DNA of 64,000 bases from positions 124,001 to 188,000 of the forward strand of contig NZ_FCNV02000007.1 in assembly GCF_001544615.1 (NCBI RefSeq), written 5' to 3'. Below, in pieces: positions 1 to 64,000 of this stretch (position 1 is its first letter; each line of letters begins with the position of its first letter). Under the pieces are notes generated by a model. It did no database searches, had not been told where the DNA came from, and was given only the letters and a program-made list of their open reading frames with translations. A program made the position numbers and the translations under genes. The DNA comes from Caballeronia concitans (lineage in GTDB: Bacteria > Pseudomonadota > Gammaproteobacteria > Burkholderiales > Burkholderiaceae).

Positions 1-1335
1 GACTGGCTGCCGCAATTCGGCATTTCTTACCACCTGGGCGTCGACGGCATCTCGCTGTGGTTCTCCGTGCTGACCGCGGTGACGACGCTGATCGTGTTCA
101 TGGCGTCGTGGCGCAGCGTGACGAAACAGGTCGCGCAGTATTACGGCGCGTTCCTCGTGCTGTCGGGCTGCATGCAGGGCGTGTTTCTCGCGCTCGACGG
201 CATGCTGTTCTTCGTCTTCTTCGAGGCGACGCTGATTCCGCTGTATCTGCTGATCGGCACGTGGGGTTCCGAGCGCCGTGTCTACGCGGCAATGCGCTTC
301 TTCTTCATCTCGCTCTTCGGCTCGCTGGCGATGCTCGCCGCGCTGATCTATCTGTGGAGCCAGTCGCATACGTTCGACATCGACGCATGGCGCAACATGA
401 AGATCGGCTTCGCGCCGCAACTCGTGGTGTTCGTGTGTCTCGTGGCGGCTTTCTCGGTGAAGGTGCCGATGTGGCCGCTGCATACGTGGCTGCCCGATGT
501 CAACGCGGAAGGTCCGACCGGCGCGGCCGTGCTGCTCGGCATGTTGAAGATCGGCGGATACGGCATGCTGCGCTACGTGCTGCCGATCGTGCCCGATGCA
601 TCGCACTTCTTCGCCCCGGCGATGATCGCGCTGGCCCTCGTCGCCGTCATCTACGGGAGCCTCGTCGCGCTCGCACAGACCGACATGCGCAAGCTGCTCG
701 CGTACTCGGCGGTCGCGCACATGGGTCTCGTGACGCTCGGCCTCTTCACGTTCGACCGCATGGGCACCGAAGGCGCGGTCGTGCAGATGCTGTCGTACGG
801 CGTGGTATCGGGCGCGATGCTGCTGTGTACCGGCGTGCTCGTCGACCGCACGCAGAGCGGTTCCATCGATGCCTATGGCGGCGTGGTCAACACCATGCCG
901 AAGTTCGCCACCTACGCCATGCTCTTCTCGATGGCGAACGTCGGCTTGCCGGGCACGTCCGGCTTCGTCGGCGAATTTCTGGTGCTGATGGGCGCGATCC
1001 GCTTCAACTTCTGGATCGGCGCGATCGCGGCGCTGTCGCTCATCTTGAGCGCGGCTTATACGCTGTGGATGTACAAGCGCGTGATCTTCGGCGCGGTTGC
1101 CAACGAGCGCGTCGCGAAGCTCAAGGACATCGGCAAGCGCGAGTTCGTCGTGCTGGGCGCGATGGCCGTGCTCGTGCTCGCCATCGGTGTGCATCCGAAG
1201 ACCTTCACGGACGCCATCGGGCCGTCGGTGGAGGCCGTGCTGTCGGCGGCGCAATCGTCGTCGCTGCCCTCGGACGACAACGCGCCTTCATACGACGCGC
1301 ATCGCGTCGACGCAACGAAGCGTTTGCCGGGGTAA
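1..1335 (+). CDS. nuoM: NADH-quinone oxidoreductase subunit M (NuoM), 5' end missing
   Basis: Proton-pumping antiporter-like membrane subunit of respiratory complex I. The reading frame is open from base 1 (D-W-L-P-Q-F-G) and the gene starts left of the window; 444 residues remain. It shows the NuoM/MrpD pattern: LDGMLFFVFFEATLIPLYLLIG (with the functionally important helix glutamate, shown here in part), KVPMWPLHTWLPDVNAEGPT with its conserved lysine and histidine, and FSMANVGLPGTSGFVGEF. The tail after the last helix is long and polar. In Burkholderia-type nuo operons nuoN follows directly. Here a terminator and an opposed lysR gene follow instead, so this may be a second or rearranged nuo locus. 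The family call is firm; the operon context cannot be judged from this side. Confidence 0.93.
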   Translation, partial: DWLPQFGISYHLGVDGISLWFSVLTAVTTLIVFMASWRSVTKQVAQYYGAFLVLSGCMQGVFLALDGMLFFVFFEATLIPLYLLIGTWGSERRVYAAMRFFFISLFGSLAMLAALIYLWSQSHTFDIDAWRNMKIGFAPQLVVFVCLVAAFSVKVPMWPLHTWLPDVNAEGPTGAAVLLGMLKIGGYGMLRYVLPIVPDASHFFAPAMIALALVAVIYGSLVALAQTDMRKLLAYSAVAHMGLVTLGLFTFDRMGTEGAVVQMLSYGVVSGAMLLCTGVLVDRTQSGSIDAYGGVVNTMPKFATYAMLFSMANVGLPGTSGFVGEFLVLMGAIRFNFWIGAIAALSLILSAAYTLWMYKRVIFGAVANERVAKLKDIGKREFVVLGAMAVLVLAIGVHPKTFTDAIGPSVEAVLSAAQSSSLPSDDNAPSYDAHRVDATKRLPG

Positions 1336-1353
1336 GTTTCGCTTGCGAATGAC

Positions 1354-1395
1354 AAAGCCTCGCGGCGCGCTCATGCACTCGCGAGGCTTTTTTTT
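1354..1395 (+). terminator. Rho-independent terminator after nuoM
   Basis: Perfect 11-bp stem (AAAGCCTCGCG at 1354-1364 with CGCGAGGCTTT at 1380-1390), a 15-nt loop, and a run of eight T at 1388-1395. It lies 19 nt beyond the nuoM stop, so the transcript ends here with no nuoN. Confidence 0.9.
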
Positions 1396-1473
1396 GCCTC
1401 TCGCAAGCGCGTGAATGCCGGGTCGTTGATCGGTTATCTCTTATCGCGATTTCGCAGGATCGAAGGCCGGCAT

Positions 1474-2379
1474 TCACTCCGCGCGCGCCCGGCTCGTCAG
1501 ATGCTCGACCATGCGCTGCGCAGCCGGCTGCAGCAGATCGAAGCCCTTGAAGCACACGACGAAGCGTCGCTCGGCCCATGCATCGACGAGTGGAATGACC
1601 TTGACACCGAACACCGCCTGATAGGTCGCGGCCACTTCCACCGGCACCACGCTGATACCGAGTCCCGCCGCGACGACGCGAAACGCGGCATCGAAACTGG
1701 ACACGATCACGCGATACGACAGCGTCTTGCCCGCGCTCGCCGCCGCGCGCTGAAGCATGATGTGCACGGCCGTGGACGGCAACAGTCCCACGTGTTCATA
1801 CGCAAGCGTCGCTTCGAAGTTCAGATGCGGCTCCGTTGCGAGCGGATGATCGGGATGCACGGCAAGCGCCAGCCTGTCACGCCGATACGGCCTGTGCTGC
1901 AAGCCCTGCAGATCGACGTTGTCCCAGCACACGCCCACGCTCGCCGCGCCTTCGCGCAGCTGCCGCACGAGGTCCGACGAAAGCCGCTCTTCCACATCCA
2001 CGCGAATATTCGCATTGCCCGGCTCGCGCATGAACGCGGCGATATCGTCGAGCAAGGCTTCCGCAATCGCCGATGCCGACGCGCACACGCTCACCCGTCC
2101 GCGAAGGCCGCCGCCGAACGCGGCCACGTCATTGCCGATGCGCTCCAGCGTGAACAACACGTTGCGCGCGTGTTCGAGCATCGCGATGCCCGCGCCCGTG
2201 GGCTCGACGCCGCGCCGCGATCGCGATAGCAGCGGCACGCCGAGATCCGCTTCGAGCTGCGCAATGCGCTTGCTGATGGCGGACGGCTCGATGTGCGCTT
2301 CATCGGCGGCGCGCGCGATGTTGCGGTGATCGCATACGGCAACGAAGAGGCGCAGCGTCTTCAGATCGATGTCACGCAC
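1474..2379 (-). CDS. LysR-family transcriptional regulator
   Basis: 301-residue LysR-type regulator. The N-terminal winged helix (about residues 1-65) carries the family pattern LKTLRLFVAVCDHRNIARAA followed by SAISKRIAQLEADLGVPLL; the rest is the periplasmic-binding-like effector domain. It is divergent from the HMG-CoA lyase / CoA-transferase / MFS operon, and the 132-bp shared intergenic region carries a perfect inverted repeat. This is the usual layout of a LysR activator sensing a substrate or intermediate of the operon it faces. Inferred role: control of that operon and of itself. The ligand is unknown; HMG or a related dicarboxylate or its CoA ester is the natural guess. Confidence 0.9.
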   Translation of the reverse strand: MRDIDLKTLRLFVAVCDHRNIARAADEAHIEPSAISKRIAQLEADLGVPLLSRSRRGVEPTGAGIAMLEHARNVLFTLERIGNDVAAFGGGLRGRVSVCASASAIAEALLDDIAAFMREPGNANIRVDVEERLSSDLVRQLREGAASVGVCWDNVDLQGLQHRPYRRDRLALAVHPDHPLATEPHLNFEATLAYEHVGLLPSTAVHIMLQRAAASAGKTLSYRVIVSSFDAAFRVVAAGLGISVVPVEVAATYQAVFGVKVIPLVDAWAERRFVVCFKGFDLLQPAAQRMVEHLTSRARAE

Positions 2380-2390
2380 GGGCGTTTCCC

Positions 2391-2460
2391 TTTAGACATT
2401 CCATATCGGAACGATGACGCTTCCAAGATACCGCTACACAGTTGGCGTGGAATGTCTAAA
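2391..2460. promoter_or_regulatory. Perfect 13-bp inverted repeat in the lysR/HMG-CoA lyase divergent promoter
   Basis: TTTAGACATTCCA at 2391-2403 is repeated as its exact reverse complement TGGAATGTCTAAA at 2448-2460, 44 bp apart. Each arm also fits the loose T-N11-A LysR box. One arm sits 11 bp from the lysR start and the other 51 bp upstream of the lyase start, so each promoter has its own copy. Probable binding sites for the adjacent LysR protein; function inferred. Confidence 0.6.
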
Positions 2461-2511
2461 GTTAGCACAACGCCGGCGATACGATGACCGGCGATAACAC
2501 GGAGACGGCTC

Positions 2512-3486
2512 ATGCCCCTGTTCCCCGCGGACGTCGCGATACGCGAAGTCGGCTTGCGCGACGGCCTGCAAAGCATCCAGCAGATCCTGCCGACGGAACG
2601 CAAGCTCGAATGGATTCGCGACGCCTATGAAGCCGGCCAGCGCGAGATCGAAGTCGGCTCGTTCGTGCCCGCGCGCCTCTTGCCCCAACTCGCCGATACC
2701 GCGGACCTCGTGGCTTACGCGAAGACACTGCCCGGCCTCTTCGTATCCGTGCTCGTGCCCAATCTGAAGGGCGCCGAGCGCGCGTTCGAAACCGAAGCCG
2801 ATCTCCTGCTCGTGCCGCTTTCCGCGAGCCGCGAACATAGCCTCGCCAATCTGCGCAAGACGCCCGATGAAGTCGTCGCGGAAGTGGCGCGCATTCGCGC
2901 TGCCCGCGATGCATCGGGCGCGAAGACGCTGATCGAAGGCGGCATCGGCACGTCGTTCGGCTGCACGATTCAGGGCCGCGTCGAAACCAGCGAAGTGCTG
3001 CGCTGCATGCAGGCGCTGCTCGATGCAGGCGCGGATCGCGTGAGCATCGCCGATACGGTCGGCTATGCGGGTCCGCGCGCCGTGCGTGAATTGTTCGAGA
3101 AGGCGCGGCATATCGCGGGCGAGCGCTTCTGGTGCGGCCACTTTCACGACACGCGCGGCCTTGCGCTCGCCAACGTTTATGCGGCGCTCGAAACCGGCGT
3201 GGCGCGCTTCGATGCGACGCTCGCCGGCATCGGCGGATGTCCGCACGCGCCGGGCGCGAGCGGCAATGCATCGAGCGAGGACCTGGCGTTCATGCTCGCC
3301 GGCATGGGTATCGAAACGGGCATCGACATTCGGGCGTTGCTCGCGCTGCGCGGCAAGGTCGCGCAATGGCTCGAACACGAAACGCTGCACGGCGCGCTAT
3401 GGCGTGCGGGCTTGCCCAAGACGTTCACGCCCACATTCGCGACGACGTTCACAAATGATGCGGCGAGCGCCGCGCTCACCGCCTGA
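2512..3486 (+). CDS. Hydroxymethylglutaryl-CoA lyase family protein
   Basis: 324-residue TIM-barrel lyase of the HMG-CoA lyase / DRE-TIM family. It should cleave 3-hydroxy-3-methylglutaryl-CoA (or a close analogue such as citramalyl-CoA) to acetyl-CoA and acetoacetate. Visible catalytic elements: VGLRDGLQ with Arg16-Asp17, the metal-binding GHFHDT (His210, His212), and the signature GIGGCPHAPGASGN with the mobile-loop cysteine Cys243 and Asn252. Length matches the family. It is the first gene of a three-gene operon; the CoA-transferase begins 10 nt after its stop. It is not accompanied by leucine-degradation genes (isovaleryl-CoA dehydrogenase, methylcrotonyl-CoA carboxylase), which argues for uptake of a free acid rather than leucine catabolism. 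The exact substrate is not certain. Confidence 0.88.
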   Translation: MPLFPADVAIREVGLRDGLQSIQQILPTERKLEWIRDAYEAGQREIEVGSFVPARLLPQLADTADLVAYAKTLPGLFVSVLVPNLKGAERAFETEADLLLVPLSASREHSLANLRKTPDEVVAEVARIRAARDASGAKTLIEGGIGTSFGCTIQGRVETSEVLRCMQALLDAGADRVSIADTVGYAGPRAVRELFEKARHIAGERFWCGHFHDTRGLALANVYAALETGVARFDATLAGIGGCPHAPGASGNASSEDLAFMLAGMGIETGIDIRALLALRGKVAQWLEHETLHGALWRAGLPKTFTPTFATTFTNDAASAALTA

Positions 3487-3496
3487 GGCTTTCCAC

Positions 3497-4648
3497 ATGA
3501 GTTCGACTGCAAGACTTCCGCTCGACGGCGTGCGCGTCATCGAATTCACGCACATGGTCATGGGGCCGACGTGCGGCATGATCCTCGCCGATCTCGGCGC
3601 CGAAGTCATCAAGATAGAACCGCCCGGCGGCGACAAGACGCGCACGCTGCCGGGACTCGGCATCGGCTTCTTTCGCTCGTTCAATCGCAACAAGAAGAGC
3701 GTCGTCATCGACATCACCACGCCGGAGGGCCGCGAAACCGCGACCGAACTGATCGGCACCTGCGACGTGATGCTGGAAAACTTCCGCCCCGGTCTCATGC
3801 AGAAGCTCGGCCTCGATTACGACACGCTGAAGCAACGCTATCCCGCGCTCGTGTATGTATCGCACAAGGGCTTCCTGCCCGGTCCCTATGAAAAGCGCCT
3901 CGCGCTCGACGAAGTCGTGCAGATGATGGGCGGTCTCTCGTACATGACCGGGCCCGTCGGACGGCCGCTGCGGGCGGGGACATCCGTGAACGACATCATG
4001 GGCGGCATGTTCGGTGCGATCGGCGTGCTGGCCGCGTTGCGCGAACGCGATATCACCGGACGCGGACAGGAAGTGCAAAGCGCGCTCTTCGAGAACTGCG
4101 TGTTCCTGTCGGCGCAGCACATGCAGCAATATGCGATGACACGCGAAGCGCCGCCGCCGATGCCCGCGCGCGTATCGGCATGGAGCGTCTATGACGTGTT
4201 CACGCTGGCCGAGGGCGAGCAGCTTTTCATCGGCGCGGTGAGCGACAAGCAGTTCATCACGCTCTGCGATGTGCTCGAACGGCCCGATATTGCCGCCGAG
4301 CCGCGCTTCGCGAACAACGCGATGCGCGTCGCGGTGCGCCCCGAATTGCTCGCATGCCTCGGCGCGATTCTCAAGGATCATCGCGTGGACGAACTCGCGC
4401 CGAAGCTCGAAGCGGCCGGCATTCCGTATGCGCCCATCGTGCGGCCCGATCAGCTTCTCGACGATCCGCATCTGAAGGCAAGCGGCGGTCTCGTCCCGAT
4501 GCGAACCGATGACGGCGATACCACCGATGTCGTGCTGTTGCCGATCACGATGGGCGGCCGGCGGCCCGGCGTGCGTCATGCGCTGGCGCGCGTCGGCGAG
4601 CATACGCAGGAAGTGCTTGCGCGCATCAAGAGCCGCGTCACCGCATAA
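3497..4648 (+). CDS. CaiB/BaiF class III CoA-transferase
   Basis: 383 residues from the ATG at 3497. An in-frame start far upstream lies inside the lyase gene and is not credible; this start begins the conserved LDGVRVIEFTHMVMGP. Class III CoA-transferases move CoA from a donor such as succinyl-CoA to a carboxylic acid through an aspartyl anhydride; the candidate aspartate is Asp166 in GTSVNDIMGG. Other family marks are LADLGAEVIKIEPPGGD and the TGRGQEVQSALFEN segment. Between an HMG-CoA lyase and a metabolite transporter, it most simply activates the imported acid to its CoA ester. That substrate assignment is inference; itaconate- or citramalate-like acids remain possible. Confidence 0.9.
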   Translation: MSSTARLPLDGVRVIEFTHMVMGPTCGMILADLGAEVIKIEPPGGDKTRTLPGLGIGFFRSFNRNKKSVVIDITTPEGRETATELIGTCDVMLENFRPGLMQKLGLDYDTLKQRYPALVYVSHKGFLPGPYEKRLALDEVVQMMGGLSYMTGPVGRPLRAGTSVNDIMGGMFGAIGVLAALRERDITGRGQEVQSALFENCVFLSAQHMQQYAMTREAPPPMPARVSAWSVYDVFTLAEGEQLFIGAVSDKQFITLCDVLERPDIAAEPRFANNAMRVAVRPELLACLGAILKDHRVDELAPKLEAAGIPYAPIVRPDQLLDDPHLKASGGLVPMRTDDGDTTDVVLLPITMGGRRPGVRHALARVGEHTQEVLARIKSRVTA

Positions 4649-4729
4649 CGTTCGAAAGACAGCGAAGTCCATATCCGGCAGGGCTGCATGAAGACAGCCC
4701 GCCGGAACAACGAAGATCAGGAGACAGAC

Positions 4730-6169
4730 ATGCAGCAGAGCGTCACCGCGGGCAGTCCCCCGCTCGTCACACCGAACGTGCGCGTCGGCATTCAGCCCGG
4801 CGCGGAGATATCCGCGCGCATGGATCGCCTGCCGATCACGCGGCATCTGTGGATGCTCGTGCTGCTGATCTCGCTCGGCGGCTTCTTCGAAATCTACGAT
4901 CTGATCTTCACGGGCTATATCGCGCCGGGCATGGCGAAGAGCGGCCTGCTCGCGACCACCACGCATGCGTTCTTCGGCTTCACCGGCATTGCGGGCTTTA
5001 TCGCGGCGACGTTCGCGGGGCTGTTCGTCGGCACGTTCTGTTTCGGTTGGTTGCCGGACCGATACGGCCGCCGCGCCGTCTTCACCGTGTCCTTGCTGTG
5101 GTACTCGGCCGGCTCCGCGATCATGGCCTTTCAAACGACGCCCGAGGCGGTCATTCTGTGGCGCTTCATCACGGGCATTGGCGTGGGCGTGGAGATCATC
5201 ACCATCGACAGCTACGTGACCGAACTCGTGCCGCAGCACATGCGCGGCCGCGCGATGGCGTTCAATCAGATGGTCATGTTCGCCGCCGCGCCCGTGGCCG
5301 CGATCCTCTCTTACTGGCTCGTGCCGACGACCGTGTTCGGCATCGACGGATGGCGTGTCGTCGTGCTGGCCGGATCGGTGGGCGCGGTGCTCGTGTGGTT
5401 CATCCGCCGCTCGGTGCCGGAAAGCCCGCGCTGGCTCGCATCGCATGGACAGCCCGAAAAAGCGGATGCGATCGTGCGCGATATCGAATCGATCGTCGCT
5501 CAGCAGGCGAAGGCGCCGTTGCCGCCGCCGCTGCCCTTGGTCGAGCAGCCGATGCATCGCCGTGCCTCGTTCGCCGAGTTGCTGCAGCCGCCGTATCGGT
5601 CGCGCTTTCTGATGCTCGTGGTCTTCAATCTCTGTCAGGCGATCGGCTACTACGGCTTCGCGAACTGGGTGCCGACGCTGTTGATCGGGCAGGGCATCAC
5701 CGTGACGAAGAGCTTGCTGTATTCGTTCATCATCGCGTTCGCATTGCCCGTCGGTCCCATGCTCGCGATGCTTTACGCCGACCGCATTCAGCGCAAATGG
5801 CTGATCGTCGGCGGCGCGCTGATGGTGATCGTGTGCGGCATCGCGTTCGCTCAGGCGAGGTCGGTTCCCATGCTGATCGTGCTCGGCGTGCTCATCAGTC
5901 TCGCGGGACAAACCATCTCGGTCTGCTATCACACGTATCAGGCCGAACTCTTTCCAACCGCCATACGTTGCCGCGCGAATGGTCTCGTGTATTCGGCGAG
6001 CCGTGTCGGCGCCATGATGTCGGGCTTCATCATCGCGGCGCTGCTGCGTGACTTCGGCGTGGTTGGCGTATTCGCAGGAATTACCGCTTGCATGCTCGTC
6101 GTCGTGCTGTCGATCGGTATTTTTGGGCCGCGCACGAATGGCAAGCGCCTCGAAGAGTTGTGTCATTGA
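4730..6169 (+). CDS. MFS metabolite:H+ symporter, sugar-porter-like
   Basis: 479 residues with twelve predicted membrane segments. I chose the ATG at 4730 because AGGAGA lies just upstream; an in-frame ATG at 4688 lacks a good site. Family marks: the loop 2-3 motif GWLPDRYGRR, and VPESPRWLAS after helix 6, both typical of the sugar porter / aromatic acid-type branch. It is third in the operon with the lyase and CoA-transferase, 81 nt after the latter. Likely role: proton-coupled import of the organic acid that the two enzymes break down. No substrate can be read from the sequence. Confidence 0.88.
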   Translation: MQQSVTAGSPPLVTPNVRVGIQPGAEISARMDRLPITRHLWMLVLLISLGGFFEIYDLIFTGYIAPGMAKSGLLATTTHAFFGFTGIAGFIAATFAGLFVGTFCFGWLPDRYGRRAVFTVSLLWYSAGSAIMAFQTTPEAVILWRFITGIGVGVEIITIDSYVTELVPQHMRGRAMAFNQMVMFAAAPVAAILSYWLVPTTVFGIDGWRVVVLAGSVGAVLVWFIRRSVPESPRWLASHGQPEKADAIVRDIESIVAQQAKAPLPPPLPLVEQPMHRRASFAELLQPPYRSRFLMLVVFNLCQAIGYYGFANWVPTLLIGQGITVTKSLLYSFIIAFALPVGPMLAMLYADRIQRKWLIVGGALMVIVCGIAFAQARSVPMLIVLGVLISLAGQTISVCYHTYQAELFPTAIRCRANGLVYSASRVGAMMSGFIIAALLRDFGVVGVFAGITACMLVVVLSIGIFGPRTNGKRLEELCH

Positions 6170-6292
6170 CGGCGCTTCGATGCTTCAAGGAGCGGCAGCG
6201 GTCTTTCGTCCGATGAATGCGTGCTCACGCACTTAGCGGTCGCGAGCGGTAGGGTACGGTAGCGCGATTAGAAACGACTGTTCGGTTGCGCC

Positions 6293-7186
6293 ATGAGCCT
6301 CGTCAAAGTCACCGCACAAGAATTGAAGATCGGCACGCCGCTGCCTTTCGCTGTCTATTCGGCCAACGGCAAATTGCTTCTTACACAAGGCTATTGCGTT
6401 CGTTCGGAGAGCCAGCGCGACAAGATACTGGCGGCTGGCGGTTTCCGCGACGAAGCCCCGCCCGCGACTCGGCCTCATGCGGATGCCCCCGCACCCGGCG
6501 AAGTGCTTATCTCGACCGCGAAGCACGACGCGCCGCCAAGCGAAAACGTCATGCCGGCGAGCATGGGCGTGTTGCCGAAGTTCATCGACGCAATGCAACT
6601 CTCTCTTGTCGGCCGCCAGCACGGTCCCTTGCAAACCGATTACGTCGGCTCGATTGCGGGTCAGGCGCTGCTTCTCACTGCATCGCACGGACACGAGTTG
6701 CTTGAGCCGGGCGTGGAAGTCGATTGCAAGGCGCTGCGCGGACGCAAGGTCCATATGTTTCGCAGCAAAGTCATCGGGCGAAGCGAGACGCCGGTGCAGC
6801 TCGTCTATATCGCGCAGCCGGAAATCGTGCAGACGCATATGGTGCGCAAGCATGTACGCGTTTCGACGGAACTCGCAGGCCGGCTCATTCGCAACGACTG
6901 CATTGCCGCGGGCTTCGATGTGACTGTCGTGAACGTGAGTCTCGGCGGCGTTGCATTGAGCACGCCGGACTCGATCGTCAATGTCGGCGAGCACTTCAAG
7001 CTCGCGCTACGGCTGCGCGCCGACGGCAAGATGCATGCGGTCGTGATGAACTGCATTGCGCGCAGTCTCAGGCATGTCGATGGCGCGGTGCAGGTGGGTG
7101 TCGAATTCAGCAACCGAAGCGCCGATGTGACCGCGTTGTTGCGGGCGCATCTGTTTGAAATGGCGACGGGCAGTGCGGGGGATTGA
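6293..7186 (+). CDS. YcgR-like PilZ domain protein (c-di-GMP effector)
   Basis: 297 residues. The C-terminal PilZ domain has both halves of the c-di-GMP site: RKHVR (residues 185-189, the RxxxR motif) and NVSLGG (214-219, the D/NxSxxG motif). The preceding region, about 95-180, resembles the flagellar-brake YcgR-N domain (QTDYVGSIAGQALLL). The first 90 residues form a further small domain and a Pro/Ala-rich linker. Such proteins bind c-di-GMP and usually damp flagellar rotation or act on surface polysaccharide. It is monocistronic, with open space on both sides. The exopolysaccharide genes further on are a conceivable but unproven connection. Confidence 0.85.
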   Translation: MSLVKVTAQELKIGTPLPFAVYSANGKLLLTQGYCVRSESQRDKILAAGGFRDEAPPATRPHADAPAPGEVLISTAKHDAPPSENVMPASMGVLPKFIDAMQLSLVGRQHGPLQTDYVGSIAGQALLLTASHGHELLEPGVEVDCKALRGRKVHMFRSKVIGRSETPVQLVYIAQPEIVQTHMVRKHVRVSTELAGRLIRNDCIAAGFDVTVVNVSLGGVALSTPDSIVNVGEHFKLALRLRADGKMHAVVMNCIARSLRHVDGAVQVGVEFSNRSADVTALLRAHLFEMATGSAGD

Positions 7187-7598
7187 GCGGAGTAGCGCGC
7201 TGTTATTTCGTTCCATCAAGTGTCACCTAAGCGCTTGAGCTTTAGTACTTCATCCCATTCTGTCAGCCCTTCCATTCAATTCTTGCAAAACATTGGGCAT
7301 GGGGTGCAACTAACTGTCCATTCTGTATCTTCCCTTAGACCCGGCAGATTCACTGCCAATTAAATCGCGCTTGGCAGAATCCCTCTCCTCCGCCTCAGGC
7401 AAGAGCCGTCGAATCAGCCAGATTTTTTAGTCGGCGCTACAATCCCGCTGCCCTGCAATGCACAGCCGCCGGTGCGTGGCGACAAGCGGCCGTTCGATAA
7501 ACGCTGCTACGCATGTCACCGCGAGGCCGCTGGCTGCCGCCTCACACAGCCAGCCATTTGCGCTACCGCTGAATTCAACGCACAAGCCGGAGCTGCTC
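7187..7598. other. 412-bp intergenic region upstream of the molybdenum hydroxylase operon
   Basis: No credible gene. It is clearly less GC-rich than the flanks. In-frame codons run upstream of iorA from 7458, but that extension (Arg/His/Ser-rich, no similarity pattern) looks non-coding. It must contain the operon promoter; I could not place it with confidence. Confidence 0.5.
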
Positions 7599-8054
7599 AT
7601 GACCACGCTTTCCATCAATGGCCAGTCGCATAACGTCGATGCCCCGCCCGATATGCCGCTGCTCTGGGTGCTGCGCGATATCGTCGGGCTGACCGGCACC
7701 AAGTTTGGCTGCGGCATCGCGCAATGCGGCGCATGCACCGTGCATCTCGATGGCGTCGCGGTGCGATCGTGCGTGCTGCCTGTCGCGGCCATCGGCGATA
7801 AAAAGATCACGACCATCGAAGCCGTCGGCGCCACGCCCGCAGGCAAGAAAGTGCAGGACGCTTGGAATCAGCTCGATGTCGTGCAATGCGGCTATTGCCA
7901 ATCGGGCCAAGTCATGTCGGCGGCCGCGTTGATCGCGACCGTCCCCCATCCGAGCGATGCGGACATCGACGCCGCCATGGCCGGCAACATCTGCCGCTGC
8001 GGCACGTATAACCGCATTCGCGCGGCTATCAAGCACGCGGCGAAGGAGGCTTGA
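7599..8054 (+). CDS. 2Fe-2S small subunit of a molybdenum hydroxylase (IorA-like)
   Basis: 151 residues from the ATG at 7599, which has GGAG seven bases upstream. It carries two [2Fe-2S] clusters: the plant-ferredoxin-type set Cys38, Cys43, Cys46, Cys58 and the C-terminal set Cys97, Cys100, Cys132, Cys134 in CGYCQSGQ and CRCGTY. This is the electron-transfer subunit of xanthine-oxidase-family enzymes of the isoquinoline 1-oxidoreductase / nicotinate dehydrogenase / aldehyde dehydrogenase type. It passes electrons from the Mo centre of the next gene towards the cytochrome c encoded third. It has no signal peptide of its own and is probably carried across the membrane with the Tat-exported large subunit. 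Confidence 0.92.
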
Positions 8055-8055
8055 G

Positions 8056-10290
8056 ATGTCGCGAGGACTACTCGAAGCGGGACGTCATGCGGCGAGCGCC
8101 GGCTTCTCGCGCCGCTCGTTCCTCAAGCTCGGTCTGACGGCGGGCGTCACGGCAAGCGGCGGCTTTCTGCTTGGCTTCAGCATGCCGGTCGCGAGCCAGG
8201 ATCAGGCCAAAGGCAAGTCGATCATTGGCGGCGATGGGATCGAGTCGCCGCAAGACGGCGTCTTTGCACCGAATGCATTCGTGCAGATCGATACGAGCGG
8301 CAAGGTCGTGCTCATCATGCCCAAGGTGGAGATGGGCCAGGGCGTCTATACGGCCTTGCCGATGCTGATCGCCGAAGAACTCGAAGTGCCGCTCGACAGC
8401 GTGACGATCGATCACGCGCCGCCCAACGAAAAGCTCTTCATGGACCCGCTGCTTGGCGGTCAGCTGACCGGCGGCTCCACGTCCATTCGCTATGCATGGG
8501 AGCCGATGCGCAAGGCGGGCGCCGCCGCGCGCATGATGCTCGTCGCGGCAGCCGCGCAGCAATGGCAATGCGATGCGTCGTCTTGTCGTGCGGAGAACGG
8601 CAAGGTGTTGCACGCAGCGGGCGATCGCACCGCGAGTTACGGCGAGCTTGCGCGAGCCGCCGCGAAAATGCCGGTGCCGCAAGACATCAAGCTCAAGGAA
8701 ACGAAGGACTTTCGCATCGTCGGGAAACCTGTCAGGCGTCTGGACTCGCCTGAAAAAGTGGATGGCACGGCGGTCTTCGGCCTCGATGTGCGCTTGCCCG
8801 GCATGGTCTATGCGGCCATCGTGAATTGCCCCGTGTTCGGCGGCACGCTCGCATCCGTCGATGATACGCACACCAAAACAATTCCGGGCGTGCGTCAGGT
8901 CATCAAGTTCGATAACGGCGTGGCGGTCATCGGCGATCACACATGGGCTGCGAAGCGTGGCGCGGCGGCACTTGCCATTCAGTGGAATGAAGGCGCGGGC
9001 GCGAACGTATCGACCCGGCTGATCGTCGATGAAATGGCGAAGGCGTCGGAGAAGCAAGGCGCGGTGGCACGCAATGACGGCGATGTCGGCAAGGGCTTCG
9101 CCAATGGGAAGACGCGCGTCGATGCGGTGTATCAGCAGCCTTTCCTTGCGCACGCGACGATGGAGCCGATCAATTGCACGGTACATGTGCGCCCGGATGG
9201 TTGCGACATATGGCTGGGCACGCAAGTGCCGACGCGCATTCAGGGCGCAGGCGTGCAGGCAACGGGGCTGCCGCCGGAGAAGGTCGTCGTGCATAACCAC
9301 CTGTTGGGCGGCGGCTTCGGCAGACGGCTCGAATTCGACATGGCGACGCAAGCGATCAAGATCGGCAAGCAGCTCGGCGTGCCGGTGAAAGTAACGTGGT
9401 CGCGCGAAGAAGACATTCAGCACGACATGTATCGCCCGTATTACTACGACAAGCTGTCCGCTGCGCTCGATGCGAACGGCAAGCCGATTGCGTGGACGCA
9501 TCGCATCGTGGGGTCGTCCATTCTCTCGCGATTCGCGCCGCCTGCCGTGAAGAACGGCATCGATCCGGACGCGGTCGAAGTCGCGTCCGACTTGCCTTAT
9601 GACTTGCCCAATCAGGTTGTCGATTACGTGCGCCATGAACCGCGCAACGTTCCGACTGCATTCTGGCGCGGCGTGGGCCCGACGCGCGGTACGTTCGTCG
9701 TCGAAAGTTTCATGGATGAACTCGCCGTGCAAGCCAAGATCGATCCGGTTCAGTACCGGCGCGATCTCTTAGGAAAGACGCCGCGTGCGCGCAACGTACT
9801 CGATGTCGCGACGCAAGCGGCCGCCTGGGGCAAGCAGTCCGTGCCCCAAGGGCAGGGACGCGGCGTGTCGGTCATGCACGCATTCGGCAGTTACTTTTCG
9901 ATGGTCGCGGATGTCACGGTCGACAAGGAAGGCGGCGTCAGAGTGAATAAAGTGGTGTGCGCGGTGGATTGCGGCATGGTGGTGAATCCCAGCACCGTCG
10001 AAGCGCAAGTGCAGGGCGGAATCATCTTCGGCATCACGGCGGCGCTTTACGGCGAGATCACGATCAAGAACGGCCGTGTCGAGCAGAGTAACTTCACCGA
10101 TTACCGCATGCTGCGTATCGATGAAACGCCGCCTATCGAAGTGCATATCGTGAAGAGCACGGAAGCGCCGGGCGGCATCGGCGAGCCGGGTACTGCCGCG
10201 CTCGCGCCTGCGATCACCAATGCGATCTATGCGGCAACGGGCAAGCGGCTAAGGCAATTACCCGTCGGCAATCAATTGCGCAGCGCCTGA
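8056..10290 (+). CDS. Molybdopterin-binding large subunit, IorB-like, Tat-exported
   Basis: 744 residues from the ATG at 8056, behind AAGGAGG and one base after the iorA stop. The N-terminus has a twin-arginine signal (SRRSFLKLGLTAGV), predicting periplasmic location. The body is the molybdopterin-cytosine-dinucleotide subunit of the xanthine oxidase family; the C-terminal GGIGEPGTAALAP contains the conserved active-site glutamate. It should hydroxylate an aldehyde or N-heterocycle with water. Fused-domain arrangement (SorC-like a/b repeats in one chain without FAD) and the cytochrome partner match IorB/aldehyde dehydrogenase types rather than cytosolic xanthine dehydrogenase. Substrate is not predictable here. 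No MCD chaperone (XdhC/CoxI type) is in the operon. Confidence 0.9.
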   Translation: MSRGLLEAGRHAASAGFSRRSFLKLGLTAGVTASGGFLLGFSMPVASQDQAKGKSIIGGDGIESPQDGVFAPNAFVQIDTSGKVVLIMPKVEMGQGVYTALPMLIAEELEVPLDSVTIDHAPPNEKLFMDPLLGGQLTGGSTSIRYAWEPMRKAGAAARMMLVAAAAQQWQCDASSCRAENGKVLHAAGDRTASYGELARAAAKMPVPQDIKLKETKDFRIVGKPVRRLDSPEKVDGTAVFGLDVRLPGMVYAAIVNCPVFGGTLASVDDTHTKTIPGVRQVIKFDNGVAVIGDHTWAAKRGAAALAIQWNEGAGANVSTRLIVDEMAKASEKQGAVARNDGDVGKGFANGKTRVDAVYQQPFLAHATMEPINCTVHVRPDGCDIWLGTQVPTRIQGAGVQATGLPPEKVVVHNHLLGGGFGRRLEFDMATQAIKIGKQLGVPVKVTWSREEDIQHDMYRPYYYDKLSAALDANGKPIAWTHRIVGSSILSRFAPPAVKNGIDPDAVEVASDLPYDLPNQVVDYVRHEPRNVPTAFWRGVGPTRGTFVVESFMDELAVQAKIDPVQYRRDLLGKTPRARNVLDVATQAAAWGKQSVPQGQGRGVSVMHAFGSYFSMVADVTVDKEGGVRVNKVVCAVDCGMVVNPSTVEAQVQGGIIFGITAALYGEITIKNGRVEQSNFTDYRMLRIDETPPIEVHIVKSTEAPGGIGEPGTAALAPAITNAIYAATGKRLRQLPVGNQLRSA

Positions 10291-10301
10291 GGAGCCTACT
10301 C

Positions 10302-11597
10302 ATGAAAAGCATGTTCAAGCCTCTAGGCGCAGCGGCTTTTGCGGCCAGCATCGCGCTCGCGACATTTCCATTGGCGGCGCGCGCGGATGCCGCCAGCGAT
10401 GCACTCGTCTCGCGCGGCGCTTACCTCGCCAAAGCGGGCGATTGCATTGCTTGCCACACTGCGCCGCGCGGCAAGCCGATGGCCGGCGGTTTGCCGATGA
10501 CGACTCCGCTCGGCGCGATCTATACGACGAACATCACGCCGGACCCGGATACGGGCATCGGCCGCTATACCGAAGAAGATTTCGCGCGCGCGTTGCGTGA
10601 AGGCGTGGCAAAGGACGGCCACAATCTTTATCCGGCGATGCCTTATCCGTCGTATGCAAAGATCAACGACGACGACATGCACGCGCTTTACGCTTACTTC
10701 ATGCATGGCGTCACGCCTGTGAAGCAAGCGAATCGCGAACCGGGCATGAAATGGCCGCTCAATATGCGCTGGCCGCTCAAGATATGGAACGCGGTGTTCC
10801 TCGATAAAGGCGTCTATAAGGAAAAGACGGGCAAGGATGTTGCCTGGAATCGTGGCGCTTATCTCACGCAAGGGCTCGGACATTGCGGAGCATGTCATAC
10901 GCCGCGCGGCATCGCATTCCAGGAGAAAGCGCTCGACGAAAGCGGCAGTGCGTTCCTGACCGGGGGCGTGCTGGACAACTGGTTCGGTTCGAATCTGACG
11001 GGCGATCACAACACCGGACTCGGCCGCTGGTCCGAACAGGAAGTCGCCACCTTTCTGAAGACCGGGGCGAATGCTCACGCGACGGCCTTCGGTTCGATGA
11101 CGAGCGTTATCAACAACAGCACGCAGGCGCTCAACGACACGGATATCGCAGCGATGGCGCGTTATCTGAAGTCACTGCCGGCGGCGGGCGGCAATGGCAA
11201 TCCGCCTTATTCGTATGATCCGAAGGCGACCAAAGTGACTTTGACGCGACCCGCCGCGACGGATTCGGGCGCACGCGTCTATGCGGCTTTCTGCATGCAC
11301 TGTCACGGAATCGATGGCCGCGGCTTCGCGCCGATGCTCGCGCCGCTCGCAGGCAATCCGAATGTGCTGGAGAAAGATGCGTCGTCGCTCATCAACGTGA
11401 CGCTGAACGGCACCGAGGACCTCGTGATTCAGGGCGTGCCCGCGCCTTATCCGATGCCGCGTTATGCGCCCGTGCTGAATGATCAGCAGATAGCCGATGT
11501 GGTGACGTTCATTCGCGGCTCATGGAACAACGGCATGCCCGCAGTGAAGGTCGAGGACGTGGCGAAGATGCGCAAGTCCACCGAAGCGGCGCGCTAG
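10302..11597 (+). CDS. Triheme cytochrome c (alcohol/aldehyde dehydrogenase cytochrome subunit type)
   Basis: 431 residues with a cleavable-looking signal peptide (positively charged start, hydrophobic stretch, cut near ARA-DA at about residue 29). Three CxxCH haem sites: CIACH at 48-52, CGACH at 195-199 and CMHCH at 331-335, with domain spacing as in the cytochrome subunits of acetic-acid-bacterial alcohol and aldehyde dehydrogenases. It should accept electrons from the IorA clusters and pass them to quinone or an oxidase. It is last in the operon, 11 nt after iorB. Its stop codon lies inside the terminator loop. Confidence 0.9.
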   Translation: MKSMFKPLGAAAFAASIALATFPLAARADAASDALVSRGAYLAKAGDCIACHTAPRGKPMAGGLPMTTPLGAIYTTNITPDPDTGIGRYTEEDFARALREGVAKDGHNLYPAMPYPSYAKINDDDMHALYAYFMHGVTPVKQANREPGMKWPLNMRWPLKIWNAVFLDKGVYKEKTGKDVAWNRGAYLTQGLGHCGACHTPRGIAFQEKALDESGSAFLTGGVLDNWFGSNLTGDHNTGLGRWSEQEVATFLKTGANAHATAFGSMTSVINNSTQALNDTDIAAMARYLKSLPAAGGNGNPPYSYDPKATKVTLTRPAATDSGARVYAAFCMHCHGIDGRGFAPMLAPLAGNPNVLEKDASSLINVTLNGTEDLVIQGVPAPYPMPRYAPVLNDQQIADVVTFIRGSWNNGMPAVKVEDVAKMRKSTEAAR

Positions 11598-11610
11598 GCG
11601 CGCCGTTTTT
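11587..11610 (+). terminator. Terminator hairpin enclosing the cytochrome c stop codon
   Basis: CGGCGCGC (11587-11594) pairs with GCGCGCCG (11598-11605); the three loop bases are the TAG stop, and five T follow (11606-11610). It also separates the operon from the convergent DUF1488 gene that ends at 11623. Confidence 0.75.
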
Positions 11611-11622
11611 GAAAGCAATGGT

Positions 11623-11892
11623 TCAGGAAGAAAAGTCGATGACGTCCAGATGGATTGAATTCGACGGATGCGCCAGAAACTTCCGGTGGACGCGGGCGCT
11701 GATGCGCTCGTATCCGTCGCTTAGCGCCTTGAGGAGGCGCTCGTCGCTTGCGCCGACGGGCGCCCAGAAGCATTGCTCCAGTGCTTTGCGCGTGATGTTG
11801 CATTGAATTTCCCTTTCGCGGGAAAAAGCGACGAAGCTGACCGAAGCGCGGTCCGCCGATATGGTCGCATTGATGGAGAGCTTGCTTGTCAT
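11623..11892 (-). CDS. DUF1488 family small protein
   Basis: 89 residues. The pattern of a beta-strand-rich start with VSFVAFSREREIQCNITRKALEQCF and a helical stretch ending KFL matches the DUF1488 proteins common in Burkholderia, where the core reads C-x-I-(S/T)-x-x-A-L-x-x-x-F. Function unknown. It is alone, convergent with the cytochrome c gene, and its upstream region is shared with the DUF3331 gene on the other strand. Confidence 0.65.
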   Translation of the reverse strand: MTSKLSINATISADRASVSFVAFSREREIQCNITRKALEQCFWAPVGASDERLLKALSDGYERISARVHRKFLAHPSNSIHLDVIDFSS

Positions 11893-12022
11893 GATTCGAC
11901 AGAGGGTTTTCCGGTTTGCCGGTTTTATTTTGTCAGAAATCGGCTACTGTGCGCACTAGACTTGCAGTCTCCAACGTGTGCAAGCGGGCACTTGTTTAGC
12001 GATAAATCTTTCCTTTTTTATC

Positions 12023-12034
12023 GAACGATCGTTC
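12023..12034. promoter_or_regulatory. Palindrome GAACGATCGTTC in the DUF1488/DUF3331 divergent region
   Basis: Perfect 12-bp palindrome in the 358-bp, relatively AT-rich gap (11893-12250) between two divergent small genes. The same 12 bases recur at 57512-57523 in another intergenic region. The form is like TetR-family operators. Nothing else in this gap is recognisable. Confidence 0.4.
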
Positions 12035-12250
12035 TTCTGTCCGATCGCGTCGGCTTTTTGCAAAGCACTGACGACTTAACCTGAACAAAACCCGGTCAAA
12101 GAAAAACGAAACGAGACTTTCTCAGGTGTACTACTCTAAGAACGGTCAATTGAAAAAGCGGGGCGCATAGGTCGGCTCATTTCCGCTCCGCGAATTCCTA
12201 ACAATTACGCAATGTGGAAGCGGCGCGCATTGTGATCGGCAGGAGGGAGC

Positions 12251-12679
12251 ATGAAGCATCCATCGCTGATGGACCCCTGGAGCCGTACCCTCGCCATGCT
12301 CGACGACCGTCCGAGCCGCGGCTCACATTCCAGCGACAAGCGCGTGCCGTTCACGCGAACATTCGACGGCGGCGTGCACGGCAGCGCGGACGATCACGCA
12401 CGCTGCGTCAACATCCGGCTCCTGGAGCGCTTGAGCGAATCGACGCTCGCCTTGTCGTGGCACGATCCGACATCGTTCAATTATTCGGAGCAGGTCTGGG
12501 CGCTATGCACCGCACGCAAGCGCGGCGTATGCGTGCTCAGCGGGCAGACTATCCGGCGCGGGCAACCGGTCTATCGCCCAAGACGCGTAGGCAGTTCGGT
12601 GCCGCTCAATAGCGGCGCGATGATTCTCGCACTCGCGCTTGCGCCCGGCGAGCAGGACGCCGACGAGCGTATAGAGTGA
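12251..12679 (+). CDS. DUF3331 domain protein
   Basis: 142 residues. The ATG at 12251 follows an excellent ribosome site (AGGAGGG at 12241-12247), which decides between this frame and an overlapping longer one at 12214. The C-terminal half has the pattern LSWHDPTSFNYSEQVWALCTARKRGVC then LSGQTIRRGQPVYRPR and AMILAL, as in the Burkholderia-specific DUF3331 family. Two cysteines (TARKRGVC and the earlier WALC) are conserved there. Function unknown. Confidence 0.75.
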   Translation: MKHPSLMDPWSRTLAMLDDRPSRGSHSSDKRVPFTRTFDGGVHGSADDHARCVNIRLLERLSESTLALSWHDPTSFNYSEQVWALCTARKRGVCVLSGQTIRRGQPVYRPRRVGSSVPLNSGAMILALALAPGEQDADERIE

Positions 12680-12740
12680 GTTGCGCTCGGCAATGTCTCC
12701 AACACAGCGCGCATATTAATCGCGCGCAAATTGAAAGCGC

Positions 12741-14174
12741 CTAGAGCAAAGGACTGTGTGTGCGTGAATAACCACTGGCGCGATCATAGGCCAGCCCCAT
12801 CTGCAAGACTGCCAGATCCATTTGCGCGGGACCGATGATCTGCACACCGGCCGGTAAGCCATTCGCACCGAAGCCGGCCGGGGCGCACAGCGCGGGCAAT
12901 GAAGCCATCGTCGCTGCAATGACGACTTCCATCCAGCGATGGTACGTATCCATTTCACGATCGCCGATTGCGTGCGGCCAATCGAGCGTTGCGTCGAATG
13001 GAAAGACTTGCGTCGCGGGCATCACGAGAAAGTCGAAGCGCGTGAAGAGCGCGTTCAATGTTTGATACCACGACGAGCGGTCTCGTGCCGCGCGCGACAC
13101 GTCCTCACCCGACAACCGCAAGCCGCGCTCTATTTCCCAAACTGCCTCGGGCTTGAGCTTCGCGCGTTTCGCGTCATCGCGATAGAGCGGCGCGTTATTT
13201 CCCGCGAACGAAAAACTGCGCAAATTGAGCCACGCTTGCCACAAGCGGTCGAAATCGAAATTCACTTCGGCCGGTTCTACCACACAGTCTGCCGCTTCGA
13301 AGTGTCTCAACGCGGACGCGCAAGTTTCGAGCAGCCCGGCTTCCATCGCCAAATGCCCGCCCAAGTCGCCGAGCCATCCGATTCTCGTCCCGCGCATATC
13401 ATGGTCGAACGCGTGGGCGAAGTCGGCGGGCCTGTCGCTTCGGCGTGAAAGCGGCGCGCGTGCATCGAAGCCTGCTTGTGTGGAAAGCAGCAGACCGAGA
13501 TCTTCAACGGTGCGCGCAATCGGACCGACGACGCTGAACTGCTGAAAGAACACATCGTCGCTCGGCGCATACGGGACGCATCCCGGCGACGTACGAAAGC
13601 CGAAGACGTTGTTGAATGCAGCGGGCGTGCGCAGCGAACCCATCATGTCCGATCCATCCGCGAAGGGCAACATGCGCAGCGCGACGGCCACCGCCGCGCC
13701 TCCGCTGCTTCCGCCCGCGGAGCGCGACGGGTCGAACGCATTGCGCGTCGTGCCATAGACCGGGTTATACGTATGGCCGCCCAGGCCGAATTCCGGCGAG
13801 TTGGTGCGTCCGATGAAAACCGCTCCTGCGCGACGCATCCGCTCGAAGACAATGGCGTCCGTCTGCGTGATATCGCCTGCAAAGATGGGTGATCCTTTGG
13901 TGGTCACCATGCCTGCAACGGGCAAGATATCTTTAGGCGCTTGCGGAAATCCATGCAGAGGTCCACAACTCTCTCCCCGCGCGAGCTGCTCGTCGCGCTG
14001 ACGCGCTTCTGCGATAAGCGCATCGCGATCCTGCATGGCGACGATCGCATTAACCTGCGGATTGAAGCGATCCACTTGTGCAAGATACGCGTGCATCACT
14101 TCCACGCACGATACGTCGCGTGCCTGAATGGCTTCGGACAGTGCGACCGCGTTCAGCGAAACGATATCGTTCAT
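12741..14174 (-). CDS. Amidase (amidase-signature family)
   Basis: 477 residues of the amidase-signature hydrolase family. The Ser-cisSer-Lys triad is visible: Lys81 in QAPKDIL, Ser156/157 in GGSSGG, and nucleophile Ser180 in DGSDMMGSLRTP. Length is normal. The usual Gly in the GSDxGGS stretch is replaced (DMMGS), a minor deviation. It hydrolyses a carboxamide; the substrate cannot be told. No transporter or catabolic partner lies next to it; 29 nt separate it from the upstream mnmD gene on the same strand, so it may be co-transcribed with it. Confidence 0.88.
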   Translation of the reverse strand: MNDIVSLNAVALSEAIQARDVSCVEVMHAYLAQVDRFNPQVNAIVAMQDRDALIAEARQRDEQLARGESCGPLHGFPQAPKDILPVAGMVTTKGSPIFAGDITQTDAIVFERMRRAGAVFIGRTNSPEFGLGGHTYNPVYGTTRNAFDPSRSAGGSSGGAAVAVALRMLPFADGSDMMGSLRTPAAFNNVFGFRTSPGCVPYAPSDDVFFQQFSVVGPIARTVEDLGLLLSTQAGFDARAPLSRRSDRPADFAHAFDHDMRGTRIGWLGDLGGHLAMEAGLLETCASALRHFEAADCVVEPAEVNFDFDRLWQAWLNLRSFSFAGNNAPLYRDDAKRAKLKPEAVWEIERGLRLSGEDVSRAARDRSSWYQTLNALFTRFDFLVMPATQVFPFDATLDWPHAIGDREMDTYHRWMEVVIAATMASLPALCAPAGFGANGLPAGVQIIGPAQMDLAVLQMGLAYDRASGYSRTHSPLL

Positions 14175-14202
14175 CGGTAAAGGAGAGAGTTTGGGCGTAC
14201 GT

Positions 14203-14958
14203 TCATGTTAGCGCGTCGCAAAGGCTTTCTTCTCTTATCGACGCACGCTTGCCGACAAGCATTGCGCGCTTGCCGCCGAAGCCGCGCACCTTGCGATATT
14301 CAAAGCCGTTTTGAACGAGCGCGCGCTTGACATCGCCCGAGCTGGTGTAAGTTGCGAAGGTCGCATCCGGTGCGCTGAGGCGAGTAAGCAGCGCGAAGTT
14401 AGCCGACGCCCACATTTCAGGATTCTTCGCGGGAGCGAATCCGTCCAGATAGATTGCATCCGCGTCGACGTTCAAAGCCAAGGCTTGGCGCAACGCATCG
14501 GCGATATCGGCGAAAACGAGCGTCAATGCGACAGCGCCCGAATCGAACATGAGACGATACACACCCGGCGCGAGCGCGGGCCACGCGGCAACGAGTTCGT
14601 CGGCGAGCGGCATGATCGAGGCGTCGCCAATGATGGCTTCGTGCGCACGCTGTAAATCGTCTGCGCTAAACGGATATTTTTCGACCGACAGAAATTCGAG
14701 CGTGTCGCTTCGACTCGTGTCGTCGCGCCATGCAAACCATGTCGCCAGAAAATTGATGCCCAGGCCAAAGCCGGTCTCGATGATCGAGAAACGCGCCTTG
14801 CTGCGCCATCGTTCAGGCAGGCCATTGCTTCGCAGGAACACATGGCGCGCCTGGGCAAGCGCGCCCGCCGCGCTGTGATAGATGTCGTCATGACGCGGCG
14901 AATACAGCGTTCCGTCATCACGAAACGCAAGCGCGGCAGGGCTGAATGGCTCGTTCAC
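14203..14958 (-). CDS. mnmD: MnmD-type tRNA methyltransferase (MnmC N-terminal domain alone)
   Basis: 251 residues. It has the DUF752/MnmD methyltransferase pattern: an SAM-binding ETGFGLGINFLATW and the acidic-catalytic DAIYLDGFAPAKNPEMW, ending with TYTSSGDVKRAL and GFGGKRAMLVGKR. The enzyme performs the last methylation in 5-methylaminomethyl-2-thiouridine at tRNA position 34. In most gamma- and beta-proteobacteria this domain is fused to the FAD-dependent MnmC oxidoreductase (about 650 residues in total). Here the frame stops just after the methyltransferase domain and an amidase follows. Its ATG overlaps the yceH stop (ATGA), so the pair is translationally coupled. Confidence 0.82.
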   Translation of the reverse strand: MNEPFSPAALAFRDDGTLYSPRHDDIYHSAAGALAQARHVFLRSNGLPERWRSKARFSIIETGFGLGINFLATWFAWRDDTSRSDTLEFLSVEKYPFSADDLQRAHEAIIGDASIMPLADELVAAWPALAPGVYRLMFDSGAVALTLVFADIADALRQALALNVDADAIYLDGFAPAKNPEMWASANFALLTRLSAPDATFATYTSSGDVKRALVQNGFEYRKVRGFGGKRAMLVGKRASIREESLCDALT

Positions 14959-15671
14959 ATTTCCGATGATTGCGACAACGGTTGGTCGAGCGTGATACCC
15001 AATTCACTCGCCATGCGTTCCACCATGACGCGCAATTGAGCGACTTCATGCACGAGGCGCTTTTGCTCGGCCTTCAATGCCTCGAATTCGGAAGGCGCAA
15101 ACGTTTCGCTGGGTGCGGCTTCGCGAACGGGCGCGTCGGTCAAACTCACTGCGCCGCACAACAGATGCATCCAGCGGCTCTCGCGTTCGCCCGGCGTGCG
15201 CGGCAGCTTGACGACGCGCGGCGGATCGTTGGCGGCCAATTCATCGAGAAAGCTCTCCACCGACGATATATCCGCGAAGCCATGCAGGCGCGCGCTGTTG
15301 GCGCGCAACTCCGCGGCGGTTTGCGGGCCACGCAGGAAGAGCGTTGCGAGCAGCGCCACCGATTGACTCGGCACGCCGAGCACGCGATTGATGTTGTGCT
15401 CGAAACGCGGCACCCGGCTGCTGCTTCCTTCCAGTACGAGCGAAAGGCGCTTGAGGCTGTCGATGGTCGTCAGCACTTCGTCTTCGCTGACATTCATGAC
15501 CGGCGAGCGCGCGGTTTTCTGATTGCAGCCCGCGATAAGCGAATTCAGCGATAGCGGATACGTATCCGGGACGGTCTGCTGCTTCTCGACGAGCACGCCC
15601 AGCACGCGCGCTTCGAGTGCATTGAGTTCGCGCAAGGCGGGACGGGGTGCGGCTTCGGTAGGTGTATTCAT
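14955..15671 (-). CDS. YceH/UPF0502 (DUF480) family protein
   Basis: 238 residues. The start LNALEARVLGVLVEKQQTVPDTYPLSLNSL followed by AGCNQKTARSPV (quoted in part) is the DUF480 signature: two winged-helix-like domains. The C-terminal tail is coiled-coil-like (EFEALKAEQKRLVHEVAQLRVM). Molecular function is not established; winged-helix folds suggest nucleic acid binding. It precedes mnmD with a 4-nt overlap. Confidence 0.9.
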   Translation of the reverse strand: MNTPTEAAPRPALRELNALEARVLGVLVEKQQTVPDTYPLSLNSLIAGCNQKTARSPVMNVSEDEVLTTIDSLKRLSLVLEGSSSRVPRFEHNINRVLGVPSQSVALLATLFLRGPQTAAELRANSARLHGFADISSVESFLDELAANDPPRVVKLPRTPGERESRWMHLLCGAVSLTDAPVREAAPSETFAPSEFEALKAEQKRLVHEVAQLRVMVERMASELGITLDQPLSQSSEM

Positions 15672-16090
15672 CGACGTTCGAAGTAATGCGGTCAGACGCC
15701 TATCATACCGGCGCGCCGGCGCTTACTATCAAATGACGCACCGTCGTGCGGCATGTTGCCGTGCAGCCATCGGAAATGCCGCGCGTTTTTGGTGCAGAAA
15801 GACTTTTACTCAAGCAGTTTCAGTTCGAATTCGCCGGAATAAAGACGTTGTTCGCTTGGCATTGATGTTGCTGTGATTGGATCGGCACTGGGCTGCCCAC
15901 GCAAGCGATGCACGCCGAGAGAAGGCATTGCGCTTAGAGGTCGCCTAAAGAACCAGGCAACGCCGGCTGGCTTGGAACCGAGTCGGGCATGCCGCGTCGC
16001 TAGGCGCTTCGAATCATTGCGAGTGCAACCAGAATGATTAAACGATAGGGGATCGCGGTCCCGGCCCGCACTTGATATGGAAGTCTCTCC
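15672..16090. other. 419-bp intergenic region before the ATP-grasp cluster
   Basis: No gene seen. It separates the divergent yceH-mnmD pair from the ATP-grasp cluster and must carry both promoters. A GC palindrome around 15709-15720 (CCGGCGCGCCGG) is probably chance in this composition. Confidence 0.4.
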
Positions 16091-17563
16091 ATGACGCAAG
16101 CATTCTTCAACGAGATGTTCGAGCGCAATGACCTGGAAGCGCGTGGAGTGCCAGCGTCGGCGTTTCGGGGCGTGGGCGATCCACGCTCGCATTACCGCGA
16201 ATTCATGGAATGGCTCAGCGCGCAGAGCGAGCAGCAGATCGACTTGAAGCGCGCGGAGGCGGATCTCAACTTCCGGCGCGTCGGCATTACCTTCGCCGTC
16301 TATGGAACGAGCGATGTCCCCGGCATCATTCCCGAACGCACGATTCCGTTCGATGTCATTCCGCGCATCTTTCCCGCAGACGAATGGCGCGCGCTGGAGC
16401 GCGGTCTCAGGCAACGCGTGAACGCGCTCAACCGCTTCATCCACGACATCTATCACGATCAGGACATCATCCGCGCGGGCATCATTCCTGAAGCGCAGAT
16501 CGTCGGCAACGCGCAGTATCGGCCGCAAATGCGCGGTGTCGATGTGACGCGGAATATCTATGCGCATATCGCGGGCATCGATATCGTGCGTGCGGGGCAG
16601 GGTGAGTTTTATGTGCTCGAAGACAATCTGCGCGTGCCGTCGGGCGTGTCGTACATGCTGGAAAACCGCAAGATGATGATGCGGCTCTTCCCCGATCTCT
16701 TCGCGCGCAATCGTGTGGCGCCCGTCGCGCATTACCCGGATCTGTTGCTCGATACCTTGCGTGCAGCGGCGCCAGTGAGCGCGGTGAACCCGAACGTCGT
16801 CGTGATGACGCCGGGCATGTACAACTCCGCATACTTCGAGCACGCGTTCCTTGCGCAGCAAATGGGCGTGGAGTTAGTGGAAGGGCAAGACTTGTTCGTC
16901 GACGACGATCATGTCTATATGCGCACCACGCAAGGGCCCCAGCGCGTGGACGTGATTTACCGCCGCGTCGACGATGACTTCCTGGACCCGCTTGTTTTCC
17001 GCGCGGATTCCGCGTTGGGCGTCGCGGGGCTGATTTCGGCGTATCGCGCGGGCAATGTCTCGCTATGCAATGCAGTGGGGACGGGTATCGCGGATGACAA
17101 GTCCATTTATCCGTATGTGCCGGACATGGTTCGCTTCTATCTGGGAGAAGAACCCATTCTGAACAACGTGCCCACGTGGATGTGCCGCAAGCCTGACGAT
17201 CTCAAGTATGTGCTCGCGCATTTGCCGGAACTCGTCGTCAAGGAAACGCATGGCGCGGGCGGATATGGGATGCTGGTCGGGCCTTCGTCGACAGCCGCGC
17301 AAATCGCGGAGTTTCGCGCGGTGCTCGAAGCAAACCCCGAGAAATACATCGCACAGCCGACGCTCGCGCTCTCGACTTGTCCGACCTATGTGGAAGCGGG
17401 CATCGCGCCCCGGCATATCGATCTACGACCGTTCGTGCTCTCCGGCACGGAAGTGCGCATGGTGCCCGGCGGCCTGACGCGCGTTGCCTTGCGCGAAGGC
17501 TCGCTCGTCGTCAATTCGTCGCAAGGAGGCGGCACGAAAGATACCTGGGTGCTGGAACGCTAA
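16091..17563 (+). CDS. Circularly permuted type 2 ATP-grasp protein (DUF404/DUF407)
   Basis: 490 residues; ATG at 16091. The family joins an amino group to a carboxylate through an acyl-phosphate, using ATP, with the ATP-grasp lobes circularly permuted. Seen here: the N-terminal PFDVIPRIFPADEW and RALNRFIHDIYHDQ regions (the latter reads VNALNRFIHDIY), then VVMTPGMYNSAYFEHAFLA, and near the C-terminus a lysine plus glycine-rich phosphate loop, VVKETHGAGGYGMLVGP. No signal peptide. It is followed after 72 nt by an alpha-E gene, its constant partner in this family. Substrates of such amidoligases are unknown; a peptide-like product is the usual prediction. Confidence 0.9.
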   Translation: MTQAFFNEMFERNDLEARGVPASAFRGVGDPRSHYREFMEWLSAQSEQQIDLKRAEADLNFRRVGITFAVYGTSDVPGIIPERTIPFDVIPRIFPADEWRALERGLRQRVNALNRFIHDIYHDQDIIRAGIIPEAQIVGNAQYRPQMRGVDVTRNIYAHIAGIDIVRAGQGEFYVLEDNLRVPSGVSYMLENRKMMMRLFPDLFARNRVAPVAHYPDLLLDTLRAAAPVSAVNPNVVVMTPGMYNSAYFEHAFLAQQMGVELVEGQDLFVDDDHVYMRTTQGPQRVDVIYRRVDDDFLDPLVFRADSALGVAGLISAYRAGNVSLCNAVGTGIADDKSIYPYVPDMVRFYLGEEPILNNVPTWMCRKPDDLKYVLAHLPELVVKETHGAGGYGMLVGPSSTAAQIAEFRAVLEANPEKYIAQPTLALSTCPTYVEAGIAPRHIDLRPFVLSGTEVRMVPGGLTRVALREGSLVVNSSQGGGTKDTWVLER

Positions 17564-17635
17564 GAGACACCAAGACGCTGACGACTAAAACATCAAGACG
17601 CGCATAGACCATCAAGACTTAAAGCGAGAACAGCC

Positions 17636-18646
17636 ATGCTTAGCCGCACCGCGGATCATCTCTTCTGGATGGCGCGTTATACCGAGCGCGCTGAAAACAC
17701 CGCGCGCATGCTCGACGCAAACTATCAGCTCTCGCTCCTGCCGCAATCGGACGAATATGCGGAGCTTGGATGGCGCGCGATGCTGTCGATTTCCGAACTG
17801 AGCGGAACTTACTCGGCGGCGCATCACGGCATGAAGAGCCGCGAGGTCATCGACTTCATGTCGCGCGACATGACCAATCCCTCTTCGATTCTCAGTTGTC
17901 TGCGCGCCGCACGTGAGAACGCGCGTGCGGTTCGCAGTTCGACCAATAGCGAGCTTTGGGAAACGCTCAATACGACGTGGCTCGATGGCCAGCGCCTGCT
18001 GGCGGACGGCATTCTCGATCGCGAGCCGTACACGTTCTTCGAATGGGTGAAGTTCCGTTCGCATTTGTCGCGCGGCGTGCAGCTCGGCACGCTCGTCAAG
18101 GACGATGCGTTCTATTTCATGCGACTCGGCACCTTCATCGAACGCGCGGACAACACAGCACGCATTCTCGACGTCAAGTTCGAAATGATGGAGCAGCGTG
18201 CCGATACGTCGGCGCAGCCCTTCGATTACCACCACTGGACGGCGGTGCTCGGTTCGGTTTCAGGCTTCGAGGTGTATCGCAGGGTGTATCGCGATGTCAT
18301 CACGCCCGAGCGCGTGGCAGGGCTGCTCATTCTTTATCGCGACTGGCCGCGCTCCCTGGCGGCGGCCATTGCGGAAGCGGAACAACTCATTGGTCAAGTG
18401 ACCAACGGACGTCATTCCGAAGCGGCACGCCTCGCCGCGCAATTGAGCGCCGAGCTTAAGAACGGTGATATCGGCGCAATTCTGCAAGGCGGTCTGCACG
18501 CGTATCTCGTGAATTTTCTTGCGCGCGTGAACGAACTCGCAAGCCAGATCAGCCGCGAGTTTCTGTTGCCGATCGCACCGGAGGAGCCTGAGATCACGCA
18601 AGCTCCTTCTCAAACGCAGTCGCAAACGCAAAGCTCGTCGAGTTGA
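17636..18646 (+). CDS. Alpha-E domain protein
   Basis: 336 residues, all-helical alpha-E domain, beginning LSRTADHLFWMARYTERAENTARM, the family signature (an arginine/glutamate-rich helix). It always travels with circularly permuted ATP-grasp proteins and is thought to work with them, perhaps as the other half of the ligase or as a substrate-binding part; no chemistry has been shown. The last 20 residues are Gln/Ser/Thr-rich. A second alpha-E domain occurs fused at 23334-25916. Confidence 0.9.
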   Translation: MLSRTADHLFWMARYTERAENTARMLDANYQLSLLPQSDEYAELGWRAMLSISELSGTYSAAHHGMKSREVIDFMSRDMTNPSSILSCLRAARENARAVRSSTNSELWETLNTTWLDGQRLLADGILDREPYTFFEWVKFRSHLSRGVQLGTLVKDDAFYFMRLGTFIERADNTARILDVKFEMMEQRADTSAQPFDYHHWTAVLGSVSGFEVYRRVYRDVITPERVAGLLILYRDWPRSLAAAIAEAEQLIGQVTNGRHSEAARLAAQLSAELKNGDIGAILQGGLHAYLVNFLARVNELASQISREFLLPIAPEEPEITQAPSQTQSQTQSSSS

Positions 18647-18654
18647 ACGTGCGC

Positions 18655-19716
18655 CTAGCGCCTGGCCGCCGCCGCCACGACACGATGCACGAAACGCAGC
18701 TTGTCGATGACCGGCGGCGCGAGCGCGAACGGATAACCGTCCGGCATGCCGAGGCTGCGGTTCAGGCTGTTCAGCACATAAGTGAGGGGAAACCAGCGAT
18801 TCATGAGGTTATCGAACGTGGTTTCCTCGATAGGCGTCTGGTCGGTGAGCGTGGGTTCGTTCGGCGTATCCGGCACGAGCACGAGGCCGCAGGACACGGC
18901 GGTATCGAGCGTATCCACGATATGCAGGTAATGCGCCCATGTTTCCGCCCAGTCTTCCCACGGATGCATGGTCGCGTATGCGCTGATGTAATTGTCGGCC
19001 CAGTTCGGCGGCGGGCCTTGCTTGTAATGGCGATCGAGCGCGGCGGCATAGTCTTGCTGCTCGTCGCCGAAAGCCGTGCGAAATGCCTTGATGCGCGGTG
19101 TATCCGCAATCAGGCGATCGAAGAAATAGTGCCCTGTTTCATGACGAAAATGACCGAGCAGCGTCCGATACGGCTCGTGCAGCGAAGAACGGAGTTTCTC
19201 GCGATGCGCGTCGTCAGCTTCGGCAACGTTCAGCGTGATGAGGCCGTTGTTATGACCGGTCATCACGCCCTTGCCTTCGGCGTCGGCTTCGAGGAACTGG
19301 AATTCGAGTCCGTGTTCCGGGTCTTGCTGACGCGACGTGACATCGAGACCCAGTTCGCCGAGCGTGTAGAGCAGGCGGCGCTTCGCGTTCTCTATGCGAT
19401 ACCAGTAAAGACGATTCTCCGGCTGCGCAAGATTGGGAATGGTGCTCGTGAGTTGGCAAGAGCAGCAGAGCGTGTCCTCGGAGTCGGCGGGAATGACCCA
19501 ATTGCAGACGTTCTCGACTGCATAGTTATGGCAAGGACGATAGAACAAATCCTTTGCAAGCGGATGCAGGCTTTTCCAGCGGCCATCGTCGGTTTCTTCA
19601 AAGGCACTGATCTGACTCAGCTCGGGCACGTAGCCAAGCCGCGCGCCGCATTTTTCGCAATGCGTGTTTTCGAAAAACACGAGTTGATTGCAACGATTGC
19701 AATGAAAGGTCTTCAT
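18655..19716 (-). CDS. Zinc-ribbon putative metallopeptidase (DUF2248-like)
   Basis: 353 residues. The start has two CxxC pairs (CNRC and CEKC, within the first 25 residues) forming a zinc ribbon, with further cysteines at LCCSCQ. The middle has RHETGHYFFDRL, an HExxH zinc-protease motif, and a C-terminal WEDWAETWAHYLHI that could supply the third ligand. This matches a family annotated as putative zinc-binding metallopeptidase. It is convergent with the alpha-E gene (8 nt apart) and divergent from the large transglutaminase gene, inside the ATP-grasp cluster. A processing or hydrolytic role in that system is plausible but inferred. Confidence 0.8.
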   Translation of the reverse strand: MKTFHCNRCNQLVFFENTHCEKCGARLGYVPELSQISAFEETDDGRWKSLHPLAKDLFYRPCHNYAVENVCNWVIPADSEDTLCCSCQLTSTIPNLAQPENRLYWYRIENAKRRLLYTLGELGLDVTSRQQDPEHGLEFQFLEADAEGKGVMTGHNNGLITLNVAEADDAHREKLRSSLHEPYRTLLGHFRHETGHYFFDRLIADTPRIKAFRTAFGDEQQDYAAALDRHYKQGPPPNWADNYISAYATMHPWEDWAETWAHYLHIVDTLDTAVSCGLVLVPDTPNEPTLTDQTPIEETTFDNLMNRWFPLTYVLNSLNRSLGMPDGYPFALAPPVIDKLRFVHRVVAAAARR

Positions 19717-19841
19717 GGTGTGGACCGGAAGGAGGAACGGACCGAGCGTTGGCGGGGTGGGTCAGCGCGACGGTTGCAAGGAGCGTGCCCCGCCTGACAG
19801 CCAAGCCTCTTTCCAGAGAAAAACCGATCAAGGAGTTGCGT

Positions 19842-22800
19842 GTGTCCATTCGTGTCGCGTTGAACCATGTCACGCATTACCGCTATGACCGCCTCGTCGG
19901 CTTGTCGCCGCAAGTGGTGCGCTTGCGGCCCGCACCGCATTGCCGCACGCCCATTCTTTCTTACTCGATACGCGTCGAACCCGAGGAACACTTCATCAAC
20001 TGGCAACAGGACGCATTCGCGAACTATCAGGCGCGGCTCGTTTTTCCCGAGAAAACACGCGAATTCAAGGTGACGGTCGATCTCGTCGCGGAGATGGCCG
20101 TCTACAACCCATTCGATTTCTTTCTCGAACCGTCTGCGGAAACGTTTCCCTTCAGTTATGCGCCGGATCTGCTGCACGACCTTGCGCCGTATATGGTGAA
20201 GCGCGAATTGACCCCGCGCTTTGCGGCGTTCGTCGAAAGCATCGACCGTTCAACGGCGCACCCGACAGTGAATTTCCTCGTCGATTTGAATCAGCGCCTG
20301 GCGAATGAAATTCGCTATCTCATTCGCATGGAGCCGGGCGTGCAGACGCCGGAAGAAACGCTTGCGCGTGCGGCGGGGTCGTGTCGCGATTCCGGCTGGC
20401 TGCTTGTCGAAACACTGCGGCATCTGGGACTCGCCGCGCGCTTCGTGTCCGGCTATCTGCTGCAACTCGCGCCCGACGTGAAATCGCTCGATGGCCCGAG
20501 CGGCACCGAAGTCGACTTCACCGACCTGCATGCGTGGTGCGAAGTCTTTCTGCCGGGCGCGGGGTGGATCGGCTTCGATCCGACTTCGGGCCTGCTCGCG
20601 GGCGAAGGACACATTCCCGTCGCGTGCACGCCGGAGCCGGATAGCGCAGCGCCCGTTTCCGGTGCGGTCGAGAAATGCGAAGTCGAATTCACTCATGCGA
20701 TGTCCATCGAACGTGTGCTCGAGACGCCGCGTGTGACGAAGCCTTATAGCGATGATGACTGGGACGCGGTCCTGCGCATGGGCGCACAAGTGGATGCGCA
20801 ACTGGAGGCATCCGATGTGCGCCTGACGATGGGCGGCGAGCCGACCTACGTTTCGGTGCGCGACCGCGATGCACCGGAATGGAACACCGACGCGCTCGGG
20901 CCGACCAAGCGCGCGTATGCGGTCTCGCTGATGAACAAGCTGCGCGCGCAATACGGCGGGGGCGGCTTTCTCCATATTGGTCAGGGCAAGTGGTATCCGG
21001 GCGAGCAATTGCCGCGCTGGGCCTTGTCGCTTTACTGGCGCGCGGACGGCGAACCTTGCTGGACCGACCCATCGCTTCTCGCCGACGAACGGCAGCCCGC
21101 GAACTACACATCCGACGACGCCGCGCGCTTCATTCAACATCTCGCGGGCAAGCTGTCTTTGGATACAAAATACATTCAGCCCGGCTACGAAGACACCTGG
21201 TATTACCTTTGGCGCGAACGCCGGTTGCCGGTGAATGTCGATCCTTTCGACTCGCGCCTCGGCGACGAACTCGAACGCGTCCGTCTTCGCCGCGTCTTCG
21301 ATGCAGGCCTGTCATCGGTCATCGGCTATGCGCTGCCCGTCGCCCGAGAGGAAGCGGACGCCTCCGGCGCGGCGCGCTGGCGGACGGGCCCGTGGTTCCT
21401 GCGCGACGAGCGCATGTACCTCGTTCCCGGCGATTCGCCGATGGGCTACCGCTTGCCGCTCGACTCGCTGCCGTGGGTATCGGAAGGCGACTACCCGTGG
21501 CAACACGAGCACGATCCGTTCGCGCCGTCCGCGCCGCTTCGTCGTGCGGCCGAACTCCGCATGCAATACATGCAAGACGCCGATTTGCATGCTGCATCCG
21601 GCATGCCGCATGCAAAACGCCAAATCGAGCCCGATGCGACCGCCACGAGCACCGACCGCGTCCCCGCGCGGGGCGAGTCGGCGGCGTGGATCGCGCGTAC
21701 CGCGATCTGCGTGGAAGCGCGCGACCCGGCGCGTGCCGCCGGCCCGAAGGCGGAAGCCGAGGCGCTGAAGACGTCGGAGCAGGGCAGTCAAGGCAACAAG
21801 CTGATGCACGTTTTCATGCCCCCGCTTTCGGGCATCGACGAGTATCTCGATCTGCTCGCCGCCGTCGAAGCGACCGCTGCGGATTTGCGGATGCCCGTCA
21901 TTATCGAAGGCTATCCGCCGCCGCGCGATGCGCGTCTGAAGCTGCTTCAGGTCACGCCCGACCCCGGCGTGGTGGAGGTGAACATTCATCCGGCGTCGAA
22001 CTGGAACGAGCTCGTCGATCACACCGAATTCCTCTACAACGCCGCGCACGAGTCGTATCTGAGCCCGGAGAAATTCATGCTGGACGGCCGCCACACCGGC
22101 ACCGGCGGCGGCAATCACTTCGTGCTCGGCGGCGCGACCCCGCCCGACAGCCCGTTCCTGCGACGCCCCGATCTGCTCGCGAGCCTGATCGCGTACTGGC
22201 ACAACCATCCGTCGCTCTCGATGCTGTTTTCCGGCCTCTTCATCGGCCCTACAAGCCAGGCGCCGCGCGTCGACGAGGCGCGCAACGATCAGGTCTATGA
22301 ACTCGAGATCGCATTCGCCGAACTTCAGCGGCAAGTGGACCTACTCGGCGGACGCGGCAGCGCGGCGGTGCCGCCGTGGCTCATCGACCGCATTCTGCGC
22401 AACATCCTGATCGATGTGACGGGCAACACGCACCGCGCGGAATTCTGCATCGACAAACTGTATTCGCCGGATGGACCAACCGGCCGCCTCGGCCTGCTCG
22501 AACTGCGCGGATTCGAAATGCCGCCTCACGCGCGTATGAGTCTCGTGCAGCAACTGCTCTTGCGTGCGCTCGTCGCGCGCTTTTGGCAGACGCCGTACAC
22601 GGCGCGCCTCACGCGCTGGGGCACCGAGCTGCATGATCGCTTCATGCTGAGCACGTTCGTGCAGATGGACTTCGACGACGTGCTCGCCGAACTGCGCGAC
22701 GCCGGTTTCGCATTCGAACGCAAATGGTTCGATCCGCATTTTGAATTCCGTTTTCCGCTCGTCGGTGAATACGATACCAACGGCATTTCGCTCACCATCC

Positions 22801-23291
22801 GCAACGCGCTGGAGCCGTGGCACGTGCTGGGCGAGACGGGCGCGATCGGCGGCACCGTGCGTTATGTCGATTCATCCGTCGAGCGGCTCGAAGTGCTTGC
22901 AATCGGCTTGAACGACAACCGTCATGTGGTGACCGTGAATGGCGAACGCTTGCCGCTGCAATCGACCGGACGCGTGAGCGAATATGTCGCGGGCGTGCGC
23001 TTTCGGGCATGGCGGCAGGCACAGGCGCTGCATCCGACGATCGATGCGCATGCGCCGCTCACGTTCGATATCGTCGATACATGGACGGGCCGCTCGATCG
23101 GCGGATGTCAGTATCATGTTGCGCATCCGGGCGGACGCAACTACGAGACGTTCCCGGTCAATGCATACGAAGCGGAAAGCCGCCGCCGCGCGCGCTTCTT
23201 TGCAAGCGGCCATACGCCGGGACGGTTGAGTATCGAGCCGCGCGAACGCAGCCTCGAATTTCCGTTCACGCTCGACATGCGTCGCCGCTGA
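19842..23291 (+). CDS. Large transglutaminase-like protein with DUF2126 domain
   Basis: 1149 residues. I start at the GTG at 19842: AGGAG lies six bases upstream and the following SIRVALNHVTHYRYDR is the conserved family start; an in-frame ATG at 19749 adds only low-complexity residues. Residues 1-280 are a transglutaminase/protease fold with triad Cys181 (GSCRDSGW), His230 (LHAWCE) and Asp246 (GFDPTSG). The remaining 850 residues are DUF2126, with ASDVRLTMGGEPTYVS, HNHPSLSMLFSG and LYSPDGPTGRLGLLELRGFE-like segments. Such proteins are predicted peptidases or amide-forming enzymes working with the ATP-grasp/alpha-E pair. No signal peptide. Confidence 0.9.
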   Translation: MSIRVALNHVTHYRYDRLVGLSPQVVRLRPAPHCRTPILSYSIRVEPEEHFINWQQDAFANYQARLVFPEKTREFKVTVDLVAEMAVYNPFDFFLEPSAETFPFSYAPDLLHDLAPYMVKRELTPRFAAFVESIDRSTAHPTVNFLVDLNQRLANEIRYLIRMEPGVQTPEETLARAAGSCRDSGWLLVETLRHLGLAARFVSGYLLQLAPDVKSLDGPSGTEVDFTDLHAWCEVFLPGAGWIGFDPTSGLLAGEGHIPVACTPEPDSAAPVSGAVEKCEVEFTHAMSIERVLETPRVTKPYSDDDWDAVLRMGAQVDAQLEASDVRLTMGGEPTYVSVRDRDAPEWNTDALGPTKRAYAVSLMNKLRAQYGGGGFLHIGQGKWYPGEQLPRWALSLYWRADGEPCWTDPSLLADERQPANYTSDDAARFIQHLAGKLSLDTKYIQPGYEDTWYYLWRERRLPVNVDPFDSRLGDELERVRLRRVFDAGLSSVIGYALPVAREEADASGAARWRTGPWFLRDERMYLVPGDSPMGYRLPLDSLPWVSEGDYPWQHEHDPFAPSAPLRRAAELRMQYMQDADLHAASGMPHAKRQIEPDATATSTDRVPARGESAAWIARTAICVEARDPARAAGPKAEAEALKTSEQGSQGNKLMHVFMPPLSGIDEYLDLLAAVEATAADLRMPVIIEGYPPPRDARLKLLQVTPDPGVVEVNIHPASNWNELVDHTEFLYNAAHESYLSPEKFMLDGRHTGTGGGNHFVLGGATPPDSPFLRRPDLLASLIAYWHNHPSLSMLFSGLFIGPTSQAPRVDEARNDQVYELEIAFAELQRQVDLLGGRGSAAVPPWLIDRILRNILIDVTGNTHRAEFCIDKLYSPDGPTGRLGLLELRGFEMPPHARMSLVQQLLLRALVARFWQTPYTARLTRWGTELHDRFMLSTFVQMDFDDVLAELRDAGFAFERKWFDPHFEFRFPLVGEYDTNGISLTIRNALEPWHVLGETGAIGGTVRYVDSSVERLEVLAIGLNDNRHVVTVNGERLPLQSTGRVSEYVAGVRFRAWRQAQALHPTIDAHAPLTFDIVDTWTGRSIGGCQYHVAHPGGRNYETFPVNAYEAESRRRARFFASGHTPGRLSIEPRERSLEFPFTLDMRRR

Positions 23292-23333
23292 GCGCATCGG
23301 TCACGCGCGAACATCATCGACTAAGAGACGACA

Positions 23334-25916
23334 TTGGCGTTCCAATCCACCTTGCCCTTCGATGCAACGGCCGCGCAACTCGATGCGCTCACGCTTCTGC
23401 GCGTGCTGCCCGCACGCGAAGGACGCTGGGACGAGTTGCGCGATGCGTCCGGCCAGTTGCGCGAACCGTGGCGCCAGTTCTTCGAACTGCTCGGCGAACA
23501 GGGCATTGCGCGCCTCGATGACGGCGTCGCGGCAGTCGCGCAACAGATTCGCGATAACGACATCACGTACAACGTCTATGCCGACAATGGCGAGCCGCGT
23601 GCATGGTCGCTCGACTTGCTGCCGCTCGTGATTGACGAGGACGAGTGGGCCGCGATCGAACGTGGCGTCGCGCAGCGGGCGCGTTTGATGGAAGCGATCA
23701 TCGCCGATACATACGGTCCGCAAACGCTCCTGCAACGCGGCTTGTTGCCGGGTGCGCTCGTGTTCGGGCATCCCGGTTATCTGCGTTCGGTGAAGGGCTT
23801 CATGCCGCCGGACGGGCGCTTTCTGCGGATCGTGGCGGTCGATCTCGCGCGTTCGCCATCGGGTGCGTGGACGGTCATCGCGCATCGCACGGAAGCGCCT
23901 TCGGGACTGGGTTATGCATTGGAGAACCGGCTGATCGTCGGGAGTCTCTTCACCGATCCTTTTCGTGCAATGCGCGTGAGCCGCCTCGCATCGACCTACT
24001 CACAACTCGTGGCCACGCTCGCGCAGGCGGCGCGCGCGACGATGCGCGATGACGAAGCGGATCGCAATGACGCGCCGCATATCGCGCTATTGACGCCGGG
24101 ACCATTCAGCGAAACTTACTTCGAACATGTGTTTCTCGCGCGTTATCTGGGCGTCACGCTCGTGGAAGGCAAGGACCTCACCGTGCGTCAGGACAAGCTG
24201 TATCTGAAGACGCTTGCGGGCCTCTCGCGCGTGCATGCCGTGCTGCGCCGCTTGGACGATGCGTTCTGCGATCCCGTCGAATTGCGAGCGGATTCGAGCA
24301 TCGGCGTGCCCGGTCTCTTGCAGGTCATGCGCGCGGGCAACGTGGCGATATCCAACGTGCCCGGCGCAGGTTTCACCGAATCGCCGGCACTCAATGCTTT
24401 CTTGCCGGGCATTGCCGATGCGTTGCTCGGTGAATCGCTCGAACTGCCCACGGTGCCGACATGGTGGTGCGGCGAAGAAGCCGCGCGCAGCGAAGCATTC
24501 GAGCAACTCGATGACGCATTGCTCGTGCCGACGTGGCCGGGCGCGCAAGCCGATCGTGCGCCCGGCATCGAGGCGGGCGTGCAGAAACTCGCGGACTGGC
24601 GCGAACGCATCGAACGTACGCCTGACGTCTTCACGTTGCAGCAGAGCTTGCCGTTCTCAAGCGCGCCGCGCTTTCATGATGGCGCGCTCGGCGCTCGCCC
24701 ATGTGTGTTGCGTGCTTATGCGATCGCCGATGTCGATGGCACATGGCGCGTGATGCCCGGCGGCTTCACGCGCCTCGCGGCCGACAGGCGCGCGACCGTC
24801 TCGATGCAATTCGGAGGCAGCAGCGTCGATACGTGGGTGCTGTCGAGCGAACCGGGACCGGCCACATCGTTGCGCCCTTCGATGAAGCCCGGCGATTTGC
24901 GCAAGCATCGCATCGTGTCGAGCCGCGCTGCGGAAAACCTCTTTTGGGCGGGACGTTATGGCGAACGCGTGGAGAACAACGTGCGTCTATGTCGCCTGTT
25001 GCTGGGTTCACTCGATACGAGCGATGCAGACGCGATGTTCAGCACGCTCGTCGAACTCGCGCAGCAGTGCGGCCTCATTCCATCCATCGATACGCTTGCA
25101 CGCAGCTCGCGACATGCGTTCGAACGCGTGCTCGTTGCGGGACTCGCGGAAAGCGCCACGCAGACGAGCATCGGCGGCAATCTCACGGAACAGGCGCGCG
25201 CATGCGGCGAGATACGCGACAGGCTTTCGACCGATCACTGGCGCACGATCCTCGCATCGCGCAATGACTTTCGCGATGCGTTGGCACGTCTCAAACTCGC
25301 ATCGCCTGAAGCGGGCTTCGACTATGACCGCGTGATGCTTTCGGGCGCACTGGAACATCTCGCCACGCAGCTTCTTGCGATCAGCGGCGCGCAAGGCGAT
25401 CGCATGACACGCGATGAAGCATGGCGGCTCATCTTTATCGGCAGAATGATCGAGCGCGTTTCGACGATGTCGACCTTTCTGCGCGCCGCCGCCGAACACG
25501 ACACACTCGGCGTGCCGGCGGGCTTCGACTTGCTGCTGCAACTTTTCGACAGCACGCTGACGTATCGCTCGCTCTATCCGGGGCGCCTCGAAGTGCCTGC
25601 GCTCATCGATCTGATCGTCGTGGACAGGACCAATCCGCGCGGGCTTTATGGCGTCTATGCGCGCTTGTGCGTGAAGCTCGATGAGATCGCCGCTGCGGCG
25701 GGTGGCGCACGGCGCGCGAATTTCTCGGGCATCGTTCCCCACGTGGATGCGTTGCCTCAACTCGAAACGCTCTGCGAAACGAGCGAGGACGGCCGCTATG
25801 CCAAGCTCATTGCCTTATGCGACTCGATGATTGCATCGGTGAGCGCGGCATCGACTGAAGTCAGCGCGCGCTATTTCAGCCACGCGAATACGCTTTCCGC
25901 GCAGGTGTCGTCATGA
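23334..25916 (+). CDS. Circularly permuted ATP-grasp fused to an alpha-E domain
   Basis: 860 residues. The start is uncertain: the best fit is a TTG at 23334 with a weak AAGAG upstream, because the conserved STLPFDATAAQLDALTLLRVLP follows at once. Residues 1-510 are a second circularly permuted ATP-grasp; from about 527 a second alpha-E domain begins (SSRAAENLFWAGRYGERVENN). Compared with the stand-alone copy at 16091, the TPGPFSETYFEHVFLARYLG region is kept but the KExxGAGGYGM phosphate loop is not recognisable, so this copy may be inactive or altered. It sits 42 nt after the large transglutaminase gene and overlaps the next gene by 4 nt. Confidence 0.88.
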   Translation: MAFQSTLPFDATAAQLDALTLLRVLPAREGRWDELRDASGQLREPWRQFFELLGEQGIARLDDGVAAVAQQIRDNDITYNVYADNGEPRAWSLDLLPLVIDEDEWAAIERGVAQRARLMEAIIADTYGPQTLLQRGLLPGALVFGHPGYLRSVKGFMPPDGRFLRIVAVDLARSPSGAWTVIAHRTEAPSGLGYALENRLIVGSLFTDPFRAMRVSRLASTYSQLVATLAQAARATMRDDEADRNDAPHIALLTPGPFSETYFEHVFLARYLGVTLVEGKDLTVRQDKLYLKTLAGLSRVHAVLRRLDDAFCDPVELRADSSIGVPGLLQVMRAGNVAISNVPGAGFTESPALNAFLPGIADALLGESLELPTVPTWWCGEEAARSEAFEQLDDALLVPTWPGAQADRAPGIEAGVQKLADWRERIERTPDVFTLQQSLPFSSAPRFHDGALGARPCVLRAYAIADVDGTWRVMPGGFTRLAADRRATVSMQFGGSSVDTWVLSSEPGPATSLRPSMKPGDLRKHRIVSSRAAENLFWAGRYGERVENNVRLCRLLLGSLDTSDADAMFSTLVELAQQCGLIPSIDTLARSSRHAFERVLVAGLAESATQTSIGGNLTEQARACGEIRDRLSTDHWRTILASRNDFRDALARLKLASPEAGFDYDRVMLSGALEHLATQLLAISGAQGDRMTRDEAWRLIFIGRMIERVSTMSTFLRAAAEHDTLGVPAGFDLLLQLFDSTLTYRSLYPGRLEVPALIDLIVVDRTNPRGLYGVYARLCVKLDEIAAAAGGARRANFSGIVPHVDALPQLETLCETSEDGRYAKLIALCDSMIASVSAASTEVSARYFSHANTLSAQVSS

Positions 25917-26821
25917 ACGTGACGCTCGGCTCAACCGATAAATCCACGACGCTCGCGGTCACGCATCGCACGACGTACCGCTATTCCACGCCTGTCGAAA
26001 TCGCGCAGCATCTCGCGACCATTCGTCCGTTGCATTGCCCGTGGCAGCAGGTGATCGCGCATACGGAGCGCATCGAGCCGCCGCCTTCGTATGTGCATAG
26101 CCGCGTCGATACATTCGGCAATGACGTGCTGTACTTTTCACTCGATGCCCCGCACGAGCGTCTTTCGATGACGAGTGAAACCACCGTGCGCTTGAGTCCG
26201 CGCTGGGACCGTCTCGATCCGCACGCAACGCCGCCGTGGGAAGCGGTCGCGCAAAGGCTGCGTTATTGCGCGGGCGCTGCGTTCGTGCCGGAGAGCGAGT
26301 ATTGCTACGCGTCGCCCAACATCGTGATGAACGAAGCATTGCGCGAGTATGCGCGCACGAGCTTCACGAAGGGCACGCCGCTGATCGCAGGCGCGATCGA
26401 TCTCATGCATAGAATTCATTCGGACTTCGAATATAAACCGTCATCCACTGCATTCGATACCCCCGCCATGCGCGCATTCGAATTGAGGCGCGGCGTATGT
26501 CAGGACTTCGCGCAAGTGATGATTGGATGCCTGCGCGCGCTCGGCTTGCCCGCGCGTTACGTGAGCGGCTATTTGCGCAACGATCCGCCGCCGGGACATC
26601 CACGGCTCATTGGCGCGGATGCATCGCATGCGTGGGTGTCGCTGCATTGCCCGCAAAACGGATGGATTGATCTCGATCCGACCAACGACGTACTCGCCGA
26701 TCTCGATCACGTGACGCTGGCGACGGGCCGCGATTACAGCGACGTGTCGCTATTGCGCGGCATGATACTGGGCGGCGGCACGCATCATGTCGATGTCGCG
26801 GTGAACGTGCTCGCGCTCTGA
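25913..26821 (+). CDS. Transglutaminase-like cysteine protease family protein
   Basis: 302 residues; its ATG overlaps the previous stop (ATGA). The N-terminal beta domain carries VTHRTTYRYSTPVEIAQH; the core has the triad Cys196 (RRGVCQDFAQ), His239 (ASHAWVSL) and Asp255 (DLDPTND), plus GLPARYVSGYL. This is the small, stand-alone type of bacterial transglutaminase-like protein found with ATP-grasp/alpha-E pairs. Cytosolic by lack of a signal. Likely hydrolyses or exchanges amide bonds in a peptide substrate; unproven. Confidence 0.9.
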   Translation: MNVTLGSTDKSTTLAVTHRTTYRYSTPVEIAQHLATIRPLHCPWQQVIAHTERIEPPPSYVHSRVDTFGNDVLYFSLDAPHERLSMTSETTVRLSPRWDRLDPHATPPWEAVAQRLRYCAGAAFVPESEYCYASPNIVMNEALREYARTSFTKGTPLIAGAIDLMHRIHSDFEYKPSSTAFDTPAMRAFELRRGVCQDFAQVMIGCLRALGLPARYVSGYLRNDPPPGHPRLIGADASHAWVSLHCPQNGWIDLDPTNDVLADLDHVTLATGRDYSDVSLLRGMILGGGTHHVDVAVNVLAL

Positions 26822-26835
26822 GCGTGTATGTACGC

Positions 26836-27588
26836 CTAGCTCTGTGCGCGCCGCAAACGCTCTCTGCTGTTGATGAGATGCAGACGCATCGCGGTGCGCG
26901 CCGAATCGGCATCGCCACGTTCGATGGCATCCGCTATCTGTTCATGCTCGCGATTCACGCGCAGCAGATAGTCCGCGTATTCATCGCGCGGAATGGACGT
27001 GGCCGTCAGACGCGTGCGCGGAAACATGCGCAAGCCGAGATGCTCCATGATCTCCACGAAGTAGCGGTTGCCCGTTGCATGCGCGATCTCCAGATGAAAG
27101 CGAAAGTCGGGCGACACGGTGCCGCTCGCCGTGTCCACGCTGCGCGTGAAATCGTCGAGTGCGGAACGCATCGTGGCGAGCCTCGCGGAATCGCGGCGCA
27201 TGGCCGCCAGCCCTGCACATTCGGTCTCCAGGCTGATGCGCAATTCGAGGATCGCGAGCGCGTCCAGGGAGCCGGCGACATCGGCGGGATCGAGTTGCAA
27301 TAACGGCGATGCCGCTGCTTCGCATACGAACGTGCCGATGCCATGCCGCGTCTCGACGAGGCCGGCCGCCTGTAGCCGCGATAGCGCCTCACGCACGACG
27401 GTCCGGCTCACGCCGAAGCGCTGCACCATCTCCGCTTCGGTCGCGATCCTGCTGCCGGCCGCAAGCTCGCGCGATTCGATCTGCGCGCGCAGCGCATCGA
27501 CGAGCTGCGTCGTGAGGCTGCGTCGAATACCCGGCGCGAGCGTGGGCGAGGCGTTGGAAGCGGCAAGCGAATCTGGCGGTGGCGTCAC
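26836..27588 (-). CDS. FadR/FCD-type GntR transcriptional regulator
   Basis: 250 residues. A GntR winged helix (residues about 25-85, AAGSRIATEAEMVQRFGVSRTVVREAL in part) precedes an FCD all-helical effector domain that binds a metal and usually an organic acid (ELRISLETECAGLAA, FHLEIAHATGNRYF, NREHEQIADAI). It is divergent from the uronate dehydrogenase and ABC genes, with two dyads between them. Probably a repressor that responds to a uronate or aldarate. Confidence 0.9.
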   Translation of the reverse strand: MTPPPDSLAASNASPTLAPGIRRSLTTQLVDALRAQIESRELAAGSRIATEAEMVQRFGVSRTVVREALSRLQAAGLVETRHGIGTFVCEAAASPLLQLDPADVAGSLDALAILELRISLETECAGLAAMRRDSARLATMRSALDDFTRSVDTASGTVSPDFRFHLEIAHATGNRYFVEIMEHLGLRMFPRTRLTATSIPRDEYADYLLRVNREHEQIADAIERGDADSARTAMRLHLINSRERLRRAQS

Positions 27589-27603
27589 GGCGCTCCTGGC
27601 GTG

Positions 27604-27668
27604 GTTTTGACAAACGTTGACAAAACATTCGGTAAGTGATGATATGCGCCATGTTGTGATATGACAAC
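27604..27668. promoter_or_regulatory. Promoter and two operator-like dyads between the GntR gene and udh
   Basis: Two overlapping -35-like TTGACA hexamers (27607-27612 and 27617-27622) lie inside an imperfect dyad at 27604-27626 bounded by GTTTTG and CAAAAC. A second, perfect dyad, GTTGT-N6-ACAAC, is at 27653-27668. Both are suitable targets for the adjacent FCD regulator. The -10 element is not clear. Confidence 0.5.
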
Positions 27669-27726
27669 GTACAAGAACAGTCGCGCAGGGAAATCCCTAG
27701 TCGTGAACGCAGGAGACAAAATTCGC

Positions 27727-28575
27727 ATGGCACATCAACTGGACGCGCCCGCAACGGGCGGCGGCTTCACACGCTTGCTGCTGACGGGTGCGGCGGGCGG
27801 CATCGGGCGGGCGATCCGGCATCGCGTCGCCGAATTTGCATCTTGTATTCGAATTTCGGATTTGCCCGGCGCGCTGTCGAGCGATGCGTCGGCCAGCGAG
27901 GAAGTCGTGCCGTGCGATCTCGCCGACCGTCAGGCGGTGGATGCGCTCGTCGCCGGTTGCGATGCGATCGTCCATCTCGGCGGCGTCTCGGTGGAGCGGC
28001 CCTTCGAGGAGATTCTCGAAGCGAACATCAAGGGCGTGTTCAACCTTTACGAAGCGGCGCGGCGTCATGGCGTGAAGCGCATCGTGTTTGCAAGCTCGAA
28101 CCACGTGACCGGCTTTTATCGGCAAGACGAACGGATCGACGCCACGGCACGCAAGCGCCCCGATGGTTATTACGGCGTGTCGAAGTCCTTCGGCGAAGAC
28201 ATGGCGCAGCTGTACTTCGACCGTTATGGCGTGGAGACCGTGAGCATTCGCATCGGCTCGGTATTTTCCGAGCCGAAGGACCGCCGGATGATGGCGACGT
28301 GGATGAGCTACGACGACTTCCACAAGCTCTTGCAATGCGCGCTGTTTACGCCGCAAGTCGGGCACACGATCGTATTCGGCATGTCGGCGAATGCGTACAC
28401 GTGGTGGGACAACCGCGAGGCCGCGCATCTCGGCTTCGAGCCGCGCGACTCGTCCGAGCAGTTCCGCGCCAAAGTGGAAGCGACACCGCCGCCCGCCGCC
28501 GATGATCCCGTCTCCGTCCTGCAGGGCGGTGCGTTCACGGTCACCGGCCCGTTCGATCCCGTCGCGCCGGTTTAA
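27727..28575 (+). CDS. udh: NAD-dependent uronate dehydrogenase
   Basis: 282 residues from the ATG at 27727 (AGGAGA ten bases upstream; an earlier in-frame ATG at 27661 lies in the operator region). Short-chain dehydrogenase fold with nucleotide loop LLLTGAAGGIGRAI, and the family-specific GCDAIVHLGGVSVERPFEEI, FASSNHVTGFYR and catalytic YYGVSKSFGED (YxxxK). It oxidises galacturonate or glucuronate to the aldarolactone, the first step of the oxidative uronate route. It heads an operon with an ABC importer. The downstream aldarate enzymes are not in this window. Confidence 0.9.
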   Translation: MAHQLDAPATGGGFTRLLLTGAAGGIGRAIRHRVAEFASCIRISDLPGALSSDASASEEVVPCDLADRQAVDALVAGCDAIVHLGGVSVERPFEEILEANIKGVFNLYEAARRHGVKRIVFASSNHVTGFYRQDERIDATARKRPDGYYGVSKSFGEDMAQLYFDRYGVETVSIRIGSVFSEPKDRRMMATWMSYDDFHKLLQCALFTPQVGHTIVFGMSANAYTWWDNREAAHLGFEPRDSSEQFRAKVEATPPPAADDPVSVLQGGAFTVTGPFDPVAPV

Positions 28576-28662
28576 TGCATGCAGCACGCAACATGATGAA
28601 TGCCATCGCGCGTAGTCAGTCGTCATACGTCGATTACGCGTGAAGCAAAGGACATCGCCGCC

Positions 28663-29409
28663 ATGTTTTCTCTCGACTTCTCCCCGCTGCTGCCTTACTG
28701 GCCGACGTTCCTGCAGGGCGCATGGCTCACGCTCAAGATGACGTGCGTGGCTGTGTTCTTCGGCCTGATACTCGGCATGCTGGTCGCGTTCGCGAAGCGC
28801 GCCAAGCTGCCGGTATTGACGCGCCTGTGCATCGTCTATGTCGAGGCCGTGCGCAACACGCCGTTCCTCGTGCAGATCTTTCTGCTGTACTTCGGACTGG
28901 CGAGCATCGGTTTGCGGATGCCGACCTTCGCTGCCGCCGCGCTCGCCATGACGATCAACATCGGTGCCTATGCAGCGGAGATCATTCGCGCGGGCCTCGA
29001 ATCCGTGCCGCGCGGACAGATCGAAGCAGCCGAATGCCTCGGCTTGCCGAAATGGCGCATCGGCTGGCATGTGATGCTGCAGCCTTCCATCGAGAAGGTT
29101 TATCCGGCGCTGACCAGTCAGTTTCTCTTGATGATGCAGGCTTCCGCGATCGCATCGCAGATTTCCGCTGAAGAACTCACTGCCGTCGCGAATACGGTCC
29201 AATCGGACACGTTTCGTTCGCTCGAAACTTACATCGTGGTGGCGGCCTTGTATCTCGCGTTGTCCCTGCTCATTAAGTTGATTGCGTGGGCCATCGGCGA
29301 ACATGTGTTCAAGCGCCGCCGCGCCATTCGACTGGCGGCCAAGCGCGCGGGCAAGGCGCCGGCCGATCAGCAACGCATCGATACGGTCATTCCCGGAGGC
29401 GCGGCATGA
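28663..29409 (+). CDS. ABC transporter permease, polar amino acid type (first)
   Basis: 248 residues from the ATG at 28663, where the conserved FSPLLPYWPTFLQGAWLTLKMT begins. It is a HisM/GlnP-type permease: an N-terminal periplasmic start, five to six helices, VRNTPFLVQIFLLYFG, and the EAAECLGLPKWRIGWHVMLQP coupling loop. The C-terminus is a basic cytoplasmic tail. Its stop overlaps the next permease start. Confidence 0.88.
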   Translation: MFSLDFSPLLPYWPTFLQGAWLTLKMTCVAVFFGLILGMLVAFAKRAKLPVLTRLCIVYVEAVRNTPFLVQIFLLYFGLASIGLRMPTFAAAALAMTINIGAYAAEIIRAGLESVPRGQIEAAECLGLPKWRIGWHVMLQPSIEKVYPALTSQFLLMMQASAIASQISAEELTAVANTVQSDTFRSLETYIVVAALYLALSLLIKLIAWAIGEHVFKRRRAIRLAAKRAGKAPADQQRIDTVIPGGAA

Positions 29410-30059
29410 GCGGCGGATTCACTTACGCGCACCTCGTCTATCTGGTGCAATCCATCGGCTGGACGCTCGTGCTGTCCGTGCTCGCTTTCTTGCTTGGCGG
29501 AATAGGCGGCTTCGTCGTGATGCTTGCGCGCATCTCGCCGCGTGCGTGGCTTTCGCGCACGGCGCTCGTCTACATCGAAGCCATTCAGGGCATCCCGTTG
29601 CTCATTCTGCTATTCATCGTGTATTTCGGGTTGTCCGTCTATGGCTATCAGGTGCCTGCGCTCGTTGCGGCAGGCATTGCATTGATGGTTTATTCGAGCG
29701 CTTATCTCGGCGATATCTGGCGCGGGTGTATCGAAGCCATGCCCAAGCCGCAGTGGGAAGCCGCCGAGTGTCTTTCGCTTTCGCGCTGGCAGAGCTTGCG
29801 GCTCGTGATCATTCCGCAAGCCATGCGTCTCGCATTGCCGCCCACGGTCGGTTTTCTCGTGCAACTCATCAAGATGACGTCGCTTGCTTCGGTGATCGGC
29901 TTCATTGAATTGACGCGCGCGGGGCAGATCATCAACAACTCGATCTTCCAGCCATTCCTCATCTTCGGTTTGGTCGGCGTGTTTTATTTCCTGCTGTGCT
30001 ATCCGCTTTCGCGCTGGAGCCAATCGATGGAGAACAAGCTCAATGTCAGCAATCGTTAA
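29406..30059 (+). CDS. ABC transporter permease, polar amino acid type (second)
   Basis: 217 residues; ATG at 29406 in an ATGA overlap with the first permease. Same family: IEAIQGIPLLILLFIVYFG and the coupling loop EAAECLSLSRWQSLRLVIIPQAMRLALPP (in part). The two permeases form the heterodimeric channel of the importer. It overlaps the ATPase gene by 17 nt. Confidence 0.88.
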   Translation: MSGGFTYAHLVYLVQSIGWTLVLSVLAFLLGGIGGFVVMLARISPRAWLSRTALVYIEAIQGIPLLILLFIVYFGLSVYGYQVPALVAAGIALMVYSSAYLGDIWRGCIEAMPKPQWEAAECLSLSRWQSLRLVIIPQAMRLALPPTVGFLVQLIKMTSLASVIGFIELTRAGQIINNSIFQPFLIFGLVGVFYFLLCYPLSRWSQSMENKLNVSNR

Positions 30060-30771
30060 GGTCGATGAGATTCACAAGAGCTTCGGCGCCAATCATGTGC
30101 TGAAGGGCGTGTCCTTCGAGGTCAACAAGGGCGAAATGATCGCCGTGATCGGCGCAAGCGGCTCGGGCAAAAGCACGGCGTTGCGTTGCATCGACCGGCT
30201 CGAAACCGTCGATCAGGGGCAGATCGAGGTATGCGGCATTCGCGTGGACGATCCGAAGGTCGACTTGCATCTGCTGAGGCGCGAAGTCGGCATCGTGTTC
30301 CAGAGCTATAACCTCTTTCCGCACTTGACGGTCGAAGAGAACATCATGCTTGCGCTGCGGCACGTGAAGAAGCTCCCACGCGATGAAGCGCGGCGCATCG
30401 CAACGAACGTGCTCGAACAAGTGGGACTCGGGCAGAAGGCCGAGTCGTATCCCGAGCAATTGTCGGGTGGACAGCAGCAGCGCGTTGCGATTGCGCGTTC
30501 GCTTGCCATGTCGCCGAAGGTCATGCTGTTCGATGAAGTGACATCGGCGCTGGACCCGCAACTCACGGGCGAAGTGCTGCGCGTGATGGAAGACCTCGCC
30601 GCCGACGGCATGACGATGCTGCTCGTCACGCATGAAATGGCGTTCGCCAAGCGCGTGGCGGATCGCATCATCTATATGCATCACGGCAAGGTGTGGGAAG
30701 TCGGCGACGGCGGCATGCTGGACGCGCCACGCACGCCTGAATTGCGCGCCTTCCTGGACAACGGGCTTTAA
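30043..30771 (+). CDS. ABC transporter ATP-binding protein, polar amino acid type
   Basis: 242 residues, GlnQ/HisP-like. Walker A IGASGSGKST, Q-loop FQSYNLFPHLTV, signature LSGGQQQRVAIARSLAM, Walker B MLFDEVTSALDP and the switch histidine in LLVTHEMAFA are all intact. It energises the two preceding permeases. Confidence 0.93.
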   Translation: MSAIVKVDEIHKSFGANHVLKGVSFEVNKGEMIAVIGASGSGKSTALRCIDRLETVDQGQIEVCGIRVDDPKVDLHLLRREVGIVFQSYNLFPHLTVEENIMLALRHVKKLPRDEARRIATNVLEQVGLGQKAESYPEQLSGGQQQRVAIARSLAMSPKVMLFDEVTSALDPQLTGEVLRVMEDLAADGMTMLLVTHEMAFAKRVADRIIYMHHGKVWEVGDGGMLDAPRTPELRAFLDNGL

Positions 30772-30830
30772 TAGGTTGAAGGCTTTAATGCGTTTTACTC
30801 TTTGAATATCAATAACGACGGAGACATCAC

Positions 30831-31625
30831 TTGAAAGCCAGCCAATTCATTGCACGCGCTTCCCTTGCAGCGTTCATGTTCGCAGGCGCCATGCACAGTG
30901 CGATGGCCGATCAACTCGACGACATCAAAAAGGCAGGCGTGGTTCGCGTCGCCATTGCAATGGGCACGCCGCTTTTCAGCTATGCGGATGAAAATCTCAA
31001 GCCCGCAGGCTCGGATGTGGATACCGCCGCGGCGCTTGCGAAAGATCTTGGTGTCAAGCTTGAGCTGGTGCAGATCACCAACGCGGCGCGTGTGCCGACC
31101 TTGCAGGCGAAACGCGCCGATCTCGTGATCGCGGACCTTTCGATCACGCCGGAGCGTGCGAAGGTCGTCGATTTCTCGACGCCGTATGCGGTCATCACGA
31201 TCATCGTGGGCGGCATCAATAGCGCGAAGGTCAAGGACTATGCGGACCTGGACGGCAAGACCGTCGGCCTGACGCGCGCCACCGTCAACGACACGCTAAC
31301 CACGCAACTCGCCAAGGGCGCGCAAATCCAGCGTTACGAAGACGATGCGACGCTCATCACATCGATGGTCACGGGCCAGATCGATATCTTCTCCAGCACG
31401 CCGTCGAATCTGCAGGAAATGCAGCATCGCGCGCCGCAACGTCACATCGAAATGAAATTCGAGCAAAAGAATTTCGATCTCGGCATTGCAATGAACAAGG
31501 ATCAGCCGCGCCTGAAGGAGTGGGTCAACAACTGGGTCCACACGAACATGCAGAACGGCAATCTCAATACGATCTACAAGAAGTATCACGGACGTGACTT
31601 GCCGGACGCCGTGCGCAAGAGCTGA
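30831..31625 (+). CDS. Periplasmic substrate-binding protein, polar amino acid type
   Basis: 264 residues with a TTG start at 30831 behind GGAG; the start is supported by the following signal peptide (KASQFIARASLAAFMFAGAM, cut near MA-DQ). Mature protein has the SBP_bac_3 layout: IKKAGVVRVAIAMGTPLFSY, DVDTAAALAKDLGVKLELV and RADLVIADLSITPERAKVVDFS (in part). It captures the ligand for the two permeases. The family takes mostly amino acids; the udh neighbour suggests a uronate or related acid, which is inference. Confidence 0.88.
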   Translation: MKASQFIARASLAAFMFAGAMHSAMADQLDDIKKAGVVRVAIAMGTPLFSYADENLKPAGSDVDTAAALAKDLGVKLELVQITNAARVPTLQAKRADLVIADLSITPERAKVVDFSTPYAVITIIVGGINSAKVKDYADLDGKTVGLTRATVNDTLTTQLAKGAQIQRYEDDATLITSMVTGQIDIFSSTPSNLQEMQHRAPQRHIEMKFEQKNFDLGIAMNKDQPRLKEWVNNWVHTNMQNGNLNTIYKKYHGRDLPDAVRKS

Positions 31626-31637
31626 CAGGTTAGGCTC

Positions 31638-31658
31638 GGCGGCGGGTCATCCGCCGCC
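31638..31658. terminator. GC-rich hairpin between convergent genes
   Basis: GGCGGCGG (31638-31645), a 5-nt loop and CCGCCGCC (31651-31658), between the convergent ABC operon and the reductase-like gene. There is no T-run, so termination is only possible. Confidence 0.4.
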
Positions 31659-31665
31659 AGGCAAC

Positions 31666-32346
31666 TCAGGACTTGCGCGTATAGCGAACCCACACGACGT
31701 CATTCTCGAGTTTCTCCACCGAGTCGAGCTTCAGGTACGTCGGCTTTTGCCACTTGTCCATAGCGATTTCGAACGATGAAGGATGCGCCTCGCGTCCATC
31801 GACGAGCGGAATCAGCAGCACACTGACTTCGTCGGCCAATTGCGCATTGACGAAAGCGCCCGACACGTGGCTGCCGCCCTCGACGATCAACTTCTTGATC
31901 TTCAACTCGCGCTCGAGCGTATCGACCACACGCTTCAGATCGATGTCTTCCTTGCCGCCGAATAGATACGAAGCGCCGATGGATTGCAGGTAGGCGAGAT
32001 AATCGTCCTCGACTGTTTCGGCCAGCACTTCGACGATATGCGAATCGAGCGCGGTGCTGCTTTTCCATGCAACGCGGCCTTTAGGGTCGATGGAAATGGC
32101 ATATTGACTCGCATCGCGCGTGGCAAAGTAATCGGTGCGGGCAACGGGATTCTTTGCAAGCCCACGCGGATAGTCGCGGTCCTTGCCGTGTGATATCTCC
32201 TGCATCGTCACGCGGCCGCAGACCCACGCATCGGCCTTGAAACGCGCTGCCGTTTCTTCGTAGCAAGGGGAGGCGAAGTCGAGATGCCAGCCGTCGGTGA
32301 GGCTGCGGCCATCGACCGACGACATCATGTGGCAAATAATATGCAT
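31666..32346 (-). CDS. Dihydrofolate reductase / RibD C-terminal family protein
   Basis: 226 residues from the ATG at 32346, which has GGAG six bases upstream; an in-frame start 42 nt further up lacks one. RibD-C fold: HIICHMMSSVDGRSLTDGW, ADAWVCGRVTMQEI, IKKLIVEGGSHVSGAFVNAQLADEVSVLLIPLVDG (parts), with the NADPH-binding glycine pair in EGG. It probably reduces a pterin- or pyrimidine-like compound with NADPH. It is not in a riboflavin operon and its substrate is unknown. Confidence 0.82.
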   Translation of the reverse strand: MHIICHMMSSVDGRSLTDGWHLDFASPCYEETAARFKADAWVCGRVTMQEISHGKDRDYPRGLAKNPVARTDYFATRDASQYAISIDPKGRVAWKSSTALDSHIVEVLAETVEDDYLAYLQSIGASYLFGGKEDIDLKRVVDTLERELKIKKLIVEGGSHVSGAFVNAQLADEVSVLLIPLVDGREAHPSSFEIAMDKWQKPTYLKLDSVEKLENDVVWVRYTRKS

Positions 32347-32392
32347 GAGTGCTCCAGCGTGAGTAAGTGCAACGCTGGTGCAAGGCACATGC

Positions 32393-32641
32393 CTATTTCC
32401 GTCTCACACCCGAGTGCGTTCCCGGCTTTTCGTCGGGCGGCAGCGGACCTTCCTCGTCGATCGTGCTGCCTTGACGCCAGACATCCTTGCCGGCCTCGGA
32501 CAACTCTCCGCTGCTCGCGTCCTTGCCCGACTCCGAGCCTTCGATCGCCATGTTGCCGCCTGCCTGTTCCTGTGACGGCAGCTTCTTGCCTTCTTCAGCG
32601 GCAATGCGATCCTCTTGCGATCTGCCTGCATACGTGGCCAT
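32393..32641 (-). CDS. Small hydrophilic protein, function unknown
   Basis: 82 residues from the ATG at 32641 with GGAGGA upstream. Very polar, rich in Glu, Gly, Ser and Lys, with no predicted membrane or globular part (MATYAGRSQEDRIAAEEGKK). It looks intrinsically disordered. It sits 46 nt upstream of the reductase-like gene on the same strand. I recognise no family. Confidence 0.6.
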   Translation of the reverse strand: MATYAGRSQEDRIAAEEGKKLPSQEQAGGNMAIEGSESGKDASSGELSEAGKDVWRQGSTIDEEGPLPPDEKPGTHSGVRRK

Positions 32642-32762
32642 AGATCCTCCATGAGAGTGCGGTATCAGGCGTTGAGCAGCAAGCAATAAGCCACGGCCGC
32701 GCCATGTAGGTTCTTGCAAACTCACTCGGACAGAGAATGTCCTTCAAGGCGCCTATGCTTTA

Positions 32763-32778
32763 CTGTAAATAAATACAG
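32763..32778. promoter_or_regulatory. Perfect LexA (SOS) box upstream of the SLATT gene
   Basis: CTGTAAATAAATACAG matches the CTGT-N8-ACAG LexA operator with an AT-rich centre. It ends 10 bp before the SLATT start codon. A -10-like TATGCT sits just upstream (32754), so LexA bound here would block transcription. Confidence 0.7.
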
Positions 32779-32788
32779 TGCTTCAACC

Positions 32789-33379
32789 ATGACTAATCTT
32801 CTTTCACGAGACTCAGCAGACGGCAAAAATTGCCATGCCTATCACCCACCGGAGAATGCGCAGGCCTTATTGTCTGGATGGATGAGACGCGCCCGCGATG
32901 CGCAAGTGCGCCACTATGCAATGGCTGATCGGCTATCCGCGTATGGCCGGCGCCTCGGCCTCGCCGTGATCGGCATTACCGCGCTGACGGGAACATCGTC
33001 GTTTTTATCGCTAGCCACGAGCGCGGTTGCACCGGAGTTGCGCGTCGTCGTCGGGCTGACGAGCATGGGCGCAGCCGTGCTGGCTTCGTTGCAGACGTTT
33101 CTTCGCTACACCGAGCGAGCCGATCTGCATCGAAGAGCAGGGGCGCGATATGGCGCGGTCCGGCGACGGCTCGAAGCCATGCATGTCCGCGATGTCAGCG
33201 GCCCGGAGACAGCGGAAATGACCGCCGTGCGCGCCGAACTCGACGGCATCGCTCAGGACGCACCGCCCGTTCCGCGTCGGGCGATGCGATGCCCCGAGCC
33301 GCCTACGAACTCATCAACCGTCCCCATTCGTAGTCGACAGCATCGGGACGCATCGGAAATACACCCGCCCCCGGCGTGA
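32789..33379 (+). CDS. SLATT-domain two-helix membrane protein
   Basis: 196 residues from the ATG at 32789; a longer in-frame start at 32714 would run through the LexA box. Residues 30-165 fit the SLATT pattern: an amphipathic start (ALLSGWMRRARDAQVRHYAMADRLS), two adjacent membrane helices (LGLAVIGITALTGTSSFLSLA and VVVGLTSMGAAVLASLQTFL) and a charged helix YTERADLHRRAGARYGAVRRRLE. SLATT proteins are predicted membrane-perforating effectors, often in nucleotide-signal defence systems. No nucleotide sensor or synthetase is adjacent here. The C-terminal 25 residues run antisense into the 3' end of the next gene and are unlike the family, suggesting a shifted stop. Confidence 0.75.
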   Translation: MTNLLSRDSADGKNCHAYHPPENAQALLSGWMRRARDAQVRHYAMADRLSAYGRRLGLAVIGITALTGTSSFLSLATSAVAPELRVVVGLTSMGAAVLASLQTFLRYTERADLHRRAGARYGAVRRRLEAMHVRDVSGPETAEMTAVRAELDGIAQDAPPVPRRAMRCPEPPTNSSTVPIRSRQHRDASEIHPPPA

Positions 33380-34172
33380 ACGTCAATTCGCCGAAGTAGA
33401 TCTTGTCGCCCGGCGCGTAAAGATCCACGCGCACATATTCGAAGCCTTCGGCGAGCGCGGTTGCAATGGCAAGCAGCTTGTCGAAGTTCTCCGGACGCGG
33501 CAGCGGCACTTCGCTGCGCGCGTAATGGCCAATTGCAATGTCGAGCCGATTCCAGTCGCCGTCGTACATATCGCCGCGCGGATGATCGCCGAAGCGATCC
33601 GAAATGAGTGCGGTGAAGACGGTCGGTTTGCGTTCGCCCGGGCGGAAGAAGCAGTGCATCTTGATGTCCGCGGGCACGATGCCGGTTTGTTCGAGCAACA
33701 GCTCTTCGAAGAAAATGCGCGGGCTGATGGTGCGGTAATGACGTTCGCGCGCAACACGATAAAAGTCGGTCGCGAGCCACTGCTGCGCAAGCGCGTGCAG
33801 TTCTTCGAACGTGGTTTCCGACTTGTCGTGGACGAGCTTGACGAACCCGCTCCCGTGATTCGCCTTCATCACGAAACGCTGGGGCAGGGCGTCGAACACT
33901 TCGCGCGTAAATTTGTCCGGGGCGGCAAAGAGTTCGGGCAGATGTTCGTCGCCAATCCGGTCCCGCACGTAATCGCGCACGGTCAATTTGTCCGTCAGAT
34001 CGACAAATCTCGGGTCCGGATGAAGGCAGCGGTAGAGGATTTTCTCATTGAACGTCCTCGGCGCCTTGATGTTCGGGAAACGTCCGACTTTATGCAGATG
34101 CGCGATACGCAAGAAAATGCTGTCGGGAAGCCAACCTTTGGCGTTGTCGACCAGCCTTTTGGAAAGCGACAT
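33303..34172 (-). CDS. TupA-like ATP-grasp protein
   Basis: 289 residues. The order FNEKILYRCLHPDPRFVDLTDKLTVRDYVRDRIG, LPQRFVMKANHGSGF, IFFEELLLEQTG, DIKMHCFF, VDLYAPGDKIYFGELTFTPGAG (quoted in parts) is that of TupA-type ATP-grasp proteins. These are found in polysaccharide and teichuronopeptide loci and are thought to attach amino acids to sugars by ATP-dependent amide formation. Here it stands alone, convergent with the SLATT gene, 77 nt overlapping at the 3' ends, and about 10 kb from the exopolysaccharide block. Direct link to that block is unproven. Confidence 0.8.
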   Translation of the reverse strand: MSLSKRLVDNAKGWLPDSIFLRIAHLHKVGRFPNIKAPRTFNEKILYRCLHPDPRFVDLTDKLTVRDYVRDRIGDEHLPELFAAPDKFTREVFDALPQRFVMKANHGSGFVKLVHDKSETTFEELHALAQQWLATDFYRVARERHYRTISPRIFFEELLLEQTGIVPADIKMHCFFRPGERKPTVFTALISDRFGDHPRGDMYDGDWNRLDIAIGHYARSEVPLPRPENFDKLLAIATALAEGFEYVRVDLYAPGDKIYFGELTFTPGAGVFPMRPDAVDYEWGRLMSS

Positions 34173-34970
34173 TCTTTCTCCTGGATAAAACGCAGTGTGT
34201 CGTTGTGTCGGTTAGCGAACGAATGATACTTACGTTTGTAAAATAGGCAACGACCAAGTTCCCTAAAAACGCTGTCGATAACGTCATGCGGGGTATCGCA
34301 CAGACGCGCAGTACTTTTGTCGTTCGTTAAAAGCAGAGGTGCGTCCGCTACGAATGAGGCCATCAGATAAGATAAACACAGAAATATATAGACTGCCCTA
34401 GATCAATATGTAAATCACGTCTTTTCGCGCATGCCGAAAATCCGTGACATACAGAAATGCGATCGATTACCGCTTTCGATGTTCAAATTGACCGGTTCAA
34501 CGAGTGGAACCAGTAAAAGCGTCGTAGCCAGGCGATCGCACTTTGCGACTCACTGAGCTTCGCCGGTCAGTCGATTCGGTTCTCGTAACGTTCACCTATG
34601 AATGGAGGGAAAATAAAAACGTTAGGACCGCCACGCAATGGAGCGATTGGCCGGAAGAGCCGTAAAGGGCTCATTCTTGTTGACACGCCTGTGAAACAAA
34701 TGAGAGGTTACGATCCCGTGTGCGGAGGCGCAAACACATTGGGCCTGCGCTCGCCGGGCGCGACGACGTGAACCGCGACCTATTCCTCGACGTGTGACGG
34801 CGCGTTTGGTCGATTCAGCGGGCCTTGCGCGCCGCTATGCGGGGCATCTGGAGACGGACGGGCGCACCGTCGATGGGCGATCCGGGACCGGTTTGAACGG
34901 CGGTTTCCCGCAGGCGGATACGCCGCCGATCGACTTCGACGACGTATCCGCGTGCCATACTCGACGGCAA
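34173..34970. other. 798-bp gap without a recognisable gene
   Basis: From 34173 to about 34700 it is AT-richer than its surroundings with no plausible gene. From about 34700 to 34970 it is GC-rich and has open frames on both strands (a GTG-started one from 34794), but their arginine-rich or unpatterned products match nothing and overlap the BMP gene. It must hold the TupA-like gene promoter. Confidence 0.45.
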
Positions 34971-36053
34971 TTATTTCTGCGTGATCACGCCCTTGACGAA
35001 CCAGTCCATCTTCCAGAGGTCCTTGTCCGAAAGCACCTGGCCGCCGGCCACACGCTGTTGGCCATCGCCGGAGCCGAGCGGACCCGCGTAGATCTGTTTG
35101 CCCTTGATGATGGCGTCGCGCTCGGCACGAATCAGCGCCTGCTTGTCCGCGGGAACGGCGTCGCTGAAGCCGGCGATATCGGTTCCCCCGTCCTTCATTT
35201 CGATCAGGGCGCCGTTCGGTACCGGCTGCCAGTTGCCCGCCTTGATCTTGCGCACTTCGGGGATCAGGAATTTGTCCCACACCCACACGGAGGAGCAAAG
35301 CGTCGACTTGGGCGCGTACTGTCTCATGTCCCTGTGATGCCCCGTCGCGTACACGCCGCGCTCCTGTGCGACGAGTTGAACGGTCGGCGTATCGGTGTGC
35401 GCGCCCACCACGTCGTCGCCGTGGTCGATGAGGGCAGTTGCCGCCGCGCGTTCCTTCACGGGATCGTCCCACGCGCCGGTGTACACGACCGTGACGACCG
35501 CATTCGGATTGATCTTCCGCGCACCGAGCGCATAAGCGTTGATGGTCCAGTTCACCACGCCGAACGGGTGAGCAGCGACGAAGCCCAGCTTCCCGGTCTT
35601 CGACACCGCTGCTGCCGCCATGCCGCAGAGATACTGACTTTCGTAGGTGCGGCCGTAGAAGGATTCGAGATTCGGGCCATTGGTCGTGCCTGCCGCGTTC
35701 AGGAACGCGACATCGGGATGACGGCTTGCGAGCTCCTTGAACGCATCCGAATAGCCGAACGCGGTGCCGATGATGATGTTGTTTCCACGCTTGATGAGTT
35801 GCTCGACAGCGGGCACGACTACCGCAGGATCTTCGCGAATACTCTCGACGTAGCCAATCTTCTCGCCGAGCGCGGCCTCCATCTTGACTCTCGCTTCATC
35901 GAAGGATTGAGTCCATCCGGCGTCGTTCTTCGAGCTGAAGTACACCATGACGATCTTGGGCTTGGCCTTCAACGTGAAACCGTCCGCATACGCGGTGGTG
36001 GCAGCGCCACAGCAAGCAATCGACATCGCAAGCAGGAGACAGCGAGTGTTCAT
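34971..36053 (-). CDS. BMP-family ABC substrate-binding lipoprotein or periplasmic protein
   Basis: 360 residues with a signal peptide (KKxx-free start MNTRCLLLAMSIACCGAATTAYA, cut before DG). The body is BMP family: VYFSSKNDAGWTQSFDEARVKME, IIGTAFGYSDAFKELASRHPDV, and FVAAHPFGVVNWTINAYALGAR (parts). BMP proteins bind nucleosides or related purines. Cysteines occur in the signal region but the lipobox is poor, so soluble periplasmic is likelier. It is last in the ABC operon on this strand. Confidence 0.88.
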   Translation of the reverse strand: MNTRCLLLAMSIACCGAATTAYADGFTLKAKPKIVMVYFSSKNDAGWTQSFDEARVKMEAALGEKIGYVESIREDPAVVVPAVEQLIKRGNNIIIGTAFGYSDAFKELASRHPDVAFLNAAGTTNGPNLESFYGRTYESQYLCGMAAAAVSKTGKLGFVAAHPFGVVNWTINAYALGARKINPNAVVTVVYTGAWDDPVKERAAATALIDHGDDVVGAHTDTPTVQLVAQERGVYATGHHRDMRQYAPKSTLCSSVWVWDKFLIPEVRKIKAGNWQPVPNGALIEMKDGGTDIAGFSDAVPADKQALIRAERDAIIKGKQIYAGPLGSGDGQQRVAGGQVLSDKDLWKMDWFVKGVITQK

Positions 36054-36163
36054 GGATCACCTTTTCGATAACGTTAGGATAACGACACAATGCTCATGGA
36101 TGAATCGGATACTGTTGGTCCGTCATCCGCCGCTACGAGCGCCGGATGACGAAATCCGCAGGC

Positions 36164-37090
36164 TCAGCGCCGCTCTTCGCGAACGTAGGGTTCCCCGAGC
36201 GCGCATGGCGTTTCATCGTTGCCACGCTGCACGATAGCGACCTGAATCATCACGGCAAGCGTGATCAGGTAGGGCGCGCAGAGCACGTAGTACTGAGGCA
36301 GGCTGATGCCCGCGGCGGCCATCTGCGGGATGAGCGCCTCGATACCGCCGAAGAGCAGTGCGCCGATCAGCGCGCGGCCCGGCGACCAGCGCGCGAAAAT
36401 CACCAGCGCCACCGCAATCCATCCGCGCCCGCCCGTCATATCGGCGATCCACATATGCGTGCTCGCCACGGACAGGTATCCGCCCGCGAGTCCGAGCAAC
36501 GTAGCGCCTGCCATGACGGCCAAAAACCGGATGCGCAGCACCGCGATGCCGGCGGCGTCCGCCGCCTGCGGGTTCTCGCCGACCGAGCGAAGGCGCAATC
36601 CCCACACCGTGCGATTCAGATACCAGGCCGCCGCCACGAAGATCAGCGGCGTCAGATAGACGATCACGTTCTGATTGAAGAGCGAACCGACGAGCGGAAG
36701 CTGGGCCAGCGGTCCGAGCGCGATCGATTGCAGACCCGTGACCGGACGGTTGATCCACCCGGTCACGGTACCGAGCAGCCCTGTCAGCCCCTGACAGAAG
36801 AACACGAGCGCGAGGCCCGAGATCACCTGATTGACACGCAACCAGACGACCATCACGGCGAACAGTATCGAGACGGCTCCGCCTGCGATCATCGACACGA
36901 AGAGTGCAAGGCCGGCATTGTGGAAAGTGAGTTGAGTGCCGATGCCGGCGAGCGCACCGACGAGCATGATGCCTTCGGCGCCCAGCGAAAGCACGCCGGC
37001 ACGTTCACTCACGATGAGGCCGAGCGCAGCGAGCGCGAGCGGCACGGCAACGTCCGGTATATTTCCGATCCAGCTAAAGAGCAGACTCAT
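36164..37090 (-). CDS. ABC transporter permease, nucleoside/BMP type (second)
   Basis: 308 residues from the ATG at 37090, in an ATGA overlap with the preceding permease; a longer in-frame start lies inside that gene. About eight to nine helices of the BPD_transp_2 (YufQ/NupQ) type, with ERAGVLSLGAEGIMLVGA and SVGENPQAADAAGI. It pairs with the other permease. Its C-terminus is hydrophilic. Confidence 0.88.
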   Translation of the reverse strand: MSLLFSWIGNIPDVAVPLALAALGLIVSERAGVLSLGAEGIMLVGALAGIGTQLTFHNAGLALFVSMIAGGAVSILFAVMVVWLRVNQVISGLALVFFCQGLTGLLGTVTGWINRPVTGLQSIALGPLAQLPLVGSLFNQNVIVYLTPLIFVAAAWYLNRTVWGLRLRSVGENPQAADAAGIAVLRIRFLAVMAGATLLGLAGGYLSVASTHMWIADMTGGRGWIAVALVIFARWSPGRALIGALLFGGIEALIPQMAAAGISLPQYYVLCAPYLITLAVMIQVAIVQRGNDETPCALGEPYVREERR

Positions 37091-38253
37091 TCGGTGGTCC
37101 CCACGGGCGACAGGCGGTAGCGAGTAAAGAAGTCGGATGCCGCGACGACGATCACGAGAATCGCCTGAATGAGCTGCACCATCGAAAACGGTATCTGGTA
37201 GAGCACCTGCAGGCTGCGGCCGGTGACGAACAGCACGGCTATCAGCAACGCGACCACGCTGGCGGCGATCGGGTTGTTGCGAGCGAGGAATGCGATCAGG
37301 ATTCCTGAAAATCCATAGCCGCTGTAGAAATCCTGCGTGAGCCGTCCCGCCTGACCCGCGGTCACCGTGAATCCCGCGAAACCCGCCAGCGCTCCCGAGA
37401 GCAGCACGACGCCGGCCACGACGTTGCGCACGGGTATGCCCATTGCCTGCGCCGCGCGTGCGTTGACATTCACGAACCGCACGTAAATGCCGGCCCGGCT
37501 GCGATGAAGAAACCACCATGCAGCGACCGATAGCAACACGGCCAGCAGGATCGCACAGCTATATCCGTTCACGATGTCGGGAAGCCGCTCTTCTGCCAGA
37601 AAGTTGCGTGAATGAGGGAACGAATCTCTCGGGTCCTTCCATTGGCCGTAGACCAGATTCAACAGAAGGTTGGCCGCCACATAGTTCAGCATGAGCGTCG
37701 AGATGATTTCGCTGATGCCGAAGCGCAATCTGAGCACGAGCGGCAACACGGTCCATAGCGCACCGCAGGACAGCGCGGCGGCGCCCATCAGCCACAGTCG
37801 CGTTCCGGGCGTGCCGGCACCCGCGAGCGCAATCGCAGTCGCACCGATGGCGCCCCACACCATCTGGCCTTCCAGCCCGAGATTCCAGAACCTGGCGCGA
37901 AAGGACAGCGCGGCTGCGAGGCCGACCATCACCGTCGGCGCGGCCTGAAAGAGGACAGCCCGGAAGTTGTCGGCATCGCCCAGGGTCGCCACGACGAATT
38001 CATCGAAGAGATCGCCGGCCGGGACCCCGGCGGCCATCAGGATCGCGACGCAGACGGCAAGGCCTATCGCAACTGACACCGCCAGCACGACGGCCTGCTT
38101 GTGCCATGCAACGTCCTGGCGCAACTCGACCGCATAACGCCGCGCCAACAGCGATGGCCGGCGCGTGCGCCGATGATTGAAGCCGGCGTCGCCGTCGAGC
38201 GCGGGGTCGGCCACGCACAGCTCGGTCTGGTTGGGCGGTACGGTATTTGTCAT
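37087..38253 (-). CDS. ABC transporter permease, nucleoside/BMP type (first)
   Basis: 388 residues, BPD_transp_2 (YufP/NupP) type. A hydrophilic N-terminus of about 55 residues precedes the membrane core, which shows RARFWNLGLEGQMVWGAIGA, ISEIISTLMLNYVA, and VNARAAQAMGIPV. It begins 25 nt after the ATPase gene. Confidence 0.88.
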   Translation of the reverse strand: MTNTVPPNQTELCVADPALDGDAGFNHRRTRRPSLLARRYAVELRQDVAWHKQAVVLAVSVAIGLAVCVAILMAAGVPAGDLFDEFVVATLGDADNFRAVLFQAAPTVMVGLAAALSFRARFWNLGLEGQMVWGAIGATAIALAGAGTPGTRLWLMGAAALSCGALWTVLPLVLRLRFGISEIISTLMLNYVAANLLLNLVYGQWKDPRDSFPHSRNFLAEERLPDIVNGYSCAILLAVLLSVAAWWFLHRSRAGIYVRFVNVNARAAQAMGIPVRNVVAGVVLLSGALAGFAGFTVTAGQAGRLTQDFYSGYGFSGILIAFLARNNPIAASVVALLIAVLFVTGRSLQVLYQIPFSMVQLIQAILVIVVAASDFFTRYRLSPVGTTE

Positions 38254-38278
38254 AGATGCTCCACGGTTGCAGGACTCC

Positions 38279-39820
38279 TTATGAATGAGCGACCATCGCT
38301 TGACCGATAGCCTGTCTGTCCACGGGCGCGCTGAAGTTGCCGACGATGCGCCCGCGCACCATCACACCGGCCCGGTCGGCGAGCGCCAGCACTTCGTCGA
38401 GGTCTTCGCTGATGACGAGCACGGCGGCGCCTTCATCGCGTGCCGCGCGAAGCCGCGCGTGGACCTGGGCGCTCGCACGCGCATCGAGTCCGCGGCTGGG
38501 GCTGTGCGCGAGGACAACGCCGGGCCGTCGGGCGAACTCGCGCGCGATCACGAGCTTCTGCGCATTGCCGCCTGACAGTAGCGAGACGCGCTGGCGAAGC
38601 GAACGCACGCCAAGCACGTCGAAGTGCTTGACGGCTTCGGCAGCGTCTTCTTCCATGCGCCGATAGTCGAGCCACAAGGGATTGCCGTAGCGGCCCGCAT
38701 GCACCTGACCGATGGCGAAGTTCTCGACCACCGAAAGCAGCGGGGCCAACGCGAACGTCTGCCGGTCAGCGGGGATGCACGCGATACCCATCTCGCGACG
38801 ATCAACGGCGCTCGCGCGACGCAGGTCTCCCGCGCCTTCGATCAGCATGGAGCCGTCGTCGAGCGGCAGCAGGCCCATGATCGCCTGCATCAGTTCGCTC
38901 TGGCCGTTGCCGCCCACGCCGGCGAGCCCGTAGATCTCGCCCGCGTGGACGGTCAGGTCGACACCATCGAGCGCAGGCAAGCCCTGCCGCGTGCCCGATT
39001 GCGAAGCCGCGCTGCGCACGCCGCGCAGACGAAGGCGCGGCGCTGCACGGTCACCCATCACAGCGGTATTCGAAGGCTTCTCCGCTGCGACGGTCTCGCC
39101 CACCGCGAGCCGCACCATCTCCGCCTCGGACATGTCGGACGGCTTGAACGTGTCGACGGTGCGACCGGCGCGCATCACGGTGACGCGGTCGGCGTAGCGA
39201 CGGACATCGGCCATCTTGTGCGTGACGAGTACGACGGCCGATCCCTTCGACGCCAGAAGGCGCATGGTTTCGAGCAGTCTCGCGGCTTCCTGGTCGGTGA
39301 GCACGGCAGTCGGCTCGTCGAGCACGAGAATGCGCGCGCCGGCCAGCAGCACTTTCAGTATCTCGACGCGCTGCTGTTCCGCCACCGACAATTGCGAAAC
39401 GCGCCGGTCCGGATCGATTTCGAATCCGAGCGCTGCGCACTGCGAGCGAACGGCCTCGCGTACCTTGGCGAGGCGCTTGCGATAAGCGAGCCGTGCACCG
39501 TTCATCGGCATGCCGAGCAGGATGTTCTCGGCAACGGTAAAGCGGGACACCAGCTTGAAATGCTGATGAACCATGCCGATACCGCTACGCGCCGCGTCGC
39601 GCGGTCCGCTCAGCCGCACGGGGTGACCGTCGATTGAGATGGTGCCCGCCTCGGGCGCATAAAGACCCACGGCAACATTCATGAGCGTGGATTTACCCGC
39701 GCCGTTTTCTCCGAGCAACGCGTGTACTTCGCCCCAGTTCACATCAAACTGCGCATCGTTCAACGCGATGAAGCCATCGAAAGACTTATGGATTCCAACA
39801 AGATCGAGTGCCGCCGACAT
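38279..39820 (-). CDS. ABC transporter ATP-binding protein, two nucleotide-binding domains
   Basis: 513 residues, a duplicated ATPase as in sugar and nucleoside (BMP) importers. First half: Walker A GENGAGKSTL, signature LSVAEQQRVEI, Walker B LVLDEPTAVL. Second half: GVGGNGQSEL at the Walker A position, signature LLSGGNAQKLVIAREF, and LAHSPSRGLD in place of a full Walker B, so the second site is degenerate as usual in this family. First gene of the four-gene importer operon. Confidence 0.9.
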   Translation of the reverse strand: MSAALDLVGIHKSFDGFIALNDAQFDVNWGEVHALLGENGAGKSTLMNVAVGLYAPEAGTISIDGHPVRLSGPRDAARSGIGMVHQHFKLVSRFTVAENILLGMPMNGARLAYRKRLAKVREAVRSQCAALGFEIDPDRRVSQLSVAEQQRVEILKVLLAGARILVLDEPTAVLTDQEAARLLETMRLLASKGSAVVLVTHKMADVRRYADRVTVMRAGRTVDTFKPSDMSEAEMVRLAVGETVAAEKPSNTAVMGDRAAPRLRLRGVRSAASQSGTRQGLPALDGVDLTVHAGEIYGLAGVGGNGQSELMQAIMGLLPLDDGSMLIEGAGDLRRASAVDRREMGIACIPADRQTFALAPLLSVVENFAIGQVHAGRYGNPLWLDYRRMEEDAAEAVKHFDVLGVRSLRQRVSLLSGGNAQKLVIAREFARRPGVVLAHSPSRGLDARASAQVHARLRAARDEGAAVLVISEDLDEVLALADRAGVMVRGRIVGNFSAPVDRQAIGQAMVAHS

Positions 39821-40157
39821 GCGAGTCCCTCGCTAGTATCGTTCGTGGTTTTCGCCAGGTAATCAGGCTGTTGCCTGCGTTTTTAGTTGTTATGCATCTC
39901 AGTCTGCTGCACGGCCCGACGAGCGGTTGCTTCGTTCGAAGTCTCGACAGTCAAAATAGCGTCGAACATGTGCAGTCGAGGTCGCATCCGATCGGCCGTG
40001 AGGGATGTGAAGAGCGGCCGTTAGCTCGTGTTACCTGTACAGATGCGTCGATGCCGCGCGTTAGCGGCAGGCTGCGGTCCTCGTTCATCACCCATCACCA
40101 CAACAAAGAGGCCGGCTTCTTTCATCCGATGGAACGCGACGCATTGGCGTTAGGTGC

Positions 40158-40280
40158 TTAGCCTTTCTTCGCGGCAACGTAAAGCCGCCACGATTCGGTC
40201 GGGCCCGCATGCGGCTGTGCCGCGTTGAAGCGCCATCCGTCGATCGCGGAACGCTTTATGCGGGCACTCGCGTGTTCTCC
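40158..40280 (-). pseudogene. Possible C-terminal gene relic next to the histidine kinase
   Basis: The minus-strand frame ending at 40158 reads AIDGWRFNAAQPHAGPTESW-RLYVAAKKG, a Trp- and Phe-containing, protein-like C-terminus, resembling the end of a SAM-dependent methyltransferase. Its expected upstream part is absent, replaced by the start of the kinase gene. The rest of the 39821-40303 gap shows nothing gene-like. This could be a relic of an older gene cut by rearrangement; chance is not excluded. Confidence 0.3.
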
Positions 40281-40303
40281 ACGCGCCATGCCGCTATCGC
40301 CAC

Positions 40304-43120
40304 ATGCCTTCCGACGTCGAATACACATCCTCCCGTCCTTCCGCAAGTGTCCTTCTCGCCCGCGACTGGGCCGATACGCCGCTCGGCACGCCCGACCGAT
40401 GGCCGGTCGCGCTGCGCACCTTATGCGATGTCATCGACGGCTCCGCGCAGCCGATGTTCATCGTCTGGGGCCCGGAGCGCGTGCTCATCCATAACGGCGC
40501 GTACGCGTCGATTCTCGCGGACAAGCAGCACCACGCGCTCGGACGGCCGTTCCTCGATGTCTGGTCCGAGATCGCCCGCGATCTGGCGCCGCTCGTCGAT
40601 CAGGCTTATGCGGGCGTCCCCGTGCACATGGACGACATCACGCTGAAGATGCTCCGTCATGGACGCGCCGAAGAAGCGCACTTCGCGTTTTCGTACACGC
40701 CGGTGCGCGTGGAGAGCGGCGGCGTGGGCGGCTTTCTGTGCGCGTGCGTGGAGACGACCGAACGCGTGCTCGCGGACCGGCAGCGGCGCGCGGTCGAAGA
40801 GCGGCTGCGTGCGACGCTCGCCATCAAGACCGTCGGCGTCATTCGCTGGGACGGCCAGTATCGCTTGGCCGATGTCAACGAAGGCTTCCTGCGCATGACC
40901 GGCTTTACGCAGCAGGAAGCGCTCGGCCGGACGTGGCGCGAACTGACGCCGCCGGAGTTCTGGCCCGCGTCCGAACGCGCGGTATCGCAAGTGATGACGC
41001 TCGGCGAGGCGGTGCCTTACGAGAAGCAATATTTTCGCAAGGACGGCTCGCGCTGGTGGGGACTCTTCGCGCCGCGGGCGTTCGCCGATGGTGCGATCGA
41101 GATCGTCCTCGACATCACCGAGCGCAAGGAAGCCGAGAAGCGCTTGCGCGAACGCGAGCAGCGGCTGCGGCTCATCGTCGAATCGGCGACGGAGTATGCG
41201 ATCGTCACCGCCGGTTCCGATGGCCGCGTGACGACCTGGTCGCCGGGCGCCGCGCGCACTTTCGGGTATCGCGCGGACGAGATCGTCGGGCGATCATGCG
41301 ACATCCTTTACGTGCCCGAAGACGCCGAGGCCGGCGTTCCGGCGCAGGAACTGGAGAAGGCACGCCGCGATGGGCAGGCCACCAATACGCGGTGGCATCA
41401 GCGTCAGGATGGGAGCCGTGTCTTCGTGAGCGGATCGACGAATCTGCTGCGCGATCCCGCCGGCGCGGAGATCGGCTTCCTTTTCGTCATGCACGATGAA
41501 ACCGAGCGCCGCCGCGCCGAAGAAGAGCTTCGCGAGGCGGAAGAGCGGTATCGCTTTGCCGCGCGCGCGACCAGTGACGCGATATGGGACTGGGATCTGA
41601 TCACGGACACGATTCACTGGAACGAAGCCGTCGAAGTGCATTTCGGCTTCGCGCCGGCCGACATTCCCGAATCGAGCGCGTGGTGGAAGGAGCACATTCA
41701 TGCGCAGGACCGCGAAAGCGTGGTGGCGTCGGTCCAGGCGGTGATCGCGAGCGACAACGATAGCTGGCTGGCCGAGTATCGGTTCGAACGCAGCGACGGC
41801 ACGTACGCCGATGTCCTCGACCGTGGCACCGTGCTGCGCGACGGCGAAGGCCGCGCCGTGCGAATGGTCGGCGCCATGCACGATCTGACGCGCCGCAAGC
41901 AGGCAGAAGCGACGCTGCGTCATCTCAACGAGACGCTTGAAGAGCGCGTCGTTCAGGAAGTGAGCGCGCGGCTCAAGACCGAAGAAGCGCTGCGTCAGAG
42001 CCAGAAGCTCGAAGCGATCGGGCAGCTCACGGGCGGCGTGGCGCACGACTTCAATAACCTGCTGACCGTCATTCGCGGCGCGGCGCAAATGCTCGCGCTG
42101 CCGAGCCTGCGCGAAGAAAAACGCGCGCGTTATGTCAGCGCCATCGCGGAGACGGCGGACCGCGCCGCCAAACTGACGAGCCAGTTGCTGACCTTCGCTC
42201 GCCGGCAGGCGCTGAAGCCGGAAGTGTTCAATGTGGGCGAACGCATCGATTCGATTGGCGAGATGTTGCGCACCGTGGTCGGATCGCGTGTGAAACTGAC
42301 AATCGATTCGAAGTGCGAAATATGTTACGCCGATGCGGATATCAGCCAGTTCGAAACCGCGCTCGTGAATATGGCCGTCAATGCGCGTGACGCGATGGAG
42401 GGTGACGGCGAACTGCTCATTGCGGTGAGAGCGGCGCACGCGGTGCCGAGAGTGAGAGGGCATGGCAAGGCGGACGGCGAATATGTGGCCGTGAGCATCA
42501 CCGATACCGGCTCGGGCATTGCACCGGAAAATCTTGCGCAGATTTTCGAGCCGTTCTTCACGACGAAGGCCATCGGCAAGGGAACGGGCCTCGGCTTGAG
42601 CCAGGCGTACGGCTTCGCGAAGCAATCGGGCGGCGAAGTCGATGTCAAGAGCGTGCTCGGGCAAGGCACTACGTTCACCATTTATCTGCCGCGCGTGCCC
42701 GCCGCGGTCGCGAGTGCGGCGCTCTCCAAGGCCGCGACGGAAGACACGCGCGGTCATGGTCGCGTGCTGCTCGTCGAAGACAACGAGCAGGTCGGGCAGT
42801 TCTCCAGCGATCTTCTCTCGGAACTCGGCTTCGAAACATCGTGGGCGGCGAACGCCGAGGCGGCGCTGAGATTGCTCGAGGAACATCCGGACGAGTACGC
42901 CGTCGTCTTCTCCGATGTCGTGATGCCAGGGATGAACGGCGTCGAACTGGGATCGGAAGTGCGCAAGCGGTGTCCGGACTTGCCCGTGATTCTGGCGAGC
43001 GGCTATAGCCACGTCGTGTCGCAAGGCCTGAATCACGACTTCCAGCTACTGCAGAAGCCTTATTCCATCGACGAACTCGCGCGGGCGCTGCGCAATGCGA
43101 TAACAAGCCGTGTGAAATGA
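40304..43120 (+). CDS. Multi-PAS hybrid histidine kinase
   Basis: 938 residues, no membrane segment, cytosolic. Four PAS-like sensor regions: about 10-160 (diverged), 165-285 (VIRWDGQYRLADVNEGFLRM), 290-410 (TWSPGAARTFGYRADEIVG), and 415-550 (IWDWDLITDTIHWNEAV). A coiled coil leads to the HisKA domain with the phospho-acceptor His581 in GGVAHDFNNLLTVI. HATPase shows VNARDAMEG (N-box), DTGSGI and GKGTGLGLS. A C-terminal receiver domain has acidic VEDNE and phospho-acceptor Asp871 in FSDVVMPG, with LQKPY. The kinase is of the type that pairs with stand-alone receivers; the next gene is one, 25 nt on. Signal unknown. Confidence 0.92.
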   Translation: MPSDVEYTSSRPSASVLLARDWADTPLGTPDRWPVALRTLCDVIDGSAQPMFIVWGPERVLIHNGAYASILADKQHHALGRPFLDVWSEIARDLAPLVDQAYAGVPVHMDDITLKMLRHGRAEEAHFAFSYTPVRVESGGVGGFLCACVETTERVLADRQRRAVEERLRATLAIKTVGVIRWDGQYRLADVNEGFLRMTGFTQQEALGRTWRELTPPEFWPASERAVSQVMTLGEAVPYEKQYFRKDGSRWWGLFAPRAFADGAIEIVLDITERKEAEKRLREREQRLRLIVESATEYAIVTAGSDGRVTTWSPGAARTFGYRADEIVGRSCDILYVPEDAEAGVPAQELEKARRDGQATNTRWHQRQDGSRVFVSGSTNLLRDPAGAEIGFLFVMHDETERRRAEEELREAEERYRFAARATSDAIWDWDLITDTIHWNEAVEVHFGFAPADIPESSAWWKEHIHAQDRESVVASVQAVIASDNDSWLAEYRFERSDGTYADVLDRGTVLRDGEGRAVRMVGAMHDLTRRKQAEATLRHLNETLEERVVQEVSARLKTEEALRQSQKLEAIGQLTGGVAHDFNNLLTVIRGAAQMLALPSLREEKRARYVSAIAETADRAAKLTSQLLTFARRQALKPEVFNVGERIDSIGEMLRTVVGSRVKLTIDSKCEICYADADISQFETALVNMAVNARDAMEGDGELLIAVRAAHAVPRVRGHGKADGEYVAVSITDTGSGIAPENLAQIFEPFFTTKAIGKGTGLGLSQAYGFAKQSGGEVDVKSVLGQGTTFTIYLPRVPAAVASAALSKAATEDTRGHGRVLLVEDNEQVGQFSSDLLSELGFETSWAANAEAALRLLEEHPDEYAVVFSDVVMPGMNGVELGSEVRKRCPDLPVILASGYSHVVSQGLNHDFQLLQKPYSIDELARALRNAITSRVK

Positions 43121-43145
43121 TTCGGCAAGACCTGGAGAACCCTTA

Positions 43146-43514
43146 ATGCACGATCTTCACGGTGTCAGCGTGCTGCTGGTCGAGGACGAAAGCAGCATCG
43201 CCATGCTCATGGAAGACATGCTCGAACTGCTTGGCTGCAACGTGGCGGACTGCGCGTCGACCTTGGAGGACGCCTGCGCGCGCGCCCAAAGCGGCTCATT
43301 CGACGTCGCCATTCTCGACGTGAATCTCGGCGGTCATCCCGTGTACCCGGCGGCGGCGATTCTCCGCGAGCGCGAAATCCCGTTCGTGTTCAGCACCGGA
43401 TACGGTCACGGCGGCGTGAGCAACGAATATCAGGGCGTGACGATTCTCGCCAAACCATTCGCAATGGTGGATCTCGAACGGGCCGTGATCAGTGCTTTGG
43501 CTTCGCGCCGGTAG
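43146..43514 (+). CDS. Single-domain response regulator
   Basis: 122 residues, receiver domain only. Acidic pair in LVEDE, phospho-acceptor Asp58 in VAILDVNLGG, conserved Ser/Thr in VFSTGYG, and lysine in LAKPF. No DNA-binding output domain, so it works by protein contact or as a phosphate sink for the kinase before it. Ribosome site GGAGAACCC upstream. Confidence 0.92.
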   Translation: MHDLHGVSVLLVEDESSIAMLMEDMLELLGCNVADCASTLEDACARAQSGSFDVAILDVNLGGHPVYPAAAILREREIPFVFSTGYGHGGVSNEYQGVTILAKPFAMVDLERAVISALASRR

Positions 43515-44127
43515 TGAGTTCATCGCGCGCATCGCGCCTCAAACGAGCGGAAGTGAATTCTTTCGCGTACACGCGCGCTCGCGCGTGATTCTCTCTTGGC
43601 AATTCCAGGTCTCTCTTACCGGTTTCGGGCCTTTCTGCGTCCAAACGTACTCCGGTAGCGAGGGAAAACCCGCTGTCAATAGTTCTCTCTCTGTTTTCTC
43701 GACCGGAAAAAACGCCACTTAAGGACATTCGCCTGACATAAAGGGAATGCTTCCATTCGCCGTGTCAAATCTGCCGATCCCTCTGCCAGTAAGCCTCCAG
43801 GCGCCGATTTAATCGGTAATTCCCGTTGTGAGCCTCACGATCGATCGCGCGTTTCGGAAAGCTAAACGATCGAAATCGGCAAATATAACTCAGATATTAA
43901 ATCTGATCAAAGAAAGAAAGGCCAACAATGACCGATCAGGCGGTATTCATCTTAAATAATGCGAACGTTTGTTCCGCGTGAGCAAACGATTGCAGGAGTA
44001 TTTCCCACCTACGATATGAATAAAGCAAGCGTTTACCTTTTTCCAAATCTGTTACATTCAGAAACGTTTAAGGCAGTTTTAGGACCCTATACTGCGGTCT
44101 CCTTAACGCCAATACGAATAAATTCCC
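43515..44127. other. 613-bp AT-richer leader region before the first glycoside hydrolase
   Basis: No gene. The last 250 bases are unusually AT-rich for this genome (about 43870-44110) and must hold the promoter of the 44128 gene. I saw no convincing sigma-54 or sigma-70 element. Confidence 0.4.
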
Positions 44128-45534
44128 GTGCCGTCCAACCACACCATCAGATCGCAGGACGAAACTTCCTTGTTGAACATCGCCCAGCAAAGCAAGTCGC
44201 CCCTTTCGCGTAGAAGCTTCCTGTCGTTCATGATGGCAGGTGCCGGCAGTGCCGCTCTGGCCGCTTGCGGCGGCGGCGGGGAAGGAACCGGCGCCGACAG
44301 CGTCGTCAACGCACAAGCCGTTTCCAAGGCCGCCTCGGCAAGCGGCACGGTCATTCCGCCCGCGGCATCCATTACCGACGGCTCGGGCGCCGTCTGGACG
44401 CTCGTCGGTGGCCGCGTGACCCGCAATGGCAGCGGCGTCTCGACCGGCTCGTCCGTCGCGCTCACGACCATCCTGTATTACAACGGCACGATCTACGCGA
44501 AGAACTCGTCCGGCACGTGGTACAAGAACGGCAGCCCGTGGCAGAACATCGGCACGACGGACCCGCGCGGCATCGCTTCGACGGTGGCGGCGGCGACCAG
44601 CAGCAAGCCGCTCTTCTACGGCATCAACGGTCACCTCGCGTACGGCTCGGGCATCTACAAGACGATGTCGGCAGCAGCGCAGCTCGCGATCCTCAAGGAT
44701 CTCGGCGTGACCAACTACCGCTGCGACGTCGCCGATTCCGGCATGGCGAAGACCCTCGCGGCAGCACTTACGGGCGCGTTCAAGGGCAGCGGCGTGTCGA
44801 TCCTGCCGGTGCTCAACCCGCTGTCGAGCGGCTGGAACACGTCGCTCAGCGAATCGTCGGCGTACACGCTGGGTTACAACCTCGCAACGGGCGCCACGAC
44901 GCAGCTCAAGGGTCTCGTGACGCACATCGAATGCGGCAACGAACTCGACGTGCCGCTGAAGGTCAGCGGCGACGGCAGCAGCGCGACGAACTGGAGCCCC
45001 TCGATGTGGCCTTCGCTGCGTGGCGTGATCCGCGGCATGATCGACGGCGTGCGTGCAATCGACCCGACGATCAAGGTCGGCGTGGGCACCGGCATTCCGC
45101 TGTCCTACCGCGCATTGCAGATGCTGTGGAACGGCGTATCGCCGAACGGCACGACGAACGGTGTGGGCGGCGCAGCCTCGATTCGCTGGGACTTCACCTG
45201 CTACCACTGGTACGAAAGCTCGGGCGACATGCTGTGCGGCTGGCAGAACAGCCAGTGCTACGACGTGCTGCAAGCGCTGAAGGATTCGTTCGGGGTGCCG
45301 ATCTGGTTGACCGAGTGGGGCTGGAACGCTCAGAAGGACACGTCGGACCAGCAAGCCGCGTACATTCCGAAGGCGCTGGCCGAGTACTACTCGCTGAAGG
45401 ACAAGTACAACATCGAGTCGATCCTGATGTACGCGGTCATCGACGACAACTACGGTCTCGTCGCGGGCGATGGCGTCACGAAGCGCGCGTCGTACAACAA
45501 CTTCAAGAACTTCGTGAAGGCGAACCCGGTTTAA
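44128..45534 (+). CDS. Tat-exported lipoprotein glycoside hydrolase, clan-A-like
   Basis: 468 residues. Twin-arginine signal SRRSFLSFMMAGAGSAALAAC with a lipobox cysteine at Cys47, then a Gly-rich spacer: a Tat lipoprotein. Residues 82-142 form a small repeat-like domain (DGSGAVWTL, NGTIYAKNSSGTWYKNGSPW) typical of sugar-binding appendages. From about 160 a TIM barrel with GNELDVP (acid/base Glu272) and IWLTEWGWN (nucleophile Glu396), the layout of retaining clan-A hydrolases (GH5/GH39/GH53-like). Probably trims or releases exopolysaccharide. Family number cannot be fixed by eye. Convergent with the second hydrolase; a terminator lies between. Confidence 0.8.
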   Translation: MPSNHTIRSQDETSLLNIAQQSKSPLSRRSFLSFMMAGAGSAALAACGGGGEGTGADSVVNAQAVSKAASASGTVIPPAASITDGSGAVWTLVGGRVTRNGSGVSTGSSVALTTILYYNGTIYAKNSSGTWYKNGSPWQNIGTTDPRGIASTVAAATSSKPLFYGINGHLAYGSGIYKTMSAAAQLAILKDLGVTNYRCDVADSGMAKTLAAALTGAFKGSGVSILPVLNPLSSGWNTSLSESSAYTLGYNLATGATTQLKGLVTHIECGNELDVPLKVSGDGSSATNWSPSMWPSLRGVIRGMIDGVRAIDPTIKVGVGTGIPLSYRALQMLWNGVSPNGTTNGVGGAASIRWDFTCYHWYESSGDMLCGWQNSQCYDVLQALKDSFGVPIWLTEWGWNAQKDTSDQQAAYIPKALAEYYSLKDKYNIESILMYAVIDDNYGLVAGDGVTKRASYNNFKNFVKANPV

Positions 45535-45561
45535 GCGGGTCGCGCAACAGGGCAGTCTCGA

Positions 45562-45595
45562 ACGCTCTGGCTCCTTGCGGGCCAGAGCGTTTTTT
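45562..45595 (+). terminator. Rho-independent terminator after the Tat-exported hydrolase
   Basis: ACGCTCTGGC (45562-45571) pairs perfectly with GCCAGAGCGT (45581-45590), a 9-nt loop, and six T (45590-45595). Confidence 0.9.
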
Positions 45596-45623
45596 CATGC
45601 GCGCGCGCTCGGGCGTGACTTCA

Positions 45624-47312
45624 TCACTTCGCCGGGATCAGGTACTTCGGCAGCGCGCCGAGCTTCCACTGAAAGCCTTCATTGACCGTGACCGTCGACT
45701 TCGCGCCCTGCCAGTCGATCTGCGTGTACGTGCCCGGCGGAACGGGAACGGATGTCGGCACGGGGTCGGCATCGACATCGCTGCGCCAGCCGACGATCAC
45801 GCGGTCGCCCTCGCCATACTGATAGACCTTCGTGTCCTTGTCGTCGACGAGCGCGTGGTCCCACTTGCGCGAGCCGATGTTGCGCATCAGCGTGGCGACG
45901 GCCACGTACGAAGGCTTCGGCGTGAGATCGAGCCGCACGAGGCCGAAGTTCGCTTCCTTGTCGGCGGGCTTCACGCCGTCGTCGATGAAGTCGTACCACA
46001 TCACCGCTTCCACTGCGTTGAAGCGCCGCGAAAGCAGGAACGTGCGCGCCGCGTAAGCCGCCTGCTTCTGTTCGGAGAGACCCGCCGCCTGCGGACTCGA
46101 CGGCCAGCCGATCTCCGTGATGTACAGCTTGAGCCGTCCGATGTCCGGCCGCGGATGAGACTGCGCCATGTTCCGCAGATGCGGCCATACGCTCGGCACG
46201 TTCACGCGCGGCAACGGCGAGCCGGTCGCGGTATAACCGTGATCCGGATCGTATGGCGACATGTACGGATGAATGCTGAAGGCGTCCTGATACTGCAGCG
46301 CGTTGGCCTTCGCGATCTCCACGATGCAATCGCCACCGGGACCGCCGCCCGCGCCGCCGCCGCCACAAGACACGACGGTCGCACCGGGACTCACTTTCTT
46401 GATCGCGGTATAGACGGGCTTGAGCAGCGCAATGTAGTTGTCGTAGCCGATCTTCGGGAACGCGGGCTCGTTCCAGACCTCCCACGTCTTCACATCGCTG
46501 CCGAAGAAGCCGACCACCTTTTGCGCGTATCGCACGAACAGATCGCGCTCCTCATCCGTTCTCGGGAAGGCTTGCGGTCCCTTGAAGAGGGAAGGGTAGG
46601 CGCGTCCGTTTCCATAGTCGAGCACGATCAGCGGCTTGATGTTCATCTTCGCCGCCTGGCGCACGTAGCCGCCATAGTCGCTGACGCCGCGTCCGAGCTG
46701 GAACTTGCCGGGCGTCTTCTCGACTTCGCTCCAGTAGATTTCGTCGCGTATCCACGTGAAGCCCGCGCGCTTGATGAGCGGAAGCACTGTCGCCGGATTG
46801 CCCTTGCGCTGACCGAAGTGCGTGGCGACCCCCGCATCCGCGAAGCTGCCGTTGCCCGGCGCGAGCGCGGCGAGGCTGACTTTCACGGAATCGCTTTCCG
46901 CGCCGCCGGGGGAAACGACTTTCGCATCGAGCACATACAAGCCCGGACCGGGCAACGAAATCGATACGGACACCTGACTACCGCTCTTGCTGCCCGAAAC
47001 CGGCGCACGATAGGTATCGATCGGCGTTTGCGCGAGTTCGGCATTGTCGTCATAGCGATACAGCGTGGCGACGACCTGCGCGCCTTCCGACACGCTGCCC
47101 GGCGACAGCCTGAACGTGATGCGCTTGCTGCCGGCATCGTCGCTGATGAGCGAGCCCGGCGCATTCGATACGGTGAGGCCGCTGTCGGCGAAGGCATCGT
47201 TCGCGAGAGCGAGGCCCGCGCACTGCGCCGCCAGCATGAGCGTGGCGTGTGCGATCAATCGGGCGTGACGCGGGTAGCGCGGCACGCCCTGCTTCATGCG
47301 AAGCACTGGCAT
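45624..47312 (-). CDS. Secreted PslG-like glycoside hydrolase (GH39-type)
   Basis: 562 residues from the ATG at 47312, which has AGGAG seven bases upstream; a longer in-frame extension overlaps the polymerase gene. Signal peptide (HARLIAHATLMLAAQCAGLALA, cut near AFA-DS). Residues 45-150 are an Ig-like beta domain; the barrel follows with WEVWNEPAFPK (acid/base Glu282) and LYITEIGWPSS (nucleophile Glu400). This resembles PslG, which cuts exopolysaccharide during synthesis. An odd loop (residues 316-329) is CGGGGAGGGPGGDC, a poly-Gly stretch between two cysteines. It is 41 nt behind the polymerase gene. Confidence 0.85.
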   Translation of the reverse strand: MPVLRMKQGVPRYPRHARLIAHATLMLAAQCAGLALANDAFADSGLTVSNAPGSLISDDAGSKRITFRLSPGSVSEGAQVVATLYRYDDNAELAQTPIDTYRAPVSGSKSGSQVSVSISLPGPGLYVLDAKVVSPGGAESDSVKVSLAALAPGNGSFADAGVATHFGQRKGNPATVLPLIKRAGFTWIRDEIYWSEVEKTPGKFQLGRGVSDYGGYVRQAAKMNIKPLIVLDYGNGRAYPSLFKGPQAFPRTDEERDLFVRYAQKVVGFFGSDVKTWEVWNEPAFPKIGYDNYIALLKPVYTAIKKVSPGATVVSCGGGGAGGGPGGDCIVEIAKANALQYQDAFSIHPYMSPYDPDHGYTATGSPLPRVNVPSVWPHLRNMAQSHPRPDIGRLKLYITEIGWPSSPQAAGLSEQKQAAYAARTFLLSRRFNAVEAVMWYDFIDDGVKPADKEANFGLVRLDLTPKPSYVAVATLMRNIGSRKWDHALVDDKDTKVYQYGEGDRVIVGWRSDVDADPVPTSVPVPPGTYTQIDWQGAKSTVTVNEGFQWKLGALPKYLIPAK

Positions 47313-47353
47313 TGAAACTCCTGTGGGCTGCGTACCTGTGGATGAATCGGCGC

Positions 47354-48592
47354 TCATTCGCCTTCGATGAGATGCGCGGCATGCGGCCGTGGCGGACGTA
47401 CCGGACGTGGCGCGCGCGACGGCGTGAAGCGCCGCACGAGCGCGCGTCGTGGTCCCTGGTGCCATGCGGCGAGACGCTGTTCCGCGATATACGTCTGGAA
47501 ACGCGGCCAGTACAGCAGCAGGTAGCCGAGCGGCACGAACGACGTGACCGTGGTGATACTCACCGTCGACGAGATCAGCAGGAAGAGCAGAAGCACGAAG
47601 CCATCCGACGCGGTGAAGGCCACGACGCCGAACAACATCAGCGCGCTGAAGAGGCCCATGTCCGCGATGGATGCGGGCAGTCCCGCGAACGGCACGCCGG
47701 CCACCATCATGTCGCCTTCGATGAGGCGTATGTAAGGCAGATAGCGATAGTGCTTGAGAATGTCAGGCGCGGTGATGCCGGAAATGAGGTCTTCGAGCCG
47801 TGCTTCGACCATGAACGGATAACCGCCGAAGCGATGCCCGAACGTCTCTGAGCCAAAGAACACGTGGTTCCCCATGTACACCCCGAGCAGAATCATCGCC
47901 ACTGCAAAACAGCAAAACACGATGAGCGGATGCGTGGCGCGCAACGGCCTGCGGAAAGGGTAGAGCGCGGCGAACAGGAACAGCAGCATCGACGACTTCG
48001 AGAAGCTGATGACGAGGCCGAAGAAATACAGCGCGACGACCCGCTTGTCGATGCGCTCACTGGTCACGAGATACACGACGAGCGATGCCACCAGCAGCGA
48101 CGAAAAGAAGCCCGCTTCACGCGACAAGCCCGACACGCGCGCGAAGTAGAACACTTCGAAGAAGTTGGTGTAGGCCGCGGTCGCATACGAGCCCCAGATC
48201 ATCTGCCCGAGCTGGCGCGGACCGAGCGCCATCGCGAGATCGCGGTTCACGTAGTACAGCACGAACTGCAGCGCGGCGAATCCGATGTTGATGATCATCC
48301 ACGTGTGCAGATAGAAGATGCGCCGCTGCTTCGTGTACATGAGATAGCCGATGCAGATTGCAATCGACAACACGCGCACCGCTACCGTCGGCGATCCGAT
48401 CAAACTCACTGCGACCGCGACCGCGAGCGGTCCGCTCCAGCGGCGCGCGGTGGCGCCGAGAAAGCGCATGAAACCGGGATCGAAGAACGGAATGAAGAGG
48501 TAGAAGTAAATCGTGAAGCCCGACACTTGCGGATTCAAAATCACGCAAGTGAAGAACATGAAGAACAACATCGAGATGGTACGTGCGTACAT
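47354..48592 (-). CDS. Wzy-like polysaccharide polymerase (O-antigen polymerase type)
   Basis: 412 residues, about ten to twelve membrane helices with a large periplasmic loop (ETFGHRFGGYPFMVEARLEDLI... IRLIEGDMMVAG region) as in Wzy/EPS polymerases. Start ATG behind GGAGAG. The C-terminus is very basic (RRALVRRFTPSRAPRPVRPP). Between Wzc and a PslG-like hydrolase on the same strand, it probably polymerises lipid-linked repeat units. Wzy sequences are too variable for firmer naming. Confidence 0.7.
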   Translation of the reverse strand: MYARTISMLFFMFFTCVILNPQVSGFTIYFYLFIPFFDPGFMRFLGATARRWSGPLAVAVAVSLIGSPTVAVRVLSIAICIGYLMYTKQRRIFYLHTWMIINIGFAALQFVLYYVNRDLAMALGPRQLGQMIWGSYATAAYTNFFEVFYFARVSGLSREAGFFSSLLVASLVVYLVTSERIDKRVVALYFFGLVISFSKSSMLLFLFAALYPFRRPLRATHPLIVFCCFAVAMILLGVYMGNHVFFGSETFGHRFGGYPFMVEARLEDLISGITAPDILKHYRYLPYIRLIEGDMMVAGVPFAGLPASIADMGLFSALMLFGVVAFTASDGFVLLLFLLISSTVSITTVTSFVPLGYLLLYWPRFQTYIAEQRLAAWHQGPRRALVRRFTPSRAPRPVRPPRPHAAHLIEGE

Positions 48593-48655
48593 GGGTCTCT
48601 CCGGACGCTAGCGTCCATCGACTCGAATTGTTATGACGTGCTCAGCAAGACAACG

Positions 48656-48680
48656 CGCCAATGCCGGGGCGGCATTGGCG
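48656..48680 (-). other. Perfect hairpin between the Wzc and Wzy genes
   Basis: CGCCAATGCC (48656-48665) pairs with GGCATTGGCG (48671-48680), 10 bp, 5-nt loop, no T-run on either side. It lies within the 124-nt gap of the operon transcribed on this strand. It could stabilise the wzc mRNA end or attenuate downstream genes. Confidence 0.5.
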
Positions 48681-48716
48681 GCGGTCCGACTTACTGATCG
48701 GAAGGGGACGATGCGC

Positions 48717-51038
48717 TTATTCCTCTTCCGTCGCCACATTGGACATATAGGCGCTTGCGTACGCATACGTGCGCTTCTCGCTGCGGCGCTTGGGCACCGC
48801 ATTGAAGATCACGCCCGCGATACGCGCGCCCGTCAGGTCGAGCCGCTTGATGGCTTCCTGCAGTTCGCCTTCGCTCTGCGCGCTCGGGCGGACCACGACC
48901 ACCGACGATCCCGCGTTCGCGGCGATCAGGTTCGCATCGCTGACCGCAAGCACGGCCGGCGTATCGATGATGACGAGGTCGTAACGCTGTTGCAGAAGAT
49001 CGAGGATCAGCGGCAGACGCGGCGTCGACAGCATCTTCGACGGATTGGCCGGGAAGCGGCCCGAGGTCATCAGCGAGAGACCCGGCACGTCCGTTTGGCG
49101 GACGGCCTGATCGATCTGGATCTTGCTTGCGAGCACTTCAGCGAAGCCGTTGCCGCCGTGCTGACCGAAGATGGAGGCAATGCGGCCGCGTCGCATGTCG
49201 CCGTCGATCAGCAACACGCTCTTGCCGGTTTGCGCGTGCAGCACGGCCAGGTTCGATGCAACGAAGGTCTTGCCGGTCCCGGGCGTGGCGCCCACGACTG
49301 CCAGGACGTTGTTCGGTGCCGGGCCGATGTCGAGCATCAACGATGCATGCACCGCGCGCAACGCTTCGACGGCCATGTCGCGATCGCCGAGGGCGGAGAG
49401 CAGGTGATGGTTCGCGTCGTCGGGCAAGACCGTATCGGCATCGCGCTCGTCGCTCAGCACGCGGCGGGACGGGTCGCCGGCAAGCGCACCGGGACGGGTC
49501 TTGCCAGGCAGAAGCGATGCCTTCGACGGACGATCGAGACGCGCCTGCATCGGGCTGAAGCTGACCGCGCCGAACACCGGCAGGCTCAGACGGCTTTCCA
49601 CCGAATGCGGGCTCTTCACGCTGCGCGAAAGCTGGTCGCGGAAGAACACGAACAGAACGCTCAGGACGAGGCCGGCAGCCGCGCCGCCACCGATCACGAG
49701 CGGGCGCTTCGGCTTCGACGGATCGGTCGGATAGATGGCCGAGTCGATCAGATGCACGTTGCCGATGGTGCCAGCACGCGTGACGGCAAGTTCGCTCGCC
49801 TTCTGGCGCATTGCCACATAGATGTCTTCGGCGACCTTCGAATCACGCGTCAAATCCATCAGCTTGCGTTCCGACACGGGCAGGCGGCCGAAGCGCTGAT
49901 CGAACGCCTGCTTCTGGGCCTTGAGCGTCGCGAGCTGTTCGTCGATGGTGCGCACTTCGCGCGTCGTCGGTGCAAAGCGGGCAGCGGTCTGCGTGCGCTG
50001 CATCTCGAGCGTCGCGATCTGACGTTCGATGTCGATGCTTCCCTGCAGATACGAATTCGCTTCCGTACCCGGCTGCATCGAATTCGACGACATGCGGTAG
50101 TTGCTCAACTCGGTCTCGGTGCGCTTCAGTTCGCTCTCGAGTCGCGGCAGTTCGCCGAGAATGAAGTTGCGCGTGACGCTCGCTTCCTCGCGGTGCTGAT
50201 CGACATGCGCCGCGATGTAGGTCTGCGCGATCGAGGTCGTGATGTCCTGCGCGAGCTTCGGGTCCTCGTTTTCATAGAGAATCTGCACGACGCCGGAATC
50301 CTTCATCGATTCCATGACCTTCAGGTTCTTCGCGAAACGTGCGACCGCCTGATACTCGCTGAAGCGAATGACGTTGAATTCCGTGCCCGGACGAGCGACG
50401 AGCTTGTCGATCATGATCGACGTGCCGTCCGAAGTCGCGACGCGGCCGACGGTGCCATGAAGGATCGAGTTGCCGTCGTTGTCGACCAACTCATACGCGC
50501 CTTGCGGCAGCACGCGCAGCATGAGCTTCTTGTTTTCCAGGCGCGCCGGCACTTCGAGCTGGCTCACGTTCACGTCTTCACCGCCCCATGCGAACGAGCT
50601 GAAGCCGAGAAGCGGCGCAGTGGGCTGGCCCGGCGTGGCCAGCATGCTCGAAATGCGGCCGAGCAGCGGCATCTCGTGCGGCGTGATCGAGATGTCCTGA
50701 TGAAACTTCTTGATGACCGGCAGAAGCACCGCGCGGCTTTGGATGATCTGAATCTCAGCGTCCGTCGGCAATTGCGAAGGGACGGCCTGCTGCTGCACTT
50801 GCCCGCTGTTCACGCCGAGCGCATTGGGATTTGGAAAGTCAACCTTGACCAGCGCATCCGACGAATAGACGGGCGTGGCAAGGAATGCGTAAGCCGTTGC
50901 CAGGGCCGTCACGCCGATGATGATCGACACGACGAGCCATACGTTATCGACGATGAGTTTCCAAAAATCACTTGCAGAGAATCTATCGTCTCGGCTGCGC
51001 ATCGGGACTGGATCGATCCCAAGAACTGGTGTGTTCAT
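48717..51038 (-). CDS. Polysaccharide co-polymerase / BY-type tyrosine autokinase (Wzc-like)
   Basis: 773 residues. N-terminal Wzz-type membrane domain (helix at about 30-50, VWLVVSIIIGVTALATAYAF) with a large periplasmic part, coiled coils, and second helix near 445 (LVIGGGAAAGLVLSVLFVFF). The cytoplasmic BY-kinase has Walker A GATPGTGKT (583-591), Walker A' LLIDGD (609-614), Walker B LVIIDTP (688-694), and a short C-terminal tyrosine cluster (Tyr758, Tyr760, Tyr764). It controls chain length and export by cycles of autophosphorylation. No phosphatase partner is in the window. Confidence 0.92.
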   Translation of the reverse strand: MNTPVLGIDPVPMRSRDDRFSASDFWKLIVDNVWLVVSIIIGVTALATAYAFLATPVYSSDALVKVDFPNPNALGVNSGQVQQQAVPSQLPTDAEIQIIQSRAVLLPVIKKFHQDISITPHEMPLLGRISSMLATPGQPTAPLLGFSSFAWGGEDVNVSQLEVPARLENKKLMLRVLPQGAYELVDNDGNSILHGTVGRVATSDGTSIMIDKLVARPGTEFNVIRFSEYQAVARFAKNLKVMESMKDSGVVQILYENEDPKLAQDITTSIAQTYIAAHVDQHREEASVTRNFILGELPRLESELKRTETELSNYRMSSNSMQPGTEANSYLQGSIDIERQIATLEMQRTQTAARFAPTTREVRTIDEQLATLKAQKQAFDQRFGRLPVSERKLMDLTRDSKVAEDIYVAMRQKASELAVTRAGTIGNVHLIDSAIYPTDPSKPKRPLVIGGGAAAGLVLSVLFVFFRDQLSRSVKSPHSVESRLSLPVFGAVSFSPMQARLDRPSKASLLPGKTRPGALAGDPSRRVLSDERDADTVLPDDANHHLLSALGDRDMAVEALRAVHASLMLDIGPAPNNVLAVVGATPGTGKTFVASNLAVLHAQTGKSVLLIDGDMRRGRIASIFGQHGGNGFAEVLASKIQIDQAVRQTDVPGLSLMTSGRFPANPSKMLSTPRLPLILDLLQQRYDLVIIDTPAVLAVSDANLIAANAGSSVVVVRPSAQSEGELQEAIKRLDLTGARIAGVIFNAVPKRRSEKRTYAYASAYMSNVATEEE

Positions 51039-51404
51039 TAGAGGGTTTCCTTATGGATTCGAATGTCGGTCCAAAGATTTACGGCGCGCGGCGCAAGGAA
51101 TACCGCTCCCGCGACCGCACGACCAGTAAAAAATTCCAACGTTTTCTAAAGAAGGAGAATGTTTGGGACGGCCAAACATCAGACGGTAGCGCCCCGCGGC
51201 GAAAAACTCGGGAAAACGCGTAGCCGTCGCAATACGGTTACCTTCCAGCCTAGTCAATTTACGGTACGTGCGCTAACGCACATAACGAAAAAAGGGACGT
51301 AGCAGGCGTGAAAGTTTTCGCCGATCGCATAGTTAGGCTTGACTCACGTCTGCTTTTGCTTCTAGCCACTAAATTCAATGGCTTACAGAAGCGAACGTGT
51401 AATC
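51039..51404. other. 366-bp gap between the GT4 gene and the wzc gene
   Basis: No gene seen. It holds the promoter of the leftward wzc operon. A small hairpin GTGCG-CTAA-CGCAC is at 51268-51281; no T-run follows it in either reading useful for termination. Confidence 0.45.
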
Positions 51405-52481
51405 TCAACCTGCTGTTTGTAGAATCTGCATGAGTTTCTTTGCAGCGCCTTCCCATCTGAATTGCGATGCATGCGCCAACCCCGCGCGACGATGTCTCTC
51501 GCGCAGTTCGTCGTTGGTCGCCATCGATTCGATCTTGGCCGCAATGTCCTCGACCGACGTGGCGTCGCAATACATTGCCGCCTCGCCGCATACTTCCGGA
51601 AGCGACGCTTCAGCCGAAACGATCACCGGGCATCCGCAATACATCGCTTCCAGCGGCGGCAAGCCGTATCCCTCATAGAGTGAAGCAAAAACGAGGCACG
51701 CTGCACTGCTGTAGAGCGCCTTGAGTTCGCCATCGGTGACGAAGCCCGCCCATATCACGCGATCCGACTCCGGCTGTTGCGTGGAATCATGATTGGCGAA
51801 AACGCGCGGATTCGCACCGCCCGCGATGACGAACTTGAAGTCGTCGTCGAGGTGATTGAGCCGCCTGGTCGCGGCGAGCACGCGCTGAAGGTTCTTGCGC
51901 GGGTCCAGGCTGCCGACGAGGATGCAGTACTTGTCTCTCTTCAGCGCGAGCTTCTGAAGAATGCCGGGTTCGGCCGTGACGCGATCCATGTGATCGGCGC
52001 CGGGCCGGATGACTTCGACGCGCGATTCGTCGAGGCCGAGATGATGGCAAATGCGGTCGCGTGAGAAGCGCGATACGGTCAGGATCAGGTTCGCTTGCCT
52101 GCGCAGCACCGAGAATCTCAGGCGGTACCACATGACGAATTTCTTCGAGAAGCCATGCGGGACGTCGTAGACGGCCATGTCATGGATCATCAGTAGATGA
52201 TGACGCTTGAAAAGCGGCCCGGTATTGCAGAGACTAATGAGCGTATCGCGCCGCGATTCCAGCGGCAGTGCGATCTGCTCCCAGAGATTGCCCTTCAGAT
52301 TACGAGCGATGTGCGTACGGCGCGCGGCCAGTCCCAGGTCGTTCGCATCGGGAGGCACGAGAACGGGAAGCTCGGTTGGCGACGATGCTCGCGACTGCAT
52401 CGCGCGCGTGAGTTCATACGCAACGCGTTGCACGCCAGTGATGCGCTGTGATGCGAACTTACCGTTTATTGCAAAGCCCAT
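51405..52481 (-). CDS. Glycosyltransferase family 4 (first)
   Basis: 358 residues from the ATG at 52481 with AAGGA upstream; an in-frame ATG 30 nt earlier lacks one. GT-B fold: N-terminal GKFASQRITGVQRVAYELTRAMQ, donor-site SLDPRKNLQRVLAA, and the EX7E motif in SLYEGYGLPPLEAM, with GCPVIVS. It adds a sugar to a lipid-linked repeat unit from a nucleotide sugar. Probably mannosyl- or rhamnosyl-type but not determinable. It heads leftwards towards wzc. Confidence 0.9.
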   Translation of the reverse strand: MGFAINGKFASQRITGVQRVAYELTRAMQSRASSPTELPVLVPPDANDLGLAARRTHIARNLKGNLWEQIALPLESRRDTLISLCNTGPLFKRHHLLMIHDMAVYDVPHGFSKKFVMWYRLRFSVLRRQANLILTVSRFSRDRICHHLGLDESRVEVIRPGADHMDRVTAEPGILQKLALKRDKYCILVGSLDPRKNLQRVLAATRRLNHLDDDFKFVIAGGANPRVFANHDSTQQPESDRVIWAGFVTDGELKALYSSAACLVFASLYEGYGLPPLEAMYCGCPVIVSAEASLPEVCGEAAMYCDATSVEDIAAKIESMATNDELRERHRRAGLAHASQFRWEGAAKKLMQILQTAG

Positions 52482-52988
52482 CGAGTGTCCTTGTTTATTG
52501 CAAATGCTCATGCTGCATACGACGCGGACGCCGGCCCTCGCATCGAAAGACGTGCGCCAACACGCAGACGAACGGAGCAGCCTTTCTATCAGAGAGTAAG
52601 TCGCTTGTCATGAGTGTTCGTTATTTATATGTGCGGTAACCGACGCAATTAATCGCGCTTAACAGGGAATTGCTAAAGAAATGCTTTCGTTATGACGATC
52701 GGACGTTTTTATTCGTTACTGAGTATTTCGTTCATTGCCGAAGCAGGATGCATCGCTTAGAGTGTCGACTTCGCAGGAAGGTTGCTCCGCCGAGACCAGC
52801 GCCTTTGAGCTGACCAACGAAGTCACACAGGCTCGCATTCCATTTGCGCCTGCCTTGCGCGGTCCTGGCATCAACCATGCTAATAGTCGGTGCCTCGAGT
52901 CGTTACCATCGAATCAGCATGCGAACCATTACGTCGTACCGGGGAAGTGCGGCTGCTCGCGCCGTGTTGGCGCGACATACAGGAACGT

Positions 52989-53159
52989 ATGGGACAAGCA
53001 ATGTCATTCGCTTCGCGCGTGCACTCGATCATCGGGCTCATCGCACGCGCACTCGATATCGTCCGGGTTTTAGGCTTGTTTCTCGTGGCGACAGTCTCGA
53101 TGTGGTTGTTCGAGACGGCCGAGAGACTCTTGAGCCGCATGAAGAAAAGCCGTCAATAA
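52989..53159 (+). CDS. Possible small single-helix membrane protein
   Basis: 56 residues from an ATG at 52989 with AGGA just upstream (or the ATG at 53001). It has an amphipathic start, one membrane helix (IVRVLGLFLVATVSMWLFE), and a basic end (RLLSRMKKSRQ). Plausible as a real small gene in the 796-bp gap 52482-53277 between two glycosyltransferases; nothing else is visible there except the repeat at 53231. Family unknown. Confidence 0.4.
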   Translation: MGQAMSFASRVHSIIGLIARALDIVRVLGLFLVATVSMWLFETAERLLSRMKKSRQ

Positions 53160-53230
53160 ATCAGGCCGAGCCGCTTTTCGTCTGCTGTCTTTCAGTGAGC
53201 GGCGCGGTCGTTAGCACATTCAAATCGTCA

Positions 53231-53245
53231 TTGGCAGTCTGCCAA
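53231..53245. promoter_or_regulatory. Inverted repeat TTGGCA-N3-TGCCAA before the GT4 gene
   Basis: Perfect 6-bp arms with a 3-bp centre, ending 32 bp before the start codon of the 53278 gene. A regulator site or short leader hairpin; function not known. Confidence 0.35.
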
Positions 53246-53277
53246 GCCCCGGGAGCGCCCATGTATCAGGAGATACT

Positions 53278-54477
53278 GTGAAAGTTGCCATTGTCCACGA
53301 TTGGCTCGTGGTGTCGGGCGGAGCCGAGAAAGTATTGCAGCAGATCATCGACTGCTATCCGAATGCCGACATCTTTACGCTCGTCGACTTTCTGGAAGAT
53401 CGCACCTGCCTCAGAAATCGTCCGGTTCATACTTCCTTCATTCAGAAGCTGCCCTCCGCGAAGAAGCGCTACAGGAGCTACTTGCCCCTCATGCCGCTCG
53501 CGATCGAGCAGTTCGATCTCTCCGGCTACGACCTCGTGATTTCGAGTTCGTACGCGGTCGCCAAAGGCGTGATCACCGGCCCGGATCAACTGCATATCAG
53601 CTACATGCATTCGCCGATCCGCTATGCGTGGGACCTGCAACATCAGTATCTGAATGAGGCGGGTCTTTCGAAGGGCATCAAGTCCCTTCTTGCGCGCGGG
53701 TTGCTGCACTACATTCGCGGCTGGGACGCCCGTTCGACGAACGGCGTGGACCATATCATCGCCAATTCGCATTTCATCAGCCGGCGCGTCAAAAAGGCGT
53801 ACCGCCGCGATGCGACCGTGATCTACCCGCCGGTCGATGTCAGCGCGTTCGGCATGCGCACGCAGAAAGAAGATTTCTATGTGACCGCGTCGCGCATGGT
53901 TCCGTACAAGCGCATCGACATGATCGTGAAGGCGTTCTCGATGACGCCGGAGCGGCGTCTCGTCGTCATCGGCGACGGGCCGGACATGCACAAGGTCCGC
54001 GCGGCCGCAGGTCCGAACATCACGATCATGGGCTATCAGTCGTTCGAAGTCCTGCGCGATCATCTTCAGCGCGCGCGCGCTTTCGTCTATGCGGCGGAAG
54101 AAGATTTCGGAATCTCGATCATCGAAGCGCAGGCATGCGGCACGCCCGTCATCACGTTTGGCAGAGGCGGTGCGCTGGAAACGGTCATCGGCATTCCGCG
54201 CGAGCGGCCGACCGGTGTGTTCTTCAAGGACCAGACGCCTGCATCGCTCAATGAAGCCGTGTCGCGTTTCGAGCGCAATAGACATGCATTCGACCCGCGC
54301 GTCTGCCGCGAAAACGCGGAGCGCTTCTCCAGCGAAATCTTCAAGGCCTCGCTCAGCTCGTTCATCGACATGCGGCTGGCGCGCTTTCAATCGGATGCAG
54401 CGGCCGATCGGCGTCCCGTGCACGGCGACGTTGCGGTGCCGAAGGGTGCGGTCGAATCGGTCGAGCCTCTCGAGTGA
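53278..54477 (+). CDS. Glycosyltransferase family 4, WbaZ-like (second)
   Basis: 399 residues with a GTG start at 53278 behind AGGAG. N-terminal MKVAIVHDWLVVSGGAEKVL, then YMHSPIRYAWDLQHQYL, as in WbaZ-type mannosyltransferases, VTASRMVPYKRIDMIVKAF, and the EX7E motif in AAEEDFGISIIEAQACGTPV. It transfers a sugar, probably mannose, to a lipid-linked intermediate. The last 30 residues are an unpatterned tail. Convergent with the next gene, 14 nt apart. Confidence 0.9.
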   Translation: MKVAIVHDWLVVSGGAEKVLQQIIDCYPNADIFTLVDFLEDRTCLRNRPVHTSFIQKLPSAKKRYRSYLPLMPLAIEQFDLSGYDLVISSSYAVAKGVITGPDQLHISYMHSPIRYAWDLQHQYLNEAGLSKGIKSLLARGLLHYIRGWDARSTNGVDHIIANSHFISRRVKKAYRRDATVIYPPVDVSAFGMRTQKEDFYVTASRMVPYKRIDMIVKAFSMTPERRLVVIGDGPDMHKVRAAAGPNITIMGYQSFEVLRDHLQRARAFVYAAEEDFGISIIEAQACGTPVITFGRGGALETVIGIPRERPTGVFFKDQTPASLNEAVSRFERNRHAFDPRVCRENAERFSSEIFKASLSSFIDMRLARFQSDAAADRRPVHGDVAVPKGAVESVEPLE

Positions 54478-54491
54478 TCGAGAGTCGATGA

Positions 54492-55847
54492 TTAGTTGAC
54501 CGTATCGAATCGCTTGGCTTGCGCATGCGCCGCGTTCTTCTCGGTGTCGATGAGGGACGTGGCGGCAATCGTCCTGAAGCCTGACGCGATAGCCGCAAGC
54601 GCTCGTCCGATGGTGCGTGCAGCCATCGGCACATGAACCTTGGATGGCGCGTGCGCATTCTCATGGCGCTCCAGTTCACTGGCAATATACGGCGCCTTTC
54701 CGTAGAAGCTGAGAAACGGACCCGCGTTCGCCCTGGCGCGGGTATACATGCGCGACTTCTCCAACAACGTCGCCAGCAATTTCTGATCGATCTGGTCCGC
54801 ATGCCTTCGTAGCGTCTCGAGCGCGGCCGCGGCTGCGGTCAGCGATTGCGCGAGCACCGGCAGCGTGCGTCCGATGCCGACATCGAGCAGGCGAAGAACA
54901 CGCGGCAGATCGGCCGGCGTATCGGCAAGCTCACGATTGGCGAGCAGGATGGCCGCATCAGGCGATCCGCGCGCGGTCTGAAACAGATTCACGGCATCGG
55001 CAAGCGTGAACCTGTCTCGCGCTCGAAGCCGGATGGCGACATGAGCGAGCGCACATGCGATGAGCGGATCGTCACGCACGCTATTCCAGTCGAAGCCGTT
55101 AGTGAGTTCTTCGGCGAGGCGCGGCGCCTGCACCATTTCATTCATCGCGAGAAGCGAGAGCAATGCACTGCGCGGACCTTCCGATGCGCGGGAAACAACG
55201 ACGCTCAATGGATACTCTTGTCCTTCGGCATGCATGTTCGGCGTAAGAAGAACCTTCACGTGACCCGCCGGAAGCGATACGAAGCACGGCGGAAGCTCGG
55301 GTCCGCCAATCTGAAAGAGACACGGCTCGCGCGTGTCCACTTCGAATTGTTCGGCATAAGCGCACGATCGGTGCTGATGGATAACGAGCTCGACGGGGCG
55401 CCACGTTCCGAATCGCGGCGCCCATAGTTGTCCCCATACCTGATAAGCAGGCGTCTCATCGAACGACACGCGTGATGCTTCCGCGAGATCCACATGCGCG
55501 GCGGCCCACGTGAGCCATTCGGGAATGTCGTCGGGAACGAGGTCGATGGTATGTTGAGCGAAGCGTCCCACGAACGGAATGCGGCGCGTGATGTTCGGAC
55601 CGTTCATCGTCGACACCTTGACGACCACCGCCGATAAGCCGCTCGAACCTGGCCGGCCCATGCTTTCCGATGCTCTCCCGCCACCGTTCGCGTCGTCCGG
55701 CAATTCGACCGTGGTTGCGTGCTTCGTGGATATGATGACGCGCTCGACTACCGATCCCCGTTCGCTCTTGACTTCCGCAGGCAATGCGACGTCTTCTTTG
55801 TCGTCATCGCTCAACGACGCGAGACTGAGGATAACGACTCGGCTCAT
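54492..55847 (-). CDS. Unrecognised 451-residue protein of the exopolysaccharide block
   Basis: No family recognised. It has no signal peptide. The first 130 residues are mixed and polar; residues 130-230 look beta-rich (AYQVWGQLWAPRFGTWRPVELVIHQH, CLFQIGGPELPPCFVSLPAGHVKVLLTP in parts), and 230-400 are helical repeats rich in Ala/Leu (ALLSLLAMNEM, LRLLDVGIGRTLPVLAQSLTAAAAALETLRRHA). It may be a beta-sandwich followed by an alpha-solenoid. Base composition and codon use match the neighbours. It lies between two GT4 genes, so a role in surface polysaccharide is likely by context only. Confidence 0.75.
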   Translation of the reverse strand: MSRVVILSLASLSDDDKEDVALPAEVKSERGSVVERVIISTKHATTVELPDDANGGGRASESMGRPGSSGLSAVVVKVSTMNGPNITRRIPFVGRFAQHTIDLVPDDIPEWLTWAAAHVDLAEASRVSFDETPAYQVWGQLWAPRFGTWRPVELVIHQHRSCAYAEQFEVDTREPCLFQIGGPELPPCFVSLPAGHVKVLLTPNMHAEGQEYPLSVVVSRASEGPRSALLSLLAMNEMVQAPRLAEELTNGFDWNSVRDDPLIACALAHVAIRLRARDRFTLADAVNLFQTARGSPDAAILLANRELADTPADLPRVLRLLDVGIGRTLPVLAQSLTAAAAALETLRRHADQIDQKLLATLLEKSRMYTRARANAGPFLSFYGKAPYIASELERHENAHAPSKVHVPMAARTIGRALAAIASGFRTIAATSLIDTEKNAAHAQAKRFDTVN

Positions 55848-55958
55848 GAGATGGGGCTCTTGGATTTAAGAGGGTACATAGTAGGTCAAATCAATGGGTT
55901 TGACTACGATCGACGTTCGCACCGAAAGCTCTTGCAAGGCGGCACTTGAATGCCGGCG

Positions 55959-57152
55959 TCACTTCTTCAGCACATCGGGACTGGGCGCTGACGCGGAATC
56001 GAATGCGTCAGCGTAAGGAGCAGGACGCGTGATGACGCGCTGCGCCTGCGCATCGAATACTTCTCGCGAGAAGCGGCGGCGGAATTCCTGCGCGAGCAAG
56101 GCAACCGGCACATCGCGAGCGGCAAAGATGCGTTCCACGAATGCGTCGTGATCGCCCGAGGGAAAGAGCAGTGCTTGCGGCAAATAAGCATCGAGTCCTG
56201 AAACGCGCGCGACGACAATCGGACGCTCGGCGAGTATCGATTCGATCATCACGAGCGGCACACCTTCGAATGCGGAGGGAAGCACGAGCGTATCGCTTGC
56301 TGCGATATACGGAAGCACATCGTTCTTCTTGCCCAGTATGCGAACGCACTCCGACAGCACCGGGCTTGCTTCGACCATCGCGGCGAGGCGCGCCGCGTCC
56401 GGCCCTTCGCCGATAATCAACACGATGCTGCGCCTGAACGCACCTGGGTGACGTTCGATCGATTCCAGCAGGAAGTCGTGGCGCTTCTGTTCGAAATCGA
56501 TCCGCCCTATGTGCGTGATGATCGTCGTGCCGTCATCGGGCAAGCCGAGCGACGCGCGCGCTTCGGCTCGCGTGAGCATCGTGCGCCCGAAGCGGTGATC
56601 GACGCAATTCTCGAGGATCATCGTGCGCGCATGTGGTGCGAACATGCGCAACTTGGCGCGCAAATGCTCGTTGAGCGTGATGAACTCATTCGGCATGCGA
56701 TACACGCCACGCTTGGCAAGCCACTTTGCTTTGTCGCTCAGACGAGCGCTCTTGGGGCGGTCGTCAACGAGCGGCAGATAGCTGATGCTTCGCGTGCCGG
56801 ACAAGCGCGCGGCAAACAGGCCCGCGAGCCCCGAGACGATGGTGCCTTGCGCGATCAACAGCCTATGCAGCTGCAGCTTGCGAAGAATGGACGCAGTGAA
56901 TCGGGCCATGCGCAACAATGCAAAGAGATTTCCGCGTATGGACTCGGCGGTAAAGGGAAGGGCAATCGTCTGTACTTTGCGATGTTCGCTCGCAAGCTCG
57001 GCTACAAATCGAAAGAGCGCCGCGTTGTCTCGGGGGACGAAGACATGCAGCGCCTCGATGTCCGCACTCTGAACGAGTGCGAGCAAGAAGCGCTTGAGCA
57101 TTTCTTCGTGGCCGCCGTTGATGCCGGAGTCGCAATAGATTCCCACCTTCAC
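55959..57152 (-). CDS. Glycosyltransferase family 4 (third)
   Basis: 397 residues. GT-B fold: MKVGIYCDSGINGGHEEML start, THIGRIDFEQKRHDFLLESI donor-site, and the EX7E motif in SAFEGVPLVMIESILAERPIV. A sugar transferase of the same pathway as the other two, inferred from linkage. It is 111 nt upstream of the unrecognised gene on the same strand, so the two may be co-transcribed. Confidence 0.88.
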   Translation of the reverse strand: MKVGIYCDSGINGGHEEMLKRFLLALVQSADIEALHVFVPRDNAALFRFVAELASEHRKVQTIALPFTAESIRGNLFALLRMARFTASILRKLQLHRLLIAQGTIVSGLAGLFAARLSGTRSISYLPLVDDRPKSARLSDKAKWLAKRGVYRMPNEFITLNEHLRAKLRMFAPHARTMILENCVDHRFGRTMLTRAEARASLGLPDDGTTIITHIGRIDFEQKRHDFLLESIERHPGAFRRSIVLIIGEGPDAARLAAMVEASPVLSECVRILGKKNDVLPYIAASDTLVLPSAFEGVPLVMIESILAERPIVVARVSGLDAYLPQALLFPSGDHDAFVERIFAARDVPVALLAQEFRRRFSREVFDAQAQRVITRPAPYADAFDSASAPSPDVLKK

Positions 57153-57511
57153 GACGTCCTCCCTTGTTGCGCGCGTTGGAGCGCGTCTTTACGGCCTTCG
57201 TGTCGACATAAACGAACTCGTTCCAGCATCAAAAGTTTAGTGACGGCTTGCCGCCGATGTCCAGGAAACATCGTCGAAGGGCGCTTTACCAAGGGCTTGC
57301 CCGCAAGCGGCTTAATATCATAAGTAAAGGATTTCAAGGAAGTCTCACGTGAGCCGCCATCGCCTCGGAGCGGGGCAGAAAGCGCTAAACGCGGTGCCGG
57401 TTCGTTAATGGGGCCATCTAGATGCGCAGCCCTTCGTGTCTGGCGGACCGGCGCGTCGCTTACAGGCGACGCACTTGTGTTCAGCTTACATTCTTCCTGC
57501 GTAAAACGCTT

Positions 57512-57523
57512 GAACGATCGTTC
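57512..57523. promoter_or_regulatory. Second copy of palindrome GAACGATCGTTC
   Basis: Same 12-bp palindrome as at 12023. It is in the 643-bp gap 57153-57795, otherwise without a recognisable gene, 272 bp upstream of the zinc-ribbon membrane protein. Shared control by one TetR-like regulator is possible. Confidence 0.4.
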
Positions 57524-57795
57524 GCAGGGCTATCGATATTGTTGTTCGAAAGCGTTTTTTCGGGTACATAACGGTGCATCGGTATGCTAACGTCGGTTGT
57601 AATCATCGTTTGAACCGTTGACATCAGGCCAGGCTTTCGCGTCGACATTGTTACTAGACTCTCTGAAGCATTCGTGCCGGAGGGTCGACTCTTTGTCGAG
57701 GCGACGCTGCCTCTAGCGGCAAACTGCCCGCCGAACGTGTATCAAGCGCCACATCGGTGCACTGCGCGTTGCGGACGGCACTCATTCGATCGGGT

Positions 57796-58911
57796 ATGAC
57801 CATGGACCAGCACGATGAGTTGCGGTCGCTTTACTCAGTCATCTGCCCTCGCTGTCAAAGCATCTCTCCGGCGGATGACATCGCATGCCCATACTGCGGC
57901 GCGGATCGCCACGGTGCAACGCTAACGAGGGCCGACGAATCGGCAGCCGTGTTGCGCGAGTCGTCCAGCAGCGGACACGGCGCACAAATGGAAGGCTACG
58001 AACCGGATCGTCGCGCTCCGACGATGGAGGCGAGCAGCCCTTCATTCCTTGCACTGGCTCGCGTGCTGTCGCCCAGGCCAAACCGCGCGATCTTACTCGC
58101 GGTGAGCGTTTGTTTCGTTGCTGGTGCTTACGCGTTGATGCACGCCACATTGAACAACGGCGCCCGATCGCAGCACACTGGAGTGAGTGCCGTAGGCACC
58201 GTGGGACTCGCTGCACCGATCTCGCCGGCAGATCGAACAAACGAACGGCCAGCGACGAAGACGAAAGAAGGTAGCGAATCCAGTCGATTTGCGCCGAACC
58301 GCTTGCTCGCCTTCGAGACATCGCTACAACGGGTAGCTTTTATCGTGCCAGGGTCCGCGCAAATGACCCCTTGCAGTGTAACGCCTGCCGCGGCGCTCGG
58401 TCTCGACATGCTTTGGTGCGATCCGCGCGCAAATAAGGGCGTGGGGAAGGCTATCGATTCGCGTGAAGAGCGACCAATGAAGGCGGACGAGGCTAAACGA
58501 GATCGTCTGATGAATGCGCGACCATCGACGAATGCCCAACGCACCGTGCGCGTTGAAGAGAAGCAACGGGTAACACCGTCAGTAGGCAAGAGCAAACCGA
58601 CCGTCGCCTCCAAGTCGAACGCGTGCTCAGGAAAAGGGGACGCATGTAAAAAGAAAGCGGCGAGCCGGGGATCGCTAATGGACAAGAAGCCGCAGCGCAC
58701 GGCTTCGCGGGAGAAAAAGCTGGAAGCCAGTTATACGCAAAGTCCGACTGTCCTGCCGCCTGTAGTCAATCCCGCGATGACATCGGCGGGCAGCTGGACG
58801 CCCAGTACCAGCCCGGAACCATATGCCGCCGCCTTACACGAAGACACCAGTCGCACCGTTCCGCACCCTCGTGCAACAACTTCAAACAAGGGGCGCGGTG
58901 AAGCGCATTAA
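57796..58911 (+). CDS. Zinc-ribbon, single-helix membrane protein of unknown function
   Basis: 371 residues from the ATG at 57796 (or 57802). Residues 15-40 form a zinc ribbon (CPRCQSISPADDIACPYCG). One membrane helix at about 100-120 (RAILLAVSVCFVAGAYALM) leads to a long periplasmic or outward tail rich in Lys, Ser, Thr and Pro with five further cysteines. N-terminal zinc ribbon inside and a disordered tail outside is a common but functionally unassigned layout. I recognise no family for the tail. Confidence 0.7.
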   Translation: MTMDQHDELRSLYSVICPRCQSISPADDIACPYCGADRHGATLTRADESAAVLRESSSSGHGAQMEGYEPDRRAPTMEASSPSFLALARVLSPRPNRAILLAVSVCFVAGAYALMHATLNNGARSQHTGVSAVGTVGLAAPISPADRTNERPATKTKEGSESSRFAPNRLLAFETSLQRVAFIVPGSAQMTPCSVTPAAALGLDMLWCDPRANKGVGKAIDSREERPMKADEAKRDRLMNARPSTNAQRTVRVEEKQRVTPSVGKSKPTVASKSNACSGKGDACKKKAASRGSLMDKKPQRTASREKKLEASYTQSPTVLPPVVNPAMTSAGSWTPSTSPEPYAAALHEDTSRTVPHPRATTSNKGRGEAH

Positions 58912-59062
58912 TAGTTAGCATAACGGAATAAACGAGTGGGAATCGTCGGATCATCGGCGTCATCTCCGATTCCACGCATGCGGTTATCGCCGGCGGCAGC
59001 GCGGTGCAGCACGCGCATTGCCTTTATAGTGCTTCTATCTGAAACGCCAAAAGAGAAGAAGC

Positions 59063-60193
59063 ATGAGTATCCCGACCCTCAACACGCCGGCTGCACTTAT
59101 TGACGTGCGCCGGATGCGCCATAACATCGAGCGCATGCAGTCGAAACTCAACGGGCTAGGCGTGACATTCCGCCCTCATGTGAAGACGACGAAATGCAGC
59201 AAGGTGGTCGCCGCGCAAATTGAAGCCGGCGCGCGGGGCATTACTGTCTCGACGCTCAAGGAAGCGGAGCAGTTCTTCGATGCAGGCATTCGCGACATTC
59301 TCTATGCGGTCGGCATGGTTCCCACCAAGCTGCCGCAAGCACTGGCCTTGCGACGCAAGGGTTGCGACCTGAAGATCATCGTCGACAGCCTGCAAGCGGC
59401 GCTTGCAATTTCGAGCTACGGTCAGATGCACGGCGAGCGCTTCGAAGTGTGGATCGAGGTCGATGTGGATGGCCACCGGTCCGGCGTTCAGGTCGAAGAT
59501 GACTTGCTTGTTGAAATCGGCCGCGCGCTTGTGGACGGTGACATGACCTTGGGTGGTGTCCTCGCGCACGCAGGCTCCAGCTATGAATACGACACGAAGG
59601 AAGCGCTAGAACAGATCGCGGAACAGGAGCGCGCTCTGACGGTTCGTGCGGCAGAGCGGCTTAGAGAGGCAGGGCTTCCGTGTCCGGTCGTGAGCATTGG
59701 TTCGACGCCCACCGCGCTTTCCGCGCAGCATCTCGAAGGCGTGACCGAAGTCAGGGCCGGAGTGTATGTCCTCTTCGATCTCGTCATGCACAACGTGGGC
59801 GTGTGCGGGATCGAAGACATCGCGCTTTCGGTGCTGACGACGGTCATCGGTCATCAAGAGGAGAAAGGCTGGGCTATCGTCGATGCGGGCTGGATGGCAA
59901 TGAGCCGTGATCGCGGCACACAGCGCCAGTCACGCGATTTCGGTTATGGCCTCGTATGCAGCGAAGAGGGAGAGGTGCTCGGCGACTACGTGATGAGCGG
60001 CGCGAATCAGGAGCACGGCATCGTGTCGCGAGCCGGCTCGATAGATACGGAGATCGCGGCGAAGTTTCCCATCGGCGCGCGTCTTCGCATCGTGCCGAAT
60101 CACGCTTGCGCCACGGGGGCGCAGCATCCCGAATATCACGCCATAGCAGAGGATGATTCGGTCGAGACGTGGCCGCGATTCTATGGCTGGTAA
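59063..60193 (+). CDS. DSD1-family PLP enzyme (D-serine dehydratase / D-threonine aldolase-like)
   Basis: 376 residues with an alanine-racemase-type N-terminal barrel. PLP lysine in RPHVKTTK (Lys41); GSTPTAL binds phosphate; near the end PNHACATGAQH has the His-x-Cys pair that ligates zinc in eukaryotic-type D-serine dehydratases (the aldolases have His-x-Asp). So a dehydratase acting on D-serine or a similar beta-hydroxy D-amino acid is favoured. Monocistronic, strong AGAAGA-like site upstream; a hairpin follows. Confidence 0.85.
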   Translation: MSIPTLNTPAALIDVRRMRHNIERMQSKLNGLGVTFRPHVKTTKCSKVVAAQIEAGARGITVSTLKEAEQFFDAGIRDILYAVGMVPTKLPQALALRRKGCDLKIIVDSLQAALAISSYGQMHGERFEVWIEVDVDGHRSGVQVEDDLLVEIGRALVDGDMTLGGVLAHAGSSYEYDTKEALEQIAEQERALTVRAAERLREAGLPCPVVSIGSTPTALSAQHLEGVTEVRAGVYVLFDLVMHNVGVCGIEDIALSVLTTVIGHQEEKGWAIVDAGWMAMSRDRGTQRQSRDFGYGLVCSEEGEVLGDYVMSGANQEHGIVSRAGSIDTEIAAKFPIGARLRIVPNHACATGAQHPEYHAIAEDDSVETWPRFYGW

Positions 60194-60216
60194 GCGAAAC
60201 TTACTGAAATGAATTT

Positions 60217-60250
60217 GCCGCCGGATGCCTGTTTCAAGGCTTCCGGCGGC
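60217..60250. terminator. Hairpin between convergent genes
   Basis: GCCGCCGGA (60217-60225) pairs with TCCGGCGGC (60242-60250), with an inner GCCT/AGGC pairing. No T-run on the plus side; on the minus side AAATTCATTT follows. It may act as a shared weak terminator. Confidence 0.45.
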
Positions 60251-60265
60251 CTCGTCGAATGCGTT

Positions 60266-62191
60266 TCAGGCTGCGAGCGCTTCATCGATCTTGTCGATGT
60301 CCACGATGGCTTTCACGGCCGCCGCATGCTCGCGAATCAGGCGATAGACGGTTTCGCCCGGCACCGTTTCGGATTCCAGCAATTGATCGGCAATGGCGCG
60401 CAACACCGGTTCGTTCGCCTTGAGCAACGAGAAACAGGCGTCGTTGAGATCGTGCAGAAGCTCGTTCGCATGCGCGATCGCCGTCTTCAATTGCAGACCT
60501 GCGACCTGTTGCGGCAACGCGGCAAGACTGAAGAGATTGCCCTCGGTATTGAAGCCGAACTTCGACACCATATCCAGCCCGATACGCGACGCTTCCTGCA
60601 AGTCTTGAGCAGCACCGCTCGATGCTTCGTTGAACATCAGCAATTCCGCATTGCGCCCGCCGAGCAGCACTTGAATCTCATTGCGCATCTCCGTCTCGCG
60701 ATAAAGATGCTTGTCCTGCGTCTTCGTGATGAGCGCGACACCCAATGCACCGCCGCGCGGCAGGATCGTGACTTCTTCGAGCACGCCCGTATTGAGCAAT
60801 GCCGCCACGAGCCCGTGGCCGGCTTCGTGAATGGCAATGCGTGTGCGTTCGTCGTCGGACAAGGCGCGCTCTGCACCGTTGATATCGCCGATGCGCGCAA
60901 TCTTGATCGCCTCGACGAAATGCCCGGCCGCGACTTCCTTCTCGCCTGCCTTGCGCGCAACGAGTCCCGCCTGATTGGCGATCATCGCAAGCGTGGCCGG
61001 CGAAAGACCGGTGGTGAGGCGCGCGAGTTGCGTGAAGTCGATGTCGCCGCTCTTCGTCTTCAGGCTCGCCGCATAGAAGCGCAGGATCTTTTCGCGGTCT
61101 TCGATATCCGGCAGACGCACCTGAATGGTTCGATCGAAGCGGCCCGGACGACGCAGCGCTTCGTCGAGATTGTCCGGATGATTCGTCGCCGCCACGATGA
61201 TCACGCCTTCGTTCGACGCGAAGCCATCCATCTCGGCAAGCAGCTGATTGATGATGCGGTTGCTCTCGGCCTCAACGGGACCGCCGCCGCTATCCGTGCG
61301 CTTGCCGAGGCCATCGGCTTCGTCGATGAATATCACCGTCGGCGCATTCTTGCGCGCCAGTTCGAACAGATGCTTTACTTTTTGAATGCCGACACCGTAA
61401 TACTTCGCGCTGAAATAACTACCCGTGATCGCGATGAAGTTCGCGCCGCACTCGCCGGCGAGCGCCTGAGCAAGACGCGTCTTGCCGACGCCGGGACCGC
61501 CCGTCATCAGAATGCCGCACGGCGCGCGCACGCCCATGCCGGTGAATTGCGCGGGTTCGGTGAGCCATGCACGCACATCCGTGAGAGCGGCCTTTGCCTC
61601 GCCCGCGCCGATCACATCGTCGAAGCGCATCGTCGGAGACTTGGTGAGCAGCTGCGCGCCGCCGCGCATCTCGCGTCGCATGAACCACAAGAGACCGCCG
61701 ACCATCAGCACCGGCAGCAATATGCTCAGGACGTCGCGCAGGCGATCGAAGTTGTCGGCCCAGCGCGCCATGCCGGTCTGCACGTTCGCGTCCGGCAGCC
61801 AGACCAATTGATACGGAGCGTTCGCACCCGACTTCAAATCACCGATCAAGAGCGCATTGGAAAAGGAGCCGTTATGGTCGGCGACGTAGTATTTCTCACC
61901 GTGTTGCGTGGACACGAGAATCGCATCACGGCTCACGCCGATTGCGCTGACGTCGTGAGCGCGAATATCGGTCATCAACTCGGAGACGTCTTTCTCGCGA
62001 TGCGTCCACGGCGCGGCATCCGCACGCATTTCTTTCGCGACGCCCGGCAAAGCCTGCGCCTCGTGCTGTGAGAGCGTTGCGTTGTGACGCCAGATAAACG
62101 CGCCAGCCGCAGCGGCAAGCGCGACAGTGGTCACGCCATATGCAATGAAGCGGCCAACGCGTGACCGCAAAAAATTCCTTACCGGTTTCAT
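60266..62191 (-). CDS. Divergent FtsH-type AAA+ zinc protease
   Basis: 641 residues, two N-terminal membrane helices (13-33 and 154-172) with a periplasmic part between, then the AAA+ domain: Walker A GGPGVGKT (231-238), Walker B VIFIDEAD, second-region-of-homology ATNHPDNLDEALRRPGRFDR. Protease motif HEAGH (455-459) with the third zinc ligand Asp530 in SGAAQDLQEAS. The pore motif is YYGVG where housekeeping FtsH has FVGVG, and other normally fixed FtsH stretches differ. So it is a paralogue with probably its own substrates, not the essential FtsH. Convergent with the DSD1 gene. Confidence 0.88.
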   Translation of the reverse strand: MKPVRNFLRSRVGRFIAYGVTTVALAAAAGAFIWRHNATLSQHEAQALPGVAKEMRADAAPWTHREKDVSELMTDIRAHDVSAIGVSRDAILVSTQHGEKYYVADHNGSFSNALLIGDLKSGANAPYQLVWLPDANVQTGMARWADNFDRLRDVLSILLPVLMVGGLLWFMRREMRGGAQLLTKSPTMRFDDVIGAGEAKAALTDVRAWLTEPAQFTGMGVRAPCGILMTGGPGVGKTRLAQALAGECGANFIAITGSYFSAKYYGVGIQKVKHLFELARKNAPTVIFIDEADGLGKRTDSGGGPVEAESNRIINQLLAEMDGFASNEGVIIVAATNHPDNLDEALRRPGRFDRTIQVRLPDIEDREKILRFYAASLKTKSGDIDFTQLARLTTGLSPATLAMIANQAGLVARKAGEKEVAAGHFVEAIKIARIGDINGAERALSDDERTRIAIHEAGHGLVAALLNTGVLEEVTILPRGGALGVALITKTQDKHLYRETEMRNEIQVLLGGRNAELLMFNEASSGAAQDLQEASRIGLDMVSKFGFNTEGNLFSLAALPQQVAGLQLKTAIAHANELLHDLNDACFSLLKANEPVLRAIADQLLESETVPGETVYRLIREHAAAVKAIVDIDKIDEALAA

Positions 62192-62556
62192 CAGGCAAAT
62201 CCTGAACGGTTCCGCCAGGCGCGGCCGTTAATGTATGGTCGGAGCGTGAGGTCCGAAGTGTGTCGGGGGTATTGCTTCGGTGGTGGGATGCCCGCCGCGC
62301 GCGGCTTGACGATTGACCTTGAACCGCTAAAGAGCAGTCAGTGTTGCTTGCCATTCTCTTAACGGCAAGCGGCGCACCTTCTTGATCTTGAACGAAAGCG
62401 GTAATTCCTACTCGCGTCTCGTCTATTCAAGCGTTTTCTTTAAAGCGTTTCCGAGGATATCACAGCATTAATTTATGCTCCACGCGGTAAAGAATGCCGC
62501 CTCTATGAAGAGTAGTACTCTCGGCACATATCGATGGCGTCTCCGCATTTTCCCTA

Positions 62557-62572
62557 TGTTACGATCGTAACA
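62557..62572. promoter_or_regulatory. Perfect 16-bp palindrome upstream of deoC
   Basis: TGTTACGATCGTAACA, fully symmetric with a CG-centred core as in LacI- or GntR-type operators, 73 bp before the deoC start, in the 454-bp gap 62192-62645. The rest of the gap is AT-richer with no gene. Regulator not in view. Confidence 0.6.
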
Positions 62573-62645
62573 ACACTGCTATAAACTGAGATCAATCTAT
62601 CAAAACCTGTTGTGCATCGCGCAAGCGCACAACTCACTCGATCTC

Positions 62646-63653
62646 ATGGTGGAAACCGTCTCGAAGTCCGTCGTCGCGTGGCCCGGCAAGGCGCAGGCTC
62701 ACACAAGCGCGCGCAATCCCGGCGTGCCGTTCGATCTCGCATGGCTCGAAGGCCTGCGGGTGAATCAATCGGCTGTATCGCGAAGGACGTCCACGCTCGG
62801 CACGCGGCGCGCCGTCAAGAAAGACGCGCAAGCAGCGTGGCTGCTCAAAGCCATTACCTGTATCGATCTCACTACGCTTAGTGGCGATGACACCGCCGCG
62901 CGCGTCGAACGGCTCTGCGCTAAAGCACGCCGTCCTTTGCGCGACGATCTGCTGGACGCACTCGGCATGTCGGGTCAACCCATTACGACAGGCGCGGTCT
63001 GTGTGTATCACCGCTTCGTCAAGACCGCAGTCGATGCGCTGGAAGGCAGCGGCATTCCGGTCGCGGCCGTCTCTACTGGTTTTCCCGCCGGCCTCAATCC
63101 GCATTCGCTCAAGCTCAAGGAAATCGAGGCTTCGGTGGCGGACGGCGCAAAGGAAATCGATATCGTCGTCACGCGCGAGCATGTGCTGACGGGAAACTGG
63201 CAAGCGCTGTATAGCGAAATGCGCGACTTTCGCGCGGCTTGCGGCGATGCGCACGTCAAGGCAATTCTCGGCACCGGCGACATTCGCACGTTATCCAATA
63301 TCGCCAAGGCGTCGATGATTTGCATGATGGCCGGCGCGGATTTCATCAAGACATCGACGGGGAAGGAAAGCGTCAACGCAACGCTCGACGTGTCGCTCGT
63401 GATGTTGCGCATGATTCGCGAATATCTCGCGCGCACGGGCGTCGCAGTCGGTTTCAAACCGGCGGGCGGTGTGTCCAGCGCCAAGTCAGTGCTTCAGTAC
63501 CAGATCCTCATGAAGGAAGAACTGGGGCGCGCGTGGCTCGAAGCCGATCTCTTTCGCATCGGCGCTTCCAGTCTTCTTGCCGATATCGAGCGGCAACTCG
63601 AGCATCACGTAAGCGGGCGCTATTCGGCGTTCAATCGTCATCCGGTTGCTTGA
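62646..63653 (+). CDS. deoC: Deoxyribose-phosphate aldolase
   Basis: 335 residues from the ATG at 62646; the start is not supported by a good ribosome site, and a start at 62610 is also open. The core matches DeoC: LLKAITCIDLTTLSGDDT, VAAVSTGFPAG, KEIDIVVTREHVLTGNW, and the Schiff-base lysine in ADFIKTSTGK with GFKPAGGVSSA. The N-terminal 70 residues are an extension as in the longer DeoC branch. It splits 2-deoxyribose-5-phosphate to glyceraldehyde-3-phosphate and acetaldehyde. An aldehyde dehydrogenase follows, fitting acetaldehyde disposal. Confidence 0.9.
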   Translation: MVETVSKSVVAWPGKAQAHTSARNPGVPFDLAWLEGLRVNQSAVSRRTSTLGTRRAVKKDAQAAWLLKAITCIDLTTLSGDDTAARVERLCAKARRPLRDDLLDALGMSGQPITTGAVCVYHRFVKTAVDALEGSGIPVAAVSTGFPAGLNPHSLKLKEIEASVADGAKEIDIVVTREHVLTGNWQALYSEMRDFRAACGDAHVKAILGTGDIRTLSNIAKASMICMMAGADFIKTSTGKESVNATLDVSLVMLRMIREYLARTGVAVGFKPAGGVSSAKSVLQYQILMKEELGRAWLEADLFRIGASSLLADIERQLEHHVSGRYSAFNRHPVA

Positions 63654-63677
63654 CCAAGCACTTACACATAAAGCCTC

Positions 63678-64000
63678 ATGAGCGTAGCCGAATATTTTTC
63701 TTCGATGGAATACGGACCCGCACCGGAAGACGATAGCGCCGTGCACGCATGGCTCGACGAACACGCCGGCCGCTTCGGTCACTTCATCAATGGCGCGTGG
63801 CGAGCGGGCGTCGATGATGAGCGATTCGATTCGCGCGAACCGGCGACAGGCCGCGTGCTTGCATCGATTGCTCAGGGCGCGGGCGCGGATGTCGACGCAG
63901 CCGTGCAGGCCGCTCACGATGCGCTCGAATCCTGGCAAGGCTTGGGCGGCGCAGGCCGAGCACGGCATCTTTATGCTTTGTCGCGGATGGTGCAAAGGCA
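63678..64000 (+). CDS. Aldehyde dehydrogenase family protein, 3' end missing
   Basis: Open to the window edge; 107 residues are visible from the ATG at 63678. The HFINGAWRAGVDDERFDSREPATGRVLASI and DVDAAVQAAHDALESWQ segments (in parts) are the N-terminal NAD-binding start of the aldehyde dehydrogenase superfamily; the catalytic cysteine lies beyond the window. Only 24 nt after deoC, so one operon, probably oxidising the acetaldehyde released there. Confidence 0.85.
   Translation, partial: MSVAEYFSSMEYGPAPEDDSAVHAWLDEHAGRFGHFINGAWRAGVDDERFDSREPATGRVLASIAQGAGADVDAAVQAAHDALESWQGLGGAGRARHLYALSRMVQR

Follow-up and report, generated by a model that had tools for sequence, protein, structure and literature searches.

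Promoter-like sigma-54 sites and an apparent pseudo-ATP-grasp in an alpha-E/DUF2126 gene set of Caballeronia concitans

We analysed a 64,000-nucleotide stretch of the Caballeronia concitans genome (the window), in which an earlier note had grouped two ATP-grasp domains, two alpha-E domains, a transglutaminase-DUF2126 giant and a small transglutaminase at 16091-26821. The grouping is real, and every domain named there is found by Pfam. On the forward strand the set begins with ATPg1, a circularly permuted ATP-grasp (16091-17563; CP_ATPgrasp_2, E 4.7e-171), which adjoins an alpha-E protein (17636-18646; Alpha-E, E 7e-90), as seen in Pfam matches and the relatives' gene content. Transglutaminase-like and DUF2126 partners accompany this pair. 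The giant (19842-23291, within an open reading frame at 19749-23291) carries Bact_transglu_N, Transglut_core and DUF2126 (1320.7 bits) and likely starts at the GTG at 19842, where the alignment begins in most relatives. It is followed on the same strand by a fusion of a second ATP-grasp, ATPg2, with alpha-E (23334-25916; CP_ATPgrasp_2, E 4.9e-131; Alpha-E, E 7e-53) and by a stand-alone transglutaminase-like protein (25913-26821; Bact_transglu_N and Transglut_core). Two features were absent from the earlier note: an antisense gene inside the set, encoding a zinc ribbon with a Peptidase_Mx zincin domain and its HExxH motif (18655-19716, reverse strand; Pfam E 8.5e-111), and the promoter and leader region at 15780-16090. 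An open frame at 18643-19797 on the forward strand, which overlies the zincin gene and has no Pfam match, was rejected as a gene.

The window was compared with the best 80 of 227 loci that encode a DUF2126 relative, giving 81 loci in all. In 79 of these 80 relatives the stretch around DUF2126 contains at least one further gene of the set, which argues that the grouping is not due to chance. Genes outside the set are retained almost solely in Caballeronia-like loci, and we therefore place the limits of the unit about where the earlier note had drawn them. At 60% identity or more, amidase, methyltransferase and DUF480 genes recur in 17, 17 and 18 of the 80 loci, respectively, and the SDR and ABC-transporter genes downstream of the set in 1; neighbour genes differ from genus to genus. 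The amidase, SDR and ABC-transporter neighbours were rejected as set members on these counts. Six Paraburkholderia loci (L025, L028, L029, L033, L036, L041) have ATPg1 without an adjoining alpha-E match, and in L038 DUF2126 stands alone, near a contig end. Gene sets of this kind are common: among 200 Pseudomonadota genomes alpha-E occurs in 112 and DUF2126 in 63, and alpha-E is present in all 63 DUF2126 genomes and in 28 of the 29 genomes with the zincin family.

Protein sets from the 81 loci comprised 60 ATPg1, 51 alpha-E, 35 zincin, 81 DUF2126, 76 fusion and 76 transglutaminase proteins; five alpha-E translations with an internal stop and matches covering <70% of the query were left out. Both ER motifs are present in all 51 stop-free translations of the stand-alone alpha-E, HExxH in 35/35 zincins, and Cys196, His239 and Asp255 in 76/76 small transglutaminases. 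In the giant, the transglutaminase residues Cys181, His230 and Asp246 are found in 81/81 proteins, as are most of the DUF2126 motif positions. Its DUF2126 part shows the family profile and the conserved charged motifs of a GS/GCS-like amidoligase, although no solved ligase was matched when this part was compared by sequence with solved structures.

The two ATP-grasps differ at motif residues that we take to be ATP- and metal-binding. In ATPg1 these appear intact: 14 positions are invariant in 60/60 split ATP-grasps from the 81 loci, and ten positions keep their motif residues in all 51 rows (44 different) of a wider sample, which repeats some genomes (88 rows, 80 different). The fused protein at 23334-25916 seems to be without them and to be a pseudo-ATP-grasp. 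In split ATP-grasp numbering, E177, N179, D335, D336, K337, G388, D444 and N475 are kept in 0/76 fused ATP-grasps, D178 and K483 in 2 each, G393 in 5, G391 in 11, G390 in 12 and K384 in 14; none combines K384 with three of the four glycines of the loop. The fused ATP-grasps form one branch in a quick tree. Both window proteins are relatives of the solved chain 3n6x_A (ATPg1, E 9.9e-210; fused ATP-grasp, E 2.9e-64), which owes its name "putative glutathionylspermidine synthase" to its depositors. A second ligase, if there is any, is more likely to be DUF2126 than the fused ATP-grasp.

Upstream of the head gene ATPg1 stands a GG-N10-GC site, an exact match to the sigma-54 -24/-12 pattern (TGGCATTGATGTTGCT, 15857-15872, forward strand), 234 bases before the gene. 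The site is conserved in Caballeronia. Counting it, the 6.17-Mb genome has 21 exact matches, against 6 for the reversed pattern; genes after the other matches include those for P-II, a NarK-like protein, RpoN, NtrC, UrtA and DctA. For scoring we set the weights ourselves, with a core consensus that agrees with the one quoted in the passages seen of PMC5491218, and used only matches that begin within the first 40 query residues and have at least 200 bases of upstream sequence. A score of at least 24.5 was reached before 72/161 head genes, 9/223 internal genes and 1.4% of 349 random flank pieces, where the best site per stretch was taken (as in the dyad scan), the internal and random controls are largely coding, and only the comparison with control rates is meaningful. 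Among 12 ATPg1-bearing stretches of other genomes, a site of at least 25 precedes ATPg1 in 7 and none does in 5 (L144, L151, L170, L171, L173); L172 has no such site before its DUF2126. Three sigma-70-type promoters were found in 15600-27700, against 3.4 expected.

The sites also follow gene order. DUF2126 has its own site in 0/33 loci with ATPg1 upstream on the same strand and in 39/48 otherwise (14/14 with ATPg1 on the opposite strand, 12/13 with ATPg1 downstream and 13/21 with ATPg1 absent from the stretch), a contrast that reflects few independent rearrangements since the loci are related. Across several gene orders, a sigma-54 promoter-like site tends to precede whichever gene heads the group, often with an NtrC-like dyad. 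As DUF2126 in the window is without its own site, its control would require transcripts to read through the zincin gene in antisense. The latter gene has a sigma-54-like site on its own strand (GGGCACGCTCCTTGCA, 19775-19790, reverse strand, 74 nt before its start); in 35/35 zincin loci the best site scores at least 23, lying 60-121 nt upstream in 34, compared with 34/223 internal genes that reach 23.

Dyads were scored against a 13-letter sequence that we take to be the NtrC-binding consensus. The window dyad (CGCGCGTTTTTGGTGCA, 15780-15796, forward strand) starts 77 bp before the -24 element and matches just 11/13 letters, a score that 6.8% of 498 random pieces also reach. The dyads of relatives are stronger: the 37 ATPg1-head loci that have a sigma-54-like site include 9 with 13/13 letters and 8 with 12/13, in the same place except in L019. 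At least 11/13 letters were found at 27/37 ATPg1 heads with a site, at 5/10 ATPg1 heads lacking one, at 15/43 DUF2126 heads with a site and at 1/32 DUF2126 heads without. Downstream of these elements extends a leader of about 220 nt (15873-16090, forward strand) with conserved blocks in a footprint alignment. A structured leader RNA was rejected: there was no Rfam match, the fold of 15880-16090 was no better than shuffles (z +1.19), 96.3% of cells were paired compared with 95.8% in shuffles, and covariation showed no excess.

Published expression data for other species bear on this control. In Burkholderia cenocepacia H111, the passages seen of PMC5491218 describe DUF404/407, DUF403, transglutaminase and large transglutaminase genes together (I35_5080-5083, in the NtrC/sigma-54 regulon), a grouping that by description resembles the set in the window; these four genes are listed there with no mention of an ATP-grasp/alpha-E fusion or a zincin, and such similarly annotated genes are reported to drop 6.0- to 9.4-fold when ntrC is mutated. 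The earlier note had named lack of co-expression as grounds for refutation; the shared sigma-54-like sites and this published NtrC dependence appear to point the opposite way. In Pseudomonas putida, PMC7801951 reports PP_2686-2688 11- to 15-fold up in the wild type under nitrogen limitation and still 14- to 20-fold up in an rpoN mutant (Table 2), which speaks against sigma-54 dependence in that species; PP_2685, encoding Anbu, rose just 1.1-, 4.8- and 1.5-fold in three strains. The Anbu operon, as described in the sources seen, shares with the window an ATP-grasp gene and an alpha-E gene in the same order and reported induction by nitrogen limitation, but its order continues with transglutaminase and Anbu, whereas in the window alpha-E is followed by the antisense zincin gene, a DUF2126 module stands beside the pair as well, and Anbu lies alone on another contig. 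In the Yersinia bercovieri operon, the ATP-grasp protein is reported to release phosphate from ATP (PMC6376114).

The closest description of the set is that of Iyer et al. 2009, who, as cited in the passages seen of PMC6376114 and PMC5666114, predicted such peptide- or amide-modifying systems; their circularly permuted ATP-grasp plus GS-like ligase system has the same domains together as the window. Compared with the system as described there, the present analysis would add the zincin gene, the promoter signature of sigma-54 and NtrC, and the finding that the fused ATP-grasp has lost motif residues. Membership in the predicted systems, which the earlier note had proposed, fits the family content (Pfam) and the published descriptions; the two ATP-grasp ligation steps attached to it find no support. 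A literature search returned no paper naming the product of such gene sets. We know of no identified product for alpha-E/DUF2126 gene sets.

Our preferred reading, to which we give a probability of about one half, is an intracellular system that makes and breaks amide bonds, belongs with those built on a circularly permuted ATP-grasp and alpha-E, and is turned on by NtrC and sigma-54 when nitrogen runs out. ATPg1, the sole catalytically competent ATP-grasp, would form an ATP-driven amide bond together with alpha-E. The giant would bring in a further ligase, the GS-like DUF2126, along with a thiol hydrolase or transferase of the transglutaminase type. The fused ATP-grasp/alpha-E would serve as a scaffold or as a partner without catalysis of its own, and amides would be cut or transferred by the zincin and the small transglutaminase. 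The likely use would be nitrogen recycling, by conjugating a peptide or amine that carries nitrogen and cleaving it again later. The gene content, the conserved linkage, the loss and retention of motifs and the promoter-like sites whose position tracks the head gene are observed here, and NtrC dependence and nitrogen-limitation induction are published for other species; expression and co-transcription in this strain we infer. Complex formation, the chemistry, the substrate, the cell location and nitrogen recycling as the purpose are likewise proposals. A more elaborate version, which we regard as a long shot, makes the pseudo-ATP-grasp/alpha-E fusion an obligate partner with no catalysis of its own. 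Within a nitrogen-starvation amide-ligase complex, it would dock substrates between two ligases, the active ATP-grasp and DUF2126. The product, a tag or a storage peptide, would be re-cleaved by transglutaminases, zincin and Anbu, and a single long sigma-54-driven transcript, antisense to the zincin gene where it crosses it, would balance making against breaking.

The product question dates from 2009 and can now be tested directly: the sigma-54/NtrC signature suggests when to look, namely under nitrogen limitation, and the motif loss suggests which ATP-grasp to assay, with the fused one to be treated as a partner.

Could the ligases instead tag proteins for turnover? In this reading, which is possible but which we doubt, they would attach a peptide or an amino acid, and Anbu, zincin or transglutaminases would remove the tag or degrade the protein, so that amino acids are recycled when nitrogen runs short; the passages seen of PMC6376114 credit the tagging prediction to Iyer et al. 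2009. Control by nitrogen starvation suits turnover, alpha-E is present in 67 of the 68 Anbu genomes among the 200, and a protein query found an Anbu gene in this genome whose product matches solved Anbu chains (5loy_A, E 3.8e-96). Its absence was thereby rejected: a profile search had given one Proteasome-family match of 181 aa, but that profile misses Anbu, since two Anbu proteins scanned against Pfam gave no family at 1e-5. However, Anbu is unlinked here (contig 28, with the set on contig 15), its 14-kb stretch holds no sigma-54-like site of at least 25, and 28/63 DUF2126 genomes lack an Anbu match at E 1e-10. The idea that Anbu and DUF2126 exclude each other was rejected as well (both in 35 of the 200 genomes, DUF2126 alone in 28, Anbu alone in 33). 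Published tests of Anbu report neither peptidase activity nor specific binding to operon partners in pull-downs (PMC6376114).

Amine scavenging seems rather unlikely to us. Amine gamma-glutamylation has a precedent in the gamma-glutamyl-polyamine routes, and the GS-like DUF2126, which Pfam terms a putative amidoligase, would gamma-glutamylate amines, with the transglutaminase and peptidase domains freeing usable nitrogen. Published sources list putrescine/spermidine and urea transport genes in the same NtrC regulon (PMC5491218) and describe an association with urea metabolism domains in marine metagenomes (PMC3597751). Yet none of the nine outside genes tested is retained with the set except in close relatives, none of them is amine-catabolic, and the second ATP-grasp protein would be left without a role.

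That the set holds two catalytically active ATP-grasp/alpha-E pairs performing two related ligation steps, as the earlier note had read the split and fused pairs, we consider very improbable. Both ATP-grasps match CP_ATPgrasp_2 far above the cut-off, and the fused protein retains many fold residues and its alpha-E ER motifs (one E in 75/76, the others in 76/76); D178 is kept in 25 of the 37 fused rows of the wider sample. But E177, replaced in all 76 fused proteins, is kept in 1 of these 37 rows, N179, D335, K337, D444 and N475 are kept in none of either sample, and K at 384, present in 8 rows, is again never found with three loop glycines.

Least probable of all is a RiPP pathway with a small gene nearby encoding the precursor: ATP-grasp ligases do occur in RiPP pathways, but neighbour genes change between genera, and the conserved small substrate gene that the earlier note had suggested seeking did not emerge: five gaps contain 35 small open frames, none of them broadly conserved. 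The best of these frames, antisense in the leader, matches 12 of the 79 other loci over 23 residues.

Pfam bore out every domain call of the earlier note. Its gene list named the domains correctly but overlooked a minus-strand metallopeptidase (zinc-ribbon plus Peptidase_Mx, here the zincin; 18655-19716), which Pfam places between the stand-alone alpha-E gene (17636-18646, +) and the gene for the giant transglutaminase-DUF2126 protein (19842-23291, +). A plus-strand open frame at 18643-19797, beginning where the alpha-E gene stops, was rejected as a gene: it has no Pfam match and overlies the antisense zincin. We compared the window with the best 80 of 227 relatives (81 loci), all picked for DUF2126. 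The window's genome is nearest to Caballeronia; its DUF2126 protein and that of C. grimmiae are 90% identical over the best segment. The transglutaminase core Cys, His and Asp are present in 81/81 giant proteins and in 76/76 small transglutaminases (25913-26821, +, in the window), and the zincin HExxH is found in 35/35 loci. The alpha-E ER motifs are intact both in the stand-alone protein and in the fusion of a second ATP-grasp with alpha-E (23334-25916, +; one position in the fusion, 75/76).

The fused ATP-grasp differs from the split, circularly permuted one (ATPg1, 16091-17563, +) at positions known as ATP- and metal-binding in ATP-grasp enzymes. In the alignment, E177, N179, D335, D336, K337, G388, D444 and N475 (ATPg1 numbering) are retained in 60/60 ATPg1 but 0/76 fused proteins. 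D178, K384, G390, G391 and G393, all kept in 60/60 ATPg1, survive in 2, 14, 12, 11 and 5 of the 76 fused proteins; a K384 accompanied by three of the loop's four glycines occurs in none of them. Ten positions were checked in a wider sample of 51 ATPg1-type rows (44 different) and 37 fused rows (36 different). All ten are kept in 51/51 ATPg1-type rows; in the fused rows N179, D335, K337, D444 and N475 occur in 0/37 (with some gaps at D444 and N475), E177 in 1/37, D178 in 25/37 and a lysine at 384, near which the fused-protein alignment is uncertain, in 8/37. A quick tree with several long branches parts the two types by one branch (100% SH-aLRT), which is consistent with a single origin.

Among these best 80 of 227 relatives, the fusion and the small transglutaminase accompany the giant protein in nearly all loci of sufficient length; L016 has neither of them, and the fusion of L051 stands 8.5 kb apart. 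The position of the ATPg1-alphaE pair varies. Caballeronia has it upstream on the same strand, Rubrivivax-like loci have it downstream and Limnohabitans-like loci have it on the opposite strand; in some Paraburkholderia and Cupriavidus the compared stretch does not include it. Six Paraburkholderia loci (L025, L028, L029, L033, L036, L041) carry ATPg1 and the zincin, with no alpha-E match adjoining either gene or lying between them.

A zincin match was found in 36/81 loci including the window (35 near full length), from Burkholderia, Caballeronia, Paraburkholderia, Trinickia and one Ralstonia. Among 200 Pseudomonadota genomes, 63 have DUF2126, 112 alpha-E, 68 Anbu and 29 Peptidase_Mx. Alpha-E occurs in 63/63 DUF2126 genomes (at least two copies in 57), 67/68 Anbu genomes and 28/29 Peptidase_Mx genomes; Fisher tests on these counts ignored the relatedness of the genomes. 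By coordinates, 10/29 zincin genomes have DUF2126, alpha-E or Anbu no more than 15 kb from the zincin, and in five of these ten, chosen for that linkage (L170-L174), the zincin adjoins DUF2126, or Anbu and alpha-E. We regard the zincin as a genuine, though optional, part of the set. The window's own genome carries an orphan Anbu gene (L166, 6862-7737 on contig 28) without its usual operon partners; Anbu is missed by the Pfam Proteasome profile and readily found by phmmer against solved structures.

A sigma-54-like site, TGGCATTGATGTTGCT (15857-15872, +), starts 234 bases before ATPg1. Exact matches to its pattern number 21 across the 6.17-Mb genome, versus 6 for the reversed control. For the 20 other sites we took the longest frame starting at most 450 bases downstream (16 of the 20 frames entered the family scan); P-II, NarK-like, RpoN, NtrC, UrtA, DctA and sigma-54 activator families follow such sites, as do a Mn catalase, a starch-synthase-like protein, GH114 and others without evident nitrogen link. 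When sites were scored for -24/-12 likeness with our own weights, a score of at least 24.5 was reached before the head genes ATPg1 (27/47) and DUF2126 (39/75) across relatives; the figures were 0/71 for internal fusions, 4/77 for small transglutaminases, 3/56 for alpha-E, 2/13 for internal ATPg1 and 1.4% of 349 random pieces. The zincin reaches 24.5 in 6/35 and at least 23 in 35/35, with the site 60 to 121 bases upstream in 34 of these; internal genes reach 23 in 34/223. Twelve ATPg1-bearing stretches from other genomes have a site of at least 25 before ATPg1 in seven cases and none in five. Where ATPg1 lies ahead of DUF2126 on the same strand, DUF2126 has a site of at least 24.5 in 0/33 loci (one reaches 23.5), against 39/48 other loci; these 33 serve as a fair control, since their upstream stretches are mostly intergenic too. 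We therefore infer that in the window, transcription of the giant protein's gene probably starts at the ATPg1 promoter and crosses the zincin gene in antisense.

An NtrC-like dyad, scored out of the 13 letters of the consensus, lies upstream of many sigma-54-like sites, with an imperfect copy (11/13) in the window; a score of 11 is also reached in half of ten ATPg1 heads without such a site. Seven of eight loci with divergent zincin and DUF2126 promoters (L020, L021, L022, L024, L026, L027 and L061, not L017) have a 13/13 dyad between them, which seemingly serves both. Blocks of the long leader before ATPg1 (15873-16090) are conserved in Caballeronia and, in part, in L015, L018, L019 and L023; its first and last blocks are complementary, and its covariation is no higher than in the control.

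In B. cenocepacia H111, an ntrC mutation lowers four genes of this kind 6.0- to 9.4-fold (PMC5491218), and in Bradyrhizobium an RpoN site is predicted ahead of a CP_ATPgrasp_1 gene (PMC13207237). In P. putida, PP_2686-2688 rise 11- to 15-fold in the wild type, but an rpoN mutant shows a rise of 14- to 20-fold as well (PMC7801951), which speaks against sigma-54 dependence in that species. The urt genes, presumed by those authors to be under NtrB/NtrC, also remain induced in the mutant (PMC7801951). PP_2685-2687 were up in a separate study (PMC3325844). Marine metagenomes associate the system with urea metabolism domains (PMC3597751). In Caulobacter, transcription of hvyA, described there as a transglutaminase homologue, is 3-fold higher without NtrC (PMC10274813).

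A conserved small substrate gene nearby, which the earlier note had thought worth seeking, was not found, and inspection of the translated set proteins of the loci revealed no evident secretion signal. Taken with the signs of nitrogen-starvation control and with the enzymes themselves (a single ATP-grasp that appears competent, a putative second ligase, a metallopeptidase and two proteins of transglutaminase type), this leads us to favour an intracellular system that would conjugate and cleave and so recycle nitrogen, with putative chemistry; protein tagging and amine scavenging are the rival readings. Systems of this kind were predicted by Iyer et al. 2009 and are described in PMC6376114 and PMC5666114. 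In a literature search that covered few subscription papers we noticed no report of an inactive fused ATP-grasp, zincin membership or a moving promoter; these may be new, for which such a search is weak evidence.

The downstream genes at 26836-31625 are likely separate from the set: a minus-strand open frame (GntR-like by inspection only), and an SDR gene and a polar amino-acid ABC transporter that recur, among the best 80 of 227 relatives, in C. grimmiae only. On the other side, 7957-11597 holds a gene for a molybdopterin-binding dehydrogenase subunit and, after it, one for a cytochrome c protein.
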